64,000 bases of DNA, from contig NZ_QRHA01000002.1 of assembly GCF_003367475.1 (NCBI RefSeq), positions 62,001-126,000 of the forward strand, in the 5' to 3' direction. The position numbers and the translations under genes were made by a program. The stretch is from Alteromonas aestuariivivens. GTDB taxonomy: Bacteria > Pseudomonadota > Gammaproteobacteria > Enterobacterales > Alteromonadaceae. Every line of letters starts with the position of its first letter. The first letter of the stretch is position 1. The notes beneath the pieces were generated by a model. It had not been told where the DNA came from and searched no databases. It saw nothing but the letters and a program-made list of their open reading frames with translations. Below are positions 1 to 64,000 of this stretch, piece after piece.

Positions 1-1396
1 CCTCGTCCGATTCTTTCACCGGTGTGAGCCCGCGGTTGATTAACTCAACGTCTTCGCTGGTCAGGTTACCTGCTGCCTGTTTCAGGTTCACTATCGAACG
101 GATGAAAGCGTAACGGGCATTAGACAGGTTGCGACGCGCATCAAACAAATTCCGGGTGCTGTCCAGTACGTCAACGATGGTCCGGGTACCCACATCGAAG
201 CCTGCCTCGGTGGCTTTCAACGCACTTTCTGCAGAAACTACAGCCTGTTCCAGTGCGCGGATGACCGAGATAGCGGCTTTCACATCGTTAAATGAACTGC
301 GAATGCCCTGCACGGTTTCACGGTAAGTTTGTTCGAGATCCTGGCTGGCGGCTACATACAGGTAACGGGCGCGGTCAGATTGAGAGGTGACCCGTAAGCC
401 TTCAAAAATAGGCACATTCAACCGCACACCGATACTGTAGCTGTCCAGAGTCGGCGGGTTGTTGGTAAAGGTGCTCTCGATGTTGTTTAGAGGGTTTAGG
501 ACAGTGCTGGTACTGTCCCGATCTGTACGACCATAGGAAGCGCTCAGGCCTAAAGTGGGGTAGTGGCCGGCTTGGGCCGAAGAAATGTCTTCTTTAGCGA
601 TGTCGACTGCCAGCCGGTTTGCAAGCAGATCCAGGTTGCTGTCTTCGGCAATTTTGAGCCAGTCGTCCACGCTGGCTGGAGCTGGTACTCTGGCTGAGAA
701 GCTATCGGTGTCCAGCGCAAACAAACGGTCGTGGTATTTACCTGTGATCACACGCAGTACTTCCAGGGCTTGTTCGAGCTGGTTTTCAGCCTGGATTTCC
801 TGGGCCAGGGTGTTGTCGTAGTTCGCCTGGGCTTCGTGCACGTCGGTGATGGCGGTCAGGCCCACCTCAAAGCGTTGCTTGGTTTGCTCCAACTGGCGTT
901 CGAATGCACGCTTTTCGGCACGTACGAATTCCAAGCTGTCACGGGCACTCAGTACATCAAAATAGGCGTTGACCACACGTACAATCACACCCTGCATTAC
1001 CGATGCATATATTGCATCGCTGCGCTCGGCAACTTTTTCGGCCCGGTTCAGGCCTACCCAGTTTGCGTGGTCGTATAATGACATTTGCAGGTCAAGACCG
1101 TAAGCCAGGACGTCGGTGTCATTTTCACCTGAAAAACGAACGAATTCATTGTCTACAAGTTCGTCAGAGGCTATATCACTATTACTTGTGGTGTAACCTA
1201 CGAATCCGGAGAGCTGGGGGAATAAGTTTGCCCGGCTGATGGAAATGCCCTCAAATGCGGCATCCCGTTGAGCTTTGGCACTGTTTACCAGTGGGTCATT
1301 GGCCAGGGCCTGCTGGTATACTTGAAGTAGGTCATCGGCAAGTGCGGAAGTGGTCACTCCCATTCCTATTATGAGCGACAGTAGAGTTCTTTTCAT
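1..1396 (-). CDS. tolC: TolC-family outer membrane efflux channel (3' end beyond window)
   Basis: Outer-membrane channel of tripartite type I secretion and drug efflux systems, spanning outer membrane and periplasm. Reading the minus strand from ATG at 1396 gives a signal peptide (MKRTLLSLIIGMGVTTSALA) and then the TolC beginning 'DDLLQVYQQALANDPLV'. Two long helical repeats follow, with 'FEVGLTAITDVHEAQANYD' in the first half and 'FDVGTRTIVDVLDSTRNLF' in the second, the duplicated TolC motif. About 465 codons are present and the stop lies before base 1. It is divergent from nudF, the same neighbourhood as in enterobacteria and vibrios. Family assignment is firm; which pumps it serves cannot be read here. 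Confidence 0.95.
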   Translation of the reverse strand, partial: MKRTLLSLIIGMGVTTSALADDLLQVYQQALANDPLVNSAKAQRDAAFEGISISRANLFPQLSGFVGYTTSNSDIASDELVDNEFVRFSGENDTDVLAYGLDLQMSLYDHANWVGLNRAEKVAERSDAIYASVMQGVIVRVVNAYFDVLSARDSLEFVRAEKRAFERQLEQTKQRFEVGLTAITDVHEAQANYDNTLAQEIQAENQLEQALEVLRVITGKYHDRLFALDTDSFSARVPAPASVDDWLKIAEDSNLDLLANRLAVDIAKEDISSAQAGHYPTLGLSASYGRTDRDSTSTVLNPLNNIESTFTNNPPTLDSYSIGVRLNVPIFEGLRVTSQSDRARYLYVAASQDLEQTYRETVQGIRSSFNDVKAAISVIRALEQAVVSAESALKATEAGFDVGTRTIVDVLDSTRNLFDARRNLSNARYAFIRSIVNLKQAAGNLTSEDVELINRGLTPVKESDE

Positions 1397-1649
1397 GGTG
1401 CGCCTTCCTGTGTTCAATTATTTAGTCCCTTGGACTGCATGTTGCAACGAAGTTTAAAAAAATCAACGTCTAACCAACAGCTTATTGTGGTAACAGTCCA
1501 TGTCTAACTGTAACAGAATGTGTTGCCACTCATGGTATGATCATTAAGCAATACTATAGTGGCACAATTTGTTCAAGTGTCCTAGCTGTATCGGTAACAG
1601 CTTGGCATACTGGGTATTATAGTTTATTAACATTCGAAGGTGTCGGTAA
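1397..1649. promoter_or_regulatory. tolC/nudF divergent intergenic region
   Basis: This 253-bp AT-rich stretch separates the divergent starts of tolC and nudF and must hold both promoters. I see no clear operator palindrome. The nudF start at 1650 has only a modest upstream purine stretch (GAAGGTGTCGGTAA). Confidence 0.5.
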
Positions 1650-2285
1650 ATGAGCAAGGAAAAACCCAGTTTTACCTCAAAAGATGTCGAAATTATGAAC
1701 GTGCTGCCGTTGTATGATGGTTTTTTTAAAATGGTTCACTACGAATTTCGACACAAACTGTTTGCCGGTGGCTGGAGTGATTTGGTGCGCAGGGAAATAT
1801 TTGAACGCGGCCACGCGGTTGCTGTGCTTCCCTATGATCCTATCCGGCAGGAATTTGTATTGATAGAACAGGTACGAATCGGTGCCCTGGCGACATCAGA
1901 GTATCCGTGGCTCATGGAAGTGGTTGCAGGTATTATTGACGAAGGAGAAACCGAAGAATCGGTCTGCCATCGTGAAGCCATGGAAGAAGCCGGCATCACC
2001 CTTACGCATCTTACCAAAGCGACCAGTTACCTCGCCAGCCCCGGAGGCACCACTGAACGTATACATATTTACGTAGCCTGTACTGACGCCACACAGGCTG
2101 AGGGGATCCATGGCCTTGACTACGAGAGTGAGGACATTCGGGTACATAGGGTCAGCGAAGATGAAGCTCTGCAATGGCTGGAAAGTGGGCGTATTGACAA
2201 CGCCGCAACCATTATTGCGCTACAATGGTTTTTTATGCACAAGCAAAGATTAATGGAGCAATGGCATTCCAGTGAGTCTGATTAA
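1650..2285 (+). CDS. nudF: ADP-ribose pyrophosphatase (Nudix hydrolase)
   Basis: Cytosolic Nudix hydrolase that splits ADP-ribose to AMP and ribose 5-phosphate. The 211-aa product carries the Nudix box at about residues 95-117: 'GIIDEGE', then 'REAMEEAGI', with the catalytic REAMEE glutamates. A C-terminal 'ESEDIRVHRV' segment matches the NudF subgroup. It is the first gene of the run nudF-yqiB-cpdA-yqiA-parE, and its last codons overlap the yqiB start by 14 bp. Length is normal for NudF (about 209 aa in E. coli). Confidence 0.95.
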   Translation: MSKEKPSFTSKDVEIMNVLPLYDGFFKMVHYEFRHKLFAGGWSDLVRREIFERGHAVAVLPYDPIRQEFVLIEQVRIGALATSEYPWLMEVVAGIIDEGETEESVCHREAMEEAGITLTHLTKATSYLASPGGTTERIHIYVACTDATQAEGIHGLDYESEDIRVHRVSEDEALQWLESGRIDNAATIIALQWFFMHKQRLMEQWHSSESD

Positions 2286-2709
2286 GCGTAAATACGTCCC
2301 TCATCTGCCTACGATGCAGGCGATATGCGAACTGAATTACCATCGGTTCTTACGTATATTGCCGGATTGTGATACCGAAGATCTGACCTACCAGTTTACG
2401 GTTGGCCCTCAGCTGAGTTACCGTATGACCATAACGGATGCAGCCCGTTACACCACAACTGTTCGGGTTGAACAGATAAGCCGTCACGCGCCAGCTTATA
2501 TGAAGCCCGTAATGGTGGTTCGTCTTTATCATGATGCACGGATGGCTGAGGTTATCAGCAGCCAGAACACCGGGGCTTTTGCCGCTTCCTACGAATATCC
2601 CAACAATAAAATGCGTCAGCGTAACGAAAAGCAAATGGTTAATGTATTCCTGGCTGAGTGGCTGCAATTTTGTCTTAAACAGCGCCCTGAGGTGGTTACT
2701 GAAGCCTGA
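2272..2709 (+). CDS. yqiB: DUF1249 family protein YqiB
   Basis: A 145-aa cytosolic protein of the DUF1249/YqiB family; the molecular role is not established. It starts with GTG at 2272 inside the end of nudF and its TGA overlaps the ATG of cpdA, so translation is probably coupled on both sides. The family look ('YVPHLPTMQAICELNYHR' near the N-terminus, 'NEKQMVNVFLAEWL' near the C-terminus) and the position between nudF and cpdA agree with the E. coli order. Confidence 0.9.
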   Translation: MSLIKRKYVPHLPTMQAICELNYHRFLRILPDCDTEDLTYQFTVGPQLSYRMTITDAARYTTTVRVEQISRHAPAYMKPVMVVRLYHDARMAEVISSQNTGAFAASYEYPNNKMRQRNEKQMVNVFLAEWLQFCLKQRPEVVTEA

Positions 2710-3446
2710 TGCGTTTGTTGCAGATCACAGATTGCCATTTGTTTGCCGATCCTCAGCAGGTTGGCCCCGGTAATATCAATCCTTTCCAGTCGTTGCAGAA
2801 AATATTGTCTCTTGCCCTATCGTTAGCGCCTGATGGCGTTTTGTTTACCGGCGATCTCAGTGGCGATGGCAGTGAGCAAAGTTATCAGCATTTTGCAGCT
2901 TTGGCAGAATCCTGGCTGAGAGAGATCCCCTGGTATACCATTCCCGGAAATCATGATCTTAATCCGTTTTACGATGAAATTCTGCATCGTAAAAATCTGG
3001 CGGTTGGGAGCAGTTGGAAGTTTAATGGCTGGCTGGTGCATGGCCTGGATACCCGATGGCAGGGTACCCGTGGGCGCGTGTGTACTCATGCTTTGAACCG
3101 CATTGGCGATTCAATAGCGGCAAACCCTAACGATGGCCACATACTGGCGCTGCATCACCATCCTCTCCCATCACTCAGTTGGATGGATCGCCATGATTTG
3201 GAGAATGCCGAAGTGCTGCTGAACTGGCTTCAGTCACATACCAATCTACCCTTGGTGGTGCACGGCCATGTGCATGCCGAAATGGAACTGCATTTCGGGC
3301 ACAGTGCAATTCTTGGGGCGCCTGCCAGTGCCTGGCAGTGGCAATTGAGCGAAGATTTTGGCGTTGACCCGCAAGCACCGGGTTTACGTATTATTGACCT
3401 GGAGCACCCTAATCAATGGTGCAGCAGTATCAGGAGAATTGCATGA
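2709..3446 (+). CDS. cpdA: 3',5'-cyclic-AMP phosphodiesterase CpdA
   Basis: Metallophosphoesterase expected to hydrolyse cAMP to AMP and so temper CRP signalling. The 245-aa product shows the class motifs in order: 'QITDCHLF' (D-x-H) at the N-terminus, 'GDLSGDGS' around residue 49, 'PGNHD' around residue 83, 'HHHPLP' and 'HGHVH' further on. These supply the binuclear metal ligands. It overlaps yqiB by one base and yqiA by four (ATGA). Confidence 0.95.
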   Translation: MRLLQITDCHLFADPQQVGPGNINPFQSLQKILSLALSLAPDGVLFTGDLSGDGSEQSYQHFAALAESWLREIPWYTIPGNHDLNPFYDEILHRKNLAVGSSWKFNGWLVHGLDTRWQGTRGRVCTHALNRIGDSIAANPNDGHILALHHHPLPSLSWMDRHDLENAEVLLNWLQSHTNLPLVVHGHVHAEMELHFGHSAILGAPASAWQWQLSEDFGVDPQAPGLRIIDLEHPNQWCSSIRRIA

Positions 3447-4024
3447 GCGATTTGCTCTATTTGCACGGTTTTTTGAGTTCCCCCCATTCTGCAAAAGCGC
3501 AGCAAACAAGGGAATATTTTGCGCAATACCATCCCCATGTTCGCCTGCACATTCCGCAGCTTTCCAATTATCCGGCTAAGGTGGCTGACCAGCTTTTAAG
3601 CCTGATTGAGCAGACTCCGGCACTGGTAAGCGGCGGTCTGAAAGTAATTGGCAGTTCAATGGGAGGGTTTCTGGCCTCCTGGCTGATTGAACAGTTCGGT
3701 GGGCGGGCTGTATTGGTCAATCCGGCAGTTCGGCCCTATGAGTTGTTGCGAGGATATCTCGGTGAGCATGTTAATCCCTATTCCAAAGAGCAATTTGAAT
3801 TGGTTGAAGGGGACATGGAGATACTTCGGAACATGGACACGCCTTCGCTCAAGTCGCCCCAACATTATCGGGTAATGCTGCAAACCGGCGACGAAACGCT
3901 GGATTACCGTGAGGCTGAACACAAATACGCGCTCAGCCGCCTGGTGGTAGAGCGGGGAGGCGACCACAGTTTTGTTAATTTTGCCAATCACCTGCCCCAG
4001 ATAGCCGAATTTCTGGGAGTATAA
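3443..4024 (+). CDS. yqiA: YqiA-type alpha/beta hydrolase (esterase)
   Basis: A 193-aa alpha/beta-fold esterase. The chosen start is ATG at 3443 (MSDLLYLHGFLSS), which overlaps the cpdA stop as ATGA and follows an AGGAGAA ribosome site; a longer reading from 3416 lies inside cpdA and is unlikely. Visible motifs are the oxyanion 'YLHGF', the nucleophile elbow 'GSSMGG', and a C-terminal 'GGDHSF' holding the catalytic His. In E. coli YqiA hydrolyses acyl esters such as palmitoyl-CoA and p-nitrophenyl esters; the in vivo substrate is unclear. It sits directly ahead of parE, the conserved context. Confidence 0.9.
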   Translation: MSDLLYLHGFLSSPHSAKAQQTREYFAQYHPHVRLHIPQLSNYPAKVADQLLSLIEQTPALVSGGLKVIGSSMGGFLASWLIEQFGGRAVLVNPAVRPYELLRGYLGEHVNPYSKEQFELVEGDMEILRNMDTPSLKSPQHYRVMLQTGDETLDYREAEHKYALSRLVVERGGDHSFVNFANHLPQIAEFLGV

Positions 4025-4089
4025 GCGGTTGCAGTGGTTAGCAATTGCCCCGCTGCGATACCCCTGCTAACATCCTGTAAGTGTTGTAG

Positions 4090-6021
<1,932 letters not shown>

Positions 6022-6084
6022 ATTGCCGATTTCAGCATAAGCTATATCTGCATATAGCATCCTTGTATGGCTGTCTAGGTTGAT

Positions 6085-6106
6085 CCCCATCAACAAGTTG
6101 ATGGGG
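6085..6106 (+). terminator. Hairpin downstream of parE
   Basis: A strong inverted repeat, CCCCATCAAC then GTTGATGGGG with a two-base apparent loop (the innermost pair probably opens), lies 63 bp after the parE stop and is followed by a pyrimidine-rich stretch (CTTCTAATCAAGTTTTCT). It is likely the parE terminator and could also stop the opposing TonB receptor transcript. Confidence 0.6.
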
Positions 6107-6173
6107 CTTCTAATCAAGTTTTCTCGAATTTAATTATTCGCCGGTGTTGAAACCTGTCGTTGAGCCAAACTGT

Positions 6174-8831
6174 CTAAAATCTTCCTCGAATCCCCACACT
6201 ATAGATGGCACCTGAAACGGTGTAGGACATGAAGTTTGATTCTGTCGCATGGTAATCGTAAGTTTCTTCATCAGTAACATTGCGTACGCTGCCAATTAAC
6301 GAGAGGTGGTCGTTAATGGTATACCTGGCATTGATATCCACCTGACCGCGTCCATCACGATACACCGGGAAATCCAGATAGCTTGGGAAAGTCACATAGT
6401 CACTACGGTAGCTGTAAGACGCCCGGGCACTGATGATATTGTTTTCATAGTAAAGGCTCAGGTTATAGCTTTCATCTGAAATACCCGGCACATCGCTGCC
6501 ATCTTCCTTCAGCTCACCATCAACACCTGTGTAATTGGCGATGTAGCCAAAGTTCGCCAGCGCATTGGAAATGAAGGCAAAATCGCCTTGCAGGGATATT
6601 TCGAAACCGCTGATATCTGCGCCTTCTCCGTTTTCCGGTTGGGTAACATCAAGCTCCCCAAGTTCCTCAAATCCGGGTACCACACGTTGCTCGAAACCAT
6701 TGACAATAAACGACTCCATGTCTTTGTAAAACAGCGCGACGGAGAAAAGCGCAGCATCATCAAAGTACCACTCATAAGAGAAATCAATCTGATTCGCTCT
6801 GAAAGGATCCAGGTAAGGATTCCCCAGATTTGCAGTCGCGGGCGGGCCCGCTTCTTCGTTGATGTTACCGCCAGGATTCAGGTTTCCCAATGGGGCACGG
6901 CTTAGGGTTTTGGCTAAGCCGCCTCTCAGCAACATTTCATCATTGAGACGATAAGTGATATTCAGACTGGGCAGAGTATCGCTATAGCTTCGTTCGATAC
7001 TGATAGGATCTCGCGAGGCAGAATCAAATCCATCACTGCTTTGATCGGTTTCTAAATATCGCACACCAAAGTTACCACGAAGGTCGTTGCCAAGTTCAAA
7101 GTCCACGCGCACATACGCAGCGGTGACCGCTTCGCCAATTTCATAGTTGCCCGCTAAATCGTTGCCATTGGCAGCCAGTTCAGCGGGGTTGTAGAGTGCA
7201 GAGACGTCATTCGTCAGTGAACCGATATCCACATTCGGGATGTACTGCACACCTCCTATACGACTGGGGCTGAATTTCTCAGGATGTTCCAGGTCAATAT
7301 AGTTATCTAGTGTAATAAGCGGATCCAAGCCCCGCACTATGCTGTTTCCATCGATGCTGCGACGTTTTGCTTCGTGATTAGAGTCAGTATAACGAACACC
7401 AAACTTAACCCCGGTAAGGACAGCTATATCGAATTTTCGGCTGATATCCGTCGCAAAATCTGTCATATCATTGGTAAAGTTGCGATCCAGCAAATTCGAT
7501 ACATTGAGAAAATAGCGCTCTGGATTTTCAAAAAGCAGGCCATTTACGGATGGATCACCCGAGGCATGTGCGCTAAGCAGAGGCGGCTGACCAGGATCCG
7601 TGTATTCAATACTAAAATCATCGTCGCCCCAAAACTGCATAAAGTACTGATACTGCTCGAACTTACCTTTGGAGACGGCAAGTTTTGACTCGACAGTCCA
7701 GTCATCGTTGGCCTGCCAAGTTACATCCAGCGCGGTGGATTGCAGGCCAAGGGTAAAGTCCCTATCCAGTGCCAGCAGACGCCTTGCCGGGCTGGTATTG
7801 ATGGCATCAAAGGCCAGGAATCGGGCAAAGCCATTCTCATTGTCGGCAGGCACCAACACACCGTTAATGCGGCTGTAGGAGGGGTTAACCTCAGCAGGGT
7901 AAATTGGCTGGGAACCGAAATCCCGCATTACCTCTTCGGCAAAGAGATGTGAGAGTTCAATATCTAAGTCGTCATTGGGTTGCCATTGGAGTGCTCCGTA
8001 AATCCCGGTGCGTTCTTTTTGTTGTGAACGATTGTTATAACGAAAATTACGTGGGATCCGCCCGGTAGTTCCTTCTATTGGGCGGTCAATCCAGCCAGCA
8101 GTTTCATAGCGGTGGCGCTGCAATTCCACATCCTGATAATTGACCGAAAGCACCACACCCAACGTATCGTCGTTGAAGCCTTCGCTATAAAGTGCTGATA
8201 CCCGATAACCCGGTTCGTCATTCAACTCCGGATACTGAACTTTGTAGCTGCCAACCAGTTTTCGTCGAGGGTTGCTCAGTGGTTTAACGGTTTCTACATC
8301 AATGGTGCCGCCGATGCCGCCCTCCTGGAGATCAGCGGCTGGCGTTTTATAAACCTTAAGCTTATTCACCAGTTCCGGGGCAAGAATACTGAAATCAAAA
8401 TTTCTATCAATGGTATTGGGTGCAACCGACACACCTTTAAATCGAATTAAATTAAGGTCGGGCCGAATGCCCCGCACGGACACCTGAGTACCTTCACCGG
8501 AGCCAAAGTTGTCGTCAGCGGCATTGTCCACCCCCCGATTCAGCTGAATTCCGGTTATGCGCTGTAATGACTCGGCAACATTTTCATCGGGAAACTTGCC
8601 GATGTCCTCCGCCGACACGGCGTCCACTATGGCATCGGAGAATCGTTTGGTGTTGAGTGACTCTTTTAGTGAAGCCCGGATCCCTGACACTTCGATGACT
8701 TCAATGTCGGTTTGTGCATCTTCCATCTGTTGCGCCAATGTGGCAGGAGTCAGCAGAACTGACACCAAGGTAGCCAGGGTGCTGTAGCGGAAATGCGTTG
8801 ACTTCTTATTGTGTAATCTTGGTGTGCCCAT
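6174..8831 (-). CDS. TonB-dependent receptor, oligosaccharide type (PUL receptor 1)
   Basis: Outer-membrane TonB-dependent receptor, 885 aa from the ATG at 8831, which has a GGAG ribosome site (GGAGAAAACATG). A longer reading to 8876 lacks this support. Residues 1-34 form a signal peptide ending 'LTPATLAQQ'. The TonB-box/plug region reads 'IEVIEVSGIRASLKESL' and then 'AEDIGKFPDENVAESLQRI', the plug typical of Alteromonadales and Xanthomonas carbohydrate receptors; the barrel ends 'SVGIRGRF'. It is divergent from the 9337 sulfatase and has two LacI-type operator candidates upstream. The ligand is inferred to be a sulfated oligosaccharide from context only. Confidence 0.9.
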   Translation of the reverse strand: MGTPRLHNKKSTHFRYSTLATLVSVLLTPATLAQQMEDAQTDIEVIEVSGIRASLKESLNTKRFSDAIVDAVSAEDIGKFPDENVAESLQRITGIQLNRGVDNAADDNFGSGEGTQVSVRGIRPDLNLIRFKGVSVAPNTIDRNFDFSILAPELVNKLKVYKTPAADLQEGGIGGTIDVETVKPLSNPRRKLVGSYKVQYPELNDEPGYRVSALYSEGFNDDTLGVVLSVNYQDVELQRHRYETAGWIDRPIEGTTGRIPRNFRYNNRSQQKERTGIYGALQWQPNDDLDIELSHLFAEEVMRDFGSQPIYPAEVNPSYSRINGVLVPADNENGFARFLAFDAINTSPARRLLALDRDFTLGLQSTALDVTWQANDDWTVESKLAVSKGKFEQYQYFMQFWGDDDFSIEYTDPGQPPLLSAHASGDPSVNGLLFENPERYFLNVSNLLDRNFTNDMTDFATDISRKFDIAVLTGVKFGVRYTDSNHEAKRRSIDGNSIVRGLDPLITLDNYIDLEHPEKFSPSRIGGVQYIPNVDIGSLTNDVSALYNPAELAANGNDLAGNYEIGEAVTAAYVRVDFELGNDLRGNFGVRYLETDQSSDGFDSASRDPISIERSYSDTLPSLNITYRLNDEMLLRGGLAKTLSRAPLGNLNPGGNINEEAGPPATANLGNPYLDPFRANQIDFSYEWYFDDAALFSVALFYKDMESFIVNGFEQRVVPGFEELGELDVTQPENGEGADISGFEISLQGDFAFISNALANFGYIANYTGVDGELKEDGSDVPGISDESYNLSLYYENNIISARASYSYRSDYVTFPSYLDFPVYRDGRGQVDINARYTINDHLSLIGSVRNVTDEETYDYHATESNFMSYTVSGAIYSVGIRGRF

Positions 8832-8883
8832 GTTTTCTCCGAATTCATTCTGTCCAGCGTGAAACTGAAAATTCATTCAATTA

Positions 8884-8898
8884 TGAAAACAGTTTCCT
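8884..8898. promoter_or_regulatory. Candidate LacI-family operator (copy 1)
   Basis: TGAAAAC-A-GTTTCCT, an inverted repeat around one base, 53 bp upstream of the receptor start. It is the same pattern as copies at 9142, 17766, 17624 and 24900. Confidence 0.6.
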
Positions 8899-9141
8899 TT
8901 TTTGGTAAAAAATTTTGCCATCCTTAAAAGCGTACACAAAGGTGTCTGCTTGGTATAAAAATACACCGCACGGCTAGCTAACTCAAGGTTTAAGTTTCGC
9001 AAATGTTAAAAATGTTTATTTATTGTGTGTTTATTGCGAAGGTCGCCAGAGGTTCGTTGCGTGTAAAAGCGTAAGAAAGGATTGAAGGATGAATGTTTTT
9101 TTGATGCTTTTTTTTGGGGTTTACTCTGATTGAAAAAACTC

Positions 9142-9156
9142 TGAAAACAGTTTACC
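9142..9156. promoter_or_regulatory. Candidate LacI-family operator (copy 2)
   Basis: TGAAAAC-A-GTTTACC, the exact reverse-complement class of the site at 17766 (GGTAAAC-C-GTTTTCA). It lies about 180 bp before the sulfatase start. Confidence 0.6.
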
Positions 9157-9336
9157 TTTTCTGTGGCCGTGAAGGCGCTATCTTAATACGCACAATCGCA
9201 CTGGCAGTCAGAGCCTTGGGTGTTGGTAATGTTTACTGATGTTAGTGAGCGCAAATCATCGAATCGAATCGGGGTATCTCGGCGTATTTCTGCCCGGGTG
9301 CAGTAACTATCTGAAACAATCAACTGGGTGCAGGGA

Positions 9337-10761
9337 ATGAAAATTACAGTCAATCTGGTGTGTCTAATTGCGGGGTTGGTTTTTTGCGGGCAAGGCAAAG
9401 CACAAAACTTACCCAATGTGCTGGTATTCATCGCCGATGATTTAGGGTATCTGGACACCGAAATAGCAGGCTCACCCGATGCAATTACGCCGAATGTTCG
9501 TTTGCTGGCAAACCAAGGATTGGTATTCGAACGGGCTTATGTGAACAGCCCTAGTTGTGCACCCAGCCGGGCGGCGCTGTTTACAGGCCTTAGGTCACAG
9601 CGCAACGGCGTAGAGGAAAACCACGACATTACCCGATTTGACGGTGTTAACCATATATTGACGGGATTTCAAAGTAAAGGTTATGAGATTGCAGCGTTTG
9701 GCAAAATTCGACACGGCAAACTTGATGGCCCCGACCAATGGGACCATGGCATTGAACACTATGGTAAAACTGATTTCGATGTGGCGGAGTTGGAGGAGTA
9801 TCTGGCAAGTCGGGATGCCAGTCGGCCCTTGCTATTGATGGTGGGCTCCCGGCCGCCACATGTACCCTGGCCACCACACAGCAGTTTCGAACCAGCGAAA
9901 ATCAGTCTTCCGGTTAAATCCATAGATACGCCCCGAACCCGGGAAATTCGTAGCCGTTATTTGCAGGATGTGAAAAATATGGACGACCAGTTCGGTCAGG
10001 CGCTTGCGGCTTTTGAACACCACAGTGAAGGTGATGAAATAGTATTGTTCACATCTGATCATGGTGCCCAGTGGCCCTTTGCAAAATGGAACCTATATGA
10101 AACCGGAACCCGGGTACCAATGATAGTTAAGTGGCAGGGCAAAGTTCCCGCTGGGCAAAGTACTCAGGCGCTGGTGAGCTGGATTGATATATTCCCCACG
10201 CTCACAGAATTGGTCGGTGGTGGCCTGGAGAACAATATTGACGGCCGCAGTTTTGCTGACGTGCTATTGAATGGCAAGCCCCAGCATCGCTCGCAGGTAT
10301 TCACCACTCACACCGGCGACGGCAATGGTAAAAAGGCGCACAACTCCTATCCCATGCGTGCAGTGGTCACAGAGAGATTTAAATACATACGAAACCTGCA
10401 TCCTGAATATGTCTTCAGCACACACACGGTAAAAAATGTATTTTTGGATCACAACAGCTACTGGCCGGATTGGACACAAAAGGCACAAAGCAGCGCTACT
10501 GCAGCCAGCATTGTAAAAGCGTATCTATCCCGTCCTGCTGAGGAACTGTATGACTTGGTCACCGATCCCTATGAACAACATAACCTGGCAATGGAGCCTG
10601 ACTATACCCGGGTCCTGTTAACCCTGAGGGGGGAGATTGATAACCTGATGCAGGCGAGTCAGGATACCGGGCGGGTTGCCGGCAATCCTATCAGATTGGT
10701 GGATTGCTGGAGAGATGGCTGCCAGTTGACTCAAACAAAGCCAAACGAGGCAAATGACTGA
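9337..10761 (+). CDS. Exported sulfatase (S1 formylglycine type, S1_8-like)
   Basis: Type I sulfatase expected to remove sulfate esters from a sugar in the periplasm. Reading from ATG 9337 gives 474 aa with a signal peptide (MKITVNLVCLIAGLVFCGQGKA); a GTG at 9328 is possible but has no better ribosome site. The active-site motif C-A-P-S-R is at residues 74-78, where the Cys becomes formylglycine. Metal ligands sit in 'FIADDLGY', and 'SDHGAQWP' supplies the later Asp-His. The C-terminus shows 'MRAVVTERFKYIRNLHPE' and 'YDLVTDPYEQHNLA'. This resembles the SGSH/S1_8 group, but the subfamily is my reading, not a search result. It runs divergently from receptor 1. Confidence 0.88.
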   Translation: MKITVNLVCLIAGLVFCGQGKAQNLPNVLVFIADDLGYLDTEIAGSPDAITPNVRLLANQGLVFERAYVNSPSCAPSRAALFTGLRSQRNGVEENHDITRFDGVNHILTGFQSKGYEIAAFGKIRHGKLDGPDQWDHGIEHYGKTDFDVAELEEYLASRDASRPLLLMVGSRPPHVPWPPHSSFEPAKISLPVKSIDTPRTREIRSRYLQDVKNMDDQFGQALAAFEHHSEGDEIVLFTSDHGAQWPFAKWNLYETGTRVPMIVKWQGKVPAGQSTQALVSWIDIFPTLTELVGGGLENNIDGRSFADVLLNGKPQHRSQVFTTHTGDGNGKKAHNSYPMRAVVTERFKYIRNLHPEYVFSTHTVKNVFLDHNSYWPDWTQKAQSSATAASIVKAYLSRPAEELYDLVTDPYEQHNLAMEPDYTRVLLTLRGEIDNLMQASQDTGRVAGNPIRLVDCWRDGCQLTQTKPNEAND

Positions 10762-10778
10762 GGCCGCAGCAGGAGCAG

Positions 10779-10815
10779 CCCTATGCTAGCGTGCTGGATT
10801 GCCCGTAGCATAGGG
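10779..10815. terminator. Convergent hairpin between sulfatase and galM
   Basis: CCCTATGCTA (10779-10788) is perfectly complementary to TAGCATAGGG (10806-10815) across a 17-base loop, exactly between two convergent genes. There is no strong T-run on either side, so it may be a bidirectional but weak terminator. Confidence 0.5.
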
Positions 10816-10825
10816 GGAGGTTATC

Positions 10826-11965
10826 TTACTCTAATACGGAAAAACGGTACTCAATAAGGTTACGGTAGGTTTGACCGGGCTGCAGAATTGTAGATGGAAA
10901 CTCAGTTTGATTTGGCGAGTCGGGAAAGTGCTGAGGTTCCAGGACAAGGGCGGTGCGATAATCATAACTGCGACCACCTTTGCCCTGAATTGTACCATTC
11001 AGGAAATTGCCGGAATAAAACTGAATACCGGGCTGATCTGACCATATCTCCATTACCCGGCCTGAGCCTGGCTCCACAACCCGAGCGGACAATGCCAGTT
11101 CACCATAAGCTTTATCGAGCACCCAGTTATGATCATAGCCCTTGCCATACTCTAATTGGATATTTGACTCGTTAATGTCAGTACAAACGGGTTTTCCATT
11201 CTGAAAATCAAAAGGTGTGTCGCTGACAGGCTGATTTTCCCCCAGTGGAATGGCGGTGGAATCTACCGGGGTATAGTTGCTGGCGGGAAAGGTGATAACG
11301 TGGTCACAAATTGATCCGCTACCGGCCAGATTGTAGTAAGCATGTTGGGTAAGGTTAATCGGTGTTGGCTGGTCGGTTAGTGCTTCAAAGGTCAGGGTCA
11401 GACGATTGTCTTCATGCAGCGCATAAGTAGCCGTGACAGCAACATTGCCCGGATAGCCTTCTTCTCCATCGTGGCTTAGGCGAAACAATTTCACGCCTAC
11501 TGCACTGTCGGTGGTAAAAGGTGAAGCCTGCCACACTTGCTTGCCAAAACCTTTGACCCCTCCGTGAAGATGGTTAGTTTTGTTGTTAGTTGCCAGTTGG
11601 TAAGATTTGCCGTCCAGCGTGAATTGCCCTTTAGCAATACGGTTGCCGAACCGGCCTATCAGTGCGCCCTGAAAACTTTTGTCCTGCTCATAGCCGGCCA
11701 GCGTGTCATAACCTAAGACGATATCTTTCATCTGGCCGTTTTTGTCTGGCGTAAACAGATTCACCAGAATACCACCGAAATTGGTGATATTAGCCTTGAG
11801 TCCGTTGCTGTTTTCCAGTGTAAACAGGGTGATAGGAGTGCCATTGCTCAGGGCGCCGAAAGGCTCGGAGGACACCTGCAGCGCATGATTGTCGGCGAGC
11901 ACATGGTTGCTGCTTGCGGCAAGCACAATAGCCAGGCCACAAGCCAGATAGGTCTTGTTGTACAT
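10826..11965 (-). CDS. Exported aldose 1-epimerase (galactose mutarotase)
   Basis: Interconverts alpha and beta anomers of galactose or glucose. The 379-aa product is GalM-like: 'GRFGNRIAKGQFTLDGKSY', 'NHLHGGVKGFG', 'LTQHAYYNLAGSG' with the catalytic His, and 'LVLEPQHFPDSPNQTEFP' with the catalytic Glu region. Unlike E. coli GalM it starts with a signal peptide (residues 1-24, ending 'SNHVLA'), so it should act in the periplasm, where oligosaccharides are hydrolysed. The start is ATG 11965 after AGGAGC, 2 bp beyond the stop of the upstream sulfatase. It is the last gene of the minus-strand operon from 17594. Confidence 0.93.
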   Translation of the reverse strand: MYNKTYLACGLAIVLAASSNHVLADNHALQVSSEPFGALSNGTPITLFTLENSNGLKANITNFGGILVNLFTPDKNGQMKDIVLGYDTLAGYEQDKSFQGALIGRFGNRIAKGQFTLDGKSYQLATNNKTNHLHGGVKGFGKQVWQASPFTTDSAVGVKLFRLSHDGEEGYPGNVAVTATYALHEDNRLTLTFEALTDQPTPINLTQHAYYNLAGSGSICDHVITFPASNYTPVDSTAIPLGENQPVSDTPFDFQNGKPVCTDINESNIQLEYGKGYDHNWVLDKAYGELALSARVVEPGSGRVMEIWSDQPGIQFYSGNFLNGTIQGKGGRSYDYRTALVLEPQHFPDSPNQTEFPSTILQPGQTYRNLIEYRFSVLE

Positions 11966-11967
11966 TG

Positions 11968-13662
11968 TTAATGCTCCTGATTGGTTGGGTTGCCGGATGG
12001 CCGGTGATCATAGCGGCGCTGCTTTTCTTCCCAGAAGCCCCCTGAATCTGGCCGCGCAGGGCCAATCCACTGGTCCACCAAATCCCGTTGAAACCACTTT
12101 TCGTACTGCAGGATCATGGATTGGGCTATTTGGGGATAATCAGCAAATAAATCCTCGGTTTCCGTGCGGTCCTGCGTCATATCAAACAGTTGCCAGGGGC
12201 CCTGTAAACGGGACACCAGTTTCCACTTGTCGCTTCGAACTGCCCTGTTGCCTTCATGCTCGAAGAAAATCGGTTCATTGCGGCTCAACGATTTTCCCTG
12301 AAATAACGGTGTCAGAGGGACGCCATTCATCGGCAGAATTTCCGTATTACGGTATATCGTCGGGTAGTGGGCGCCACTGATATCGACGAGGGTGGGTAAG
12401 ATGTCTACCACATGGGCCGGAGTCGTCTCAAAACCTTTGTTTTGCGGTTTTTCTATTCCGGCAGGCCAGTGGGCGATAAGTGGTGTGGCGATCCCGCCTT
12501 CATGGGTGTAATGCTTGTATAACTGAAAAGGCGTATTGCTCAGGGATGCCCAGCTCTGACCCATAACCAACCGTGAGTCCGGACCGCCCAGAGGGTTCCC
12601 CGCGGCGACACCATTTGGCCCGCTCTCTGCGGAAGGGCCGTTGTCAGACATAAACAGGATCAGAGTATTGTCCAGGAGGCCCTGCTCCTCAAGATAATGG
12701 GTTAATCTGCCGACACTGGAATCGATGTGTTCGATAGAAGCGGCGTACACTGCCATCATATGATCGAAGCGCTCTTTGTCTTGCTGGCTCAGTGAATCCC
12801 ATTCTGGAACGTCTGGTGATATTTCAGTCAGTGGCCAGCTTTTATCAATTAATCCCAGTTCGATTTGACGCTGATATCGTGCTTCTCGCAGCTTCGACCA
12901 ACCCGCCATAAATTTTCCACGGTACTTTTCGATGGTTTCTTGTGGCGCCATGACCGGAAAGTGAGGGGCTACATGGGCCAGATATAAGAAGAATGGTTGT
13001 TGGCTTTGCCGGGCCTGCTGGATAAAGCGAATACCCCAGTCGGTCCACAGATCTGTACCGTACCAGTTGTCACCCAGGCGGGGATCGGAAATCGCCATTT
13101 TCTCGCCGTTCAGGTAGATTTTCGACGGCCCCTTTAGCCGTTTATTGAAGGGCGGCTGGTCAGGGAAATACACCCCTCCGGCGGGCAATACCAGCGAAGC
13201 CTGAAAACCGCGTTCCTGGGGCGGAGTGCGATCAAAACCCAAATGCCATTTACCGGTCATGGCGGTAAAATACCCAGCTTCTGACAACACGTCTGCGGCT
13301 GTCACGGCCCGTTCGTGTAAATAACTGAGTGTCCCTCTGGCACCCTCAGGTGCGTAACCGGATAAATACCCCATACCGGCTTTGTGCGGGTACATGCCGG
13401 TGAGCAACGAAGCCCGGGTCGTACTGCATCGCGCGGTATTATAGAACTGACTGAACTTCAGACCGTGATTGGCCAGAGAATCTAGATTGGGAGTAGGCAC
13501 TTCGCCGCCATAACTGCTGAGATCGGAAAAACCCAAATCGTCAGCCAGGATCACGATGATGTTGGGGCGGGCAGCGGGATTGTTCGCACCCCCAAAGACC
13601 GGAAATCCGATAAAAGCACCCACTACAGCAAGCAAAATCAGGAACGTCGGTTTGCTGTTCAT
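11968..13662 (-). CDS. Exported sulfatase (S1_4-like arylsulfatase A type)
   Basis: Type I sulfatase, 564 aa, with a signal peptide ending 'FPVFGGA'. The formylglycine site is C-S-T-T-R at residues 79-83, with Thr in place of the usual Pro/Ala. Other motifs are 'VILADDLGFSDL', 'GKWHLG', 'MSDNGPSAESGPNG' and 'YTHEGGIATPLIAHWPAGI', as in the S1_4 group. S1_4 members studied elsewhere include galactose-3-sulfatases, which would suit this locus; that link is inference. The start at 13662 overlaps the stop of the upstream glycosidase by four bases (ATGA) and follows AAGGAA, so translation is likely coupled. Confidence 0.9.
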   Translation of the reverse strand: MNSKPTFLILLAVVGAFIGFPVFGGANNPAARPNIIVILADDLGFSDLSSYGGEVPTPNLDSLANHGLKFSQFYNTARCSTTRASLLTGMYPHKAGMGYLSGYAPEGARGTLSYLHERAVTAADVLSEAGYFTAMTGKWHLGFDRTPPQERGFQASLVLPAGGVYFPDQPPFNKRLKGPSKIYLNGEKMAISDPRLGDNWYGTDLWTDWGIRFIQQARQSQQPFFLYLAHVAPHFPVMAPQETIEKYRGKFMAGWSKLREARYQRQIELGLIDKSWPLTEISPDVPEWDSLSQQDKERFDHMMAVYAASIEHIDSSVGRLTHYLEEQGLLDNTLILFMSDNGPSAESGPNGVAAGNPLGGPDSRLVMGQSWASLSNTPFQLYKHYTHEGGIATPLIAHWPAGIEKPQNKGFETTPAHVVDILPTLVDISGAHYPTIYRNTEILPMNGVPLTPLFQGKSLSRNEPIFFEHEGNRAVRSDKWKLVSRLQGPWQLFDMTQDRTETEDLFADYPQIAQSMILQYEKWFQRDLVDQWIGPARPDSGGFWEEKQRRYDHRPSGNPTNQEH

Positions 13663-14801
13663 GGTTGTGTTCCTTTCGAGGAGGTTTGGACCTGATAGTC
13701 AATGTAATCCTGCATAAACTGATAGTGGAAGGGCGGCAGGCCATCCTGCCATTGCACGGTCTGGTTGCTGTAGAGGGAATTTAAAATCCATGGGTCCCGA
13801 TTGTCGGTGAACGGTCGCTTACCGTAAGTCTGGTAAAAGCCGTAGGTGGCTCCGGCAAATTGTGGGTAACTACCAAATCTCGTCATTGCGTCGCGAATAT
13901 AGTGCTTGCGGGTTTCAAACCAGGGACTGGCGCTTAAAAATGCCACCCACTCCTCGCGCGCCACCGGCTGGTGGTTGACTACCTGATCCAGGTATTGATA
14001 AACCTGCCAGCTTTCTGGCCTTTGGTAATGTTGGGCAAAGTCGGCGGGTACGGGCTGTTTCAGCGATGCCCGCCAGTGATGCATGAGTGAAAATTCAGTG
14101 GCGATAAAGTGCTGCCCGGGGCGCAATCGGGCCAAAGCATAATCGATCATGGTGGTAAATTGTTCATCACTGGCATGATGGATATGCAGGTCTACTCCGG
14201 CTATCCACGGTAAGGATTTGGCCAGCGCGAGCAGAGGGGCGGAATCAGTCTGCATACCGCCTTCCCACAGGCGGTTAAACGCACCAAGATATAGTGGTTG
14301 TTGATAGCCGTTGGCTAATTGATACTGGTGGATTCGCTCAGCAACCTGCTTGTAAAACCTGACCAAGGGCTGTTGGCGCAGAGATTTTTCAGTTTCAATA
14401 AACGGTTCGTTGCCCGCCACAACGATGTCAGCATAGGGCATAAGTGCATCGAGCAGGGTTGGCAGGAAGTTTAATTCCTGATCGATATCAGCCTGTGTGA
14501 TAGGGAAGGGCCGGTTTTGATAATTAAACTTCAGGCTTAGTACCGTATTCAGGCCCATTTTTTTAAGCTTCTGAAAACCCATTACTCGAGGGTCTGTGTT
14601 TAAGTCGCGGGAGCCTTGCTGGTAATGATGGTAGACGATAAAGCCCCGGGCCCAGGAACTTTGGCTTCGTTTCAGGTCGCTCAGGTTGACCCGTTCCAGG
14701 CTTTCGTTGTAATTGGCGCCCAGAAAGGGCTCGGCTTGAATTGCCAGACTCTGCGGTCCCCACAAGAGAGCGCAGAGCATGAGAAGCATGCTCTGTTTCA
14801 T
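13659..14801 (-). CDS. Exported putative glycosidase, unassigned clan-A-like family (paralogue C)
   Basis: A 380-aa exported protein (signal peptide ending 'GPQSLAIQA') that I cannot assign to a numbered glycoside hydrolase family. It shares an ordered motif set with the products at 17948 and 19178: 'VVAGNEPFIET', 'WIAGVDLHIHH' and 'ATEFSLM'. An N-E-P before the end of one strand and a T-E-F about 105 residues later is the pattern of acid/base and nucleophile glutamates in retaining clan GH-A TIM barrels. It is clearly the most divergent of the three. Neighbours are a GH43-like protein 16 bp upstream and an overlapping sulfatase downstream, supporting a role in cleaving the same polysaccharide. 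Confidence 0.75.
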   Translation of the reverse strand: MKQSMLLMLCALLWGPQSLAIQAEPFLGANYNESLERVNLSDLKRSQSSWARGFIVYHHYQQGSRDLNTDPRVMGFQKLKKMGLNTVLSLKFNYQNRPFPITQADIDQELNFLPTLLDALMPYADIVVAGNEPFIETEKSLRQQPLVRFYKQVAERIHQYQLANGYQQPLYLGAFNRLWEGGMQTDSAPLLALAKSLPWIAGVDLHIHHASDEQFTTMIDYALARLRPGQHFIATEFSLMHHWRASLKQPVPADFAQHYQRPESWQVYQYLDQVVNHQPVAREEWVAFLSASPWFETRKHYIRDAMTRFGSYPQFAGATYGFYQTYGKRPFTDNRDPWILNSLYSNQTVQWQDGLPPFHYQFMQDYIDYQVQTSSKGTQP

Positions 14802-14817
14802 AATGATGACCCTTTGG

Positions 14818-15990
14818 TTAATCCAGCTTTCGGGAAAAGTCGGGAAAGAATTGGTCGCCTTCCATTTTCATTGGAATAATGGCCGGGCGTGTCAGGAACT
14901 TACGTTCCAGCAAGTCGCCTCTGGGATTACCAAACATGGTGGCCCACCAGTTGCCTTGCTTGTCCATGAAAAAATTATTGTGGCCGGCACCAATAACCGA
15001 TGTATAGCGGTCACTGTATGGGCCGTAGATATTGTCGGCGGTGGCGATGACAACGTCATAGCTGTAGCGATTGGCTGCCCAGTCTTTGCGGTCCGGATAC
15101 ACTCGAGTAGGATCATTGGGCTCACCGGGATCATAGGCAAAGCTGCCGTCGGGCATCCGGAAGCTCCAGATTGCCTGAACCAGGTGATACTTTTGGTTGG
15201 CTTTAAATATGTAAGCCCCTTCGATATAAGGTTTGCGGCTGTACTCCTGTTCATCAAGAGTACGCATGGGTTCGGCCAAGCCACTCATATCGTCCTTCAT
15301 GCGGGCAATTTCATGGTTATGGCCGACAAAATACACCGTACCATCGTCGTCTTCGAACAGGCTGCCGTCAATTCTTGGGAACAGCGGGCCATCGCTGTTT
15401 GCAGCAATGTTCTCGTAGGGCCCGGCGGCTTCACCGGTGGTACTGCGCAGAACAAAGCTGCCATTACCATGGGGATTGGCGGGAATGGAGGCGACAATAA
15501 AATAATTTTTCTGACTTTTCAGGTAGTGGATTTCCGGAGCCCACAGAGTCCGTCGTTGGTTGCTGATGGGATTGTTATTGAGATCAACTGTGCGATTATC
15601 ATTTGCAGAATAAAAGTCCTTTTGCCAGGTAGCGTGCTTGTCGAAATCCCAAACCACGCCCATGGATTCCCAATTTTTCAGGTCTTTCGAGCGCCACAAT
15701 TTTATTCCGGGGCTTCTGTCATAGGCGGTGATCTTTCCTGGCATTCCCACTGTGCCTGTCAGGTAGTAAAAACCATCGTTGCCAAGGTTTACATAGGTAT
15801 CCCTTAACCAGTGATCGAAAAGAGGCTCGACACTATCCGGGATCTGAAGTTTCGGATCCTGCACATTGATTTCACCGTAACGGCTTACCTGCTGCAAAGA
15901 TGGGGGCTGAGTGTCGTCTTTCGAAGCCTGACAGGCACTTACGATCGCCGCCATCCCCAGTATTGCCATACCACTTAAAATTTTATTCAT
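14818..15990 (-). CDS. GH43-like glycosidase lipoprotein
   Basis: Five-bladed beta-propeller glycosidase, 390 aa, expected to release terminal arabinose, xylose or galactose-type residues. A lipobox 'IVSAC' near residue 20 predicts a lipoprotein. The three GH43 carboxylates can be placed in 'WLRDTYVNLGNDGFYYLTGT' (general base), 'RIDGSLFEDDDG' (pKa modulator) and 'YIEGAYIFK' (general acid). The start at 15990 follows GGAGGG. It lies 14 bp after the S1_15-like sulfatase and 16 bp before paralogue C, so it is within one operon. The exact GH43 subfamily and substrate are not determined. Confidence 0.85.
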   Translation of the reverse strand: MNKILSGMAILGMAAIVSACQASKDDTQPPSLQQVSRYGEINVQDPKLQIPDSVEPLFDHWLRDTYVNLGNDGFYYLTGTVGMPGKITAYDRSPGIKLWRSKDLKNWESMGVVWDFDKHATWQKDFYSANDNRTVDLNNNPISNQRRTLWAPEIHYLKSQKNYFIVASIPANPHGNGSFVLRSTTGEAAGPYENIAANSDGPLFPRIDGSLFEDDDGTVYFVGHNHEIARMKDDMSGLAEPMRTLDEQEYSRKPYIEGAYIFKANQKYHLVQAIWSFRMPDGSFAYDPGEPNDPTRVYPDRKDWAANRYSYDVVIATADNIYGPYSDRYTSVIGAGHNNFFMDKQGNWWATMFGNPRGDLLERKFLTRPAIIPMKMEGDQFFPDFSRKLD

Positions 15991-16004
15991 TTTGATATGC
16001 CCTC

Positions 16005-17594
16005 CTATTGTTCTGATTCGCGCTCGGTACGCTGCTTAATTGCTTCCAAGCGGGCAGCCATCTGCCGGGTTCTTTCCGGATGCGCATCCGCTAGGTTATG
16101 CTGTTCTTTTAAGTCTTCGTCCAAGTTGTAAAGCAGAGGCTCTGAGCCTATTCCTGTGCGAACTTCCTTATTGGCTAACCAGTCAGGAAGATCACCGGAA
16201 AACGGGGCAATGTATTTCCAGTTTCCCTGACGAAGTCCAATAGCAAAGGCCTCTTCCAACATTTCCTCGCGGCCGTCGGCAGTGGCATCCATCAGAGCGG
16301 GTAAAATATTCTCGCTGTCGATGGCTTCCGTATTCGCCAACGGGTATCCCACCATTTTGGCCAAAGACGCATAAAAATCGATGTGTGAGATTAGTGCGTC
16401 ACTTTCTCCGGTGCGTTTTTGCCCCGCATAATAGGTGATCATGGGAACCCGGGTACCGCCCTCATGGACACTGTATTTACCCCCTGAAAAAGGTCCGGCG
16501 GGCTGGTGGTCACCGATGCGTTCCACTGCCTGATCAGCATAACCATCGTCCAGAACCGGCCCGTTGTCGCTGGAGAAAATGATTAGGGTATTGTCCATTA
16601 AACCGCGCTTTTCCAGTGCATCTATGATTCTGCCAGTCATCCAGTCCATCTGAACAATGGCGTCTCCCCGTGGGCCCATATCCGTGGCACCCTGGAATCT
16701 CTCATTGGGGACCCGGGGAACATGAATATCATTAAAGGGGAAAAACAGCATAAAAGGCGCAGACTGATTTTCATCGATAAAGCTGATGGCTTTGTCTGTC
16801 ATAACTATCGGAAAATCCTCGTCCCGCCATTCCGCATCCTTACCACCACGCATCCACCCGATTCGGCTGATGCCGTTGATGATACTGCCGCTGTGCTGCA
16901 GGTCAGCCTGCTGTTTAAGTAGCTCTGGATGCTCAGTACCCAGAGGGCGGTCGCTAATATTCGTCTCATAGCTCACTTCAATCGGATCATTGGGATCCAG
17001 GCCCACGATGTGATGGTTTTCAAGATAGGCTGTCGGAACCCGATCTCCCGTGGCGGGAATAAGAAAGCTGTAATCAAAGCCAATCTCCAATGGGCCAGGC
17101 TTTACCGCCTGGTTCCAGTCAACTTCGCCGCGTCCCAAGCCAAGGTGCCATTTTCCTACCACGGCTGTAGTGTAACCCACTTGTTGTAACATTTTGGGCA
17201 GGGTAGGGCGCTCGGGGTCAATGATCAGAGGTGCATCGCCGGGCAATATTGCTGCGTTATTCCGAAAGGCAAATTCACCGGTCAGCAGAGAATAGCGGGA
17301 CGGCGTGCAGGTTGCCGCAGGGCTGTGCGCATCGGTATAACGAATGCCGTGTGCTGACAGGGCATCAATATTGGGGGTTGTTACAGCGGTTGCTCCATAG
17401 GCACTCAAATCGCCATAGCCCAAATCGTCGGCGTAGAAAATAATGATATTGGGTTTAAGTGCTTCTGCGGCAGTATCTGAAAGCTCCGCACTGGGTTTGG
17501 TTTCCTGAATATCTGGTGAAGTGCATCCCCAAAGAGAAATCAGAAGAGTGGTGGCCATCGCGCATGCCTGCGGTGATTTCCTGTTTAAGCCCAT
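16005..17594 (-). CDS. Sulfatase lipoprotein (S1_15-like)
   Basis: Type I sulfatase, 529 aa from ATG 17594 (MGLNRKSPQA), which has an AGGAAT ribosome site; the reading to 17639 would run through a candidate operator. A lipobox-like 'LWGC' (Cys 24) suggests a membrane-anchored protein, although Trp at -2 is unusual. The formylglycine site C-T-P-S-R is at 96-100, followed by 'YSLLTGEFAFRN'. Further motifs are 'YADDLGYGDLSAYG', 'GKWHLGLG', 'SSDNGPVLDDG' and 'KYSVHEGGTRVP'. This resembles S1_15, whose characterised members include 6-O-sulfatases on Gal/GalNAc. It is the first gene of a five-gene operon running to galM. Confidence 0.88.
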   Translation of the reverse strand: MGLNRKSPQACAMATTLLISLWGCTSPDIQETKPSAELSDTAAEALKPNIIIFYADDLGYGDLSAYGATAVTTPNIDALSAHGIRYTDAHSPAATCTPSRYSLLTGEFAFRNNAAILPGDAPLIIDPERPTLPKMLQQVGYTTAVVGKWHLGLGRGEVDWNQAVKPGPLEIGFDYSFLIPATGDRVPTAYLENHHIVGLDPNDPIEVSYETNISDRPLGTEHPELLKQQADLQHSGSIINGISRIGWMRGGKDAEWRDEDFPIVMTDKAISFIDENQSAPFMLFFPFNDIHVPRVPNERFQGATDMGPRGDAIVQMDWMTGRIIDALEKRGLMDNTLIIFSSDNGPVLDDGYADQAVERIGDHQPAGPFSGGKYSVHEGGTRVPMITYYAGQKRTGESDALISHIDFYASLAKMVGYPLANTEAIDSENILPALMDATADGREEMLEEAFAIGLRQGNWKYIAPFSGDLPDWLANKEVRTGIGSEPLLYNLDEDLKEQHNLADAHPERTRQMAARLEAIKQRTERESEQ

Positions 17595-17623
17595 AAGTAT
17601 TCCTGTTTTCAAATTACTCGGTA

Positions 17624-17638
17624 AGGTAACTGTTTGCA
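17624..17638. promoter_or_regulatory. Candidate LacI-family operator (copy 3, weaker)
   Basis: AGGTAAC-T-GTTTGCA, matching the PUL operator pattern imperfectly, 30 bp upstream of the S1_15-like sulfatase start. Confidence 0.4.
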
Positions 17639-17765
17639 TTTTCTTTGATTGAACATCTGTAGAAATCTAAGGTCTAACTATTCTTCTATCCAATTAAGCG
17701 CTTTTTAACAAAGATTTCCGGTTGTTTTTCACGTGAGGGAACAATTGATTAACATATGATTGTAA

Positions 17766-17780
17766 GGTAAACCGTTTTCA
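17766..17780. promoter_or_regulatory. Candidate LacI-family operator (copy 4)
   Basis: GGTAAAC-C-GTTTTCA, upstream of the sulfatase-GH43-glycosidase-sulfatase-galM operon, about 172 bp before its first start codon and 142 bp from copy 3. Confidence 0.6.
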
Positions 17781-17947
17781 GTTTTAATGCAAGCTTCTCA
17801 TCAGTTCTAGGCTTGGCCGGGCTAACTCTGCGAAGGTCTGTTGGAGGGATGGGGTGAGCCCTCGGGTACAGAGGGAACCTGTACCCTGGCGGGGTTGTCA
17901 CCTGACAATGCTAATAGGAGTACCCGGCTGAGAAACGCTTCAGCCTG

Positions 17948-19084
17948 TTATTGCTTCGGCAGACTCGTAAAATCAGCGCTCCACAAAAAGTTTTTTTCTT
18001 CTCCGGAACAGGTACTGAAACAGAATATCCCGTTGTAGATCCAGGCGTCCGCCTTGATGTTGTAGTTGAGAAAGCGGTTCTGTCTTAATGCAAAAGTTGC
18101 AATCCGGACCGGGTATTGTGGTTGGTGGAAATAATCCCGAAAGACGTTTTTCAGATAATGCTTCTGCGAGTTTGCAAAATCGTGCATGGCGTTAAAGTGG
18201 TGCCAGCGTTGACTGTCTTTTTCACCCTGCAACACCAGTAACTCTTGCCAGATCTGATTGGTGGTTCCCTCAGGGTAATACTTATTGGCGTAGCTGGTGG
18301 CGAGTTGCTGAGCGTTGTGACTCTTGAACCAGCGCATTAGGGAGAATTCAGTGACCAGAATATCCTGGTCAGGACGGATCTGGCTGCTGGCGTAGTCGAG
18401 AACCTCCTGCCACTCTTCGATGTTTTCATGATGAGTGTGCAAATCAATGCCCGCAATCCAACTGCTATTTTTGGCAAACTGCATCAAATCAGTCAAAACC
18501 GTAGTGCGTTCAATGATTTTGTGCAGATTATTGAACGCGCCCATGTAAATATCAAAGTTGTGGCTGTTGTTGGTGCGAAAGTTTTTTATTTCGTTAGCCA
18601 TGCGTTTATACCAGTCCGTCATATCCTGGTCGCGAAAGGGGATATTGGTCTCACGAAAGGGCTCATTGCCGACAACGACAATATCTATGTTTTCCGCGCC
18701 GGCACTGGCCAGCACTTTACGCATAACATCGAAGTCATCCAGTCTGCCCTGGGTATCGGGGCCGGGGAAATCCCGCCCTTTGGTCGCCCATTTAAGGTTG
18801 ATTATTGTTTTGTAGCCCTGGCTGTGTAACGCCTTAAAGTTACTGATGCTGGGATCGTTTTGGATTTCAGCCAGGCTCTTACCGCGGTGCTTGGACATAT
18901 CCACAAACATGCGTACCCACACTGTTCCTGAGCGCGCCAGCATGCCATCGGGAGACAAATCCTCAAGCTGAGTGCCCAGGCCATTAACATTCACGCCGAT
19001 GGCCGTTTTCGCAGAACACAGGGAAACGCCAAAAGCGCCGTAAACCAACATGGCGACACTGACTAAACGAGTTATTGTTTGCAT
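17948..19084 (-). CDS. Exported putative glycosidase, unassigned clan-A-like family (paralogue A)
   Basis: A 378-aa secreted protein with a signal peptide ending around 'SLCSA' (residue 25). It is very similar along its whole length to the neighbouring product at 19178 and more distantly to 13659. Candidate catalytic residues are Glu141 in 'VVVGNEPFRET' and Glu246 in 'LVTEFSLM', with 'WIAGIDLHTHH' between them, as in retaining TIM-barrel glycosidases of clan GH-A. The C-terminus has a 'FCFSTCSGE' Cys pair that paralogue C lacks. I do not recognise a numbered family. It lies 93 bp downstream of paralogue B and is probably cotranscribed with it. Confidence 0.75.
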   Translation of the reverse strand: MQTITRLVSVAMLVYGAFGVSLCSAKTAIGVNVNGLGTQLEDLSPDGMLARSGTVWVRMFVDMSKHRGKSLAEIQNDPSISNFKALHSQGYKTIINLKWATKGRDFPGPDTQGRLDDFDVMRKVLASAGAENIDIVVVGNEPFRETNIPFRDQDMTDWYKRMANEIKNFRTNNSHNFDIYMGAFNNLHKIIERTTVLTDLMQFAKNSSWIAGIDLHTHHENIEEWQEVLDYASSQIRPDQDILVTEFSLMRWFKSHNAQQLATSYANKYYPEGTTNQIWQELLVLQGEKDSQRWHHFNAMHDFANSQKHYLKNVFRDYFHQPQYPVRIATFALRQNRFLNYNIKADAWIYNGIFCFSTCSGEEKNFLWSADFTSLPKQ

Positions 19085-19177
19085 AGTTTTCTCACTTTTT
19101 TGTTAATTGATACCGAACTAAGAGCCCCCGCTGTTGATCAGCTTCAATGGGCTTATTTATAAGGTTTAGGTTTATGC

Positions 19178-20323
19178 CTATTGCTTGGGCAGACCATTGA
19201 AATCTGCCAGCCATTGATATGAGTCGTCTTCACCGGAGCAGGTGCTGAAGCAGAAGAGGCCGTTGTAGATCCAGGCGTCCGAGTTGCTGCTGTAGTTAGG
19301 GAATGGGTTTTGACGTAAGGCAAAGGTGGCAACACGAACCCGGTTAGCAGAGAGGTTAAAGTAGTCCCTGTGTACATTGCGCAGGTAATGTTTACGGCTG
19401 CTCACAAAGCCGTGCATGGCATTAAAGTCGTACCAGCGATTGGTCTCCTGTACATTTTGAAGCTGGACTAATTCTTGCCATACCTTGTTGCTGGTGCCAT
19501 TGGGATAATACTTGCTTTTGTAGCTGTTACTCAGATTGTTGCTATTTTTGCTCTTGTACCACCGCATAAGTGAGAACTCGGTGACGATAATGTCCTGATC
19601 ATTACGGATCTGGTTTTTGGCATAGTTTAAAGTTTCCTGCCACTCTTCAATCATTTCGTGATGCGTGTGAAGATCAATGCCGGCGATCCAGCTTTTATTT
19701 TTGGCGAATTGCATTAGGTCGGCGAGCACGGTTGTGCGCTCTGAAGTTTTATAGACGTTGTTGAAGGAACCCATGTAGATGTCGTAATTGTAGTTATTGT
19801 TGTTACGAAAATTATTGATCTCGCTGGCCATGCGCTCATACCAGTCGGTCATATCCTGGTCGCGGAAGGCGCCGTCTGTTTCACGGAAGGGCTCGTTACC
19901 AACTACTACAATGTCAATATTGGCGGCGCCAGCGCCGATCAGAACTTTTCTCATCACATCAAAATCATCCAATCGACCCTGGGTATTTGGACCAGGAAAA
20001 TCCCGCCCATTGGTGGCCCACTTCAGGTTTAATATGGTCTTGTAACCCTGGCTGTGCAGAGCGTTGAAATTCGAAATGCTCTCGTCGTTGGATATTTCAG
20101 TCTGACTTTTGCCCCTAAGTTTGGACATATCTACAAACATTCGTACCCATACAGTGCCAGATCGCGCCAACATCCCATTGACGGACAAATCTTCCAGTTG
20201 ATCGCCGAGTCCGTTGACATTAACTCCCACTGCTTTGTCTGCGTATGCTGGTACAACGGTTAAAAATGCACCAATTGCTGAGGTGCAAATCAATTTTGCT
20301 AATCGTCGGTGTAATTTTTCCAT
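19178..20323 (-). CDS. Exported putative glycosidase, unassigned clan-A-like family (paralogue B)
   Basis: A 381-aa secreted protein read from ATG 20323 (MEKLHRRLAKLI), chosen because it gives a normal signal peptide ending 'VVPAYA' and a length like paralogue A; the ATG at 20371 has no ribosome site. Its mature sequence parallels paralogue A almost residue for residue, a recent tandem duplication. Candidate catalytic Glu144 ('GNEPFRET') and Glu249 ('VTEFSLM') are conserved, as are 'GIDLHTHH' and the C-terminal 'FCFSTCSGE'. It may be a glycosidase acting on the main chain of the polysaccharide, but no function is demonstrated by sequence alone. Confidence 0.75.
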   Translation of the reverse strand: MEKLHRRLAKLICTSAIGAFLTVVPAYADKAVGVNVNGLGDQLEDLSVNGMLARSGTVWVRMFVDMSKLRGKSQTEISNDESISNFNALHSQGYKTILNLKWATNGRDFPGPNTQGRLDDFDVMRKVLIGAGAANIDIVVVGNEPFRETDGAFRDQDMTDWYERMASEINNFRNNNNYNYDIYMGSFNNVYKTSERTTVLADLMQFAKNKSWIAGIDLHTHHEMIEEWQETLNYAKNQIRNDQDIIVTEFSLMRWYKSKNSNNLSNSYKSKYYPNGTSNKVWQELVQLQNVQETNRWYDFNAMHGFVSSRKHYLRNVHRDYFNLSANRVRVATFALRQNPFPNYSSNSDAWIYNGLFCFSTCSGEDDSYQWLADFNGLPKQ

Positions 20324-20348
20324 TTGTCGTCTCTTTGCCGTTGATTTG

Positions 20349-20369
20349 GTCTGGAATCTGAATCCAGAC
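20349..20369. promoter_or_regulatory. Short perfect inverted repeat upstream of paralogue B
   Basis: GTCTGGA and TCCAGAC flank a 7-base centre, 26 bp before the paralogue B start. It could be an operator half-site pair or an mRNA hairpin. The 15-bp PUL operator pattern is not seen here. Confidence 0.3.
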
Positions 20370-20615
20370 ATTGAAGGAATTGCTCGTTGGTTACGCCCTG
20401 GTACAGCTCAAAGTGTGCATAGTTGCCAAAGCTGCTTTGAGAGGTCTCCAATTTGGATTGGCAGCCCATTCCTAGATAAAGACGACGTAATGTTGTGAAA
20501 CCGACAGGTTGTGTTTAAAAAATGTAAATATTTATTTGTTTAAGTGTGATGTCGGTTTTGGCTCGCTGAAACGTCTGATCAGTAAACTGGTGTTCAGAGC
20601 AAAGTCGAAGGGGGA

Positions 20616-21620
20616 ATGATGCTGCAGTTTCGAATCAAGAATATTGGATACTTTTCGGCAGGTTTCCTGTGCAGTCTTCTTTGTCAGTGGGGGATTGATG
20701 AAACTGGGTTGCATTGGGATGAACAGGCAAGTGCAGACGCCCGGTTTCACGCAGATGTTGCAAAACATTCAGTTCAAATTTCCGCTTCAGATAACCTGTA
20801 TTCAGTCAAAAGCGTTGACTCAGAGCCAGTGCAGCCAAGTCCAGATGTTAGCCCAGATTGCACCGGCCAGTGTGTGAACAGCCTTATCAACGCTATCCAA
20901 CACTCTGTGAATGATCAGCAGACAGCAGATACTGTGGCCATGGTGGAAGGCTTGAGTTTGCCGATCAGTGTTAATTTTGAACAGCGCCAGCAGTTACTCC
21001 AGGCGCTGCAATATGAGTTGGCAGGTTTGGACGACCTGAACGGGTCAATTACCCAGGGAATGCTTGCACTGTTGGCTCCGGAAATTCAATTGGATATTGC
21101 CGGTTTACTGGCGCAATCTGAGAGCAAAAATCTCAGAGTTGAGGCTATGAATGTGATGCTGCTTGGCAACCATCAGCCTTCGAAGCTGGCGCAGCGTATA
21201 TCTGATTTACTGGAAAACGAGCGGGATGATGATGCGCTGGTTGCCATGCTGAGCCGGATACCCGCGTTAGAAGCTTCACAAACGGGTGCAGATATTGACC
21301 ATCTTCTTATAACGCTGATGGAGGATAACAGCCGCCACCCTTCAGTTCAGTTCCATGCAGCCCAAAGCTTGTCTTTGCTGGCGCCTGCTTCCCTGGCGTT
21401 GCAGGGTACCATCACCACAATGCTCCGCAGTCAGCAAGCCGGGCAGCGCCAGAATGCTCTGAATCTGTTACAGCATGCCGTTGAGCGACATCGGCACGCC
21501 GGTGATGCCTTTCAATTTGAACTGGACAGTATTGCCAATGATCACAATGAAGATCCACTGACGAGAATCGCGGCCTTGCGGGTCTTGTCCCGCTACCGCA
21601 TTGGTAACCACAGTGGCTAA
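20616..21620 (+). CDS. Membrane-anchored HEAT-like helical protein, unknown function
   Basis: A 334-aa protein I do not recognise. Residues 10-26 ('IGYFSAGFLCSLLCQW') are a signal or anchor segment; residues 35-85 are low-complexity and polar; from about residue 88 there are repeated helical pairs ('LLALLAPEIQLDIAGLLAQS', 'QFHAAQSLSLLAP', 'TRIAALRVLSRYRIG') resembling HEAT repeats. It starts at an ATGATG after AGGGGGA. It faces the ECF sigma gene with only 6 bp between the two stops and is the only candidate membrane partner nearby, though it is not FecR-like. Its place inside the PUL suggests a regulatory or envelope role. Confidence 0.6.
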   Translation: MMLQFRIKNIGYFSAGFLCSLLCQWGIDETGLHWDEQASADARFHADVAKHSVQISASDNLYSVKSVDSEPVQPSPDVSPDCTGQCVNSLINAIQHSVNDQQTADTVAMVEGLSLPISVNFEQRQQLLQALQYELAGLDDLNGSITQGMLALLAPEIQLDIAGLLAQSESKNLRVEAMNVMLLGNHQPSKLAQRISDLLENERDDDALVAMLSRIPALEASQTGADIDHLLITLMEDNSRHPSVQFHAAQSLSLLAPASLALQGTITTMLRSQQAGQRQNALNLLQHAVERHRHAGDAFQFELDSIANDHNEDPLTRIAALRVLSRYRIGNHSG

Positions 21621-21626
21621 GTGATT

Positions 21627-22184
21627 TTATGACTCCTCTATAATGGGGCTGAAGTGCTGCAAGGCTCTGTATATATGACGTTCCACGCTGCGCGTTGACA
21701 AAGCGCAGGCGTTGGCGATTTGTTGATAAGGATATCGCTGATGCATACGCATAATAAAAATGGTTTGTGTTGTTTTGGGTAACTGAGAAAGTTCAGCCCA
21801 GAATTGATTCAGATTACGACGGGCCAGGTGCACACGTTCTTCACATCGTTCGTCCTCTTCCCAGCGGAAAGCCTGAGTATCAGCAATATGCAGGTTGTGC
21901 TTCTTTCTTCGTTGCAATCGCAAATGATCCTTCAATGTGTTGGCAGCAGCGCGAAACAGAAACGCTTTGGGCTCCTCAATCCGGGAGTCAGACTGACGTT
22001 TGAGAATTCGTAAAAACACATCCTGCACCAGGTCTTCGGCGTCGAAAGTTGAACCCAACTGTCGGGTAAAGTAGCGCAGCAAAGGTTTACGAAAGTTTTC
22101 CAGGGTCTCAACCGTCAACGATTGCATCGTCCCCTTGTGATCCGAGAGGGGGGAGGGGGGCGGCAAGGTTCTGTTGGGTTTCAT
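21627..22184 (-). CDS. ECF sigma factor (FecI-like), no FecR neighbour
   Basis: A 185-aa RNA polymerase sigma factor of the extracytoplasmic-function class. ATG 22184 (MKPNRTLPPP) is preceded by a strong AAGGAGG; a longer reading to 22235 is not needed. Region 2 shows 'DAEDLVQDVFLRILKR' and 'EPKAFLFRAAANTLKDHLR'; region 4 shows 'LPKTTQTIFIMRMHQRYPYQQIANACALSTRSVERHIYRAL', the FecI-type helix-turn-helix. Such factors normally pair with a FecR anti-sigma gene downstream and a receptor with an N-terminal signalling domain. Neither is evident, so the input signal is open. It may drive one of the PUL promoters. Confidence 0.9.
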   Translation of the reverse strand: MKPNRTLPPPSPLSDHKGTMQSLTVETLENFRKPLLRYFTRQLGSTFDAEDLVQDVFLRILKRQSDSRIEEPKAFLFRAAANTLKDHLRLQRRKKHNLHIADTQAFRWEEDERCEERVHLARRNLNQFWAELSQLPKTTQTIFIMRMHQRYPYQQIANACALSTRSVERHIYRALQHFSPIIEES

Positions 22185-22289
22185 ATTGTGCCTCCTTATT
22201 CCATACAAGGCGGAGATGAATCCGGGCACAGTCATGCCTTGCCAGCGATAAGGGTCATCGCGGTACAGCCAGACTGTGAGTAAAACGGA

Positions 22290-22306
22290 TGGGTTTTAGG
22301 AACCCA
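22290..22306 (-). terminator. Small hairpin between GH43 gene and sigma gene
   Basis: TGGGTT and AACCCA around five bases, about 60 bp after the GH43 stop (minus-strand reading), followed by TCCGTTTTAC. It is a weak candidate terminator separating the glycosidase pair from the sigma factor. Confidence 0.3.
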
Positions 22307-22368
22307 GCCAGGCTAACTGGCGCAACCGCTGACCGGGGATTCCTCTGATAACAGCTGCCAGATAGATC

Positions 22369-23388
22369 CTAAGGGGATCGGAACAGTAGTGGTCGTTTCT
22401 GGTTTGCCTCAATCCGAACCTGTGGACCAGACTGGTCCGTGGTTTGCCAACTGATGGGAGCAAGCCAGGTTTTTCTGGGATGAACCTCTGAGTGGCTGGC
22501 GTGAGCGTGAAAAACGTAGAACCATTGATTGTGTTGATCGCGGTACGCATCGCCGTGCCCCGGGCCGCTTAAGCCAGTGTTGCGGCTATCCAGGATGGGG
22601 TTATTTTCGTAACGCTGCCAAGGACCCAGGGGGGAATCCGCTATGGCATAACCAACCGCGTAGTCCGGGCTTTTAAAGTGATTGGCAGAGTAAAATAAAT
22701 GGTATTTACCCTGGTGTTTAATCACTGTCGGCCCTTCAACCACATTTGCCTTCGGTGCCGATTCGGTGCGTTCCCAGCTACCTGGAAGGGCACTCAAACA
22801 ATGTGTCAGGGTGTCGGGTTTGATATCGTCCATTGCCTCGTTTAGTTGGGCAACAAAGATGTGATTCCCCTTATTCAGACGCACGTGGTAGAGATACGCG
22901 CTGCCGTCATCGTCAAAAAAAACGAAGGGATCTATCTGGCGCAAGCCACCGCTCAGTGAGAAGGGGTGCGGTTGTGAAAACGGCCCGGTAGCGCTCAGGC
23001 CTTCTGCGATGGCAATTTGCTCGTTAGCGGTATAAGCAAATTTATACTGATTTTTGTGCCTGAAGAGCTGCGGTGCCCAAAAGCCTTTGTCACCAAAAGC
23101 GTCTGAACCGGCTTTCAGTACATAGCCCGGATCGTGGGTGTCTACCGGTTGCCAGGTCAGGCTGTCGTTGGATTCATAAGCTCTGAATCCAGTTTGCGGT
23201 GGCGGCTCTGTTCCAAACAGGACGTAGCGACCGTCTTCAACAAAAATACTCGGATCGGCCAGCTCAATTTGCTGTGGCGCCGCCATGGCTGACAAGCTCA
23301 GGAATGTGGTGCTGAAAATCATCGCTGCGGCGCGCACGGCCGTGACTGCACTGCAGCGTAGGTGTTGGGATTGACTGTTATGCATCAT
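22369..23388 (-). CDS. GH43-like glycosidase, exported
   Basis: Five-bladed propeller glycosidase, 339 aa, with an N-terminal signal ending 'SLSAMA' near residue 36. The three GH43 carboxylates are visible in 'IELADPSIFVEDGRYVLFGT' (base), 'RQIDPFVFFDDDGSAYLYH' (pKa modulator) and 'NVVEGPTVIKHQGKYHLFYS' (acid). The start codon lies one base after the stop of the upstream GH43 gene, so the two are cotranscribed. Probable role: exo-removal of arabinose, xylose or galactose side residues; the subfamily is not resolved. Confidence 0.88.
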   Translation of the reverse strand: MMHNSQSQHLRCSAVTAVRAAAMIFSTTFLSLSAMAAPQQIELADPSIFVEDGRYVLFGTEPPPQTGFRAYESNDSLTWQPVDTHDPGYVLKAGSDAFGDKGFWAPQLFRHKNQYKFAYTANEQIAIAEGLSATGPFSQPHPFSLSGGLRQIDPFVFFDDDGSAYLYHVRLNKGNHIFVAQLNEAMDDIKPDTLTHCLSALPGSWERTESAPKANVVEGPTVIKHQGKYHLFYSANHFKSPDYAVGYAIADSPLGPWQRYENNPILDSRNTGLSGPGHGDAYRDQHNQWFYVFHAHASHSEVHPRKTWLAPISWQTTDQSGPQVRIEANQKRPLLFRSP

Positions 23389-23389
23389 G

Positions 23390-24568
23390 TTAGGACCCCT
23401 GGATTATGGCCTGGAAATTTTGGGCTTCATCCGGGCCCGGAATGGCATAGTCTGGGTCTTCGGCGCGTATATAGACTTCACCGTCACTCTCAATCTGAAT
23501 TTCCAAAGGCACTATGGTGGTGCCGCTTTGATTGATGGTTTGCGCGGTCTCGCTCAGATCACGATTCTGGATCCCATCGCTGTCCAAAGGGGGAACATTG
23601 GCGTTGAAGAAGGCTGTAACCCACCAATTCCCGTCACGGGTTTGAAAGGGTGTTCCATGGCCAAGAAAGCGACCGACAAATCGTCTTGGACCGTAGGGGC
23701 CATTGATGCTGTCCGCTGTGCTGTAATACAGATTGTATGAGCCTTTGCGCATCCTGTCGGTTGACCATGCCGTACCGAAGTGAACGTACTTACTGCCTAT
23801 TTTCCGGATTGTGGCCCCTTCGTGGCCAATACGGCTGATGGAACTGCCATCGGGCCCAATACGGGAACCCGCAGGATCAATGCGGGTGGCGGGGCCCGTG
23901 TAGTCGCTAAAATCTTCATTCAGGGGTTGTACCAGGGTATTGCCGTAAAGAACATACCAGGTGCCATCATCATCTTTGAAAAGGGATGGATCATGTCGCA
24001 CGCCAAACTTGCCTTGCATGGGGTGTGTCCAGGGGCCTTTAATTTCAATACCAGGTTGCGCGAATGCAAATGAGGCATTGCCCTGTGGGCAATGAACCAG
24101 TGCCCATCGGTCGCCCATCCAGTGGAGCTCTGGGGCCCAAATCCTGTTGCGGTTGTCCTCAGGGCCATTGTCAGACTGACTGTATCTGTCGTCCAGAGTA
24201 AATGGCGTACCCAGATACTCCCAGTCAATTAAGTCAGCACTGCGCCAGACCTGGACCACTTCGCCAACAATGGACTCTTTTCCAAGGCCGATGTTTAAAG
24301 GGTCTGTTTGCTGCCGGGGATCATCAGGGTTGGGTGTGGTGCCGGTAAGATAATACTGATCATCCGGGCCCAGTATGATGTAAGGGTCGCGTATCCAGCC
24401 TGCTTTAACAAACAATGCCTGACTATGAGCTTTCAGGCCGAATTCAATGGACTCGCGACTCATAGGACCTGGCAGTTCATCTGTGTGGCTTATCAACTTT
24501 GATTGCGCCTGGCTGGCATTACATACCAGCAGCAGACATCCTAACGCAAGCGTGTATATGTTCCTCAC
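23390..24568 (-). CDS. GH43-like glycosidase, exported (GTG start)
   Basis: Propeller glycosidase, 392 aa, with a signal peptide ending 'CNASQAQ'. The start is GTG 24568 (MRNIYTLALG), well placed behind GAGGAAG. Catalytic carboxylates of the GH43 pattern are in 'GWIRDPYIILGPDDQYYLTGT', 'RHDPSLFKDDDGTWYVLYG' and 'IGHEGATIRKIG'. Its N-terminal blade resembles that of the 14818 gene more than that of its operon partner at 22369. It is divergent from receptor 2, so both may answer to the same upstream operators. Confidence 0.85.
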   Translation of the reverse strand: MRNIYTLALGCLLLVCNASQAQSKLISHTDELPGPMSRESIEFGLKAHSQALFVKAGWIRDPYIILGPDDQYYLTGTTPNPDDPRQQTDPLNIGLGKESIVGEVVQVWRSADLIDWEYLGTPFTLDDRYSQSDNGPEDNRNRIWAPELHWMGDRWALVHCPQGNASFAFAQPGIEIKGPWTHPMQGKFGVRHDPSLFKDDDGTWYVLYGNTLVQPLNEDFSDYTGPATRIDPAGSRIGPDGSSISRIGHEGATIRKIGSKYVHFGTAWSTDRMRKGSYNLYYSTADSINGPYGPRRFVGRFLGHGTPFQTRDGNWWVTAFFNANVPPLDSDGIQNRDLSETAQTINQSGTTIVPLEIQIESDGEVYIRAEDPDYAIPGPDEAQNFQAIIQGS

Positions 24569-24899
24569 TCTGCTTCCTCTTAGCTGTCGAGATTGATCCG
24601 TTAACCTGTTGGCTGTTGTGTTCGTCGTGCTTGTACTCGTCGATTACCCATTAAAACAAGGGCAACCGATTTCATACGGTTTCATGAACTATAGCATTAT
24701 CTGTGATGATGAAAAGGTTGTTATGTAAATAATATGTAATAGCGCGAAGGGTATTTTAATCGGTTAACAGTAATGAATTGGCCTGGATATCAATATTTTC
24801 GTTGGTTTTTCTTGAATGCCTTGTTAAATCATTGTATTTTTAAGTTCATGTTCCTGAATGTTTAAATAAATAAACGAAGGGATTTTTTTTACTTTATAA

Positions 24900-24914
24900 A
24901 GGAAACTGTTTTCA
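24900..24914. promoter_or_regulatory. Candidate LacI-family operator (copy 5)
   Basis: AGGAAAC-T-GTTTTCA, the reverse complement of the copy 1 pattern (TGAAAAC-A-GTTTCCT), which exactly mirrors its place upstream of the other receptor gene. Confidence 0.6.
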
Positions 24915-24935
24915 TTATCTGGTGGTAAACCTCTT

Positions 24936-24949
24936 GGGAAACGTTTCTA
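24936..24949. promoter_or_regulatory. CG-centred palindrome before receptor 2
   Basis: GGGAAACGTTTCTA contains a perfect 10-bp palindrome GAAACGTTTC, the CG-centred style typical of LacI/GalR operators. It differs from the 15-bp one-base-spacer sites and may bind a second regulator. Confidence 0.5.
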
Positions 24950-24975
24950 AAACACACGACATACTTGGAGGAAAC

Positions 24976-27831
24976 ATGGGCGCACACCAAATTCATTCCA
25001 GAGCAACTGCTACTTCGAACCTGAGATACAGTGCACTGGCACTATTCGTTTCGGCAGCGCTTGTCCCACAAGGCTTTGCTCAACAAGTGGCCAATACTGC
25101 TCCGGAGCAGGACAGCATCGAAGTGATTTCGGTAAGTGGTATTCGGGCGTCTATTCGTGACTCAGTGCAGGCTAAGCGTGCAGCTGACAACATTATTGAC
25201 GGTGTGTCTGCAGAAGATATTGGTCAGTTACCGGATATTTCCATTGCTGACAGCATCCGTCGTATCGTTGGTGTGAATTTCTCTACCCAAAACGGTGAAC
25301 CGGCATTTGCGTCTATTCGTGGATTGGGGCCTGATCTGACTCTCACCACCCTGAATGGCCGGGTGCTGTCTACGACTGATCAGGCGACGCGCCGGGTTTC
25401 TCTTGGCCGATTGCCTTCAGAACTGATCCAAAGTGTCTATGTGTCCAAAACGCCTAAAGCAAGCATGTTGGAAGGTGGGGTTGCAGGTACGATCCAAATG
25501 CAGACAATCAAGCCACTGAGCAAAGATAAACGCGTCTTTAATGGTCTTTTTCGCGCGCTAACTAATGACAATGCCCGCGAAATAGATACGGCGACCGATT
25601 ACGGCTGGCGGGGAACCTTGAACTACATCGACCAGTTTCAGGATGATCGCCTCGGTATCGCGTTGGGTTGGGCTGGATTAAAAAATGATACGCCCAATTA
25701 TGAAGCTCGCACGGGTAACCCTCTGGAGAGAAACGGCCCGGCTGAGCGCAGCGATTTCAATGCCAATGGCATACGTGATATTACCGTTGGGGCAGTGAGT
25801 AATGACGTAGTTGAGCGGGAAATTGATCGCAACAGTTTGTTAGGTGTGGTTCAGTACCGGGTATCCGACAACCTGGAGATTAACTTCGATGCGTCCTGGG
25901 TAAAGCAGGACCAATTGACCGAAAATAACCGACTGATTTATGAAGTGTTACCTGGTCCGGCAAATAACGCCACTTCTGCCGAAGAGGTACTGATCGACAA
26001 CGATACAGACGTCATCCTGGGATTCACATCCGGACAGGCCAATCCACTAATTAACATCAACCCCAATAATAACGAGGATGAGACGTTAAACTTGGGATTG
26101 AGTTTTGACTACGTTGCAGAGGATATGGAGGCCAAGCTTGATTTAAGCCATTCGAACTCCTCCCGGGACCGCACAAATCGAACCTTTCAGATAGGTGCAA
26201 ACTTTGTTGATGGCATGGGAGTCATCCGTCCTTTGGCTTTCGATATGAGTGATCCAGATTACCTCTATTTGCAAATTGATCCTTCCTTAGCAGCCGCAGA
26301 CGCCTGGGCGATCCGGAATATGCTGGATATGCGTCAGTTCTCTGAGGATACTGTAGATTCCATCGCGCTTGATATGAAAAGTTTCCACTACAGTGGTGAC
26401 TTCATTGACTCTATTGAGTTCGGTTTGCGCTATGAAGATCGTGATGTTTTCCGTTCCAACGACAGAGACAACTACCGTTTCAATAGCGGCAATCCCCCGG
26501 CAAACTGGCTGGATCTGAGCAGCTCAGAATTAGAGCGCGACAGTTTCGCATACAGTGATATTTGGCAAGCGCTTGGAGGCGTCAGCCAGGATCAGACTTT
26601 CCCTCATTATAGTGCCCAGACCATGTATGAATTGGTTCAGCAAGTAGTAGTGAACGAGCCTGAAAGGGTGTTTGTGGATGGTGAAGAACTGAACTTTGAC
26701 TACACCAGTTCCCATGACATCAATGAAAAAACGCTGGCTGCTTACATTATGCTTAACTTTGCGTCCGAAATCGGCTCTATGCCGCTGTCAGGCAATATGG
26801 GTGTGAGAGTCGTGCGTACAGACGTGTCAGCCAGCGGCTTTAGTAATGATTTGAGTAAGTTGCAGCTGGAGCCAGGTATTGAAGAGGGTTCCTACAACGT
26901 TATCTTCGACAACACCAACCCGGACAATATCGAAACCATTACATCGAACCATGATTACCTAAAGGTGCTACCGTCACTCAATGCGACGCTGACTGTGAAG
27001 GATGATGTACTGCTGCGGTTAGCCGCCGCAAGAACGATGTCGAAAGCCCCCTTCGAACGCATGACTCCCGGCTCTTTCGTAAGGGCTGGAAATGAAGTGG
27101 ACTCGGTGATCCTGAACGCAGGAAACCCGGCGATTGATCCCTTTACGTCAGATCAAATGGATGTTGCATTGGAATGGTATCCGAATGCAGATACCAGCCT
27201 GGCAGCAACCATCTACTACAAGCATGTTGAAGCCTATCTGGTAGAATCCATTGTTGAAGTCGACCCAATTACTTCAAACGGTCTGACCGCCCCTGCATTT
27301 ATATCGCAGCTGGTTAACGATGATTCTTCGAACTACTTCCGTGGTATCGAGTTGTCTTACAGTCAGAACTTCAGCTTCTTGCCAGCACCTTTTGATGGTT
27401 TTGGTCTGCAGGCCAACGCATCGTTCAATGAAACCAATGCCAAAGAGATTGGCCAGGGGACAGATCCTTCTGGCCCAGGTGGTCGCACCCCAATTGAAGT
27501 GCCTGCTCGGGAAGTCTCCGATGAGGTATACAATCTGATTGGTTTCTATGAGAAAGGCGGCCTGTCCGTGCGACTGGCCTGGCAGTATCAGAGCCCCTTT
27601 ATGCGCTTGCCGTTGACGGCATACGAGACAAGGGATGGCGGCCAACTGGATATGACCTTTGGTTATCAGATCAACAAAAATCTGCGGTTGATAGGCAGTG
27701 TGACTAACCTGACCGATGAAAACATCCGGGTATATCGCATTGATGAGCGTGATTACGACAACGAGCAAATCCTTGAGCGTATCACCAATACCGGCCGAGC
27801 CTATACATTGGGAATGCGTTTTACCTTTTAA
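24976..27831 (+). CDS. TonB-dependent receptor, oligosaccharide type (PUL receptor 2)
   Basis: Outer-membrane receptor, 951 aa from ATG 24976, which follows GGAGGAAAC; a reading from 24922 would cross the operator region. The signal peptide ends 'VPQGFAQQ'. The plug reads 'IEVISVSGIRASIRDSV' and 'AEDIGQLPDISIADSIRRI', close to receptor 1, and the barrel ends 'YTLGMRFTF' with a terminal Phe. It lacks the N-terminal signalling domain that would couple it to an ECF sigma factor. Probable role: TonB-driven uptake of oligosaccharides made by the neighbouring enzymes. A strong terminator follows. Confidence 0.92.
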   Translation: MGAHQIHSRATATSNLRYSALALFVSAALVPQGFAQQVANTAPEQDSIEVISVSGIRASIRDSVQAKRAADNIIDGVSAEDIGQLPDISIADSIRRIVGVNFSTQNGEPAFASIRGLGPDLTLTTLNGRVLSTTDQATRRVSLGRLPSELIQSVYVSKTPKASMLEGGVAGTIQMQTIKPLSKDKRVFNGLFRALTNDNAREIDTATDYGWRGTLNYIDQFQDDRLGIALGWAGLKNDTPNYEARTGNPLERNGPAERSDFNANGIRDITVGAVSNDVVEREIDRNSLLGVVQYRVSDNLEINFDASWVKQDQLTENNRLIYEVLPGPANNATSAEEVLIDNDTDVILGFTSGQANPLININPNNNEDETLNLGLSFDYVAEDMEAKLDLSHSNSSRDRTNRTFQIGANFVDGMGVIRPLAFDMSDPDYLYLQIDPSLAAADAWAIRNMLDMRQFSEDTVDSIALDMKSFHYSGDFIDSIEFGLRYEDRDVFRSNDRDNYRFNSGNPPANWLDLSSSELERDSFAYSDIWQALGGVSQDQTFPHYSAQTMYELVQQVVVNEPERVFVDGEELNFDYTSSHDINEKTLAAYIMLNFASEIGSMPLSGNMGVRVVRTDVSASGFSNDLSKLQLEPGIEEGSYNVIFDNTNPDNIETITSNHDYLKVLPSLNATLTVKDDVLLRLAAARTMSKAPFERMTPGSFVRAGNEVDSVILNAGNPAIDPFTSDQMDVALEWYPNADTSLAATIYYKHVEAYLVESIVEVDPITSNGLTAPAFISQLVNDDSSNYFRGIELSYSQNFSFLPAPFDGFGLQANASFNETNAKEIGQGTDPSGPGGRTPIEVPAREVSDEVYNLIGFYEKGGLSVRLAWQYQSPFMRLPLTAYETRDGGQLDMTFGYQINKNLRLIGSVTNLTDENIRVYRIDERDYDNEQILERITNTGRAYTLGMRFTF

Positions 27832-27910
27832 CCATGTGTAGGAAAGTCAACTGATTCTGCCTTAGGTGATTGCCTAACGTGAAATTACGACACTTGGTCA
27901 ACACTGGGGT

Positions 27911-27943
27911 GCCCGGCTCTGCCGGGCATTTGTTTGTATTTTT
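27911..27943 (+). terminator. Rho-independent terminator of receptor 2
   Basis: GCCCGGC-TCT-GCCGGGC (27911-27927) followed by ATTTGTTTGTATTTTT. It is a compact GC-rich hairpin with a T-rich tail, 80 bp after the receptor stop and just before the sulfatase remnant. Confidence 0.85.
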
Positions 27944-27957
27944 ATGAGGGAAAGCAC

Positions 27958-28455
27958 ATGTCTCGCATATTGCGATGTTCTAAGTGGCTGGTAATCTTTA
28001 GCACAGCAGTGTTGATACAGACTTTGGTGGGGTGCACTCAACAAAAATCGATTACTTCTAACCCGCCTAATATCCTGTTTGTTCTGGCAGATGATATGGG
28101 GTACGGAGATCTGAGTGTGACGGGCAATATCTCCGCAAGCACACCGAATATTGACCTGCTGGCCAGAGAGGGTTTGCTGATGGAGAAGTTTTACGTGGCT
28201 TCGCCCATTTGCTCACCTTCCCGGGTTGCCTTTATTACCGGGCATCACCCTTCCGAGTTTAAGATCCATTCCTTTTTGCACAACCGCGCTGCCAATAAAC
28301 AGAGGGATATGGCAGATTATCTGCCTTCGGATCCCTCTGAAACCAATAATCTTATGGTTCAACACAAAGCACTGGCCGCAGAGTTAAGTAGCACACGGCT
28401 GTCCTGGCGCAGTGATTTTTCGTCAAACTTACAAAGGTGCATTGTGCTTGCCTAG
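27958..28455 (+). pseudogene. Sulfatase remnant with an internal in-frame deletion
   Basis: Reading from ATG 27958 (after GAGGGAAAG) gives 165 aa. Residues 1-122 are the N-terminal part of a lipoprotein type I sulfatase: lipobox 'LVGC' (Cys 26), '[12 protein letters not shown]' and formylglycine motif C-S-P-S-R at 85-89. Around nucleotides 28318-28330 it passes without a frameshift into '[19 protein letters not shown]', which is what sulfatases show near their C-terminus. The middle of the fold, normally some 300 residues including 'GKWHLG' and 'SDNG', is missing. It cannot be an active sulfatase, although the reading frame and ribosome site persist. Confidence 0.85.
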
Positions 28456-28520
28456 TCATAGGCAAGCCGGGCAAAATACCCTTTGAGTCAGAAATTTACA
28501 GGCGCGGGAACTGGTCAAAA

Positions 28521-29519
28521 ATGAAAACAATAAAAGATGTCGCCAGACTGGCAGGTGTGTCGCCTGCTACGGTTTCAAGATTCCTGAACAGTTCAGATAT
28601 GGTTAACGCGCAAACCCGGCAACGCATTCAAAGCGCAATTGAGGAACTGGATTACCGGCCCAATGCCAGCGCCAGAGCTCTGGTTACCAAATCCACGCAA
28701 ACTATTGGCGTGGTCATTTCAGAGTTGGCTGACCCGTTTTTTGCCAAGATGGCACACAGTATCGAGCAGACTGCGAAAAAGCTGAATCGAAAGGTGCTTA
28801 TCAGTACCGGCTCACTGAATGCCGATAAGGAATTTAAAGCTGTACAAAGCCTGGTGGCCCAGCGCTGTGACGCCATTGTGGTGAACAGTAAGGCTATGAG
28901 TGATGAGGTGCTGGTGGATCTGGCCAAGAATATTCCTGGTTTTGTTCTTATCAACAAATACATAGAGGCAATTCGCCACAGATGCGTGTGGTTTGACAAT
29001 GTCAAAGGGGGGCAGCTTATGGCCGAACACGCATTGCAACGAGGACACCGTGATATCGTGGTGGTAACCACCAGTGAAAAAGTTCACGATGCGTCCAGAC
29101 GCTTAAAGGGAATACGCTCAGCATTGTCCCATGCAGGTGTGCGTTTGCCCATGAGTCAAGTCCTGCACGTGTCCCCGGACTATGCCGGAGGACAGCAAGC
29201 GATAAAACTCCTGCAGCAACAGGGTGCGGCGTTCAGCATGCTACTGTGTTACAACGATGCCATGGCCGCCGGTGCGATTGCTGAGCTCTTGGATGCGGGT
29301 TATAAAATTCCTCAGGATGTTTCGATAATCGGATTTGATGATGTGCTGCTGGCGCAATACTGCGTGCCCAAGCTGACCACAATCAAATATCCCATTGAAG
29401 TAATGGCGGCCAAAGCCACCGAACTGGCGTTGCAACTGAGTCAGAATCAGCAGATGCAGGGAGAGGGATATTGCTACTCTCCATTTCTGGTGAACCGTGA
29501 GTCGGTGTATACCCGTTAA
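28521..29519 (+). CDS. GalR/LacI-family transcriptional regulator 1
   Basis: A 332-aa repressor from ATG 28521. The N-terminal helix-turn-helix and hinge read 'IKDVARLAGVSPATVSRFLN' and 'YRPNASARAL'; the periplasmic-binding-protein-like core has 'ISELADPFFAKMAHSIEQ', 'VLINKYIEAIRHRCVW' and 'IIGFDDVLLAQYCVPKLTTIKYP', very like E. coli GalR/GalS. It heads a three-gene run (regulator, GPH transporter, regulator) and probably senses a galactose-related sugar. The five 15-bp PUL sites are candidate targets for this or the 30902 regulator. The ribosome site is weak. Confidence 0.92.
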   Translation: MKTIKDVARLAGVSPATVSRFLNSSDMVNAQTRQRIQSAIEELDYRPNASARALVTKSTQTIGVVISELADPFFAKMAHSIEQTAKKLNRKVLISTGSLNADKEFKAVQSLVAQRCDAIVVNSKAMSDEVLVDLAKNIPGFVLINKYIEAIRHRCVWFDNVKGGQLMAEHALQRGHRDIVVVTTSEKVHDASRRLKGIRSALSHAGVRLPMSQVLHVSPDYAGGQQAIKLLQQQGAAFSMLLCYNDAMAAGAIAELLDAGYKIPQDVSIIGFDDVLLAQYCVPKLTTIKYPIEVMAAKATELALQLSQNQQMQGEGYCYSPFLVNRESVYTR

Positions 29520-29522
29520 CTC

Positions 29523-30914
29523 ATGCGACCGGAACACGTTGGTACACCTCAACAGTTCGCGTTGGCCAGTGGTTATCTGGCAGCGTTTTTTGCCAGTCAC
29601 GCAATTCATGCACTAGCAACTCCTTTTTTTCAAATGACCCGGGCGTTGGATCCGTTTTTGTTAAGTGTTGTAATTACTTTTCCAATGCTTTTCAGTATGT
29701 TACTCAGCGGTCGAATCGGGCGTTTGTGTGATGGCATGGGGGCACAGCCTAAGCGCAGAGCATTACAGGGAGCTGGATGGGTTTCGGGTACAGCATTCGC
29801 AATGATGTGGATGGCCAGCGCAAATTGGTCAGATGCGGCCACACTGGCCTATCTGGCCGTTATAGGTGTGGTTTTCTATCTGGCTTCCACCCTTCTTATT
29901 ATCAGTTTGCGAAGCATGACATTTGCATTGTCTTCCACTGCCAGCGAGACACTCAAAGTGATGTCATTTACCGCGCTTTTTGAGCGGCTAGGAGGCGTAC
30001 TGTATTTCTGGCTATTTCCCTTGGCCCAGCTCGGTATCTGGACCAGTCTTACCGCAGGCATACGAGCTGTTGGCGTGTTTGTTGGTGCGGGGTTGATAGG
30101 TGGATTAACTCATTTTTGTGCCAACCGAATAAATTTAGGTACTCAGCGTTCCAACATGGCATCAGATTTTGCCACTCACCCACAAGTCAGTCCCAATTTG
30201 CCCGTGGAAGTCAAAAACGCACTGCTTATTTTGCTGACTCTGATTGGAATAAAAGTTGGCCTCATTGGTGCTTTTACCAGTTTGGACTTTTATTTATTGG
30301 TTTACTACGTCAGTGGGGGGGATATCGCTGAAGGAGCTCTATGGAAGGGAGCACTATCAACCAGTTTTGCAGTTTTTTCGATGATGATGATCCCTGTATG
30401 TTTGCGCATTGCATTGCGCATTGGTGCGCGAGGAACACTGAAATGGATATACACGCTCAGCGTCATTGGCTCTTGTGCCAAATGGTACATTTACACGCCG
30501 GGTAACCAGGCTTGGTTGTTTCTGGATGCTTTATTAGGCTCCGCGTCGTTTGTCGCCCTAACGGCTATCGTACCTGCAATGCTAAACCAGCTTAGTCACC
30601 GCCAGGCAGAGGAGTCTCAACAGGCCGTACATGGCTATTTTGCTTCGCGACAGTCGATGGTAATGCAGGGAAGTATATTGACCGCTTTGTTACTGGGAGG
30701 TGGGTTGCTCAATGTTTTCGGGTTTGATGCCAGCCTGGAGGGCCAGCAGGACATCGGTACCATAACCGCTTTTCGTTATGTACTGGCCTGGGGAACCGCG
30801 TTTCTTAACTGCGTGTCCCTGATGCTGGTTTTTATTTACCCCAAGATTGATAAGACGACGTATGTGAGAGCTGAGTCCATGCCGGTGAACAAGGAAAATC
30901 AATGCCAACAATAA
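29523..30914 (+). CDS. GPH/MelB-type sugar:cation symporter
   Basis: Inner-membrane transporter of the major facilitator superfamily, 463 aa, with about twelve hydrophobic segments. The layout resembles glycoside-pentoside-hexuronide (MelB-like) symporters: a short N-terminus, 'IGRLCDGMGAQPKRR' after the second segment, and a long central loop ('NRINLGTQRSN...EVKNALLIL'). Probable role: import of mono- or disaccharides released by the PUL enzymes. It starts 3 bp after the upstream regulator's stop and overlaps the next regulator's start by 13 bp, so all three genes form one operon. Confidence 0.8.
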   Translation: MRPEHVGTPQQFALASGYLAAFFASHAIHALATPFFQMTRALDPFLLSVVITFPMLFSMLLSGRIGRLCDGMGAQPKRRALQGAGWVSGTAFAMMWMASANWSDAATLAYLAVIGVVFYLASTLLIISLRSMTFALSSTASETLKVMSFTALFERLGGVLYFWLFPLAQLGIWTSLTAGIRAVGVFVGAGLIGGLTHFCANRINLGTQRSNMASDFATHPQVSPNLPVEVKNALLILLTLIGIKVGLIGAFTSLDFYLLVYYVSGGDIAEGALWKGALSTSFAVFSMMMIPVCLRIALRIGARGTLKWIYTLSVIGSCAKWYIYTPGNQAWLFLDALLGSASFVALTAIVPAMLNQLSHRQAEESQQAVHGYFASRQSMVMQGSILTALLLGGGLLNVFGFDASLEGQQDIGTITAFRYVLAWGTAFLNCVSLMLVFIYPKIDKTTYVRAESMPVNKENQCQQ

Positions 30915-31900
30915 AAGATATCGCTAAAGCAGCAGGCGTTTCACCTGCGAGTGTATCCAGGGTTATCAACAACGGGCCGAAGGTAGGTAAAACGACACGG
31001 GAAAAAATTAAGCGAATTATCGAGGAAATGGGCTACTCCCCCAATGCCAATGCTCAGGCCATTAATGCGCACTCAAGCGCCTCCGTTGGGCTGGTACTGG
31101 CAAATCTTATCGATCCTTTTTATGCTGCTTTGGCCCATGGAATCGAGCAGGTGGCGGCACGACGAGGTGCTCAGATATTTTTGAATTCCTGTGATGATAC
31201 CAAGGAGTCTGAACGCAGAGCCATCGAAACTCTGCTTGAACACCGGTATCAGTCTATTGTGGTGCACAGCCTATTTCTAGAGGACGAAGAGCTGATCCGG
31301 CTGGCAAAATCAGTACCAGGGTTGGTGTTGATTAACCGCTATATAGAGGCTCTGGCAGACCGTTGCGTCTGGTTTGATGATGAAATGGGCGGGCGACTTA
31401 TGGCACAACACCTGGTGAAAATGGGACATCGTGAAATTGCGGTTATTGCTGGTGAAAGTGGGTTTAGCAGTGCTAGCCAGCGGATCCCCGCCGCTATCAA
31501 AGAACTGAACCGCTTAGGTGTTATTGTTCACCCGGAAGTGGTGGAAGTTGCACCGGCCAATTACGAAGGGGGGCAGGTCGCGATGCAGAATTTACTGGCG
31601 TCCAAAAAGCCCTTCACCGCATTGATTACTTATAACGACCCTATGGCCATCGGTGCAATCGCAATGCTAAATGCGCAAGGGTTGGCTGTACCCGGGGATG
31701 TGTCGGTGATCGGATATGACAACCTGATGCTGGCTAATTGCATCGAACCAAAGCTAACTACCATACATCATCAGATTGGAGAAATGGCCGTTGTCGCTAC
31801 AGAAATGGCATTGTCAAAAATTGTAATGCCTCCTGCCATTGAAAAAAGACACTTTAAGCCTCACCTGGTTGAACGAGATTCAGTAGTTCTGCGTGCATGA
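30902..31900 (+). CDS. GalR/LacI-family transcriptional regulator 2
   Basis: A 332-aa repressor starting at ATG 30902 inside the end of the transporter gene. It has the HTH 'IKDIAKAAGVSPASVSRVIN', hinge 'YSPNANAQAI', and core motifs 'ANLIDPFYAALAHGIEQ', 'LINRYIEALADRCVWFD' and 'VIGYDNLMLANCIEPKLTTIHH'. It is less like GalR than the regulators at 28521 and 36918 in the ligand-facing C-terminal half ('GYDN' for 'GFDD'), suggesting a different inducer. No terminator with a T-run is obvious directly downstream. Confidence 0.92.
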   Translation: MPTIKDIAKAAGVSPASVSRVINNGPKVGKTTREKIKRIIEEMGYSPNANAQAINAHSSASVGLVLANLIDPFYAALAHGIEQVAARRGAQIFLNSCDDTKESERRAIETLLEHRYQSIVVHSLFLEDEELIRLAKSVPGLVLINRYIEALADRCVWFDDEMGGRLMAQHLVKMGHREIAVIAGESGFSSASQRIPAAIKELNRLGVIVHPEVVEVAPANYEGGQVAMQNLLASKKPFTALITYNDPMAIGAIAMLNAQGLAVPGDVSVIGYDNLMLANCIEPKLTTIHHQIGEMAVVATEMALSKIVMPPAIEKRHFKPHLVERDSVVLRA

Positions 31901-31982
31901 GTTTTTCAATCTGAAAGATTTATTAAAGTAAGTGATTGTTAAAATGTAATTTTGTTATGTCCAGGAGAAGCTAACGGTAGGA

Positions 31983-32041
31983 GCAGCTGGTGATTTTGAC
32001 GCGTCCTCCCTGATCGTATCGCCTTGGAAATCACCAGCTGC
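31983..32041. repeat. Perfect 14-bp inverted repeat, 31-base loop
   Basis: GCAGCTGGTGATTT at 31983-31996 is exactly repeated in reverse complement at 32028-32041. The loop contains the palindrome GACGCGTC (31998-32005). No T-run follows, so a classical terminator is unlikely on either strand. It could be a structured RNA or a remnant of a mobile element end. Confidence 0.6.
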
Positions 32042-32151
32042 CATAGCCTCTATCCCGGAACTGATTTACTGTTACCATCTGAAATTTGATTTAGAAATCA
32101 CTTTTTACTGCCTATCACTTTCACCGCTAAAAACACTCTGAAGTTTAGTGA

Positions 32152-32274
32152 ATGAAAAGAAAAATATTTGGTTGTGCCGCACTTACCCTTGGCGGTCTGT
32201 CACTCTGTTCCTTCGACAGTTCTATATTCATAGATAGGCTGAAATTAAGGTTTTATTCCCTGTCGGCTTGCTAA
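32152..32274 (+). pseudogene. Orphan signal-peptide ORF, 40 aa
   Basis: ATG 32152 opens a 40-codon frame beginning MKRKIFGCAALTLGGLSL, a convincing signal peptide, but it ends after only about 20 further residues with no recognisable domain. It is most likely the beginning of a truncated exported-protein gene; a real small secreted peptide cannot be excluded. Confidence 0.35.
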
Positions 32275-32532
32275 TGGTAAAAGTAAACGAATACCCGGTA
32301 TTGAAGTCCCTTCTTTGAGGTTCCAACTGGCAAAGGTGCCATTGGGGTTTGGTTTCCAGGCCCATACCTGCACGGCATAGTTGGCCGGTGCGTTTATCGG
32401 TTTGGTGCTCCGGCGTAATGACATAGCTGACCCATTAACACAGGTGGTTCATCTGCACACACAGCTGGCAAAAAACTGGCTTGTGGCCACGGCTCCAATG
32501 AGATTTAACGCGACTTTTGTTTTTGATTTCAT
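32245..32532 (-). pseudogene. Fragmented secreted-protein remnant
   Basis: On the minus strand a signal-peptide start (MKSKTKVALNLIGAVATSQF, ATG 32532) runs quickly to a stop at 32449-32451. Downstream, two further stretches without stops continue in other frames, one containing 'APANYAVQVWAWKPNPNGTF' and ending at 32245. The pieces suggest one exported protein broken by frameshifts and a large deletion. The family is not recognised. Confidence 0.35.
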
Positions 32533-32694
32533 AGTAGTTTCCCGTCTGTGAGATGAGATATACAGCAGCGCCATTGATCGGACCTCACCGAAGAGCTGCC
32601 CGTTAGTTGGGGCGGTTGCAATCACTTGGAGAACTCGTGCTTGAGGTAGAAAGCTGGCCCACAACCCATTGAAGGTTATGGGCCTAAGCGTTGC

Positions 32695-34251
32695 TTACCA
32701 CCAGGTGGTATAGAAGGCTATCAGGATAAGAGTGACGGCCACCGCCGCAATATTGAAACCAGTGCTGGTACCGAAGCTAACTTCAGAAAGCTCAATGCCA
32801 TGCTCTTTTGGACCTTGATTGTCCATCAGGGAAACAATGGCAGCCAGGCCTATACACAGCAGGAACACCAGGCCTACCCGGTCCATAAAGGGTAATGCCG
32901 GCCAGAAGAATTTAAACACAAGGCTGAACACGAACGAACCGAGTGCCGCAGCCAACCCACCCGTAGCGGTGGTTTTCTTCCAGAACATACCCATTACGAA
33001 CAGGGCCACGATACCCGGCGTAAAGAAACCGGTGAATTCCTGGATGTACTGGAAGGCCTGGTCAAACTGGCCCAGCAGCGGCTTGGCAACCACCATGGCA
33101 ATGATCAAAGCCAACAGGCTGACAATACGCCCAACTTTTACATAGTGATGCTGGGACATGTCAGGGCGACGATCTTTGTAGATGTCCATGGTGAATATGG
33201 TAGAAACGCTGTTGGTCATTGATGCCAGTGAAGACACAATGGCAGCAACCAGTGCGGCAAAAATAACGCCTTTAAGGCCAACCGGCATGAGTACCATCAG
33301 GGAAGGGTAGGCCTGATCGGGTCGGCCCAGATCCGGCACCAGCAACACTGCCGCAATACCGGGCAATACTACAATTAATGGCATCAGCAGTTTCAGAAAT
33401 GCGGCAAAGGCAATGCCTTTCTGTGCTTCCTGAACGCTCTTGGCAGCCAGGGTACGCTGAATGATGTATTGGTTAAAGCCCCAGTAGGACAGGTTCATGA
33501 TCCACATGCCACCAAGCAGCACAGAGAGGCCGGGGAGATCCATGTAATGGGGATTGTCCTCGGACAAGATCATGTCGAACTTTTCTGGCAGGCGTTGGGT
33601 CAGGTCTATAAAGCCCTGCCAGGCACCATTGCCATCACTGATCAGGTTCAGTGCGGTATAGGACAGGAACAGGCCGCCAAACACCAGCAGCACCACCTGG
33701 ATGATGTCCGTCATGGCCACTGCTTTCAGGCCACCGTACAGCGAATAGGCCAGCGAAAAGGCCCCCAGAAACAGCATACCGTAAATCAGGTCAACACCGG
33801 CGATGGTATTGATGGCCAGGGCGCCCAGCCAGAGCACGGCAGTGAGGTTCACAAAAACGTACACGCCCAGCCAGAATACCGCCATCACAATGCGAACGCG
33901 GTGGTCGTAGCGCTGTTCGAGGAACTGCGGCATGGTATAGATTTTGTGTTTCAGGAAGATGGGCAGAAAGTATTTACCAACAATTATGAGCGTGATTGCG
34001 GCCATCCATTCGTAGGAGGCGATGGCCAGACCAATCTGGTAACCGGAACCGGACATACCGATTATCTGCTCTGCAGATATGTTCGCTGCTATCAGGGATG
34101 CTCCAATGGCCCACCATGGTAGGCTAGAGCCGGCCAAAAAGTAATCGTTGGTGTCCTTTTCGTGGCCCGCTTTATCCCTGGATACCCACCAGGCTATTCC
34201 GATCAGCGCCACCACGTAAATGATAAACACTGCTGCATCAATGGTATGCAT
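32695..34251 (-). CDS. Sodium:solute symporter (SGLT-type, probable galactose/glucose)
   Basis: Inner-membrane Na+-coupled transporter of the SSS family, 518 aa with about fourteen hydrophobic segments. Typical SGLT stretches are 'ISAEQIIGMSGSGYQIGLAIASYEW', split here by the first helices, and 'ALVAAIVSSLASMTNSVSTIFTMDIYK', the conserved Na2-site region. It ends with a C-terminal helix 'AAVAVTLILIAFYTTWW'. It is 48 bp downstream of galK, in the order galT-galK-transporter, and resembles the Vibrio galactose symporter vSGLT. Galactose is the likely substrate on that context. The start is ATG 34251 after AGGGA. Confidence 0.88.
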   Translation of the reverse strand: MHTIDAAVFIIYVVALIGIAWWVSRDKAGHEKDTNDYFLAGSSLPWWAIGASLIAANISAEQIIGMSGSGYQIGLAIASYEWMAAITLIIVGKYFLPIFLKHKIYTMPQFLEQRYDHRVRIVMAVFWLGVYVFVNLTAVLWLGALAINTIAGVDLIYGMLFLGAFSLAYSLYGGLKAVAMTDIIQVVLLVFGGLFLSYTALNLISDGNGAWQGFIDLTQRLPEKFDMILSEDNPHYMDLPGLSVLLGGMWIMNLSYWGFNQYIIQRTLAAKSVQEAQKGIAFAAFLKLLMPLIVVLPGIAAVLLVPDLGRPDQAYPSLMVLMPVGLKGVIFAALVAAIVSSLASMTNSVSTIFTMDIYKDRRPDMSQHHYVKVGRIVSLLALIIAMVVAKPLLGQFDQAFQYIQEFTGFFTPGIVALFVMGMFWKKTTATGGLAAALGSFVFSLVFKFFWPALPFMDRVGLVFLLCIGLAAIVSLMDNQGPKEHGIELSEVSFGTSTGFNIAAVAVTLILIAFYTTWW

Positions 34252-34299
34252 AATTTTTTTCCCTACCTATACCAATAGAATTCATTATTGTTATTGCGC

Positions 34300-35442
34300 T
34301 CAGGCAAATGCGCCGCCTGTCGCGGAGCAAATATAAATTGAAGGGCGGTAGCCCGTATGGTCGAAATAGGCGCTTTCCACCACTTCGGTTATGGTGTGTT
34401 CCAGCTCTTTGGGGATTAGTGCCACGACGCAACCGCCGAATCCGCCACCCGTCATACGTACGCCACCCTGCTGACTCAACACATCAGACACGATATTTAC
34501 AAGATAATCAATCTCATTAACGGTTATCTCAAAATCTTCACGCATGGAAGCATGGGATTCAGCCATCAGTTTGCTGACATTCTGAATATCCCCCTTGCTC
34601 AGTGCATGATACATGTCCAATGTACGCTGATTTTCGGTAATGACGTGTTTTGCCCGGCGGTACACCACTTCAGACAACACAATGCGGTTCGATTCGAGCA
34701 AGGCCATGTCGGCTTCCCGCAGGCTATTGATGCCCATCAAACGGGCTGCTTCTTCGCATTGCTCCCGGCGCTGGTTGTATTCGCTGTCCACCAATCCCCG
34801 TTTTACATTGGAATTGATGATCATGATGCTAAGCGATTCCGGTACGGTAATGTGCTGCATGTCCAGTGAAAGGCAATCCAGCAACATGGCTTTACCTTCC
34901 TGCCCCATGGCGGAAATCAGCTGGTCCATTATGCCGCAGGAACAGCCGACAAATGTATTTTCAGCCTTCTGGCCCAGCAATGCTGCCTGAACGCCGTCCA
35001 AATCGAGTTGATACAGATCCCGGAATGCTTTGAGTATGGCGACTTCAAACGACGCAGAGGAGCTCAGCCCGGCCCCCTGGGGTACGTTACCCGTAATGAC
35101 AAGTTTCGCACCGCCAACCTGTGGGTAGGCTTCTTTGAGCACTTTATATACGCCACGAATGTAGTTTGCCCAGGGGGTACTGTTGTCAGTTTCGATGTTA
35201 TCGATGGCAAACTGATTGGTCTGGTCATCGTAATCCATCGCAACCGCATGAACCTGGTTGTCATCGGTTTTGCTGCCTGCTACCCAGGTGCCAAAGTTAA
35301 TTGCTGCGGGGAAAACAAAACCTTCATTGTAATCGGTGTGCTCACCAATCAGATTGACCCGGCCTGGTGAATGCACCATCACCTGGGGTTGGGCATTGAA
35401 GAACTGCTCGAATTTGGTTTCTATCAGTGCTAAATCAGTCAT
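34300..35442 (-). CDS. galK: Galactokinase
   Basis: GHMP kinase that phosphorylates galactose to galactose 1-phosphate with ATP, first committed step of the Leloir pathway in the cytosol. The 380-aa product has the galactokinase signature '[19 protein letters not shown]' near residue 25, the ATP-binding '[16 protein letters not shown]' and the C-terminal '[14 protein letters not shown]'. The start overlaps the galT end by 8 bp, with an AAGGAA ribosome site inside galT. Confidence 0.97.
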
Positions 35443-36487
35443 TGTTTTGTTGTTCCTTGTAATGCACGGCAGATACGGCGCGCAGTCTCTGTGCCGCTTG
35501 TTCTGGAGTAAGATCCCGTTGTGCTTCGGCCATCATTTCGTAACCAACCATGAATTTTCTTACGCTGGCAGAACGCAACAATGGCGGGAAAAAGTGCGCA
35601 TGCAGGCCCCACTCCGGATGAGATTTACCGTCGTTTGGAGCGCTGTGCCAACCCATGGAATAAGGGAATGACGTATTAAACAGGTTGTCGTAGCGAACGG
35701 TGACCTGACCAACGATATCGGCCAGGCTGGCTTGCTGTGGTTGAGTTAACTCAATCATTGATGCGACTTCGAAGCGAGGAAGCAAAAGCGTTTCAAAAGG
35801 CCAGGCCGCCCAGTAGGGTACGACTACAAGCCAATCGTCGTTACTGCATACGACGCGCTCCTGTTGCTCATATTCACGTTTGGCATAGTCGAGCAGAAAT
35901 GAGCTTTGATACTGCTCAAAGTAGCGTGTCAGATTAGTGAGTTTTTTGCTTGCCTGTGTTGGCAGATGCTTTTGTGCCCAAACCTGGCCATGAGGGTGGG
36001 GGTTGGAGCAGCCCATCATGGCGCCTTTGTTTTCGAATACCTGAACCCAGGCGTATTCGTCTGCAAGATCCCGGGTCTGCTCCTGCCAGCATTTTACAAC
36101 GGCTTCGCGTTCGCCATTCGTTAGTTCCGGCAGGGTTTTACTGTGGTCCGGCGAGAAGCAGATAACCCGGCTTTGGCCCTGTTCAACCTGAAAGGTAAAA
36201 AACGGATCATTCTGCTCAGTGGGCGCTGTGTCGTCGCGCAGTGCAGCAAAGTCGTTCTGAAATACAAACACACTCTCATATTGTGCGTTTTGCTCGCCAT
36301 TGATACGGGTGTTGCCGGGGCAGAGATAACAGCTGGGGTCATAGCTTGGTCGCTGTGAGTGATCCGGTTCATCGGTCTGGCCCTGCCAGGGGCGCTTTGC
36401 CCTGTGAGGGGATACCAGTACCCATTCGTCCAGCAGCGGGTTGTAGCGTCGATGGGGGTGATCTGAAGGATCAAATTCATTAGTCAT
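35435..36487 (-). CDS. galT: Galactose-1-phosphate uridylyltransferase
   Basis: Transfers UMP between UDP-glucose and galactose 1-phosphate through a covalent His intermediate. ATG 36487 ([19 protein letters not shown]), preceded by AGGAAAACGT, gives 350 aa, close to E. coli GalT; a longer frame to 36514 lacks support. The active-site '[13 protein letters not shown]' with the H-P-H triad is present, as are '[19 protein letters not shown]' and the metal-binding 'CYLCPGN'. It is first in the gal operon and is divergent from a GalR-like regulator, with two palindromic operators between them. No galE is present in the window. Confidence 0.97.
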
Positions 36488-36610
36488 TACGTTTTCCTGC
36501 GGCCAATGAGTCATTCTTTAAACTTGGGCATTTCAATGCATACCACTCAATAATTCGTTTGCTCCAACGGCGCTCATCGCCAAGATAATTTGCTTGGTAA
36601 TGAGTAACGG

Positions 36611-36626
36611 GGTAAAACGATTTACC
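36611..36626. promoter_or_regulatory. GalR-type operator, site 1
   Basis: GGTAAAACGATTTACC, palindromic except at one symmetric pair and with a central CG, 124 bp before galT. It is a typical LacI/GalR operator shape. Confidence 0.75.
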
Positions 36627-36750
36627 TTCTGTGAGCTGCGGGGTTTCTGTGTGGCATCAGCATAAACTCGCATAAGTAGCTCGAATTTAGGGTTTTTGTA
36701 ATATAATACTTGCCTGAGCATGAATTAAATTTTACATGACAGCAACATTA

Positions 36751-36766
36751 GGTTATACGTTTTACC
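36751..36766. promoter_or_regulatory. GalR-type operator, site 2
   Basis: GGTTATACGTTTTACC, a second copy of the same palindrome with two changes in the left half, 140 bp (centre to centre) from site 1 and about 150 bp before the regulator gene. Confidence 0.65.
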
Positions 36767-36917
36767 TTTGAATGGGAAGTTCAAAGAGCAAAAAAATCCA
36801 ATAGGGCACAATTATCTGGCTGAGCGTGCATTTGAATCGCTATTTGGCTTACCATAGGTGAGGAATTGGGAAAATGTTTAACCTGCAGCCCAGTATGGCA
36901 AGAATAATGAGAGGCCC

Positions 36918-37919
36918 ATGGCAACAATCAAAGACATAGCAAACGCTGCTGGCGTCTCTTTGGCAACGGTATCCAGAGTCATTAACAATGGGCCCAAAGT
37001 TGGCGAAGCTACCCGCCAGCGTATCAAAAAAATTATGCTGGAGATGGATTACCGGCCGAATGCTAACGCTCGGGCATTGGTGACCAAACGCAGTGCGTCG
37101 CTGGGTGTAGTGCTGGCGGAAATGCTGGACCCGTTCTTTGCTACGCTGGCCCACGGAATCGAAACCGTGACCCAGGAACGGAATGTTCAGATCCTGATGA
37201 GTTCCGGCTCCATTCGACGGGAAACAGAGCTTAAAGCGATTGAAACGCTGCTGGAGCACCGGGTTGAGGCTATGGTGGTGCACAGTAAAGCACTGGATGA
37301 TGCGACACTGATAGAATTTGCCCGTGAGGTACCCGGATTTGTGCTCATAAACCGCTATATAGAAGCAATCGGCAATCGTTGCGTATGGCTGGACAACGTG
37401 GCGGGCGGGCGCCTGATGGCGGATACCATGCTCCGGCAGGGGCACCGCAAGCTGGCAGTAATTACCAGCCGCTATCAGATAGATGATCCGGCACAGCGCC
37501 TGCAGGGTATTCGTGAAGCGCTGGCAGACGCAGGCATTGAGTTGCCTGAGAGTAATATTGAATACAGTACGCCCGATCACGCAGGCGGTGAAAGTGCCAT
37601 TCACAACCTGATGGCGCGAGGCGCGGAGTTTACCGGCGTACTGGCCTACAACGATGCCATGGCCTCCGGTGCTATGACCATGTTGTTTGACCACTATATC
37701 ACTGTGCCGGACAAGGTTTCGGTGATTGGTTTTGACGATGTGTTGCTGGCCCAGTATTGTCGGCCCAAGCTCACGACACTTCGCTACCCAATAGAGATGA
37801 TGGCAGCCAAAGCGGCGGAACTGGCTCTGGCATACGCTGAAGGCCAACAACCTGAAGCGGGAGTGACATTCAAATATACCCCAACGCTGGTTAAGCGTGA
37901 GTCAGTCAAGGCTGTGTAA
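36918..37919 (+). CDS. GalR-like transcriptional regulator 3 of the gal operon
   Basis: A 333-aa LacI-family repressor, start ATG 36918 after GAGAGG. The HTH is 'IKDIANAAGVSLATVSRVIN'; the core shows 'LAEMLDPFFATLAHGIETV', 'VLINRYIEAIGNRCVW', 'YNDAMASGAMTMLFD' and 'VIGFDDVLLAQYCRPKLTTLRYPIEMMA', which parallels E. coli GalR throughout. Divergent placement from galTK plus two palindromes between them makes it the likely repressor of the gal operon and of itself, with galactose as probable inducer. It also resembles the 28521 regulator closely, so cross-talk with PUL promoters is possible. Confidence 0.93.
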   Translation: MATIKDIANAAGVSLATVSRVINNGPKVGEATRQRIKKIMLEMDYRPNANARALVTKRSASLGVVLAEMLDPFFATLAHGIETVTQERNVQILMSSGSIRRETELKAIETLLEHRVEAMVVHSKALDDATLIEFAREVPGFVLINRYIEAIGNRCVWLDNVAGGRLMADTMLRQGHRKLAVITSRYQIDDPAQRLQGIREALADAGIELPESNIEYSTPDHAGGESAIHNLMARGAEFTGVLAYNDAMASGAMTMLFDHYITVPDKVSVIGFDDVLLAQYCRPKLTTLRYPIEMMAAKAAELALAYAEGQQPEAGVTFKYTPTLVKRESVKAV

Positions 37920-37980
37920 TTCGGCTAACCTGCCTCAAAGTAATTTGCCTTCAGGCAGAGAATCAACAAGGAAACCAAGG

Positions 37981-38658
37981 ATGACAACAGGTCGCGCAAT
38001 TACCAAGCAAACAAAAGCCATATTGTTTGACCATGACGGCACTTTAATTGACTCGGAAGCGGTACATTTTGGTCTCTGGAGCAAGATGTTGCAGCCTTAT
38101 GGTGTCGAGCTTTCAGAAGATTTTTACTGCCAGAGGATGGCGGGAGTGCCGGTCGAGCAGAACGCGTTGGACGTGGTTGAAAAATACGCTTTGAGTGTGG
38201 ATGCCAAAATTCTGGCCGCCAACAAATACCAGTTAACCCGGGATTATCTTCAGCGAAGTGCGTTTCCGCTCATGCCTTATGCAAAAGAGGCAATGCAACG
38301 GTGTTACGAGGCCGGATATGCACTCGCCATTGTGACCGGCGGTACTCGGGCAGCAGTGGAGAAAACCTTTGACGCTTACGAGGTACGGGAGATGTTTTCT
38401 TATAGTGTGGCGGTAGAGGAAGTGCTTCACAGTAAGCCAGCACCTGATTGCTATCTAAAAGCGGCGGAAGCTTTGGGCTTGGAACCGCACAATTGTGTGG
38501 CGGTAGAGGATACCAGCCATGGTATGCAGGCTGCTGTTCGGGCGGGGATCCCTTGCGTGGTGATCCCGACCAATCAGTCCCGCGAGCACGATTTTTCACC
38601 AGCGGCGGCTAAGTATGGTTCACTGGCAGAGTGGCTGGATTGTGAACTGGCTCGTTAA
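37981..38658 (+). CDS. HAD-superfamily phosphatase (beta-phosphoglucomutase-like)
   Basis: Cytosolic HAD-IA hydrolase, 225 aa from ATG 37981 after AAGGAAACCAAGG. Motif I is 'LFDHDGTLIDSE', with the nucleophile Asp and general acid Asp (D-x-D). Motif II is 'AIVTGGTR', motif III 'HSKPAPDCYLKAAEALGL', and motif IV 'VAVEDTSHGMQAA'. It groups with phosphoglycolate phosphatase / beta-phosphoglucomutase-like enzymes that act on small sugar phosphates. It lies 61 bp after the GalR-like gene and may clear sugar phosphates during galactose use; the actual substrate is unknown. Confidence 0.85.
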   Translation: MTTGRAITKQTKAILFDHDGTLIDSEAVHFGLWSKMLQPYGVELSEDFYCQRMAGVPVEQNALDVVEKYALSVDAKILAANKYQLTRDYLQRSAFPLMPYAKEAMQRCYEAGYALAIVTGGTRAAVEKTFDAYEVREMFSYSVAVEEVLHSKPAPDCYLKAAEALGLEPHNCVAVEDTSHGMQAAVRAGIPCVVIPTNQSREHDFSPAAAKYGSLAEWLDCELAR

Positions 38659-38745
38659 CAGGGCGTTTGTTGTCGTCAGAAAGCATTGAAATTCCTAAAG
38701 CAATAGCAAAAAATACCCCATACGTATAATTCTGGGGCGGGTCAT

Positions 38746-40041
38746 TTGAAGGTTATTCGCATTGTCTTGGGCATCAGCCTCTCGCTTCTGATTCTGAGCG
38801 CGATCACGCTGGTACTTGTGCTTGACCGCGCCCCTCTGGTGGTGACCCAGGCGTCGGATCAGGTTGATCAGGCTGACTCGGTGAATCGCCTTATTCCACA
38901 ACTTGAGCGAAGCCTGAAACAGCGTCACCAGTCTCAGCGTATCACCATAACCCAGGCCCAGTTTGATGGGCTGGTTGGATTCATTCAGCGGGCTTCGCCA
39001 AATTTTCGCGGCCGGGTCAATGTAACGCCTGTCGGCAGTACCTTTGCAGCAAGTGTGATGGTGTCTTTGTTTGGCATAGAGCGTTATGTCAACGTGGAAG
39101 CGCTGCTGTTACCCGATGAACGACTGAATATAGATTACCTGAAAATTGGTAGTATCCGTTTGCCCGGCTGGATGGCCGTAATGTTGGTGGAAAAAAGTGT
39201 CAACTGGTGGACACAGAGCGACATTGCCACCACTGCGCGTACTCACGTTACCCGGTTGGTTATGGAGGAGGGGCGAATGGTGATCCATCATCGCCCGATG
39301 GAAGGTTTCCTGCGCCAGCTTAATAAAGTCAAGTATGGGATAGGAGTGGAACAGGACGAGCAGTTACGAGAGCTAACGGCTTATTACCTGCGCTACGTGG
39401 CCTGGCAGGACATAACACTGAACAAAGAGCCTCAGCCATTTTTTGAATTTCTGCGTATAGCGATGAAGCGGGCTCAGCAGCGAAGCACGGAAGCGGATGC
39501 AGCGCTGCACAACGAAGCAGCCATTCTGGCGTTGGCGATTTTTATCGGCCACCACCGTATCGCCAATTTTGTCGGTGACGTACAGCCAGACGCCGATCAT
39601 GCCCTAAAACCTGCTGCCCCGGCGTTGTTGCGCGAGCGCAACGATCTGGCTCGTCATTTTATCATTTCTGCAGCGCTTAAGTTATTGAGTGAGCAGGGGG
39701 TATCGATGGCAATTGGCGAGTTTAAGGAATTGATGGACCGGGCGATGGGCGGCAGTGGTTACAGCTTTGTGGATCTGACTGCCGATATGGCCGGGATCGA
39801 GTTTGCCCGGGTGGCTACTGAGCCTTATCTGGCTGCCGAAGTCCAGGCGATGGTGGTAAATGCCGAAGATGAATCTGTGTTCATGCCGCCCATCGACAAT
39901 TTGCCCGAAGGTCTGAGCAAGGCGGAATTTGAAGCTGAATACCAAAAGGTTGACAGCGAGCGGTACCTGTCAGAGGTGAAAAAAGTGCGAGCCCGCCTTG
40001 ATGCACTGCCCCTGTACCAGTTGGGAAAAATGAATGATTAA
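38746..40041 (+). CDS. Membrane-anchored protein of unknown function
   Basis: A 431-aa product with one N-terminal hydrophobic helix (residues 3-25, 'VIRIVLGISLSLLILSAITLVLVL') and a large exported remainder without Cys pairs or catalytic motifs that I recognise. TTG at 38746 is the likely start, with GGGGCGGG upstream. The second half has 'ALAIFIGHHRIANFVGD' and 'LARHFIISAALKLLSEQGVSMAIGEFKELMDRAMGGSGYSF' (the latter in one run), suggesting a helical domain. It overlaps nothing but is only 15 bp ahead of the hydrolase at 40057, so the two are probably cotranscribed. Confidence 0.7.
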   Translation: MKVIRIVLGISLSLLILSAITLVLVLDRAPLVVTQASDQVDQADSVNRLIPQLERSLKQRHQSQRITITQAQFDGLVGFIQRASPNFRGRVNVTPVGSTFAASVMVSLFGIERYVNVEALLLPDERLNIDYLKIGSIRLPGWMAVMLVEKSVNWWTQSDIATTARTHVTRLVMEEGRMVIHHRPMEGFLRQLNKVKYGIGVEQDEQLRELTAYYLRYVAWQDITLNKEPQPFFEFLRIAMKRAQQRSTEADAALHNEAAILALAIFIGHHRIANFVGDVQPDADHALKPAAPALLRERNDLARHFIISAALKLLSEQGVSMAIGEFKELMDRAMGGSGYSFVDLTADMAGIEFARVATEPYLAAEVQAMVVNAEDESVFMPPIDNLPEGLSKAEFEAEYQKVDSERYLSEVKKVRARLDALPLYQLGKMND

Positions 40042-40056
40042 TCAGGAGTGCCCGGA

Positions 40057-40929
40057 TTGAAATGGAAAAATTGGCTTGCTGCCATCTTAGTGTGTTCGTA
40101 CCCGGCCGTCTGTATGGCAGAGCCGCCATTGCTAATGCTGGACAACGGCGAATACCAGGTTCCGGCTATTTATACACCGGCCTCAGCCACAGGTAGGGGG
40201 GCAGAAGCCGAAAAGCGGCCGGCAGTGGTGTTGTTACACGGTACCGCATCACACAAAAACGAAGTGGGTGATTTGTATCTGAAGCTTGCAGTGCGTCTTG
40301 CAAGCCAGGGTATAGCTTCGCTTCGAATTGATTTCGCCGGCACCGGTGACAGCCCGGTGGATTATCTTCAGTACGATCTTAACTCTGCAACGCGGGATGC
40401 GTTTATCGCCTACCAGTATCTGATTAAGCGGCCGGAGCTCGATGCTTCGCGAATTGGTGTGGTGGGCTTCAGCCAAGGCGGGCTTATCGCGCAGTTGCTG
40501 GTTGCCCAGGCTCCGGAAATTAAAACGCTGGTGGCCTGGTCTTCTGTCGCCGGAGACGGCAGCCAGGCTTTTGCGGGTATGTTTGATGCGCTTTATGCCG
40601 AGGCGAAAACCAACGGTTACGCGCACATGAAATTTGACTGGCGCAGCCCGTTGAAAGTGAACGTGAGCTGGTTTGAGCAGGCACTGCAACAGCGAGCCTT
40701 GAGTGAGCTGGCAAATTACAGCGGGCCGGTTCTCGCCGTGGCAGGCAGCTCAGACACGGTAGTAGACCCGTCTTCTGCACTGCGGCTGGTCGAATCGGCG
40801 GGTAGTGCGGACGGGAGGGCGGTGATCCTCAAAGGGGCTGATCATATCTTTAATGTCCTCACTCCGGGGGCTTCACAGCCTGACGCCCTGCTTACGATAA
40901 CCCAGCAGTGGCTCACTGAGCATCTTTAG
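40057..40929 (+). CDS. Exported alpha/beta hydrolase
   Basis: A 290-aa hydrolase with a signal peptide (MKWKNWLAAILVCSYPAVCMA). TTG 40057 is preferred because AGGAG lies eight bases before it; a GTG at 40048 is adjacent to that AGGAG. Motifs are the oxyanion 'VVLLHGTASHKNE', the nucleophile elbow 'GFSQGG', the Asp in 'AGSSDTVVDP', and the His in 'KGADHIF'. It belongs to the dienelactone-hydrolase/esterase group of periplasmic hydrolases; the substrate is unknown. Confidence 0.82.
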   Translation: MKWKNWLAAILVCSYPAVCMAEPPLLMLDNGEYQVPAIYTPASATGRGAEAEKRPAVVLLHGTASHKNEVGDLYLKLAVRLASQGIASLRIDFAGTGDSPVDYLQYDLNSATRDAFIAYQYLIKRPELDASRIGVVGFSQGGLIAQLLVAQAPEIKTLVAWSSVAGDGSQAFAGMFDALYAEAKTNGYAHMKFDWRSPLKVNVSWFEQALQQRALSELANYSGPVLAVAGSSDTVVDPSSALRLVESAGSADGRAVILKGADHIFNVLTPGASQPDALLTITQQWLTEHL

Positions 40930-40976
40930 GAATTCCCATATTGTGTTGATATAGCCTGCACTTTGGGAGTGGGCAT

Positions 40977-41004
40977 AAAAAAAGTGCAGCCAAAGCTGCA
41001 CTTT
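40977..41004 (-). terminator. Terminator of the cold-shock gene
   Basis: On the minus strand, AAAGTGCAGC and GCTGCACTTT pair across a four-base loop and run directly into a stretch of T. It sits 32 bp after the csp stop and may also stop the converging hydrolase transcript. Confidence 0.85.
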
Positions 41005-41035
41005 CTTAAATTCTTTGCCAGGTTGTTTACCGTTA

Positions 41036-41245
41036 TTAGATAACAACAACTTTGGCTGCTTGAGGGCCCTTTTGGCCTTGTTCAACTTCAAACTGAACGC
41101 GCTGGCCTTCTTTCAGGCTGCGGAAACCGTCAGACACAATAGCTCGGAAGTGAACAAACACGTCCTTGCTGCCGTCTTCTGGAGTAAGAAAACCATAGCC
41201 TTTATCTTCGTTGAACCACTTCACTGTACCTGTCACGTTTGACAT
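41036..41245 (-). CDS. Cold-shock domain protein (CspA family)
   Basis: A 69-aa single-stranded nucleic-acid-binding protein and RNA chaperone. RNP1 is '[11 protein letters not shown]' and RNP2 is 'DVFVHFRAI', both intact, on the five-strand OB fold. The start is ATG 41245 after AAGGTA. The upstream 150-250 bp to the next gene could hold the long leader usual for cold-inducible csp genes, but cold induction cannot be inferred from the protein. Confidence 0.95.
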
Positions 41246-41499
41246 AAAAATACCTTATAAATAAATAAAATGTAGAAATATGACGATAATCGTCGCAGAC
41301 CTTGGCTTTACTTAATTGGAACGTGCTTATGAGGTAGAAGTCTGAAGCAGGATTGCCGGGCAATGGCTTAGTTTTACGATCACAAAAGCTTTTAACACAA
41401 TAAATAGAACTGACCAAAGGCCGGTGCGAAGTCTACCATGGGCCTTTAAAAATAGCGAACAATTTTTAAGCTTTCAAAGCGCGCTGGTGGTCTTCGATA

Positions 41500-41808
41500 T
41501 CACTGAAGCGCGGCTTTAAACTGGGCCAGCGTGGTCAGCATCAGTTCTATTTTTTTTACCAATGCCGGTAACGATTGTTTGGCGTCGGTATCGCTCATTT
41601 TCTGCAGCGACTGCCAATCCAGGGCAATTTCCTGAACATAGGGAGAAAACCGCCTGGACTGGGTGCGAAAGCCGCTGTCTTCACTAAAAACAGCCTGGAA
41701 CCTGCCTTGCTGGGATTGTTGCAGTTTGTCGAGTGACTGGTCTGCATCCAGGGCTTTGCGATACAGGGTTTGAATAGTTTCTTGCAACTGGGTATGAATG
41801 GCTTGCAT
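41500..41808 (-). CDS. Small helical protein of unknown function
   Basis: A 102-aa, Gln-rich, probably all-helical cytosolic protein read from ATG 41808 (MQAIHTQLQETIQTLYRKAL), chosen for its GGGAG ribosome site; a frame to 41901 overlaps the neighbouring promoter. I do not recognise a family. It is divergent from a YjfB-like motility gene with 107 bp between the starts, which may hint at a shared process. Confidence 0.6.
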   Translation of the reverse strand: MQAIHTQLQETIQTLYRKALDADQSLDKLQQSQQGRFQAVFSEDSGFRTQSRRFSPYVQEIALDWQSLQKMSDTDAKQSLPALVKKIELMLTTLAQFKAALQ

Positions 41809-41915
41809 GAGGCTCCCAAAAAAATTAAAGAAAACTGGCGAGAGGCCGATAACTCGAGGAAGTGGACAATTTTGCCCACTTTTTACTGTTGTCTCAAGCA
41901 ACTAAGGAAAATGGT

Positions 41916-42107
41916 ATGGATATTCAAGGTGCTGGCACCTCTGGAACGTCCGGTGCGTCACTTGAGTTGGCCTCTCTTAAGCTGGCAAAAGATCAGCAAA
42001 AACAAGAGGGAAAGGCGACGCTTCAGCTGCTGGAATCGGCTGCTGACGTACCAAAACCCGCATCCGCCAATCCGTCGATAGGTGCCAACGTCGATACCTA
42101 CGCATAA
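41916..42107 (+). CDS. YjfB-like putative motility protein
   Basis: A 63-aa peptide from ATG 41916 (MDIQGAGTSGTSGASLELAS), after AAGGAAAA. The pattern M-D-I, a central helix 'LKLAKDQQKQEGKATLQLLESA' in two parts, and the ending 'GANVDTYA' match the small YjfB family annotated as putative motility proteins; the biochemical role is not known. A longer frame from 41862 adds a tail unlike the family. Confidence 0.7.
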   Translation: MDIQGAGTSGTSGASLELASLKLAKDQQKQEGKATLQLLESAADVPKPASANPSIGANVDTYA

Positions 42108-42151
42108 TGGCAAACAGAACGGTGCAGTCTGGAGGCTGCAGCAGACTGGGG

Positions 42152-43177
42152 TTATGGATGCAGACGTAAGTCAACGGGCGTTTTGCCAGGCTGGCCACCA
42201 ATCTCTCTGACGAGTTTGGGAACCAGATACCCTGGCAGGCGCTTTATCAATTCCGCCATCAGTTCCCTTGCCTGCTGCTCCGGTACATCGAAATGGGCCG
42301 CACCTTGCACTTTATCGAGCAGGTGCAGGTAATAAGGCAGAACTCCCGCATCAAACACTGCTTCATTGAGTGCCACTTGTGCGTCAGCCGAATCATTTAT
42401 CCCTGCCAGCAATACAGCCTGATTCAGCAGAGTTACTCCCTGCTGGCGTAATTCCTCAAGTTTGTTCTTAAGCTGCGGGCTGACTTCGTTGGCATGGTTG
42501 ATATGCAGAACCAGAATTTTTTGCAGCGGTAACTTTGTGAACCAGCGGCTAAATGCACTGTCCAGTCGCTCGGGCAACACTACCGGTAAACGCGTGTGAA
42601 TGCGCAGTCGGCGAACATGGGGAATGGTGGCAATTTCGCTGCTTAACCAGGCCAGATGATCGTCTTTGGCCATTAAAGGGTCACCACCTGAGAAGATGAC
42701 TTCGTCGATTTCCGGTTGGGCGCGAATGTAGTCAATTGCCTCCTGCCACTGGGGTCGGCTTACCGCATTATCGGCATAAGGAAAGTGGCGGCGAAAACAG
42801 TAGCGGCAGTTCACCGCACAGCCACCTCTGACAATTAACAAAACACGGCTGCGGTATTTGTGGAGTATTCCGCGCCCGGCAGTTTCGTGCTCCTCAAGGG
42901 GGTCTGTTCCATAGCCTGGCAGGGCCAGAAACTCTTCCTGGCGCGGCATGACCTGCATCAGCAGAGGGTCGTTCCAGTTGCCTTTTTCCATCAGGCTGGC
43001 GAAGTGCCGTGGCACCCGCATCGGGAACAATCGCCGCGCTTTGCCATGCTGTCCGTAATGCCCGCTGTCCAGTTGTAAATAATCCAGCAACTTTACCGGG
43101 TCAGAAAAACTCGTTGCCAACTCTTTTTGCCAGTTATGCTCTACAGCAATCGGATTTTTAGGTATTATTTGCGCCAC
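42152..43177 (-). CDS. epmB: EF-P (R)-beta-lysylation protein EpmB
   Basis: Radical SAM lysine 2,3-aminomutase that makes (R)-beta-lysine for EF-P modification. The 341-aa product has the iron-sulfur motif C120-x3-C124-x2-C127 in '[17 protein letters not shown]', then '[14 protein letters not shown]' and '[14 protein letters not shown]'. GTG 43177 is the start, with AAAAGGTG upstream. It is divergent from efp (34 bp apart) and next to epmA, completing the EF-P modification set. Confidence 0.95.
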
Positions 43178-43211
43178 TTATATCTACACCTTTTCTAATG
43201 GCAGAGGAATT

Positions 43212-43781
43212 ATGGCTAATTTCAGCACTAACGAGTTCAAAGCTGGCCTCAAAATCATGCTCGATGGCGAGCCTTGCAACATTCTTGAAAACGAATACGT
43301 AAAGCCAGGTAAGGGGCAGGCCTTTAACCGGGTAAAAATCCGTAAACTGATTTCTGGCAAGGTGCTGGAAAAAACCTTCCGCTCAGGTGAGTCCTTCGAA
43401 GGCGCAGATGTATTGGATACTGAACTGGCCTACCTGTACTCAGACGGCGAATTCTACCACTTTATGAACAACGAAACATTCGAACAGATCGCTGCGGATG
43501 AAAAAGCTGTTGGTGACAACAAAAAGTGGCTGGTAGAGAACGACGAATGCACACTTACTCTGTGGAACGGCACTCCTATTACGGTAACGCCGCCAAACTT
43601 TGTTGAGCTTGAAATTACTGAAACCGACCCAGGCCTGAAAGGCGATACTGCCGGCACTGGTGGCAAGCCTGCAACTCTGACTACCGGAGCGGTGGTTAGG
43701 GTACCTTTGTTCGTGCAGACCGGTGAGGTAATCAAGGTAGACACCCGTACCGGTGAATACGTTTCACGGGTTCAGAAATAG
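43212..43781 (+). CDS. efp: Elongation factor P
   Basis: Translation factor that rescues ribosomes stalled at polyproline stretches. 189 aa, with three beta-barrel domains. Lys34, the residue beta-lysylated by EpmA, lies in '[11 protein letters not shown]'. The C-terminal domain shows the EF-P signature '[23 protein letters not shown]'. The start follows GAGGAATT. Confidence 0.98.
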
Positions 43782-43828
43782 TTTACTGCAAAGTCGCGGC
43801 AGTTTAACGCTGCCGCGTAGCCCTTCTT

Positions 43829-44797
43829 ATGAAAGAACTCTGGAAGCCCACCACCACCCATAACGGGCGTCAGGCCCGAGCATGGCTGTTGCGTACCATT
43901 CGGGAGTTCTTCTATCAGCGCCAGGTTCTGGAAGTCGATACCCCTATTTTGAGCCACGGTACGGTAACCGATGTGCATCTGGCGGCGTTCAGTTGCCGGT
44001 TTGATCACAGTGTCACTGGGGCTCCCCAAACCCTTTATCTGCAAACTTCACCCGAATACGCCATGAAGCGTTTGCTGTGTGCGCAAAGCGGGCCCATTTA
44101 TCAGATCATCAAGGCCTTTCGTCATGAAGGTGCCGGGCGTTGGCACAATCCGGAGTTTACCATGCTCGAATGGTACCGGCCCGGATTCGATCATCACCAG
44201 TTAATGGATGAAATGGACGCCCTACTGCAGGAAACCCTGAAAACATCGTCAGCGCAGCGATTCACCTATCAGGAGGTTTTTGTTCAGTATCTTAATCTGG
44301 ACCCACTCATTGCGACCGATGCCCAGGTTGCCCGATGTGTGGCAGAACAGGGTATTGATATGGTGGGCGAATTGCCAGACAGGGACAGTCAGCTTCAATT
44401 GTTGTTCTCAATTGCCATCGAGCCAAACATCGGCCAGCAAAACCCTTGTTTTGTCTATTCATTTCCTGCCAGTCAGGCGGCGCTTGCACGCCTCAACTCG
44501 CAAGACCCGCGGGTGGCTGACCGCTTTGAGGTTTATTTCAAGGGCGCGGAACTGGCCAACGGCTTTTACGAACTGGCCGAGCCAGGTGAACAGCGTCAGC
44601 GTTTTATGCAAGACAACGCTCTTCGTGCTCAACACGGACTACCTCAGTTACCGTTGGATGAACACTTCCTTGCTGCATTGGAATCCGGGTTGCCGGAATG
44701 CTCAGGGGTTGCGCTGGGTATTGACCGCCTCCTGATGCTCATGCTCGATGCTCAGCACATTGAGGAAGTTATCAACTTTCCTGTTCACAGAGCCTGA
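43829..44797 (+). CDS. epmA: EF-P--(R)-beta-lysine ligase EpmA
   Basis: Lysyl-tRNA synthetase paralogue that attaches beta-lysine to Lys34 of EF-P. The 322-aa product has class II motif 1 near 'LEVDTPILSHGTVTDVHLAAF', motif 2 'FRHEGAGRWHNPEFTMLEWYRP' read across residues 95-117, and motif 3 'SGLPECSGVALGIDRLLMLML'. It lacks the anticodon-binding N-terminal domain, as EpmA should. It lies 47 bp after efp. Confidence 0.96.
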   Translation: MKELWKPTTTHNGRQARAWLLRTIREFFYQRQVLEVDTPILSHGTVTDVHLAAFSCRFDHSVTGAPQTLYLQTSPEYAMKRLLCAQSGPIYQIIKAFRHEGAGRWHNPEFTMLEWYRPGFDHHQLMDEMDALLQETLKTSSAQRFTYQEVFVQYLNLDPLIATDAQVARCVAEQGIDMVGELPDRDSQLQLLFSIAIEPNIGQQNPCFVYSFPASQAALARLNSQDPRVADRFEVYFKGAELANGFYELAEPGEQRQRFMQDNALRAQHGLPQLPLDEHFLAALESGLPECSGVALGIDRLLMLMLDAQHIEEVINFPVHRA

Positions 44798-44908
44798 AAC
44801 TGAACCGCTGCCCCCGGTAATTGCGGTGGTAACAGTGGGTTAGGTCACTCGATAAACAGACACTGTCTGGCGATGAAACCGCATTGACAGATTATTCCAT
44901 TTGATTGA

Positions 44909-44929
44909 AAATGTTATAACATAACATTT
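44909..44929. promoter_or_regulatory. Zur box upstream of the zinc receptor
   Basis: A near-perfect 21-bp palindrome whose core is TGTTATAACATAACA, matching the gammaproteobacterial Zur pattern TGTTATANTATAACA with one change. It ends 30 bp before the receptor start, where a bound Zur repressor would block transcription when zinc is sufficient. Confidence 0.85.
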
Positions 44930-44958
44930 TTTGATTTCTCAAGAGATACCATTTAGCA

Positions 44959-47340
44959 ATGAAAAACCTCTCACGAATTAGCAGCAGTGTCTTGCTGGCA
45001 TTTTCTCCACTTTCTTTTGCCGCCACCATTACCGGTACCGTTACCGATATTCAGGGAGCTCCCATTGCCGGAGCTGAGGTAAAACTGGAGGGGTCGCGCA
45101 GGGTTGAAACGACAGACGAAGCCGGGCGATACGAGCTCAGGGACATAGCGGTCAAAGATGTCCACATTCACGTATTCAGTGATAAGTTTATTCATGGCGA
45201 CCGGGATCTTGGAGTGGTGGAACAGGATCAGGTAGTCGACTTCGTGCTCGCACCCACATCCATGGACAATATTGTTGTCACGGCTACGGCACTGCAAACT
45301 TCGGTGCTGGAGTCGGTCACACCGGTTTCTGTGATCGGTGCTGAACAGCTCAGAAAAATTCAGGCTCCAACCCTGGGTGAGACTCTGAAAGCAACCCCAG
45401 GTGTACACAGTACCTATTTCGGTCCGGTATCCAGCAGCCCAGTCATTCGCGGTAACGATGGCCCAAGGGTTAAAATCGTCCAGAATGGGTTGGACGTATC
45501 CGATGTATCCCGGGTTGGCCCGGATCACAATGTTGCTGCTAATACGTCCAGTGCCACTCAGGTTGAGGTGCTTCGTGGGCCCGCTACTCTGCAGTACGGC
45601 AGTGGGGCTATTGGTGGGGTCATCAATGTGGTGGACAAGCGGATCCCCAAGCAGGTGCCCTATGCCTTGGAAGGCGAAGCCGAGCTGCGTTATTCCGGGG
45701 CCGATAAGGGGCAATTTGCCAAAGTGGACGTTACCGCAGGCAAGGGAAATCTGGCCTACCACTTTGATGGTTTTATCCGTGAGACTGAAGACGTCCGCAT
45801 ACCGGGTTACGCTTCCCTTAACCCGGATGAGGACGAACCCAAGGGGGTACTGGAGAACAGCGCAATGGATAGCAGTAGCTATACCGCCGGTTTTTCCTAT
45901 GTTCAGGATGAGGGCTATTTGGGGTTTGCCGTTGAACAGCTGGATAATCTATACGGAGTTCCCGGCCATGAGCATCATCATGAAGACGAGCATGAAGAGC
46001 AGACTGAACCAGAGGCAGATACCGGCACTCAGATTGATGTGGATATGACCCGTTATCAGTTGGCCGGTGAATGGAATGATCTCAATGATACATTCACGAA
46101 TATTCGTTTTGCTGCGTCTTATACGGATTACCAGCACGCCGAACTCGAAGGGCAAGAGATTGGTACCGTATTCAGCAACAAGGGTTCCGATCTGCGTTTG
46201 ACTGCAAACCATGGTGGAACCGGGGCATGGCATGGTGTGATAGGTGTTCAGTACCATAATGCGGACTATGAAGCTCTTGGCGAAGAGGCCTTTACTCCCG
46301 CAACCGATACTGCTTCGTACGCGTTATTTATGGTTGAGCAGAAAAAGGTCGGTGACTTCACCGTGGAGCTCGGTGCCCGATTCGAACGCACGGAATATCA
46401 GGCCGGTGACACAGAGTGGGAATTGCACACGGAACACCTGGAAACGGATCATGATGAGGAGCATGCCGATGAAGCCCACGTTTTTACGTTTGATGAGTAC
46501 AGGTTTACCAGTGCTTCGTTTTCAGCAGGCGTAAACTGGGAATATCAGCAAGGTCATGGGCTGGCAGTAACACTCTCCCGCAATGAGCGGGCTCCCAGCC
46601 AGCAGGAATTGTTTGCTGGTGGCCAGCACCTGGCCACCCAAACTTTTGAAGTTGGTCTGGTTTACGACCTGGACGATACCGGAGAGGTTTCTGAAAGCCT
46701 GCTGGGCGCTGAAGAGGAGGTGAGTACTAACATCGATATTACCCTTCGCCGTTTTATCGGAGAGTGGGGGTATACGGTATCGTTGTTTTATAACAGCGCA
46801 GGTGACTACATTTATCAGGCCCAGACCGGATTGTTTACCGAAGCAGGCCATGAGGAAGAAGCTGGCGCTGAGGAGCACGGCGATGAAGAAGGTCTGCCGG
46901 TTTTTTATTTTCAGCAGGCTGATGCCACCATTTACGGCGCAGAGGCAGAACTGTACGTGGATTTGACTCCAAACTGGCGGTTGGAAGCCTTTGGGGATCT
47001 GATTCGTGCTGAAATTGATTCTCAGGATTTACCTCGTACCCCTCCCATGCGACTGGGCGCCAGTCTGCATTACGATAACGAAGTGCTGAGCGCTGAGTTT
47101 GGCGCGGTATGGAACGACAGCCAGAAAAATGTGGCGCCGTTTGAATCTGTAACCAGCGGCTATACGCTGCTCAATGCTAACCTGCAGTACAGTGTGTTTA
47201 CAGACAGCGTTGAATGGGTAATGTTTGCCCGTGCAGACAATCTTACCGATGAGGATGCCCGGGTACATACCTCCTTTCTGAAAGAGCAGGCTCCATTGCC
47301 CGGGCGTAACTTTTCTTTCGGCGTAAGAGCTGTATTTTAG
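44959..47340 (+). CDS. ZnuD-like TonB-dependent zinc receptor
   Basis: Outer-membrane TonB receptor, 793 aa. After the signal peptide ('LLAFSPLSFAA') comes a carboxypeptidase-like beta-sandwich domain ('ITGTVTDIQGAPIAGAEVKL'), then the plug ('VVTATALQTSVLESVTPVSV', 'VEVLRGPATLQYGSGAIGGV') and the barrel ending 'FSFGVRAVF'. Extracellular loops are very rich in His, Glu and Asp: 'GHEHHHEDEHEEQ', 'ETDHDEEHADEAH' and 'GHEEEAGAEEHGDEEG'. This is the ZnuD pattern. With the Zur box directly upstream, zinc uptake at low zinc is the likely job. It stands apart from the carbohydrate receptors in plug sequence. Confidence 0.9.
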   Translation: MKNLSRISSSVLLAFSPLSFAATITGTVTDIQGAPIAGAEVKLEGSRRVETTDEAGRYELRDIAVKDVHIHVFSDKFIHGDRDLGVVEQDQVVDFVLAPTSMDNIVVTATALQTSVLESVTPVSVIGAEQLRKIQAPTLGETLKATPGVHSTYFGPVSSSPVIRGNDGPRVKIVQNGLDVSDVSRVGPDHNVAANTSSATQVEVLRGPATLQYGSGAIGGVINVVDKRIPKQVPYALEGEAELRYSGADKGQFAKVDVTAGKGNLAYHFDGFIRETEDVRIPGYASLNPDEDEPKGVLENSAMDSSSYTAGFSYVQDEGYLGFAVEQLDNLYGVPGHEHHHEDEHEEQTEPEADTGTQIDVDMTRYQLAGEWNDLNDTFTNIRFAASYTDYQHAELEGQEIGTVFSNKGSDLRLTANHGGTGAWHGVIGVQYHNADYEALGEEAFTPATDTASYALFMVEQKKVGDFTVELGARFERTEYQAGDTEWELHTEHLETDHDEEHADEAHVFTFDEYRFTSASFSAGVNWEYQQGHGLAVTLSRNERAPSQQELFAGGQHLATQTFEVGLVYDLDDTGEVSESLLGAEEEVSTNIDITLRRFIGEWGYTVSLFYNSAGDYIYQAQTGLFTEAGHEEEAGAEEHGDEEGLPVFYFQQADATIYGAEAELYVDLTPNWRLEAFGDLIRAEIDSQDLPRTPPMRLGASLHYDNEVLSAEFGAVWNDSQKNVAPFESVTSGYTLLNANLQYSVFTDSVEWVMFARADNLTDEDARVHTSFLKEQAPLPGRNFSFGVRAVF

Positions 47341-47350
47341 CAGACTGCGT

Positions 47351-47381
47351 CCGGTCTTCGACTGGCAGTATCGAAGACCGG
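47351..47381 (+). terminator. Hairpin after the zinc receptor
   Basis: CCGGTCTTCGA (47351-47361) and TCGAAGACCGG (47371-47381) form a perfect 11-bp stem 10 bp after the stop. No T-run follows, so it may stabilise or partly terminate the transcript. Confidence 0.55.
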
Positions 47382-47476
47382 GCGGCGATGTTGCCCGTGA
47401 ACTGGCGCTTGATGCTGTCCCCCTGCCTGCATTACTATCCCACTAGCAAATTTGTCTCTTGTCATACGGGCTCTTA

Positions 47477-47980
47477 ATGGTCATTACCACAACAGAACGC
47501 TTGAGCATTCGGGTTCCCCGATTGGAAGACGCAGAATGGTTGCTTGAGTTGAACAATGATCCTCTTTGGGTTCAGTTCTGCGGCAATTGGGGAGTACACA
47601 GCCTTGATGATGCTGCGGAGTATGCCAGCAATTGTCGTAAGCATACCGAGTATTATGGGCATGGGCTATGGGTGGTGGAGCATAAACAGTCTGCTGCCCC
47701 GGTTGGAGTTTGTGGCTTGTTGACCCGAGGAATATTTATACATCCGGATTTAGGCTATGGTCTGCTTAAGCCCTATCGGGGGCAGGGGATTGCAAAAGAG
47801 GCCGCTATGGGAGTTATAGATTGGGCCCGTCATTCCGGAAAGTTTACACACCTAACGGCAATGGCCCATGTCGATAATTACGCATCACAATCGCTGTTAG
47901 CCAGGTTAGGTTTTGAGCGGGAGGGTAAAATTTTTCTCAAAAATGTGTTTGACCAGTATTTGTTTCGAGCAACTCTGTGA
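47477..47980 (+). CDS. GNAT-family N-acetyltransferase (RimJ/RimL type)
   Basis: A 167-aa acetyltransferase of the RimJ/RimL group. Motifs: 'RLSIRVPRLEDAEWLLEL' at the N-terminus, the acetyl-CoA loop 'PYRGQGIAKEAAMGVIDWA' (Q/R-x-x-G-x-A), and 'NYASQSLLARLGFEREG' near the C-terminus. ATG 47477 is preferred over an upstream TTG at 47459. The substrate, whether protein N-terminus or small amine, is unknown. Confidence 0.85.
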   Translation: MVITTTERLSIRVPRLEDAEWLLELNNDPLWVQFCGNWGVHSLDDAAEYASNCRKHTEYYGHGLWVVEHKQSAAPVGVCGLLTRGIFIHPDLGYGLLKPYRGQGIAKEAAMGVIDWARHSGKFTHLTAMAHVDNYASQSLLARLGFEREGKIFLKNVFDQYLFRATL

Positions 47981-48127
47981 CTTTTGGTTGTCTATGTTAG
48001 CCGAATAGACTATTCGTATTTTCGCCTTGTTGCGTTCAACGGATCAGTTTGCACGCCCGCTGTGGTTTGTGCTCGCTGGCAAATTCTTGCTACTATTTTC
48101 TCTTTCGTTTTTAAAATCATAATAATC

Positions 48128-50845
48128 ATGAAGATAACTAAAATCATAGGCAGCCTGGTAAGCTCAGCAATGCTGTGTTTCAGTGCCGCCAGTCAAGCCA
48201 CATCACCACCCAAACCGGCCGAAGCCATCAAATACGATTTGTGGCCAGATACCCAGTACGACAGCCGCATTCCTACCCATTCCGAGGTGCTGGGCTATCA
48301 GGCCGGTGAGCGCATTACCAGCCACGGTGACATGTTGCGCTTTTTTGAAGCGCTTGAGCGCGCAGCACCTGAGCGCATTCGGATATTCGAATACGGCCGC
48401 AGCTGGGAAGGCCGCAAGCTGATTTATGCCGCGATAGGTTCACCGGAAAACGTGGAAAATCTTGAGCAGTTCGCTGCCAATATGCAGCGTCTGGCCGATC
48501 CCCGCATTACCAGTAAAAAAGAAGCTCAGAGCCTGATAAAAACATTGCCGGCTTCCGTGTGGTTGGAACATGGTGTTCACGGCAATGAGATAAGCAGCAC
48601 CGATGCCGCCATGATGTCGGCATATCATCTGCTGGCGGCCACCAATAGCCCTGTGGTAGACGAAATTCTTGCCAACACCCTGGTGTTCATTGATCCAATG
48701 CAGAACCCGGATGGCCGTACCCGTTTTTTAAGTTTCTATTATGCTAATGCTGGCTTGTCACACAGCGGTGACCGTTTAAGTGTGGACCACAATGAGCCAT
48801 GGCCCCGGGGGCGTTCCAATCACTACCTGTTTGATATGAACCGTGACTGGTTAGCGGTAACCCAGCCGGAAACTGCCGGGCGGATAAAAATTCTCAATCA
48901 TTTTAAACCCACCGTGGTCATTGATTTGCATGAAATGGGCGGAGATTCCAGTTACTTCTTCGTACCAGCGGCTGATCCCATCAACCCACACATGAGTCAG
49001 GCGCAGCTTGCCAATAATGATTTGATTGGCCGCAACAATGCCAACTATTTTGATCAGTTTGGGTTCACCTATTTTACCCGCGAAGTTTACGATGCCTTCT
49101 ACCCGGGCTATGGCGACAGCTGGCCAACCTTTTATGGTGCTTCTGCGGCAACTTATGAAGTGGGCTCAACCCGTGGTGAGGTGTATCGCACCCGCAGTGG
49201 CGAGGTGATCCGCTATAAATCGCCGGTGCAACGCCATTTTGTGGCTTCCATGGCAACCGCGGAAGCGGTAGCGCAGAACCGGGAAAAAATACTCAGCGAC
49301 TTTTACCAGTATCAGGTTGATGCCATCGAAACCGGGAAAAAGGATCGCGCAGAGCGCACCTTTATATTGCCTGCCAAGCGAGATAAAGCGGGAAGTCATC
49401 GCCTTGCTACATTGATGGCTACCCACGGAGTAGAGGTGCGTCAGGCCAGTGAAGGTTTTGAGGCCTGCGGTAATGACTACGAAGCAGGAGCTTATATCAT
49501 TGATACAGCACAGCCCCGGGGGAAGTTTGTGAAAACCACCTTCACCCGGCAGGTTGATATGGCCGAAGCGTTCATCAAGGAACAGGAACGTCGACGGGCG
49601 CGCAAACTGAACGATGAAATCTATGACGTTACAGCGTGGTCACTGCCATTGCTGTTCAACATTGATACCGATGCCTGTGGTCGTGAAGTCGAGGTTGACA
49701 GTATTGCAGTCAGTGCCGACACCCCGTTGCAGGGAGAAGTGATTAACCCGGACGCCAGTGTGGCATATCTGGTGCCCTGGGGTGATATGGCGGCCGGCCG
49801 TTTTCTGACGGCGGCGTTGCAGGCTGGCATTAAGCTTAAGAGTGCTGATCAGGCTTTCGTTTTGGGCGATAAGCAACGATTCCCTGCTGGGACGCTGATT
49901 ATCGAAAAGAAAGCCAACAGTAGTGATATTGCTGCTAAAGTGGCCGGGATTGCGAATAAAACAGGGGCAACAGTAACGGGTGTTGACAGCAGCTGGGTGA
50001 TTGAAGGGCCGAGCTTTGGCAGCCGCAAAGCTGTTCCGATGACAGCACCGAATATTGCCATGGCCTGGGACAGCCCAACCAGTTCTCTGAGCGCAGGCGC
50101 CACCCGCTTCGTGCTTGAGCGCCAGTTTCATTACCCGGTCACCGCCATTCGTTCTGACACCCTGGCCAGGGCCGACCTGAGTCATTATCAGGTACTGATT
50201 TTACCTTCAGGCCATTATGGAGATGCCTTGGGAGAGCGTGGTGCCAGCAACCTGCGGCAGTGGGTAAAACAGGGCGGCGTACTGATTACCCTGGCGGATG
50301 CAACCCGGTTTGCAGCCCAAAGCAATATTGGCCTGCTGGATGTAAAAAGGGAATACATCTATCAGGAGGACAGCTCAGGTGGTGCGGCTAACGGCTCTGA
50401 GCAGGATCAGGTTGACGGCCAGCTGATCACCTCGAAAGCACAACTGCTTGATATTATTGACAGTGAGAAGCAGTCACCGGATTACGTGGCTGGGGTGCTT
50501 GCCAACGTAGAGGTGGATCAGGAGCACTGGTTGACCGCAGGCGTCAATCCTAATGTGGTGTCTCTGGTCGTTGGCAGCGATATTTATGCTCCAATGCAAC
50601 TGGCATCGGGTAAAAATCTGGCCTGGTTTGCCGATGCTGACAAGGTACTCGCCAGTGGCTACCTGTGGAAGGAAAATCAGCAGCAATTGGCGTACAAACC
50701 CTTTCTGCTGCATCAGCCGATGGGTAAGGGAATGGTGATTGGCTTTACCCAGGACCCAACCAGCCGGGCCTATCTTGATGGGCTGAATGTGCTGTTTATG
50801 AACAGCGTATTCCGTGCTGCGGCACACGCAGACCCCATTCGCTAA
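48128..50845 (+). CDS. Exported M14 zinc carboxypeptidase with C-terminal GATase-like domain
   Basis: A 905-aa secreted metallopeptidase. ATG 48128 gives a signal peptide (ending 'CFSAASQA'); the longer frame from 47984 runs through the leader. The M14 domain has Zn ligands H151-x-x-E154 in 'HGVHGNEIS', the third ligand in 'VIDLHEMGG', and the catalytic Glu in 'TYEVGSTRG'. Residues from about 660 ('YQVLILPSGHYGD', 'WVKQGGVLITLADATRFA') resemble a class I glutamine-amidotransferase-like fold, a common tail of this M14 group. No clear Shine-Dalgarno is seen. Probable role: periplasmic or extracellular peptide degradation. Confidence 0.88.
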   Translation: MKITKIIGSLVSSAMLCFSAASQATSPPKPAEAIKYDLWPDTQYDSRIPTHSEVLGYQAGERITSHGDMLRFFEALERAAPERIRIFEYGRSWEGRKLIYAAIGSPENVENLEQFAANMQRLADPRITSKKEAQSLIKTLPASVWLEHGVHGNEISSTDAAMMSAYHLLAATNSPVVDEILANTLVFIDPMQNPDGRTRFLSFYYANAGLSHSGDRLSVDHNEPWPRGRSNHYLFDMNRDWLAVTQPETAGRIKILNHFKPTVVIDLHEMGGDSSYFFVPAADPINPHMSQAQLANNDLIGRNNANYFDQFGFTYFTREVYDAFYPGYGDSWPTFYGASAATYEVGSTRGEVYRTRSGEVIRYKSPVQRHFVASMATAEAVAQNREKILSDFYQYQVDAIETGKKDRAERTFILPAKRDKAGSHRLATLMATHGVEVRQASEGFEACGNDYEAGAYIIDTAQPRGKFVKTTFTRQVDMAEAFIKEQERRRARKLNDEIYDVTAWSLPLLFNIDTDACGREVEVDSIAVSADTPLQGEVINPDASVAYLVPWGDMAAGRFLTAALQAGIKLKSADQAFVLGDKQRFPAGTLIIEKKANSSDIAAKVAGIANKTGATVTGVDSSWVIEGPSFGSRKAVPMTAPNIAMAWDSPTSSLSAGATRFVLERQFHYPVTAIRSDTLARADLSHYQVLILPSGHYGDALGERGASNLRQWVKQGGVLITLADATRFAAQSNIGLLDVKREYIYQEDSSGGAANGSEQDQVDGQLITSKAQLLDIIDSEKQSPDYVAGVLANVEVDQEHWLTAGVNPNVVSLVVGSDIYAPMQLASGKNLAWFADADKVLASGYLWKENQQQLAYKPFLLHQPMGKGMVIGFTQDPTSRAYLDGLNVLFMNSVFRAAAHADPIR

Positions 50846-50858
50846 CTGTCAGAAATAA

Positions 50859-50883
50859 TCAGGGCCCGTAATTCGGGCCCTGA
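50859..50883. terminator. Bidirectional terminator between M14 peptidase and cyclophilin
   Basis: TCAGGGCCCG and CGGGCCCTGA pair across five bases, placed between two convergent genes 14 bp after the peptidase stop. The stem is strong, but the T-run on the plus side is short. Confidence 0.7.
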
Positions 50884-50906
50884 TACATTATTTGCCGCGA
50901 ATATAA

Positions 50907-51503
50907 TTAAAGCGGCGGTAATATGGTCGCTTTCTTGAGAATGATTGGCTCAACCGGCACATTGGGCTGATTAAACTGAATGTTGTATTCGGTTTCCACT
51001 TCGGCCATAGCGTCCAGCACCTGCTCACCACTCACTACCATTCCAAACACGGCATACCCCCAATCCTTGCCCGGATCCAGGCTGGTGTTGTCGTTTACAT
51101 TGAAAAAAAACTGCCGGTTGGCGGTATGGGGATCATTTTGACGCGCCATGGCAATGGTATACAGGCCGTTTTTCATGCCGTTACCGGACTCGTTGAAGAT
51201 TTCCGGAAACTTCGGCTTTTCGCGATAATCCGTGTCGTAACCGCCGCCCTGAACCACAAAACCTGGGATCACACGATGAAATACCGTGTCTTCATAGCTG
51301 CGCTTGTCTACATAACGCAAGAAATTATTGGTGGTAATGGGCGCCCGGCGCCGATCCAGTTCCACCACAATGTCGCCCATAGTGGTTTCCAGCTTTACCC
51401 TGGGGTAATAGTTGCCTTCCTGAATTTGTGAGCCGTCGTCAGCAGGCTTGGCCAGTACTGCGCTGCTTATCAGCATTATGGTCGCAAGCAAATAGTGTCG
51501 CAT
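50907..51503 (-). CDS. Periplasmic cyclophilin-type peptidyl-prolyl isomerase
   Basis: A 198-aa cis-trans prolyl isomerase, with a signal peptide (MRHYLLATIMLISSAVLA). The active site is 'DTVFHRVIPGFVVQGGG', with the catalytic Arg and Gln region, followed by 'IAMARQNDPHTANRQFFFNV'. The length and exported form fit PpiA. The start follows AAGGAGACC. It faces the M14 peptidase across a shared terminator. Confidence 0.93.
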   Translation of the reverse strand: MRHYLLATIMLISSAVLAKPADDGSQIQEGNYYPRVKLETTMGDIVVELDRRRAPITTNNFLRYVDKRSYEDTVFHRVIPGFVVQGGGYDTDYREKPKFPEIFNESGNGMKNGLYTIAMARQNDPHTANRQFFFNVNDNTSLDPGKDWGYAVFGMVVSGEQVLDAMAEVETEYNIQFNQPNVPVEPIILKKATILPPL

Positions 51504-51512
51504 AGGGTCTCC

Positions 51513-52685
51513 TTATCGTTTGGCTGCACTCAAGATAACGAATTTTTTGTCGCTTGCAAGCAGCTTCACGCCACCAAACAGGCGCTTAAGCTTGTGGTGG
51601 TAGTCCAGATGGCGGTTGGCAACCACGATAAGGTGGCCGCCTTTGCCCAGCGCTTCCCTGGCATCGTGAAACATTTGCCAGGCAATATGATCGGTAATGG
51701 TGTTTTGCTGGTGAAACGGCGGGTTGCACAATACCTTGGTGAATTCACCGCTTCGCTTGTCTGATAACAGAGTTTCCAGGCAGTTGCTGGCGACAAACTC
51801 ACACTGGGGCAGGCGTTCGGGGAAATTCGTTTGCACATTTTCCCGTGCGGAGGCAAGTGCCATAAAAGATTCATCCACAAAGGTAACCTGGCATTGTGGT
51901 GCCTGCGCTAACGCGCTCAACCCCAGAATGCCGTTGCCGCAACCCAGATCGATAAGCCGGTCACTATTGTCTGCCTGCATGTGCCCGAGCATCAGCCTGG
52001 CACCAATATCCAGCGACTGACGGGAAAATACGTTGGCGTGGTTGGTCAGGCTAAGGTGTGTGCCGTCTTGATGGGTGTATGACCAGGTTGTCGGGTAGGG
52101 GGAAGTAACCGGACGGGCACACAGTTCTGAATTAACGGTGGTAAAAATCAGGCGGGATTTTTTTACCGCCAGTGAAGTTTGGGTGGGCCCGATATAGCGC
52201 TCAAACAATGCCAGTACCGAGCGGGTGATGCTTTTCACTTTACCCGCAGCTATGATTCGGGTGTTCGCTGTTACGACCTGGCGAAGGGCAATCAACTGAT
52301 GCTCCAACAGTGCCAGGGTGCGCGGGATTTTTATCAGTACCATTGCCGGGGCTTGAGGCAGTGGGTCCATGCTGGTCAGGTAATGCACCGCAGGGGGCTG
52401 ATTATATTGTGCTGTGTTGGCCTCAAGGTTTTCCAGTAAAGAACGCTGGGCTATCCAGGAATCGGATACCCAGAAAGGCCGTTCATCGGCAAACCAGCAG
52501 CCCAGGGCGCCAAAGTCGTCGTTGAAAATGATACACTGCCCCTCGGGCTGTGTGGCGTCCTGCTGAATTTCGGTAATAAGCAATTCATCTGCGCTGTCCC
52601 AGGCCTGAAGGCTTTTGTGCTGATGCCGTGCCGGGTAACGTATTAAAGATAACGTTCGATCAAAAAGGCTAAACTGTGTATTCAT
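51513..52685 (-). CDS. rlmG: 23S rRNA (guanine-N2)-methyltransferase RlmG-like
   Basis: SAM-dependent rRNA methyltransferase, about 390 aa from ATG 52685 (MNTQFSLFDRTLSLIRYP). It has the RsmC/RlmG two-domain layout: a degenerate N-terminal methyltransferase half, then the catalytic half with 'LIDLGCGNGILGLSALAQ' (SAM motif I) and 'KVLCNPPFHQQ' (motif IV NPPF). E. coli RlmG modifies G1835 of 23S rRNA. The closely related RsmC (16S G1207) is the alternative; the N-terminal sequence favours RlmG. It is divergent from alkB by 39 bp. Confidence 0.85.
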   Translation of the reverse strand: MNTQFSLFDRTLSLIRYPARHQHKSLQAWDSADELLITEIQQDATQPEGQCIIFNDDFGALGCWFADERPFWVSDSWIAQRSLLENLEANTAQYNQPPAVHYLTSMDPLPQAPAMVLIKIPRTLALLEHQLIALRQVVTANTRIIAAGKVKSITRSVLALFERYIGPTQTSLAVKKSRLIFTTVNSELCARPVTSPYPTTWSYTHQDGTHLSLTNHANVFSRQSLDIGARLMLGHMQADNSDRLIDLGCGNGILGLSALAQAPQCQVTFVDESFMALASARENVQTNFPERLPQCEFVASNCLETLLSDKRSGEFTKVLCNPPFHQQNTITDHIAWQMFHDAREALGKGGHLIVVANRHLDYHHKLKRLFGGVKLLASDKKFVILSAAKR

Positions 52686-52724
52686 TCGAGTTGTTAATCG
52701 TTCTGTTGGTTGCGTGGTACTGAT

Positions 52725-53381
52725 ATGCAAGGCGATTTGTTTGCCGGTGCCATGGCTGATGCTTCCTGTCATGGGCAATCAGCGCAGCCAGTCCGGTTGC
52801 CGTTATCCGATGGCTGTGTGGACTATTATCCGGGTTGGTTGAGCGCCGTCGAGGCAACCCGGGTTCAGCAGGCTTTGCAGGCCAGTCTTCCATGGCAACA
52901 GGATACCATTAAACTGTTTGGCAAGCCTTTAAAAATACCGCGTCTGCAATCCTGGCACGGCGACCCGGAATGTGTGTACGCCTATTCCAATCTGGTCATG
53001 GATCCGCACCCATGGACACCGCAGCTCAGTGCTTTACGCCGGCGGTGCGAACAGCTGACCGGAACACGCTTCAACAGTGTGCTGGCGAACTGGTACCGGG
53101 ATGGCCAGGACAGCATGGGCTTACACGCAGATGACGAGCCGGAACTGGGGCCGAAGCCGGTTATTGCTTCGCTGACTTTCGGCGCTGCGCGTCCGTTCGT
53201 GTTCAAACACAAGCGAACCGGTGCCCGTTACTCGCTACCTCTTGCACACGGCAGTTTACTTATTATGGCTGGTGCTACTCAGGCGCATTATCTGCATGGC
53301 GTGGCCAAGACGTCGCGCCGGGTTGATGCTAGAATCAACCTCACTTTCCGCTGGATTAACCCTCACCTGACATCTGTATAA
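52725..53381 (+). CDS. alkB: AlkB-type DNA repair dioxygenase
   Basis: Fe(II)/2-oxoglutarate dioxygenase that reverses N1-methyl-A and N3-methyl-C damage in DNA. 218 aa from ATG 52725 (a TTG at 52710 is possible). The iron ligands are in 'SMGLHADDEPELG' (H-x-D) and 'QAHYLHGVAKTSRR' (His), and the 2-oxoglutarate Arg is in 'RVDARINLTFR'. 'NSVLANWYRDGQD' is typical of the ALKBH2/3-like bacterial branch. Confidence 0.9.
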   Translation: MQGDLFAGAMADASCHGQSAQPVRLPLSDGCVDYYPGWLSAVEATRVQQALQASLPWQQDTIKLFGKPLKIPRLQSWHGDPECVYAYSNLVMDPHPWTPQLSALRRRCEQLTGTRFNSVLANWYRDGQDSMGLHADDEPELGPKPVIASLTFGAARPFVFKHKRTGARYSLPLAHGSLLIMAGATQAHYLHGVAKTSRRVDARINLTFRWINPHLTSV

Positions 53382-53401
53382 AGTGATAAGGCAGTAACCT
53401 G

Positions 53402-53719
53402 ATGCAAGACGTAAAGCAATATATTGAATCCCAACTGAACAGTGCGCTGGCACCGTTGTTTTTGCAGGTTGCGGACGAAAGCCATATGCACAATGTGCCG
53501 CCCGGTGCGCAAAGCCATTTCAAGGTCACGGTTGTCAGTGAGAAGTTTAACGGAACGAGGCTCATAGCCCGGCACAGACAGGTCAATGCCTTGCTGGCCG
53601 AGGCACTGCAAGGCCCCGTTCATGCACTGGCAATGCATACCTACACGCCGGATGAGTGGCGGGCCAGGGGGGGAGAAATTGTTGACTCTCCTCAATGCCG
53701 GGGAGGCAGCTCAAAGTAG
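53402..53719 (+). CDS. bolA: BolA family protein
   Basis: A 105-aa cytosolic BolA protein, which in the family works with monothiol glutaredoxins in iron-sulfur handling and affects cell shape. The conserved 'HMHNVPPGAQSHFKVTVVS', with its His ligands, and 'RHRQVNALLAEALQGPVHALAMHTYTPDEW' (in one run) are clear. Its last codons overlap the 3' end of the convergent AEC permease gene by 9 bp. Confidence 0.95.
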   Translation: MQDVKQYIESQLNSALAPLFLQVADESHMHNVPPGAQSHFKVTVVSEKFNGTRLIARHRQVNALLAEALQGPVHALAMHTYTPDEWRARGGEIVDSPQCRGGSSK

Positions 53720-54655
53720 CCTGGTGTTTTGCAGCAAACTGAATGCAATGGCCGTAACCGGTAATGATACCAGGGTCGTAGTGGCAATGATGCTGGCCGC
53801 CAGCCGGTAGTCACCACCCAAATTACGCGCCATTACATAACTTGCCGCGGCGGTGGGGGCTACCGACATCAAGAGTACTACACCCAGTTCCATTTCCCGA
53901 ACTCCCAGTAACGCACAACCTGCAACTATGACCAATGGGTAGAGCAGGCACTTGCTGATGGTGCTGAGGCTGATGTTATACAGGTCGCCGGTAAAAGAGC
54001 GGAACTGCAGTGAGGCGCCGGTACACAGCAATGCCAGCGGCAGCGTTAACTGGGCGACGTAGCCGCCCGTTTTAACTGCAAGCGACGGCAAAGGAACGGC
54101 AAAGTAGGAAAAGGGTAAAGCCAGCACTATGGCGAGGATCAGTGGGTTGGTGATCAGGTTTTTAACTGAGCTGAGCAAAGAAACGGCCCCGCCACTGTAA
54201 TAGTTGAGCACAAAAACCGACAACAGATTAAATAACACGGTAATACACCCCAGATAGACCGAGGCGACAGCAAGCCCTTCCGGTCCGTAAGCGTTGCTGC
54301 AGTAAGCCAGCCCGATAATGCCCATGTTGGCCCGAAATCCCCCCTGAATGACCACCCCCTTCGCATTGGGCTGTTGCACGGTGAAATGGGTGATCACCAT
54401 GAGAAAAGCAACAAACAGCAGGGTGCCAATAATGCCCACCACCAGAATAGTGGGGTTTGCGGCCAGACTGAAATCCGCTTTGCTGATGGTGATAAACAAC
54501 AATGCTGGCAAGGCAATGTTAAATACCAGCTTTGAGCCAGAATCGACAAATCCTTCGGAAATAAACCTCCGTTTCAACAGCACATAACCCAACATCAAAA
54601 TCAGTAAAACAGGTGCAATAACCTGCAGGGTAAAGTCAAACGGCGCAGACGGCAT
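53711..54655 (-). CDS. AEC-family permease
   Basis: Inner-membrane carrier of the auxin efflux carrier family, 314 aa with about ten hydrophobic segments. Typical features are 'LMLGYVLLKRRFISEGFVDSGSKLVFNIALPALLF' at the N-terminus and the mid-protein 'NPLILAIVLALPFSYFAVPLP', plus 'LALLCTGASLQF'. Bacterial members move organic acids such as malate; the substrate is not predictable. The ribosome site is weak. Confidence 0.87.
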   Translation of the reverse strand: MPSAPFDFTLQVIAPVLLILMLGYVLLKRRFISEGFVDSGSKLVFNIALPALLFITISKADFSLAANPTILVVGIIGTLLFVAFLMVITHFTVQQPNAKGVVIQGGFRANMGIIGLAYCSNAYGPEGLAVASVYLGCITVLFNLLSVFVLNYYSGGAVSLLSSVKNLITNPLILAIVLALPFSYFAVPLPSLAVKTGGYVAQLTLPLALLCTGASLQFRSFTGDLYNISLSTISKCLLYPLVIVAGCALLGVREMELGVVLLMSVAPTAAASYVMARNLGGDYRLAASIIATTTLVSLPVTAIAFSLLQNTRLL

Positions 54656-54726
54656 AAAAACTCAGATTCTGGAAATAAAACGGCAGCAGATTACCCGAAC
54701 CCGATCCTCGGCGCCAGTTGTTGGCA

Positions 54727-56103
54727 TCAGGCTGGTTTCTTCGACGATGCACGGATCACGGATTCGGCCACATCACTGATACGGGCATTCTGGTCCATGG
54801 CATGTTTCTGCAATCTTCGATAAGCCGCATCCTCGGTGAGATTCCATTGCTGCATCATGATCAATTTTGCGCGATCGATGGCTTTGTGCTCGCTGATGGC
54901 CCGTTTGGCTTCTTCCAGTTCGTTGCTCATGCGCTTAATGTGTTCGGACTGATCACGCAGCAGGTCGTAGAACGAACGGTGCGACGACAGGGATTCCGCA
55001 TCCGCCAGGCCAGACGCAGTGTTCGCTGTCGGTGTGCCAGACTGGGGAAAGCCGTTTGTGTCAGGAACTGAAGGCGCTCCATTGGCCAGGTTGGGATCCA
55101 GGGCTCCGGAGCCCTGCAAGCCTGGCATGGCAGGGTCAAACAGCATCGTTAGAGGGGAACTGCCCGGTTCCGGCTGATTTTCCAAAGCCTGGAGCCGGCG
55201 GCGGTGATTTTTCAAATCCGCATCAGCCTGCTGAACCCGCTGTGTGGCAACTTCAAGTAGTCTTTCGGTAAGGTGTTCTTCAATGGCTTGCATTTCATCA
55301 ATGCGGCGGGTTGCTACTTCATACCAGACTTCACTCAATTCCTCGGCAATTGGGCTGCCATCGGCGAGTTGCTGTATCATGTTGCGCAGCTGCTTTACAT
55401 CCCGGGTTGCCGGGCCGCCTTCCAGTTCGGTCCAGAGTTGCTGCTCTTGTGCATCGGCAAACTCCCTGAAAATACCGAAGCTGTGTTGCTGAGCTACCTG
55501 TAACTGCTCCAAACGGTCGCACAGACGACGGTTAAAATGGGTTTCAGCGAACCCAATGGCACCCCAGGCCCGCTCCTGACCTGCATATTCTTTGGCCTGC
55601 ATAAAGTTGAACAGCGCCACCAGCAAACGTGTGATCACGGGGTCGCTGGCTACGTCGGCCGCTTCAAACACCACCGAAAGCAAACCACTTATCAGACGGC
55701 AATAAGCCTGGGTTGAATCCAGCGGCGGTAGATTCAGTTTCGCTACTTTTTCGCGCAGGGTAGGCAGATGATCCATGCCCTGCAATGCCAGTGTGATGCT
55801 GCTGAGCAGGCGTATATTGCTGAACGACTCGGTGCCGGTGAGGTACATGGATTTGAGCTGGCTGCGCAAGGCCTGTTCCCGCTTGAGGCTAAGCTCAACC
55901 TGTTCGGCACGCTGACTTTCAAACCGGTGGCCCCGGGAAGCCAGAAAAACATTGCTTATCCCACGTTCCCGCTGCAACTGGTGGATGACATCTTTGACGG
56001 CATTGACCAGCTTACAGTTGGATGACAGCTGCTGCAGCGCGGTTTTCTCTGCGTGTTTGGCGGCAAGCAAAAATCGCTTTGTGGCGTCACTGTAACCCTT
56101 CAT
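54727..56103 (-). CDS. Nitrate-sensing (NIT) domain - ANTAR transcription antiterminator, NasR-like
   Basis: RNA-binding antiterminator, 458 aa. Residues about 40-290 form a helical NIT nitrate/nitrite sensor ('VIHQLQRERGISNVFLAS' at its start); a Pro/Gly-rich linker follows; the C-terminal 55 residues are an ANTAR domain ('SEHKAIDRAKLIMMQQWNLTEDAAYRRLQKHAMDQN' in one run). In Klebsiella NasR, nitrate binding allows ANTAR to release transcription from leader terminators of the nas operon. Here two such leaders lie close by, before nirC and nirB. The start is ATG 56103 after AAGAGGTAG, divergent from nirC. Confidence 0.9.
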   Translation of the reverse strand: MKGYSDATKRFLLAAKHAEKTALQQLSSNCKLVNAVKDVIHQLQRERGISNVFLASRGHRFESQRAEQVELSLKREQALRSQLKSMYLTGTESFSNIRLLSSITLALQGMDHLPTLREKVAKLNLPPLDSTQAYCRLISGLLSVVFEAADVASDPVITRLLVALFNFMQAKEYAGQERAWGAIGFAETHFNRRLCDRLEQLQVAQQHSFGIFREFADAQEQQLWTELEGGPATRDVKQLRNMIQQLADGSPIAEELSEVWYEVATRRIDEMQAIEEHLTERLLEVATQRVQQADADLKNHRRRLQALENQPEPGSSPLTMLFDPAMPGLQGSGALDPNLANGAPSVPDTNGFPQSGTPTANTASGLADAESLSSHRSFYDLLRDQSEHIKRMSNELEEAKRAISEHKAIDRAKLIMMQQWNLTEDAAYRRLQKHAMDQNARISDVAESVIRASSKKPA

Positions 56104-56266
56104 ACTACCTCTTGGATATTGATGATAACTGCTGACGGGATTGACTCGCTGACTGCGGAATTCCGGCGAAACGGATTAATAAAGTTTAAGCAAAGGGCAT
56201 TCCAGATCGACGATGATTAGTTTTGACCGATTTAAGCGGGCCGTTGCAGAAGGAAAAGCCCGCCCA

Positions 56267-56283
56267 CGCGCAATGAAAGTGCA
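56267..56283. promoter_or_regulatory. NtrC-like site, weaker
   Basis: CGCGC-N7-GTGCA: right half perfect, left half three of five against TGCAC. It sits 31 bp (centre to centre) from the stronger site. Confidence 0.45.
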
Positions 56284-56297
56284 ATGATTTCAATTTT

Positions 56298-56314
56298 TGC
56301 ACTTTTATGGAGCA
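56298..56314. promoter_or_regulatory. NtrC-like enhancer site
   Basis: TGCACTTTTATGGAGCA fits the 17-bp NtrC consensus (TGCAC-N7-GTGCA) with one change. It lies about 78 bp upstream of the -24 element, a usual enhancer distance. Confidence 0.65.
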
Positions 56315-56391
56315 TGGTGGAGGTTTGGATGAAAACTCGTGATTTAATCTAACATATTGAAATAAAATGATTTGTATGCAATTTGCACTGT

Positions 56392-56407
56392 TGGCACCGT
56401 AATTGTA
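56392..56407 (+). promoter_or_regulatory. Sigma-54 promoter of nirC
   Basis: TGGCAC-CGTAA-TTGTA: the -24 GG and -12 G are correctly spaced. The predicted transcript would begin near 56417, leaving a leader of about 170 bases. Confidence 0.75.
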
Positions 56408-56463
56408 TTAACAAAATTGAGAGCGGCCTCAGTGGCCCCGACAACGTGTAGAATCGGATAAAG

Positions 56464-56514
56464 ACGTCCACAACCATTCTTCTTGCAGAGGAATCGGTGT
56501 GGACGTTTTTTTTT
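56464..56514 (+). terminator. Leader terminator before nirC (antitermination target)
   Basis: ACGTCCACA pairs with TGTGGACGT (56464-56472 / 56498-56506), enclosing an inner stem (ATTCTTC / GAGGAAT) and loop TTGCA, and runs into nine T. It lies between promoter and gene, so the gene can only be expressed if termination is overcome, presumably by the adjacent ANTAR protein. Confidence 0.85.
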
Positions 56515-56585
56515 GCCTGCAATTTGTCGACGGTTACGTGTGCTCGTCAACGTTGCAAATTTCAACTTTTGGAAAGGTGGATACC

Positions 56586-57449
56586 ATGGCTTACTTACTT
56601 CCATCCGAATTCGTCACCAAAATGGTTGACGCGGGTGAATCAAAAATTTACATGTCAACCCGGGATACGTTGATCCGGGCTTATATGGCAGGTGCAATTC
56701 TGGCACTGGCGGCGGTATTTGCCGTTACCATTGCGGTACAAACCGGTGTGTTTCTGATTGGCGCTGTGTTGTTTCCAATCGGGTTCTGTATGTTGTATCT
56801 GATGGGCTTTGATTTGTTGACAGGGGTGTTTGTACTCTGCCCTCTGGCCTGGCTGGCTAAACGTCCGGGAGTCACCTGGCCGCAAATTCTGCGCAATTGG
56901 GGGCTGGTATTCCTGGGTAACTTTGCTGGTGCACTTACGGTTGCGTTTATGATGGCGTTCATTTTTACCTACGGATTTAATACCGACGGTGGTGCCATCG
57001 CGGAAAAAGTAGCCGGTATTGGTGAAGCCCGTACCCTGGGATACGCTCAATATGGTGTTGCAGGCTGGTTTACCATTTTCATCCGCGGCATGCTGTGTAA
57101 CTGGATGGTTTCCATGGGCGTGGTGGGCGCAATGATTTCTACCAATGTCAGTGGCAAGATCCTGGCAATGTGGATGCCAATCATGCTGTTCTTCTTCATG
57201 GCATTTGAACACTCAGTTGTGAACATGTTCCTGTTCCCCTTTGGCCTGATTATGGGTGGTGATTTCTCTATCATGGATTACTTCATCTGGAATGAAATTC
57301 CAACTGCACTGGGTAACCTGGTGGGTGGTCTCGCCTTTACTGGTCTGACTCTGTACTCCACTCACTATCGTACCGCTCCCAAGCGCAAGCTGGCTGCGCA
57401 ATCTGCACCTGTTTCTGCAGACGTTGACGCCAAACCGGCTCACGCTTAA
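56586..57449 (+). CDS. nirC: Formate/nitrite-family nitrite transporter
   Basis: Inner-membrane pentameric channel of the FNT family, 287 aa with six hydrophobic segments. ATG 56586 follows GGAAAGGTGG. Family features are 'AGAILALAAVFAVTIAVQ' in the first segment, the pore 'LFPIGFCMLYLMGFDLLTG', and 'FEHSVVNMFLFPFGLIMGGDF' in two pieces of the central region, with the conserved 'H-x-V-x-N' motif. The nitrogen cluster and nirB nearby favour nitrite rather than formate. Confidence 0.88.
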   Translation: MAYLLPSEFVTKMVDAGESKIYMSTRDTLIRAYMAGAILALAAVFAVTIAVQTGVFLIGAVLFPIGFCMLYLMGFDLLTGVFVLCPLAWLAKRPGVTWPQILRNWGLVFLGNFAGALTVAFMMAFIFTYGFNTDGGAIAEKVAGIGEARTLGYAQYGVAGWFTIFIRGMLCNWMVSMGVVGAMISTNVSGKILAMWMPIMLFFFMAFEHSVVNMFLFPFGLIMGGDFSIMDYFIWNEIPTALGNLVGGLAFTGLTLYSTHYRTAPKRKLAAQSAPVSADVDAKPAHA

Positions 57450-57457
57450 CCAACCTC

Positions 57458-57482
57458 GCCCGGCTGTTCCTTTAGGCCGGGC
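57458..57482 (+). terminator. Intergenic terminator after nirC
   Basis: GCCCGGC and GCCGGGC pair across eleven bases and are followed by ACTTTTTC. It lies directly before the kinase gene, so it may attenuate rather than end the transcript. Confidence 0.7.
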
Positions 57483-57503
57483 ACTTTTTCACGTTTTTCA
57501 AAC

Positions 57504-59240
57504 ATGTTGTCATTGTCTATCGGCCAGTTCTCCAGTGCAGGAGAAAAGAGTGAAAACCAGGACTGCTACGGTGCTGTGCTTCCGGCCGGCTCGTCGTTAT
57601 TCACCAAAGGCGCAGTAGCCGCGGTAGCAGATGGCATCAGTTCCAGTTCAGTCAGTGCTATTGCCAGCCAAACTGCCGTCAAAAGTTTCCTTGAAGATTA
57701 TTACTGCACTTCCGACGCCTGGACTGTTGGTCATGCGGCCCGCCAGGTACTCAATGCAATCAACAGTTGGCTGTGTGCCCAGACACGCCAGGGGCCCTGG
57801 CAGGGTGAGACAGAAAAAGGCTATGTCTGTACTTTCAGTGCTGTGGTTTTCCGTCATTGCCGTGCCTATCTGTTTCATGCCGGAGATACGCGGATATACC
57901 GCGTCCGTAAAATGGGCAGCACGCCCACACTCGAACAGCTAACCCGGGATCACCGTGTGTGGGGCAGTGGTCAGCAATCCTACCTGGGTAATGCACTGGG
58001 TATGAGTGAATCTCTGCAACTCGATGAAATACAGCTGCCGTTGGTGGAAGGGGATTACTTTATCCTTGCCAGTGACGGTGTGTATGACTTTGTGTCGCCT
58101 TCTGCATTAAGAGACATCACGGCAAAGGGAGAGGAAGAGCTCAGTCGGCTGGCGCAAAGCCTGGTGCAGCAGGCATTTGATAACGGCAGCACTGACAATC
58201 TAACAGTGCAAATCATCCGGGTTGATAAATTGCCGGAAACCGGTTTTGACGTGTTGGGAGGAGCTGAAGAGTTACCCATCCCCGCAGTGATGTCGCCGGG
58301 TGATGAACTGGACGGCTACCGGGTCCAGAAAGTGCTTTATTCGAGTGCCCGCAGTCATGTTTACCGCGTAGAGGATATCGCGAGCGGCCATACACTGGCG
58401 TTAAAAGCCCCTTCAATAGAAATGGGCGACAGTGACCATCATTTGGAACAATTGTTGATGGAAGAATGGATTGCGCGGCGAATACACAGTGCACACGTGG
58501 TGAGTGCGCCAAAGGGCGAAAGGCCGCGCACGGCGCTTTACACGCTCAGTGAATGCCTGCAGGGCGTTACCCTGGGCCAGTGGCTTAATGATAATCCTTC
58601 GCCATCGCTGGATAGAATCCGCGACATCATCGAACAGGTTGCCAGAGGTTTAATGGCCCTGCATCGTTCGGACATACTGCATCAGGATATTCGTCCGGAA
58701 AACCTGATGATAGACGAGCACGGGTTGGTGAAGATCATTGATCTTGGTGCTGCCAGAATCGGAGGCGTCAGTGAATGGCAACCTGACAGTAATGGGGGAA
58801 TTCCCGGTACCGCCATTTACGCTGCACCGGAGTATTTCGTGGGTGCCGGTGGCAGTTCACAGTCTGATCTCTACTCGCTTGCGGTGCTGGCCTATTACCT
58901 GTTGAGCGGGGAGTACCCTTACGGAACCCAGGTCGCCCGCTGCCACACGCTGGCTGCGCAGCGCAAATTACGCTATCGCACCGTGCTGGACCCGAAGCGG
59001 AACATTCCGTTCTGGGTTGACGATACCTTACGTAAAGCCACGCACATCAACCCTCTGAAACGCTATGAGGAACTCTCTGAGTTTGTATATGACCTGCGCC
59101 ATCCCAACCCGAAGTATGTGAATCGCCAGCGTCCTCCGTTGCTGGAGCGTAACCCGGTTCGCTTTTGGCAGGGGGTAAGTGGCGTGCTGTTACTGGTGAT
59201 ATGCGTGCTTATTATCGACCGCGCCGGAGGGGTGTTGTAA
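57504..59240 (+). CDS. PP2C phosphatase - Ser/Thr kinase fusion, membrane-anchored
   Basis: A 578-aa bifunctional protein. Residues 1-240 are a PP2C phosphatase ('SENQDCYGAV', 'AAVADGISSS', 'FHAGDTRIYRV', 'ASDGVYDF', 'STDNLTVQI'). Residues 270-540 are a Hanks-type kinase with the Lys in 'LALKAPS', catalytic loop 'HQDIRPENLMID' in place of H-R-D-L-K-P-E-N, and 'DLGAA' in place of D-F-G. One C-terminal helix ('GVLLLVICVLIIDRAG') anchors it, with the catalytic parts in the cytosol. Similar fusions occur in nitrate assimilation clusters of other marine proteobacteria, where the target is not settled. No good ribosome site precedes ATG 57504. Confidence 0.88.
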   Translation: MLSLSIGQFSSAGEKSENQDCYGAVLPAGSSLFTKGAVAAVADGISSSSVSAIASQTAVKSFLEDYYCTSDAWTVGHAARQVLNAINSWLCAQTRQGPWQGETEKGYVCTFSAVVFRHCRAYLFHAGDTRIYRVRKMGSTPTLEQLTRDHRVWGSGQQSYLGNALGMSESLQLDEIQLPLVEGDYFILASDGVYDFVSPSALRDITAKGEEELSRLAQSLVQQAFDNGSTDNLTVQIIRVDKLPETGFDVLGGAEELPIPAVMSPGDELDGYRVQKVLYSSARSHVYRVEDIASGHTLALKAPSIEMGDSDHHLEQLLMEEWIARRIHSAHVVSAPKGERPRTALYTLSECLQGVTLGQWLNDNPSPSLDRIRDIIEQVARGLMALHRSDILHQDIRPENLMIDEHGLVKIIDLGAARIGGVSEWQPDSNGGIPGTAIYAAPEYFVGAGGSSQSDLYSLAVLAYYLLSGEYPYGTQVARCHTLAAQRKLRYRTVLDPKRNIPFWVDDTLRKATHINPLKRYEELSEFVYDLRHPNPKYVNRQRPPLLERNPVRFWQGVSGVLLLVICVLIIDRAGGVL

Positions 59241-59284
59241 ACCGGCGCATATTAATTTAATCAGCCTACAAGGAACCAACTACT

Positions 59285-59734
59285 ATGATTACCGATCGTC
59301 AACAAGTGACCGATATGATTGTCAGTGCCAAAGTCAGCAAAGGGGTGAAATGGCGGGATGTGGCCGAAGTGATTGGACAGTCGAAAGAATGGAGCACCGC
59401 TGCCTGTCTTGGGCAAATGGCAATGAGTAAGGAACAGGCCGAAAAAGTCGGTGAAATTTTTGAGCTCAGTGACGAAGCCGTGGCCTGGTTGCAAATCGCC
59501 CCGTACAAAGGTTCATTGCCCACTGCGGTGCCAACCGACCCGCTAATTTACCGCTGGTACGAACTGGTAAACGTTTATGGGACTACCCTGAAGGAACTCA
59601 TTCACGAAGAATTTGGTGATGGCATCATGAGCGCCATCGACTTTTCCATGGACTTAACCCGTGAAGAAGATCCCAAGGGTGACCGGGTTAATGTGGTGAT
59701 GTCCGGGAAGTTTTTGCCCTATAAAACCTACTGA
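59285..59734 (+). CDS. cynS: Cyanate hydratase (cyanase)
   Basis: Converts cyanate and bicarbonate to ammonia and carbon dioxide, giving nitrogen from cyanate. 149 aa; the catalytic triad Arg90, Glu93 and Ser116 is visible in 'DPLIYRWYELVNVYG' and 'GDGIMSAIDFS' (R96, E99 and S122 in E. coli numbering). The N-terminal helical part ('WRDVAEVIGQSKEW') is the usual DNA-binding-like fold. The start follows AGGAACC. It lies 44 bp after the kinase fusion, so it probably belongs to the same nitrogen-controlled unit. Confidence 0.95.
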   Translation: MITDRQQVTDMIVSAKVSKGVKWRDVAEVIGQSKEWSTAACLGQMAMSKEQAEKVGEIFELSDEAVAWLQIAPYKGSLPTAVPTDPLIYRWYELVNVYGTTLKELIHEEFGDGIMSAIDFSMDLTREEDPKGDRVNVVMSGKFLPYKTY

Positions 59735-59892
59735 TTATAGCCACCGGCTTTGCAGGCAGGGAGACTAATACCGATCCTCTGAGCAATTTCCTATGCGGAT
59801 TGGCATTAACAAACTGTTAAAAGATTTTGGGCGCCTGAAGTGCTAGAATCTGCGACCGTTTTTTAATCGCAATTCAATCTGTTTGGAAAGCC

Positions 59893-61458
59893 ATGTTTGA
59901 CATAATCACCAGCAAAGACAGCAATATTAAAAATGATGTACTGTCGGGGATCACCGTGGCCCTGGCTTTGGTACCCGAAGCCGTGGCCTTTGCCTTCGTG
60001 GCTGGAGTAGAGCCTATGATAGGCCTGTACGCCGCCTTTATGATGGGGCTCATCACCTCAGCAATTGGTGGCCGGCCGGGCATGATCTCCGGTGCCACTG
60101 GTGCAATGGCCGTCGTCATGGTGGCTCTGGTTGCCCAGCACGGCGTGCAGTATCTGTTTGCCGCCGTGGTGCTGGCCGGCCTGTTGCAAATTCTGTGTGG
60201 TGTGTTCCGGCTGGGTAAGTTTATTCGTCTGGTGCCTTATCCGGTGATGCTTGGCTTTGTTAACGGTCTGGCAATCGTGATTTTCCTGGCCCAGCTTGGG
60301 CAGTTCAAAGTGGTGAACGCTCTGGGTGTGCGCGAGTGGATGAGCGGTACCATGCTCTACTGGATGCTGGGGCTGGTGGCTCTGACCATGGCAATTATTT
60401 ACCTGTTGCCAAAGCTGACCAAAGCCGTACCGGCCTCTCTGGTGGCCATAGTTACAGTTACGCTGCTGGTGCACGGGCTGGATTTGGAAGCACGCACTGT
60501 AATTGATTTTGTCCGTGATCTGCTGCCTGCCGAGCAAAAAGCCTCTGCAACTCTGGCGGGAGAGTTACCCAGTTTCGCCATTCCAATGGTGCCGTTTAAC
60601 TGGGATACGCTGATGATCATTCTGCCGACGTCAGTGATCCTGTGTCTGGTAGGCCTGATTGAATCCTTGCTGACGTTATCCCTGATTGACGAGATGACCG
60701 ACACCCGTGGCCGTGGCAACAAAGAGTGTATTGGCCAGGGAGTTGCCAATACGGTTAACGGATTCTTCGGTGGTATGGGTGGCTGCGCCATGATTGGCCA
60801 GAGCATGATCAACATCAATTCCGGTGGCCGTGGCCGCCTGTCGGGCATTACCGCGGCCTTAGTGTTGCTGGGCTTCATCCTGTTTGCAGCCCCACTGATT
60901 GAGATGATCCCGCTGGCGGCACTGGTTGGCGTGATGTTTGTGGTGGTTATCGGTACCTTCGAGTGGGCCAGCTTCCGCATTATGCGTGGTGTGAACAAAG
61001 AAGATGCCTTTGTACTGTTTCTGGTTACCGCGGTAACCGTGATCGCCGACCTGGCCATTGCCGTGGTGGTGGGGGTCATTGTGTCGGCGCTGGTGTTCGC
61101 CTGGAAGCACGCTACCCATATTATGGCCAAAACCCACATCGACAAGGACGGCTGGAAAGTGTACGAGCTGGAAGGGCCACTTTTCTTTGGCTCGGTGTCG
61201 CATTTCAAGGATTTGTTTGATATTGCCAATGATCCGGAGGAAGTTGTTATTGATTTCAATGCCAGCCGGATTTGGGATTCTTCCGGTATCGACGCACTGG
61301 ACAGTCTGGCCGACAAGTACGAACAGCAAGGCAAGAAATTGCACATTCGTCATATCAGCAGTGAGTGTCGCAGCCTGTTGAGCAAAGCCGGTAAATTCGT
61401 TGAAATGAACGTCAACGAGGATCCCCGTTATCGTGTAGCCACCGACAAACTGGCCTGA
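59893..61458 (+). CDS. SulP-family anion transporter with STAS domain
   Basis: Inner-membrane anion transporter, 521 aa. The transmembrane part starts '[21 protein letters not shown]', the SulP signature, and includes '[21 protein letters not shown]'. A C-terminal STAS domain (from about residue 420, '[20 protein letters not shown]' and '[15 protein letters not shown]') faces the cytosol. Members carry sulfate, bicarbonate or dicarboxylates. Next to cyanase, which needs bicarbonate, bicarbonate is an attractive guess but not shown by sequence. The start follows GGAAAG. Confidence 0.88.
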
Positions 61459-61484
61459 TATTTATGCACCATCGCAGTAAAAAA

Positions 61485-61501
61485 TGCTCACTGATGGTGC
61501 A
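61485..61501. promoter_or_regulatory. NtrC-like enhancer site
   Basis: TGCTCACTGATGGTGCA fits TGCAC-N7-GTGCA with one change, about 64 bp upstream of the -24 element. Confidence 0.65.
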
Positions 61502-61564
61502 ATGAACCACCGGTTTTTATACCGCGCTTTGCTTAAATTGTTGTTTAATTGAGATAATTTTTTT

Positions 61565-61580
61565 TGGCATTAAAGTTGTT
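61565..61580 (+). promoter_or_regulatory. Sigma-54 promoter of nirB
   Basis: TGGCAT-TAAAG-TTGTT, with the same GG-to-G spacing as the nirC promoter. Predicted start near 61590. Confidence 0.65.
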
Positions 61581-61671
61581 TGTAAAACTGTGTAATCGAA
61601 TTTTGCAGCTTAGCTGCCAGTAAACAGACAATCGTCGGTGTGCCCAGCGCGCGCTGACACAGGCAAAGAAG

Positions 61672-61708
61672 CCCACGACCATCTTGCATGGACGTGGGTT
61701 TTTTTTTG
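61672..61708 (+). terminator. Leader terminator before nirB (antitermination target)
   Basis: CCCACG / CGTGGG, enclosing CCAT / ATGG and a CTTGC loop, then ten T. It sits 18 bp before the nirB start. The same TCTTGCA string also forms the loop of the nirC leader terminator. Confidence 0.85.
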
Positions 61709-61726
61709 GCAAAAAAAGGGTTAATC

Positions 61727-64000
61727 ATGACAGGATCCACATCTCAATTACGCATCGTCGTGGTCGGTAACGGAATGGTCGGGCACCATTTTGTTGAGCA
61801 AATGGTGCAGCAATCCGTCGCCTGTGACATTACGGTTTTAAGTAGCGAAGGCCGCCTGGCCTACGACAGGGTTCACCTGTCTTCTTACTTCACTGGCAGC
61901 AGCGCCGAAGATCTGGCGTTGACTACCGAGCAGACCTATCAGGACTGGGGCGTGAATTTTGTCACCAACGCCATGGTCAGTAATATTGACCGGGAAGGTA
62001 AAACGGTTTCTGCCAATGGCGTTACCTATCCCTACGATGTGCTGGTGCTGGCCACAGGTTCTTACCCTTTCGTACCGCCAATTCCGGGCAACGACCAGGA
62101 CCACTGCCTGGTGTATCGCACCATTGAAGATCTTGAAGCCATTGAATCGTCCGCCAGACAGAGCAAGGTCGGCGTGGTGGTTGGTGGTGGTCTGTTAGGC
62201 TTGGAAGCGGCCAATGCACTCAAGCAGGCCGGGCTGGAAACCCATGTGGTTGAATTTGCGCCCCAGTTGATGGCCGTACAACTCGACCCGGCCGGTGGTG
62301 ACCTGCTAAGAGGAAAAATTGAGGATCTGGGCGTACAGGTGCATACCCAGAAGGCCACTCAAAGTATAGAAGCTGGTGAAAGCTGCCGTTACCGTATGGT
62401 TTTCGCGGATGGCACTTTCCTTGAAACCGACCTGATCCTGTTCTCAGCCGGTATTCGCCCATCCGATGCGCTGGCCCGTCAGCATGAACTGGCCGTGGGT
62501 GAGCGGGGCGGAATTGTGGTGGACAACCACTGTGTAACCTCCGATCCCAGCATTTACGCCATTGGTGAATGTGCGTTGTGGGAAAACCGTATTTTTGGTC
62601 TGGTTGCCCCGGGTTACACCATGGCCCGTGTTGCTGCCACCACCATATCAGGTGGGGATTTGGCCTTTACCGGCGCAGATATGAGCACCAAGCTTAAGCT
62701 GATGGGGGTTGAAGTGGGTTCCATTGGTGATGCCCACGGCCGCACACCGGGCGCGCTGGCATTTACCTATCACAATCAGGCCAAAGGCATTTACAAAAAG
62801 CTGGTGGTGGATGCCGCGCAGAAAAAAGTCATTGGTGCGGTGCTGGTGGGCGACACCAGCGACTACGACACCCTGTTGCAATACAGCCTGAACGACATCG
62901 CCCTGCCAGAATATCCGGAAAGCCTGATTTTACCTTCAGCCGGAGAAGCCCCTTCGCTGGGTGCCGATGCATTGCCAGATACTGCAACCATCTGTTCCTG
63001 CCATAACGTTGCCAAGATCGACATTGTGGGTGCCATCGACGCAGGCTGCTGCAGCCTGGGTGACGTGAAATCCAGTACCAAAGCCAGTACCGGCTGTGGT
63101 GGCTGTGCCGCATTGCTGAAAAACGTGGTCGACCGTGAACTGGAAAAACGCGGCGTGGAAGTATCGAAGGCGCTGTGTGAACACTTCAATCACACTCGTC
63201 AGGAGCTGTATCACATTGTTAAGGTAGAAGGGATCCGCAGTTTTGATGAGCTGCTTGAAGGCCATGGTGAAGGCTTGGGATGCGATATCTGCAAGCCAGT
63301 GGTGGGCTCAATTCTGGCCTCGGTGTGGAACGACTATGTCCTTGATCCCAAACACCTGCCGCTTCAGGACACCAACGATACCTACCTGGGCAATATGCAG
63401 AAAGACGGCACCTATTCTATCGTACCGCGCATCGCCGGTGGTGAGATCACCCCACAGAAGCTGATTGTACTCGGTCAGGTGGCGGAGAAGTACAACCTCT
63501 ACACCAAAATAACCGGAGGTCAGCGCATTGACCTGTTTGGCGCCAGGGTTGATCAACTGCCCGACATCTGGCAGGAACTGGTGGATGCCGGATTTGAAAC
63601 CGGCCACGCTTATGCCAAGGCGGTACGTACCGTGAAGTCCTGCGTGGGCAGTACCTGGTGCCGTTATGGCGTGCAGGACTCAGTAGGCAAAGCCATCGAT
63701 ATCGAAAACCGCTACAAAGGTTTGCGGGCACCGCACAAACTGAAGTTTGCCGTGTCTGGCTGCACCCGTGAATGTGCCGAAGCCCAGAGTAAGGATATCG
63801 GTGTGATTGCCACTGAAAATGGCTGGAACCTTTACGTTTGTGGTAACGGCGGCATGAAACCCCGCCACGCAGACTTGTTTGCCACCGACCTCGACAGCGA
63901 AACCCTTATCCGTTACATCGACCGCATCCTGATGTTCTACGTCAAAACCGCCGACCGTCTGCAGCGTACCTCGGTGTGGATGGACAATCTGGAAGGCGGG
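61727..64000 (+). CDS. nirB: Nitrite reductase [NAD(P)H] large subunit (3' end beyond window)
   Basis: Cytosolic siroheme nitrite reductase reducing nitrite to ammonia. About 758 codons are present. In order: FAD-binding 'IVVVGNGMVGHHFVEQM', NAD(P)-binding 'VGVVVGGGLLGLEAANAL', the BFD-like [2Fe-2S] domain with Cys in 'TICSCHNVAK' and 'STGCGGCAALL', then the nitrite/sulfite reductase half with 'KFAVSGCTRECAEAQSKDIG' and 'LYVCGNGG'. The start follows AAAAAAAGGG, after a leader terminator. It is cut by the window end; nirD and the nitrate reductase probably follow. Confidence 0.96.
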   Translation, partial: MTGSTSQLRIVVVGNGMVGHHFVEQMVQQSVACDITVLSSEGRLAYDRVHLSSYFTGSSAEDLALTTEQTYQDWGVNFVTNAMVSNIDREGKTVSANGVTYPYDVLVLATGSYPFVPPIPGNDQDHCLVYRTIEDLEAIESSARQSKVGVVVGGGLLGLEAANALKQAGLETHVVEFAPQLMAVQLDPAGGDLLRGKIEDLGVQVHTQKATQSIEAGESCRYRMVFADGTFLETDLILFSAGIRPSDALARQHELAVGERGGIVVDNHCVTSDPSIYAIGECALWENRIFGLVAPGYTMARVAATTISGGDLAFTGADMSTKLKLMGVEVGSIGDAHGRTPGALAFTYHNQAKGIYKKLVVDAAQKKVIGAVLVGDTSDYDTLLQYSLNDIALPEYPESLILPSAGEAPSLGADALPDTATICSCHNVAKIDIVGAIDAGCCSLGDVKSSTKASTGCGGCAALLKNVVDRELEKRGVEVSKALCEHFNHTRQELYHIVKVEGIRSFDELLEGHGEGLGCDICKPVVGSILASVWNDYVLDPKHLPLQDTNDTYLGNMQKDGTYSIVPRIAGGEITPQKLIVLGQVAEKYNLYTKITGGQRIDLFGARVDQLPDIWQELVDAGFETGHAYAKAVRTVKSCVGSTWCRYGVQDSVGKAIDIENRYKGLRAPHKLKFAVSGCTRECAEAQSKDIGVIATENGWNLYVCGNGGMKPRHADLFATDLDSETLIRYIDRILMFYVKTADRLQRTSVWMDNLEGG

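What the first reader, a model, noticed from the sequence alone, without database searches (positions are those of the whole stretch)
13659..20323. Three paralogous exported enzymes forming a possibly undescribed glycoside hydrolase family
Products at 13659, 17948 and 19178 share G-N-E-P-F-x-E-T, W-I-A-G-x-D-L-H-x-H-H and T-E-F-S-L-M in the same order, with the two Glu about 105 residues apart (Glu141 and Glu246 in the 17948 product). This is the pattern of retaining clan GH-A enzymes, but I cannot match them to a numbered family. Two are recent tandem copies (A and B); the third is diverged and sits in the sulfatase operon, suggesting split roles such as endo- and exo-action.
Basis: partly seen in the sequence, partly recalled or inferred. 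Interest (0 to 1): 0.88.

Follow-up and report, generated by a model that had tools for sequence, protein, structure and literature searches.

The report
Unclassified glycoside hydrolase family beside sulfatases
Three related exported proteins in this bacterium look like sugar-chain-cutting enzymes of a family that the public family libraries searched here do not name, and their relatives in land and sea bacteria often sit next to enzymes that strip sulfate from galactose, so they probably help to digest a sulfated galactose-rich polysaccharide.

Summary
Three minus-strand genes (13659-14801, 17948-19084, 19178-20371) encode homologous exported proteins (29% identity, E 8e-45, for the diverged pair; 71% within the tandem pair). 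Structure models of two of them (pLDDT 91.1, 94.5) are eight-stranded TIM barrels with an Asn-Glu after strand 4 and a Glu at the end of strand 7, as in retaining clan GH-A enzymes. The strand-7 Glu, two His and a Ser are invariant in 98 of 98 aligned rows. Pfam, NCBIfam and PDB sequence searches name no family, so this is a good candidate for a new GH family; CAZy's own models could not be run.

The partners are the new part. Of 65 loci, 29 carry S1 sulfatases (in 20 loci with genome counts, 13 have one, about 1.1 expected). A close relative of S1_15 galactose-6-sulfatases is in 17 loci, 16 of them with a related GH43, in Bacteroidota and Sphingomonadaceae. In 10 of 10 two-copy Bacteroidota loci one copy looks like a lipoprotein beside SusC, the other periplasmic. 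I read it as a retaining beta-glycosidase family, probably beta-galactan-active, in a locus for a 6-sulfated galactan. Activity and substrate are inferred. "Recent" duplication is overstated.

The parts
13659..14801 (-). newGH-3: diverged paralogue, exported (signal peptide by eye), Asn131-Glu132 and Glu236; second structure model
17948..19084 (-). newGH-1: tandem copy, exported (by eye), Asn140-Glu141 and Glu246; first structure model
19178..20371 (-). newGH-2: tandem copy, exported (by eye), Glu160 and Glu265 (alternative start at 20323); not modelled
16005..17639 (-). S1 sulfatase closest to the galactose-6-sulfate 6-O-sulfohydrolase S1_15A (PDB 9bas, E 2.7e-230); CTPSR at 111
14818..15990 (-). 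GH43 family enzyme (PF04616, E 3.8e-25); 44% identical to the GH43 of a Niastella locus
11968..13662 (-). S1 sulfatase (best PDB match 7all, E 1e-95; CSTTR at 79), overlaps the start of newGH-3 by 4 bases
10826..11965 (-). aldose 1-epimerase / galactose mutarotase (1snz, E 2.9e-83), last gene of the run
9328..10761 (+). S1 sulfatase
6174..8876 (-). TonB-dependent receptor (TIGR01782)
22369..23388 (-). GH43 (3kst, E 5.7e-57)
23390..24568 (-). GH43 (PF04616, E 1.4e-18); 58% identical to a Proteiniphilum GH43 that lies next to a newGH gene (L010)
24922..27831 (+). TonB-dependent receptor (plug domain)
17766..17780 (-). operator-like motif TGAAAACGGTTTACC upstream of the sulfatase-GH43-newGH-3 run
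9142..9156 (+). same motif, one mismatch, between the TonB receptor and the sulfatase at 9328
8884..8898 (+). same motif, three mismatches (TGAAAACAGTTTCCT), just upstream of the TonB receptor at 8876
24900..24914 (-). same motif, three mismatches (TGAAAACAGTTTCCT), just upstream of the TonB receptor at 24922

Best explanation
The three proteins are paralogues of one glycoside hydrolase family of the clan GH-A type that no searched library names. Each is an exported TIM barrel that would cut a beta-glycosidic bond with retention: Glu141 (after the conserved Asn140) as acid/base and Glu246 as nucleophile (17948 numbering), with Arg58, His216 and His218 as likely active-site residues. The shown steps are homology, predicted fold, position and conservation of the residues, and gene partners. 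The inferred steps are catalysis, retention, residue roles and substrate. From the partners (a relative of S1_15 galactose-6-sulfatases, a second sulfatase, GH43 enzymes, galactose mutarotase, TonB receptors) the most likely substrate is the beta-galactan chain of a 6-sulfated galactan or arabinogalactan. By analogy with two-copy Bacteroidota loci, some members would act outside the cell on the polymer and others in the periplasm on desulfated oligosaccharides. In this genome the locus is patchy in origin: 0 of 59 searched relatives hold the family.
Against: No activity data exist here. In 36 of 65 loci no sulfatase was found; in Actinomycetota only 4 of 29 have one, so sulfate is not part of every member's substrate (13 of the 65 loci are under 20 kb, which hides some). 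The galactan reading rests on partner enzymes; S1_15 also covers GalNAc-6-sulfate. Foldseek also ranked non-clan barrels such as endonuclease IV, a chitinase and O-GlcNAcase among its top 50, so a barrel match alone is weak. Profile comparison with GH53 is weak (probability 7.6%, E 0.0046; acid/base aligned, nucleophile two columns off) and with GH5 nil (probability 0.3%), so clan membership rests on fold and residues, not on sequence. The surface/periplasm split is seen in Bacteroidota; all three window proteins have plain signal peptides by eye. The 13659 product is not orthologous to the Bacteroidota second copy although it has like neighbours. The motif that links the other genes was not found before the tandem pair.
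Confidence: 0.7

Rival explanations
1. The family is a remote, unrecognised branch of a numbered clan GH-A family (GH5, GH39, GH53, GH30 or another) or is already numbered in CAZy without a Pfam model or a PDB entry.
For: The VIA-align top 50 of both models are mainly GH1, GH5-type and GH164 entries, and Foldseek puts GH5 (8d89), GH39 (PslG) and GH35 entries high; clan labels are recalled. The residue pattern Arg on strand 2, Asn-Glu on 4, His-x-His on 6, Glu on 7 resembles GH5's (GH5 pattern recalled). Two UniRef names say cellulase or GH5 (P0010, P0096).
Against: No GH model in Pfam among 31 and 56 members at E<=0.01; no PDB sequence at E<=10 by profile; hhalign to three GH5-type sequences probability 0.3%. 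Titles and abstract starts listed by seven literature searches showed no paper on it; GH195, a sulfatase-linked new family, is distantly related to GH99 by its authors (passages).
Confidence: 0.25
2. The enzymes act on another backbone (beta-linked arabinose, mannose, GlcNAc/GalNAc glycans or glucan) and galactose-6-sulfate is only a side decoration or the sulfatase works on GalNAc-6-sulfate.
For: Good fold matches include GH164 and GH5-type beta-mannosidases. GH51-like genes lie in 4 of 65 loci. S1_15 also takes 6S-GalNAc. Most Actinomycetota loci showed no sulfatase.
Against: The window has galactose mutarotase, galK and galT; the Pfam scans, which covered 40 of the 56 ORFs of 150 aa or more, showed no arabinose, mannose or hexosamine pathway genes. 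The nearest solved S1_15 relative, S1_15A, was solved with galactose-6-sulfate.
Confidence: 0.35
3. The proteins are non-catalytic TIM-barrel carbohydrate-binding or biosynthetic proteins.
For: No activity is known. Some homologues stand beside housekeeping genes, such as Amycolatopsis L062 next to cobalamin genes and L033 next to a purL-like gene.
Against: Glu246, both His and Ser248 are invariant in 98 of 98 rows and the Asn-Glu in the 33 rows not chosen by it, across five phyla, which is typical of an active site.
Confidence: 0.05

Closest known systems
Clan GH-A retaining glycoside hydrolases (GH1, GH5_18, GH164, GH39 PslG, GH35 among the nearest folds)
   Different: 7 to 13% sequence identity in those rows; no profile match in Pfam, NCBIfam or PDB sequences; strand 6 carries an invariant His-x-His
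GH53 endo-beta-1,4-galactanase
   Same: whole-length but weak hhalign path with the Asn-Glu aligned
   Different: probability only 7.6%; nucleophile two columns off; only five GH53 sequences used
lambda-carrageenan locus of Pseudoalteromonas distincta (PMC12549532)
   Same: its S1_15A galactose-6-sulfatase is the nearest solved relative of the window's 16005 product
   Different: its depolymerases are GH150, with GH110 and GH2 (abstract and passages seen)
Sulfated arabinogalactan-protein use by Bacteroides plebeius (PMC8406133)
   Same: a sulfatase plays a pivotal role in use of a sulfated arabinogalactan (abstract)
   Different: sulfatase is S1_8 and the enzyme studied is GH145 (abstract)
GH195 with S1_51 sulfatase on sulfated alpha-mannan (PMC13063451)
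   Same: new GH family paired with a sulfatase in a marine locus (passages)
   Different: authors call it distantly related to GH99 alpha-mannanases

Membership tests
Clan GH-A | (beta/alpha)8 barrel | tested here: met
Clan GH-A | acid/base Glu after strand 4, preceded by Asn | tested here: met
   strand 135-138 then Asn140-Glu141; strand 126-129 then Asn131-Glu132; 98 of 98 rows, 65 of them found by a pattern that holds these residues
Clan GH-A | nucleophile Glu at the end of strand 7 | tested here: met
   strand 241-248 holds Glu246; strand 231-238 holds Glu236; 98 of 98 rows
Clan GH-A | retaining double displacement | not testable with these tools
   needs NMR of products and mutants
GH5 | match to PF00150 | tested here: not met
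   not listed at E<=1 for three window proteins, nor at E<=0.01 for 31 and 56 members
GH53 | match to PF07745 | tested here: not met
   same scans; weak hhalign
Any numbered CAZy family | score against the CAZy family model | not testable with these tools
   CAZy/dbCAN models not on hand; Pfam, NCBIfam and PDB used as stand-ins
S1_15 sulfatase (16005 product) | sequence similarity to characterised S1_15 enzymes | tested here: met
   9bas S1_15A E 2.7e-230, 9bau S1_15B E 5.9e-191
S1_15 sulfatase (16005 product) | formylglycine motif C-x-P-x-R | tested here: met
   CTPSR at residue 111
S1_15 sulfatase (16005 product) | activity on 6S-Gal or 6S-GalNAc | not testable with these tools
   needs assay
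Endo/exo split between paralogues | different cell location of the copies | tested here: inconclusive
   lipoprotein-like vs plain signal in 10 of 10 two-copy Bacteroidota loci by eye; the script's pattern marks 6 of 10 first copies and 1 of 10 second copies; no such split in the window (for the loci, for the window)

The most novel reading that the evidence does not exclude
The family, the S1_15 galactose-6-sulfatase and a GH43 form a module conserved across phyla for a 6-sulfated galactan that occurs on land as well as in the sea and whose digestion is undescribed. One copy of the new enzyme opens the polymer at the cell surface; the other finishes desulfated oligosaccharides in the periplasm. 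That would make it a new CAZy family with a specificity no known family has, and a marker for sulfated galactan use in soil and rhizosphere bacteria.
Probability: 0.3. Interest if true: 0.82.

Novelty: new variant of a known kind. Interest (0 to 1): 0.63.

Why it matters
A family with an intact clan GH-A type active site in five phyla and no family model in the libraries searched is a direct target for CAZy discovery. Its link to galactose-6-sulfatase relatives in genera such as Niastella, Pedobacter, Arachidicoccus and Sphingomonas (soil and plant habitats recalled, not looked up) hints at a sulfated galactan on land, and makes that testable with three genes.

Tried and rejected
GH195 was checked because it pairs with a sulfatase; its authors place it near GH99, so it is not this family. 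The Pfam Brix hit (E 0.0021) is under the cut-off, is the same window protein in both scans (1 of 31, 1 of 56), and was rejected. hhalign against GH53 (5 sequences) and GH5-type (3 sequences) was too shallow to place the family. A GH39 locus was fetched and not used further. Cluster 3 of the first neighbour clustering is an antisense frame of the family gene and was dropped; this ORF picker also missed genes in G+C-rich loci (for example the sulfatase just before the gene in L055), so sulfatase and GH43 counts were redone on six-frame segments; the gene orders, GH51 and GH2 counts still come. No genome-density control was made for the GH43 partner. The promoter and terminator scan gave no more than chance (12 vs 12.5, 14 vs 12.1). 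The second motif TTAAAAAGCGCTTAA has no other copy in the window. [quoted passage not shown] Families absent from the fold lists are not excluded by that. Seven searches, of which I saw listings only, showed no paper on this family; only the open-licence library was searched. (sulfated arabinogalactan and seagrass) was seen as a listing and not followed up.
Full report
What is there. Searches confirm the three ORFs, the three shared motifs and the two Glu 104 or 105 residues apart. On the minus strand the order is newGH-2 (19178), newGH-1 (17948), a 308-base gap, then S1 sulfatase (16005), GH43 (14818), newGH-3 (13659), S1 sulfatase (11968) and galactose mutarotase (10826), the last five 2 to 16 bases apart or overlapping by 4 (labels). 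Around them lie a third sulfatase (9328), two more GH43 genes and two TonB receptors, and further off galK, galT and a sodium:solute symporter.

Family identity. Pfam and NCBIfam name none of the three, nor any of 31 diverse members (Pfam) or 56 members (Pfam and NCBIfam) beyond secretion tails and single weak names. PDB profile searches with 50 and 31 members gave 0 chains at E<=10. The members were my choice: A1 (50 rows) and A2 (56) from the 139 protein ids, A4 (31) from the 164 ids, the window's own included. The third search, with the A1 profile, reached a sister group about 23 to 31% identical over the aligned part, also without precomputed Pfam domains.

Fold and active site. Two models (mean pLDDT 91.1 and 94.5; pTM 0.88 and 0.90) are eight-stranded barrels with the Asn-Glu pair after strand 4 and the second Glu at the end of strand 7. 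The VIA-align top rows are glycosidases that I recall as clan GH-A, with klotho structures among them; Z runs from 22.8 to 21.1 and from 22.2 to 20.2 over the 50 rows. In 98 rows (76 of 77 locus-derived stretches, one under 250 residues dropped; 19 database proteins; three window proteins) His216, His218, Glu246 and Ser248 never vary. Asn140-Glu141-Pro142 never vary either, but 65 rows came from a scan for a GNEPF pattern; the test there is the other 33 rows. I had no coordinates, so the Glu-Glu distance was not measured.

Distribution. One scan of genome contigs with that pattern gave 65 loci: 29 Actinomycetota, 19 Bacteroidota, 13 Pseudomonadota, 2 Verrucomicrobiota, 2 Armatimonadota. The pattern biases the sample: second copies with GNEPN would not be found by it. 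In the window's own lineage 0 of 59 relatives (35 of the same genus, 24 of the same order) hold the family, so the locus is patchy and perhaps acquired sideways. The quick tree puts newGH-1 and -2 with five database proteins, of which one is named (Marinimicrobium koreense), and newGH-3 in another branch with Steroidobacter and Armatimonadota rows. 11 of 65 loci hold two paralogues (one search counts 12; L034 looks like one gene in two frames and is not counted), and in the tree the two copies fall in different branches in each.

Partners. Sulfatases: 29 of 65 loci; the GH43 type: 29 of 65; both: 25 of 65. By phylum sulfatases are in 15 of 19 Bacteroidota, 10 of 13 Pseudomonadota, 4 of 29 Actinomycetota, 0 of 4 others. 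Thirteen of the 65 loci are under 20 kb. Control: for 20 of the 65 loci, picked by me across groups, whole genomes were counted (340 matches in 133 Mb; in one genome only 69 of 117 candidates were scored, so that count is a lower bound); expected 1.20 sulfatases in those stretches, found 28, and 13 of 20 loci have at least one against 1.14 expected. Sulfatases cluster, and the two counts use different models (PF00884; an HMM built from 47 sulfatases found by similarity to the window's), so the locus count is the fairer figure. Of 57 sulfatase stretches 22 are nearest to the window's S1_15 relative; in 17 loci the match is at least 40% over 350 residues (one more, L037, is 62% over 346 and was not counted), and 16 of these 17 also have the GH43: 9 Pseudomonadota, 7 Bacteroidota. 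The GH43 of a Niastella locus is 44% identical to 14818 and its sulfatase two genes on 57% to 16005. GH43 similarity in sphingomonads is lower, 29 to 34%, so 'one type' of GH43 is less sure there.

Two copies, two places. In 10 of 10 Bacteroidota loci with two copies the first copy directly precedes SusC and the second directly follows the GH43. The first copies have a Cys after the hydrophobic stretch as in lipoproteins (10 of 10 by eye, 6 of 10 by the pattern); the second copies have plain signal peptides by eye, though 1 of 10 also matched the pattern inside its signal. This fits a surface enzyme plus a periplasmic one. In the window all three look periplasmic or secreted by eye; no signal-peptide program was run.

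Function. The S1_15 enzymes described in PMC10154612 remove 6-sulfate from galacto-configured sugars (passages), and S1_15A of lambda-carrageenan use is a galactose-6-sulfatase (PMC12549532, outline with abstract and passages). With mutarotase, galK and galT this points to galactose as the product. A clan GH-A retaining enzyme cuts beta (D-sugar) bonds as a rule (general knowledge), hence a beta-galactan. GH2 and GH51 neighbours in some loci would fit an arabinogalactan. Red-algal carrageenan or porphyran would not explain soil genera. None of this is an assay.

A local operator-like motif. TGAAAACGGTTTACC upstream of 16005 recurs, with up to 3 mismatches, 8 times in the window against 1.77 expected. 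The consensus TGAAAACRGTTTMCY, made from four of these sites, has four exact matches in the whole genome, all in this locus, in the gaps before the sulfatase run, before sulfatase 9328 and before both TonB receptors; four more genome sites have one mismatch, and the reversed control pattern has two. At up to 3 mismatches the consensus gives 17 window matches against 9.0 expected, many inside genes. No match lies in the gap before the tandem pair. Because the consensus was drawn from the sites this is suggestive only. Two of the sites lie so near the listed receptor starts that they may be part of the leader. LacI-type regulators in the window are candidates to bind it.

Judgement. It is real, and a good candidate for a new family; it works like a clan GH-A retaining hydrolase on present evidence, with substrate inferred from partners.

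Noticed in passing
window 8884-8898, 9142-9156, 17766-17780, 24900-24914: Operator-like 15-mer in the gaps before two TonB receptors, a sulfatase and the sulfatase-GH43-newGH run; the consensus drawn from these sites has no other exact match in the genome.
   Followed up: partly
window 27934-28455: Short S1 sulfatase fragment (173 aa, PF00884 positions 1-78 only, CSPSR at 93) next to a LacI gene, perhaps a remnant.
   Followed up: no
window 38746-40041: 431-aa protein without Pfam or PDB sequence match beside a galactose-type gene group.
   Followed up: no
L032 (Sphingomonas sp. DG1-23): Four sulfatase stretches were counted in the locus and the genome count is also four, so this locus may hold all of that genome's sulfatases.
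   Followed up: no
L013, L017, L020, L029, L041 and others, about 350-370 aa gene: A small protein group, whose one scanned member (L017) has a weak GH2 TIM-barrel match, recurs in 8 of 65 loci beside the family; it may be another poorly described hydrolase.
   Followed up: no
L011, L015, L016, L021 (Prolixibacteraceae): Family members of about 690-715 aa; the one scanned (L016) carries a laminin-G-like domain and a T9SS sorting tail.
   Followed up: partly
L033: Lone family gene between a purL-like gene and a GntR-aminotransferase regulator, with no sulfatase found; L039 and L051 look alike by gene position but were not scanned.
   Followed up: no
G000 contigs C1, C23, C32: Other sulfatase groups in the genome (23 matches in 3.85 Mb in all), so the host may handle several sulfated substrates.
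   Followed up: no
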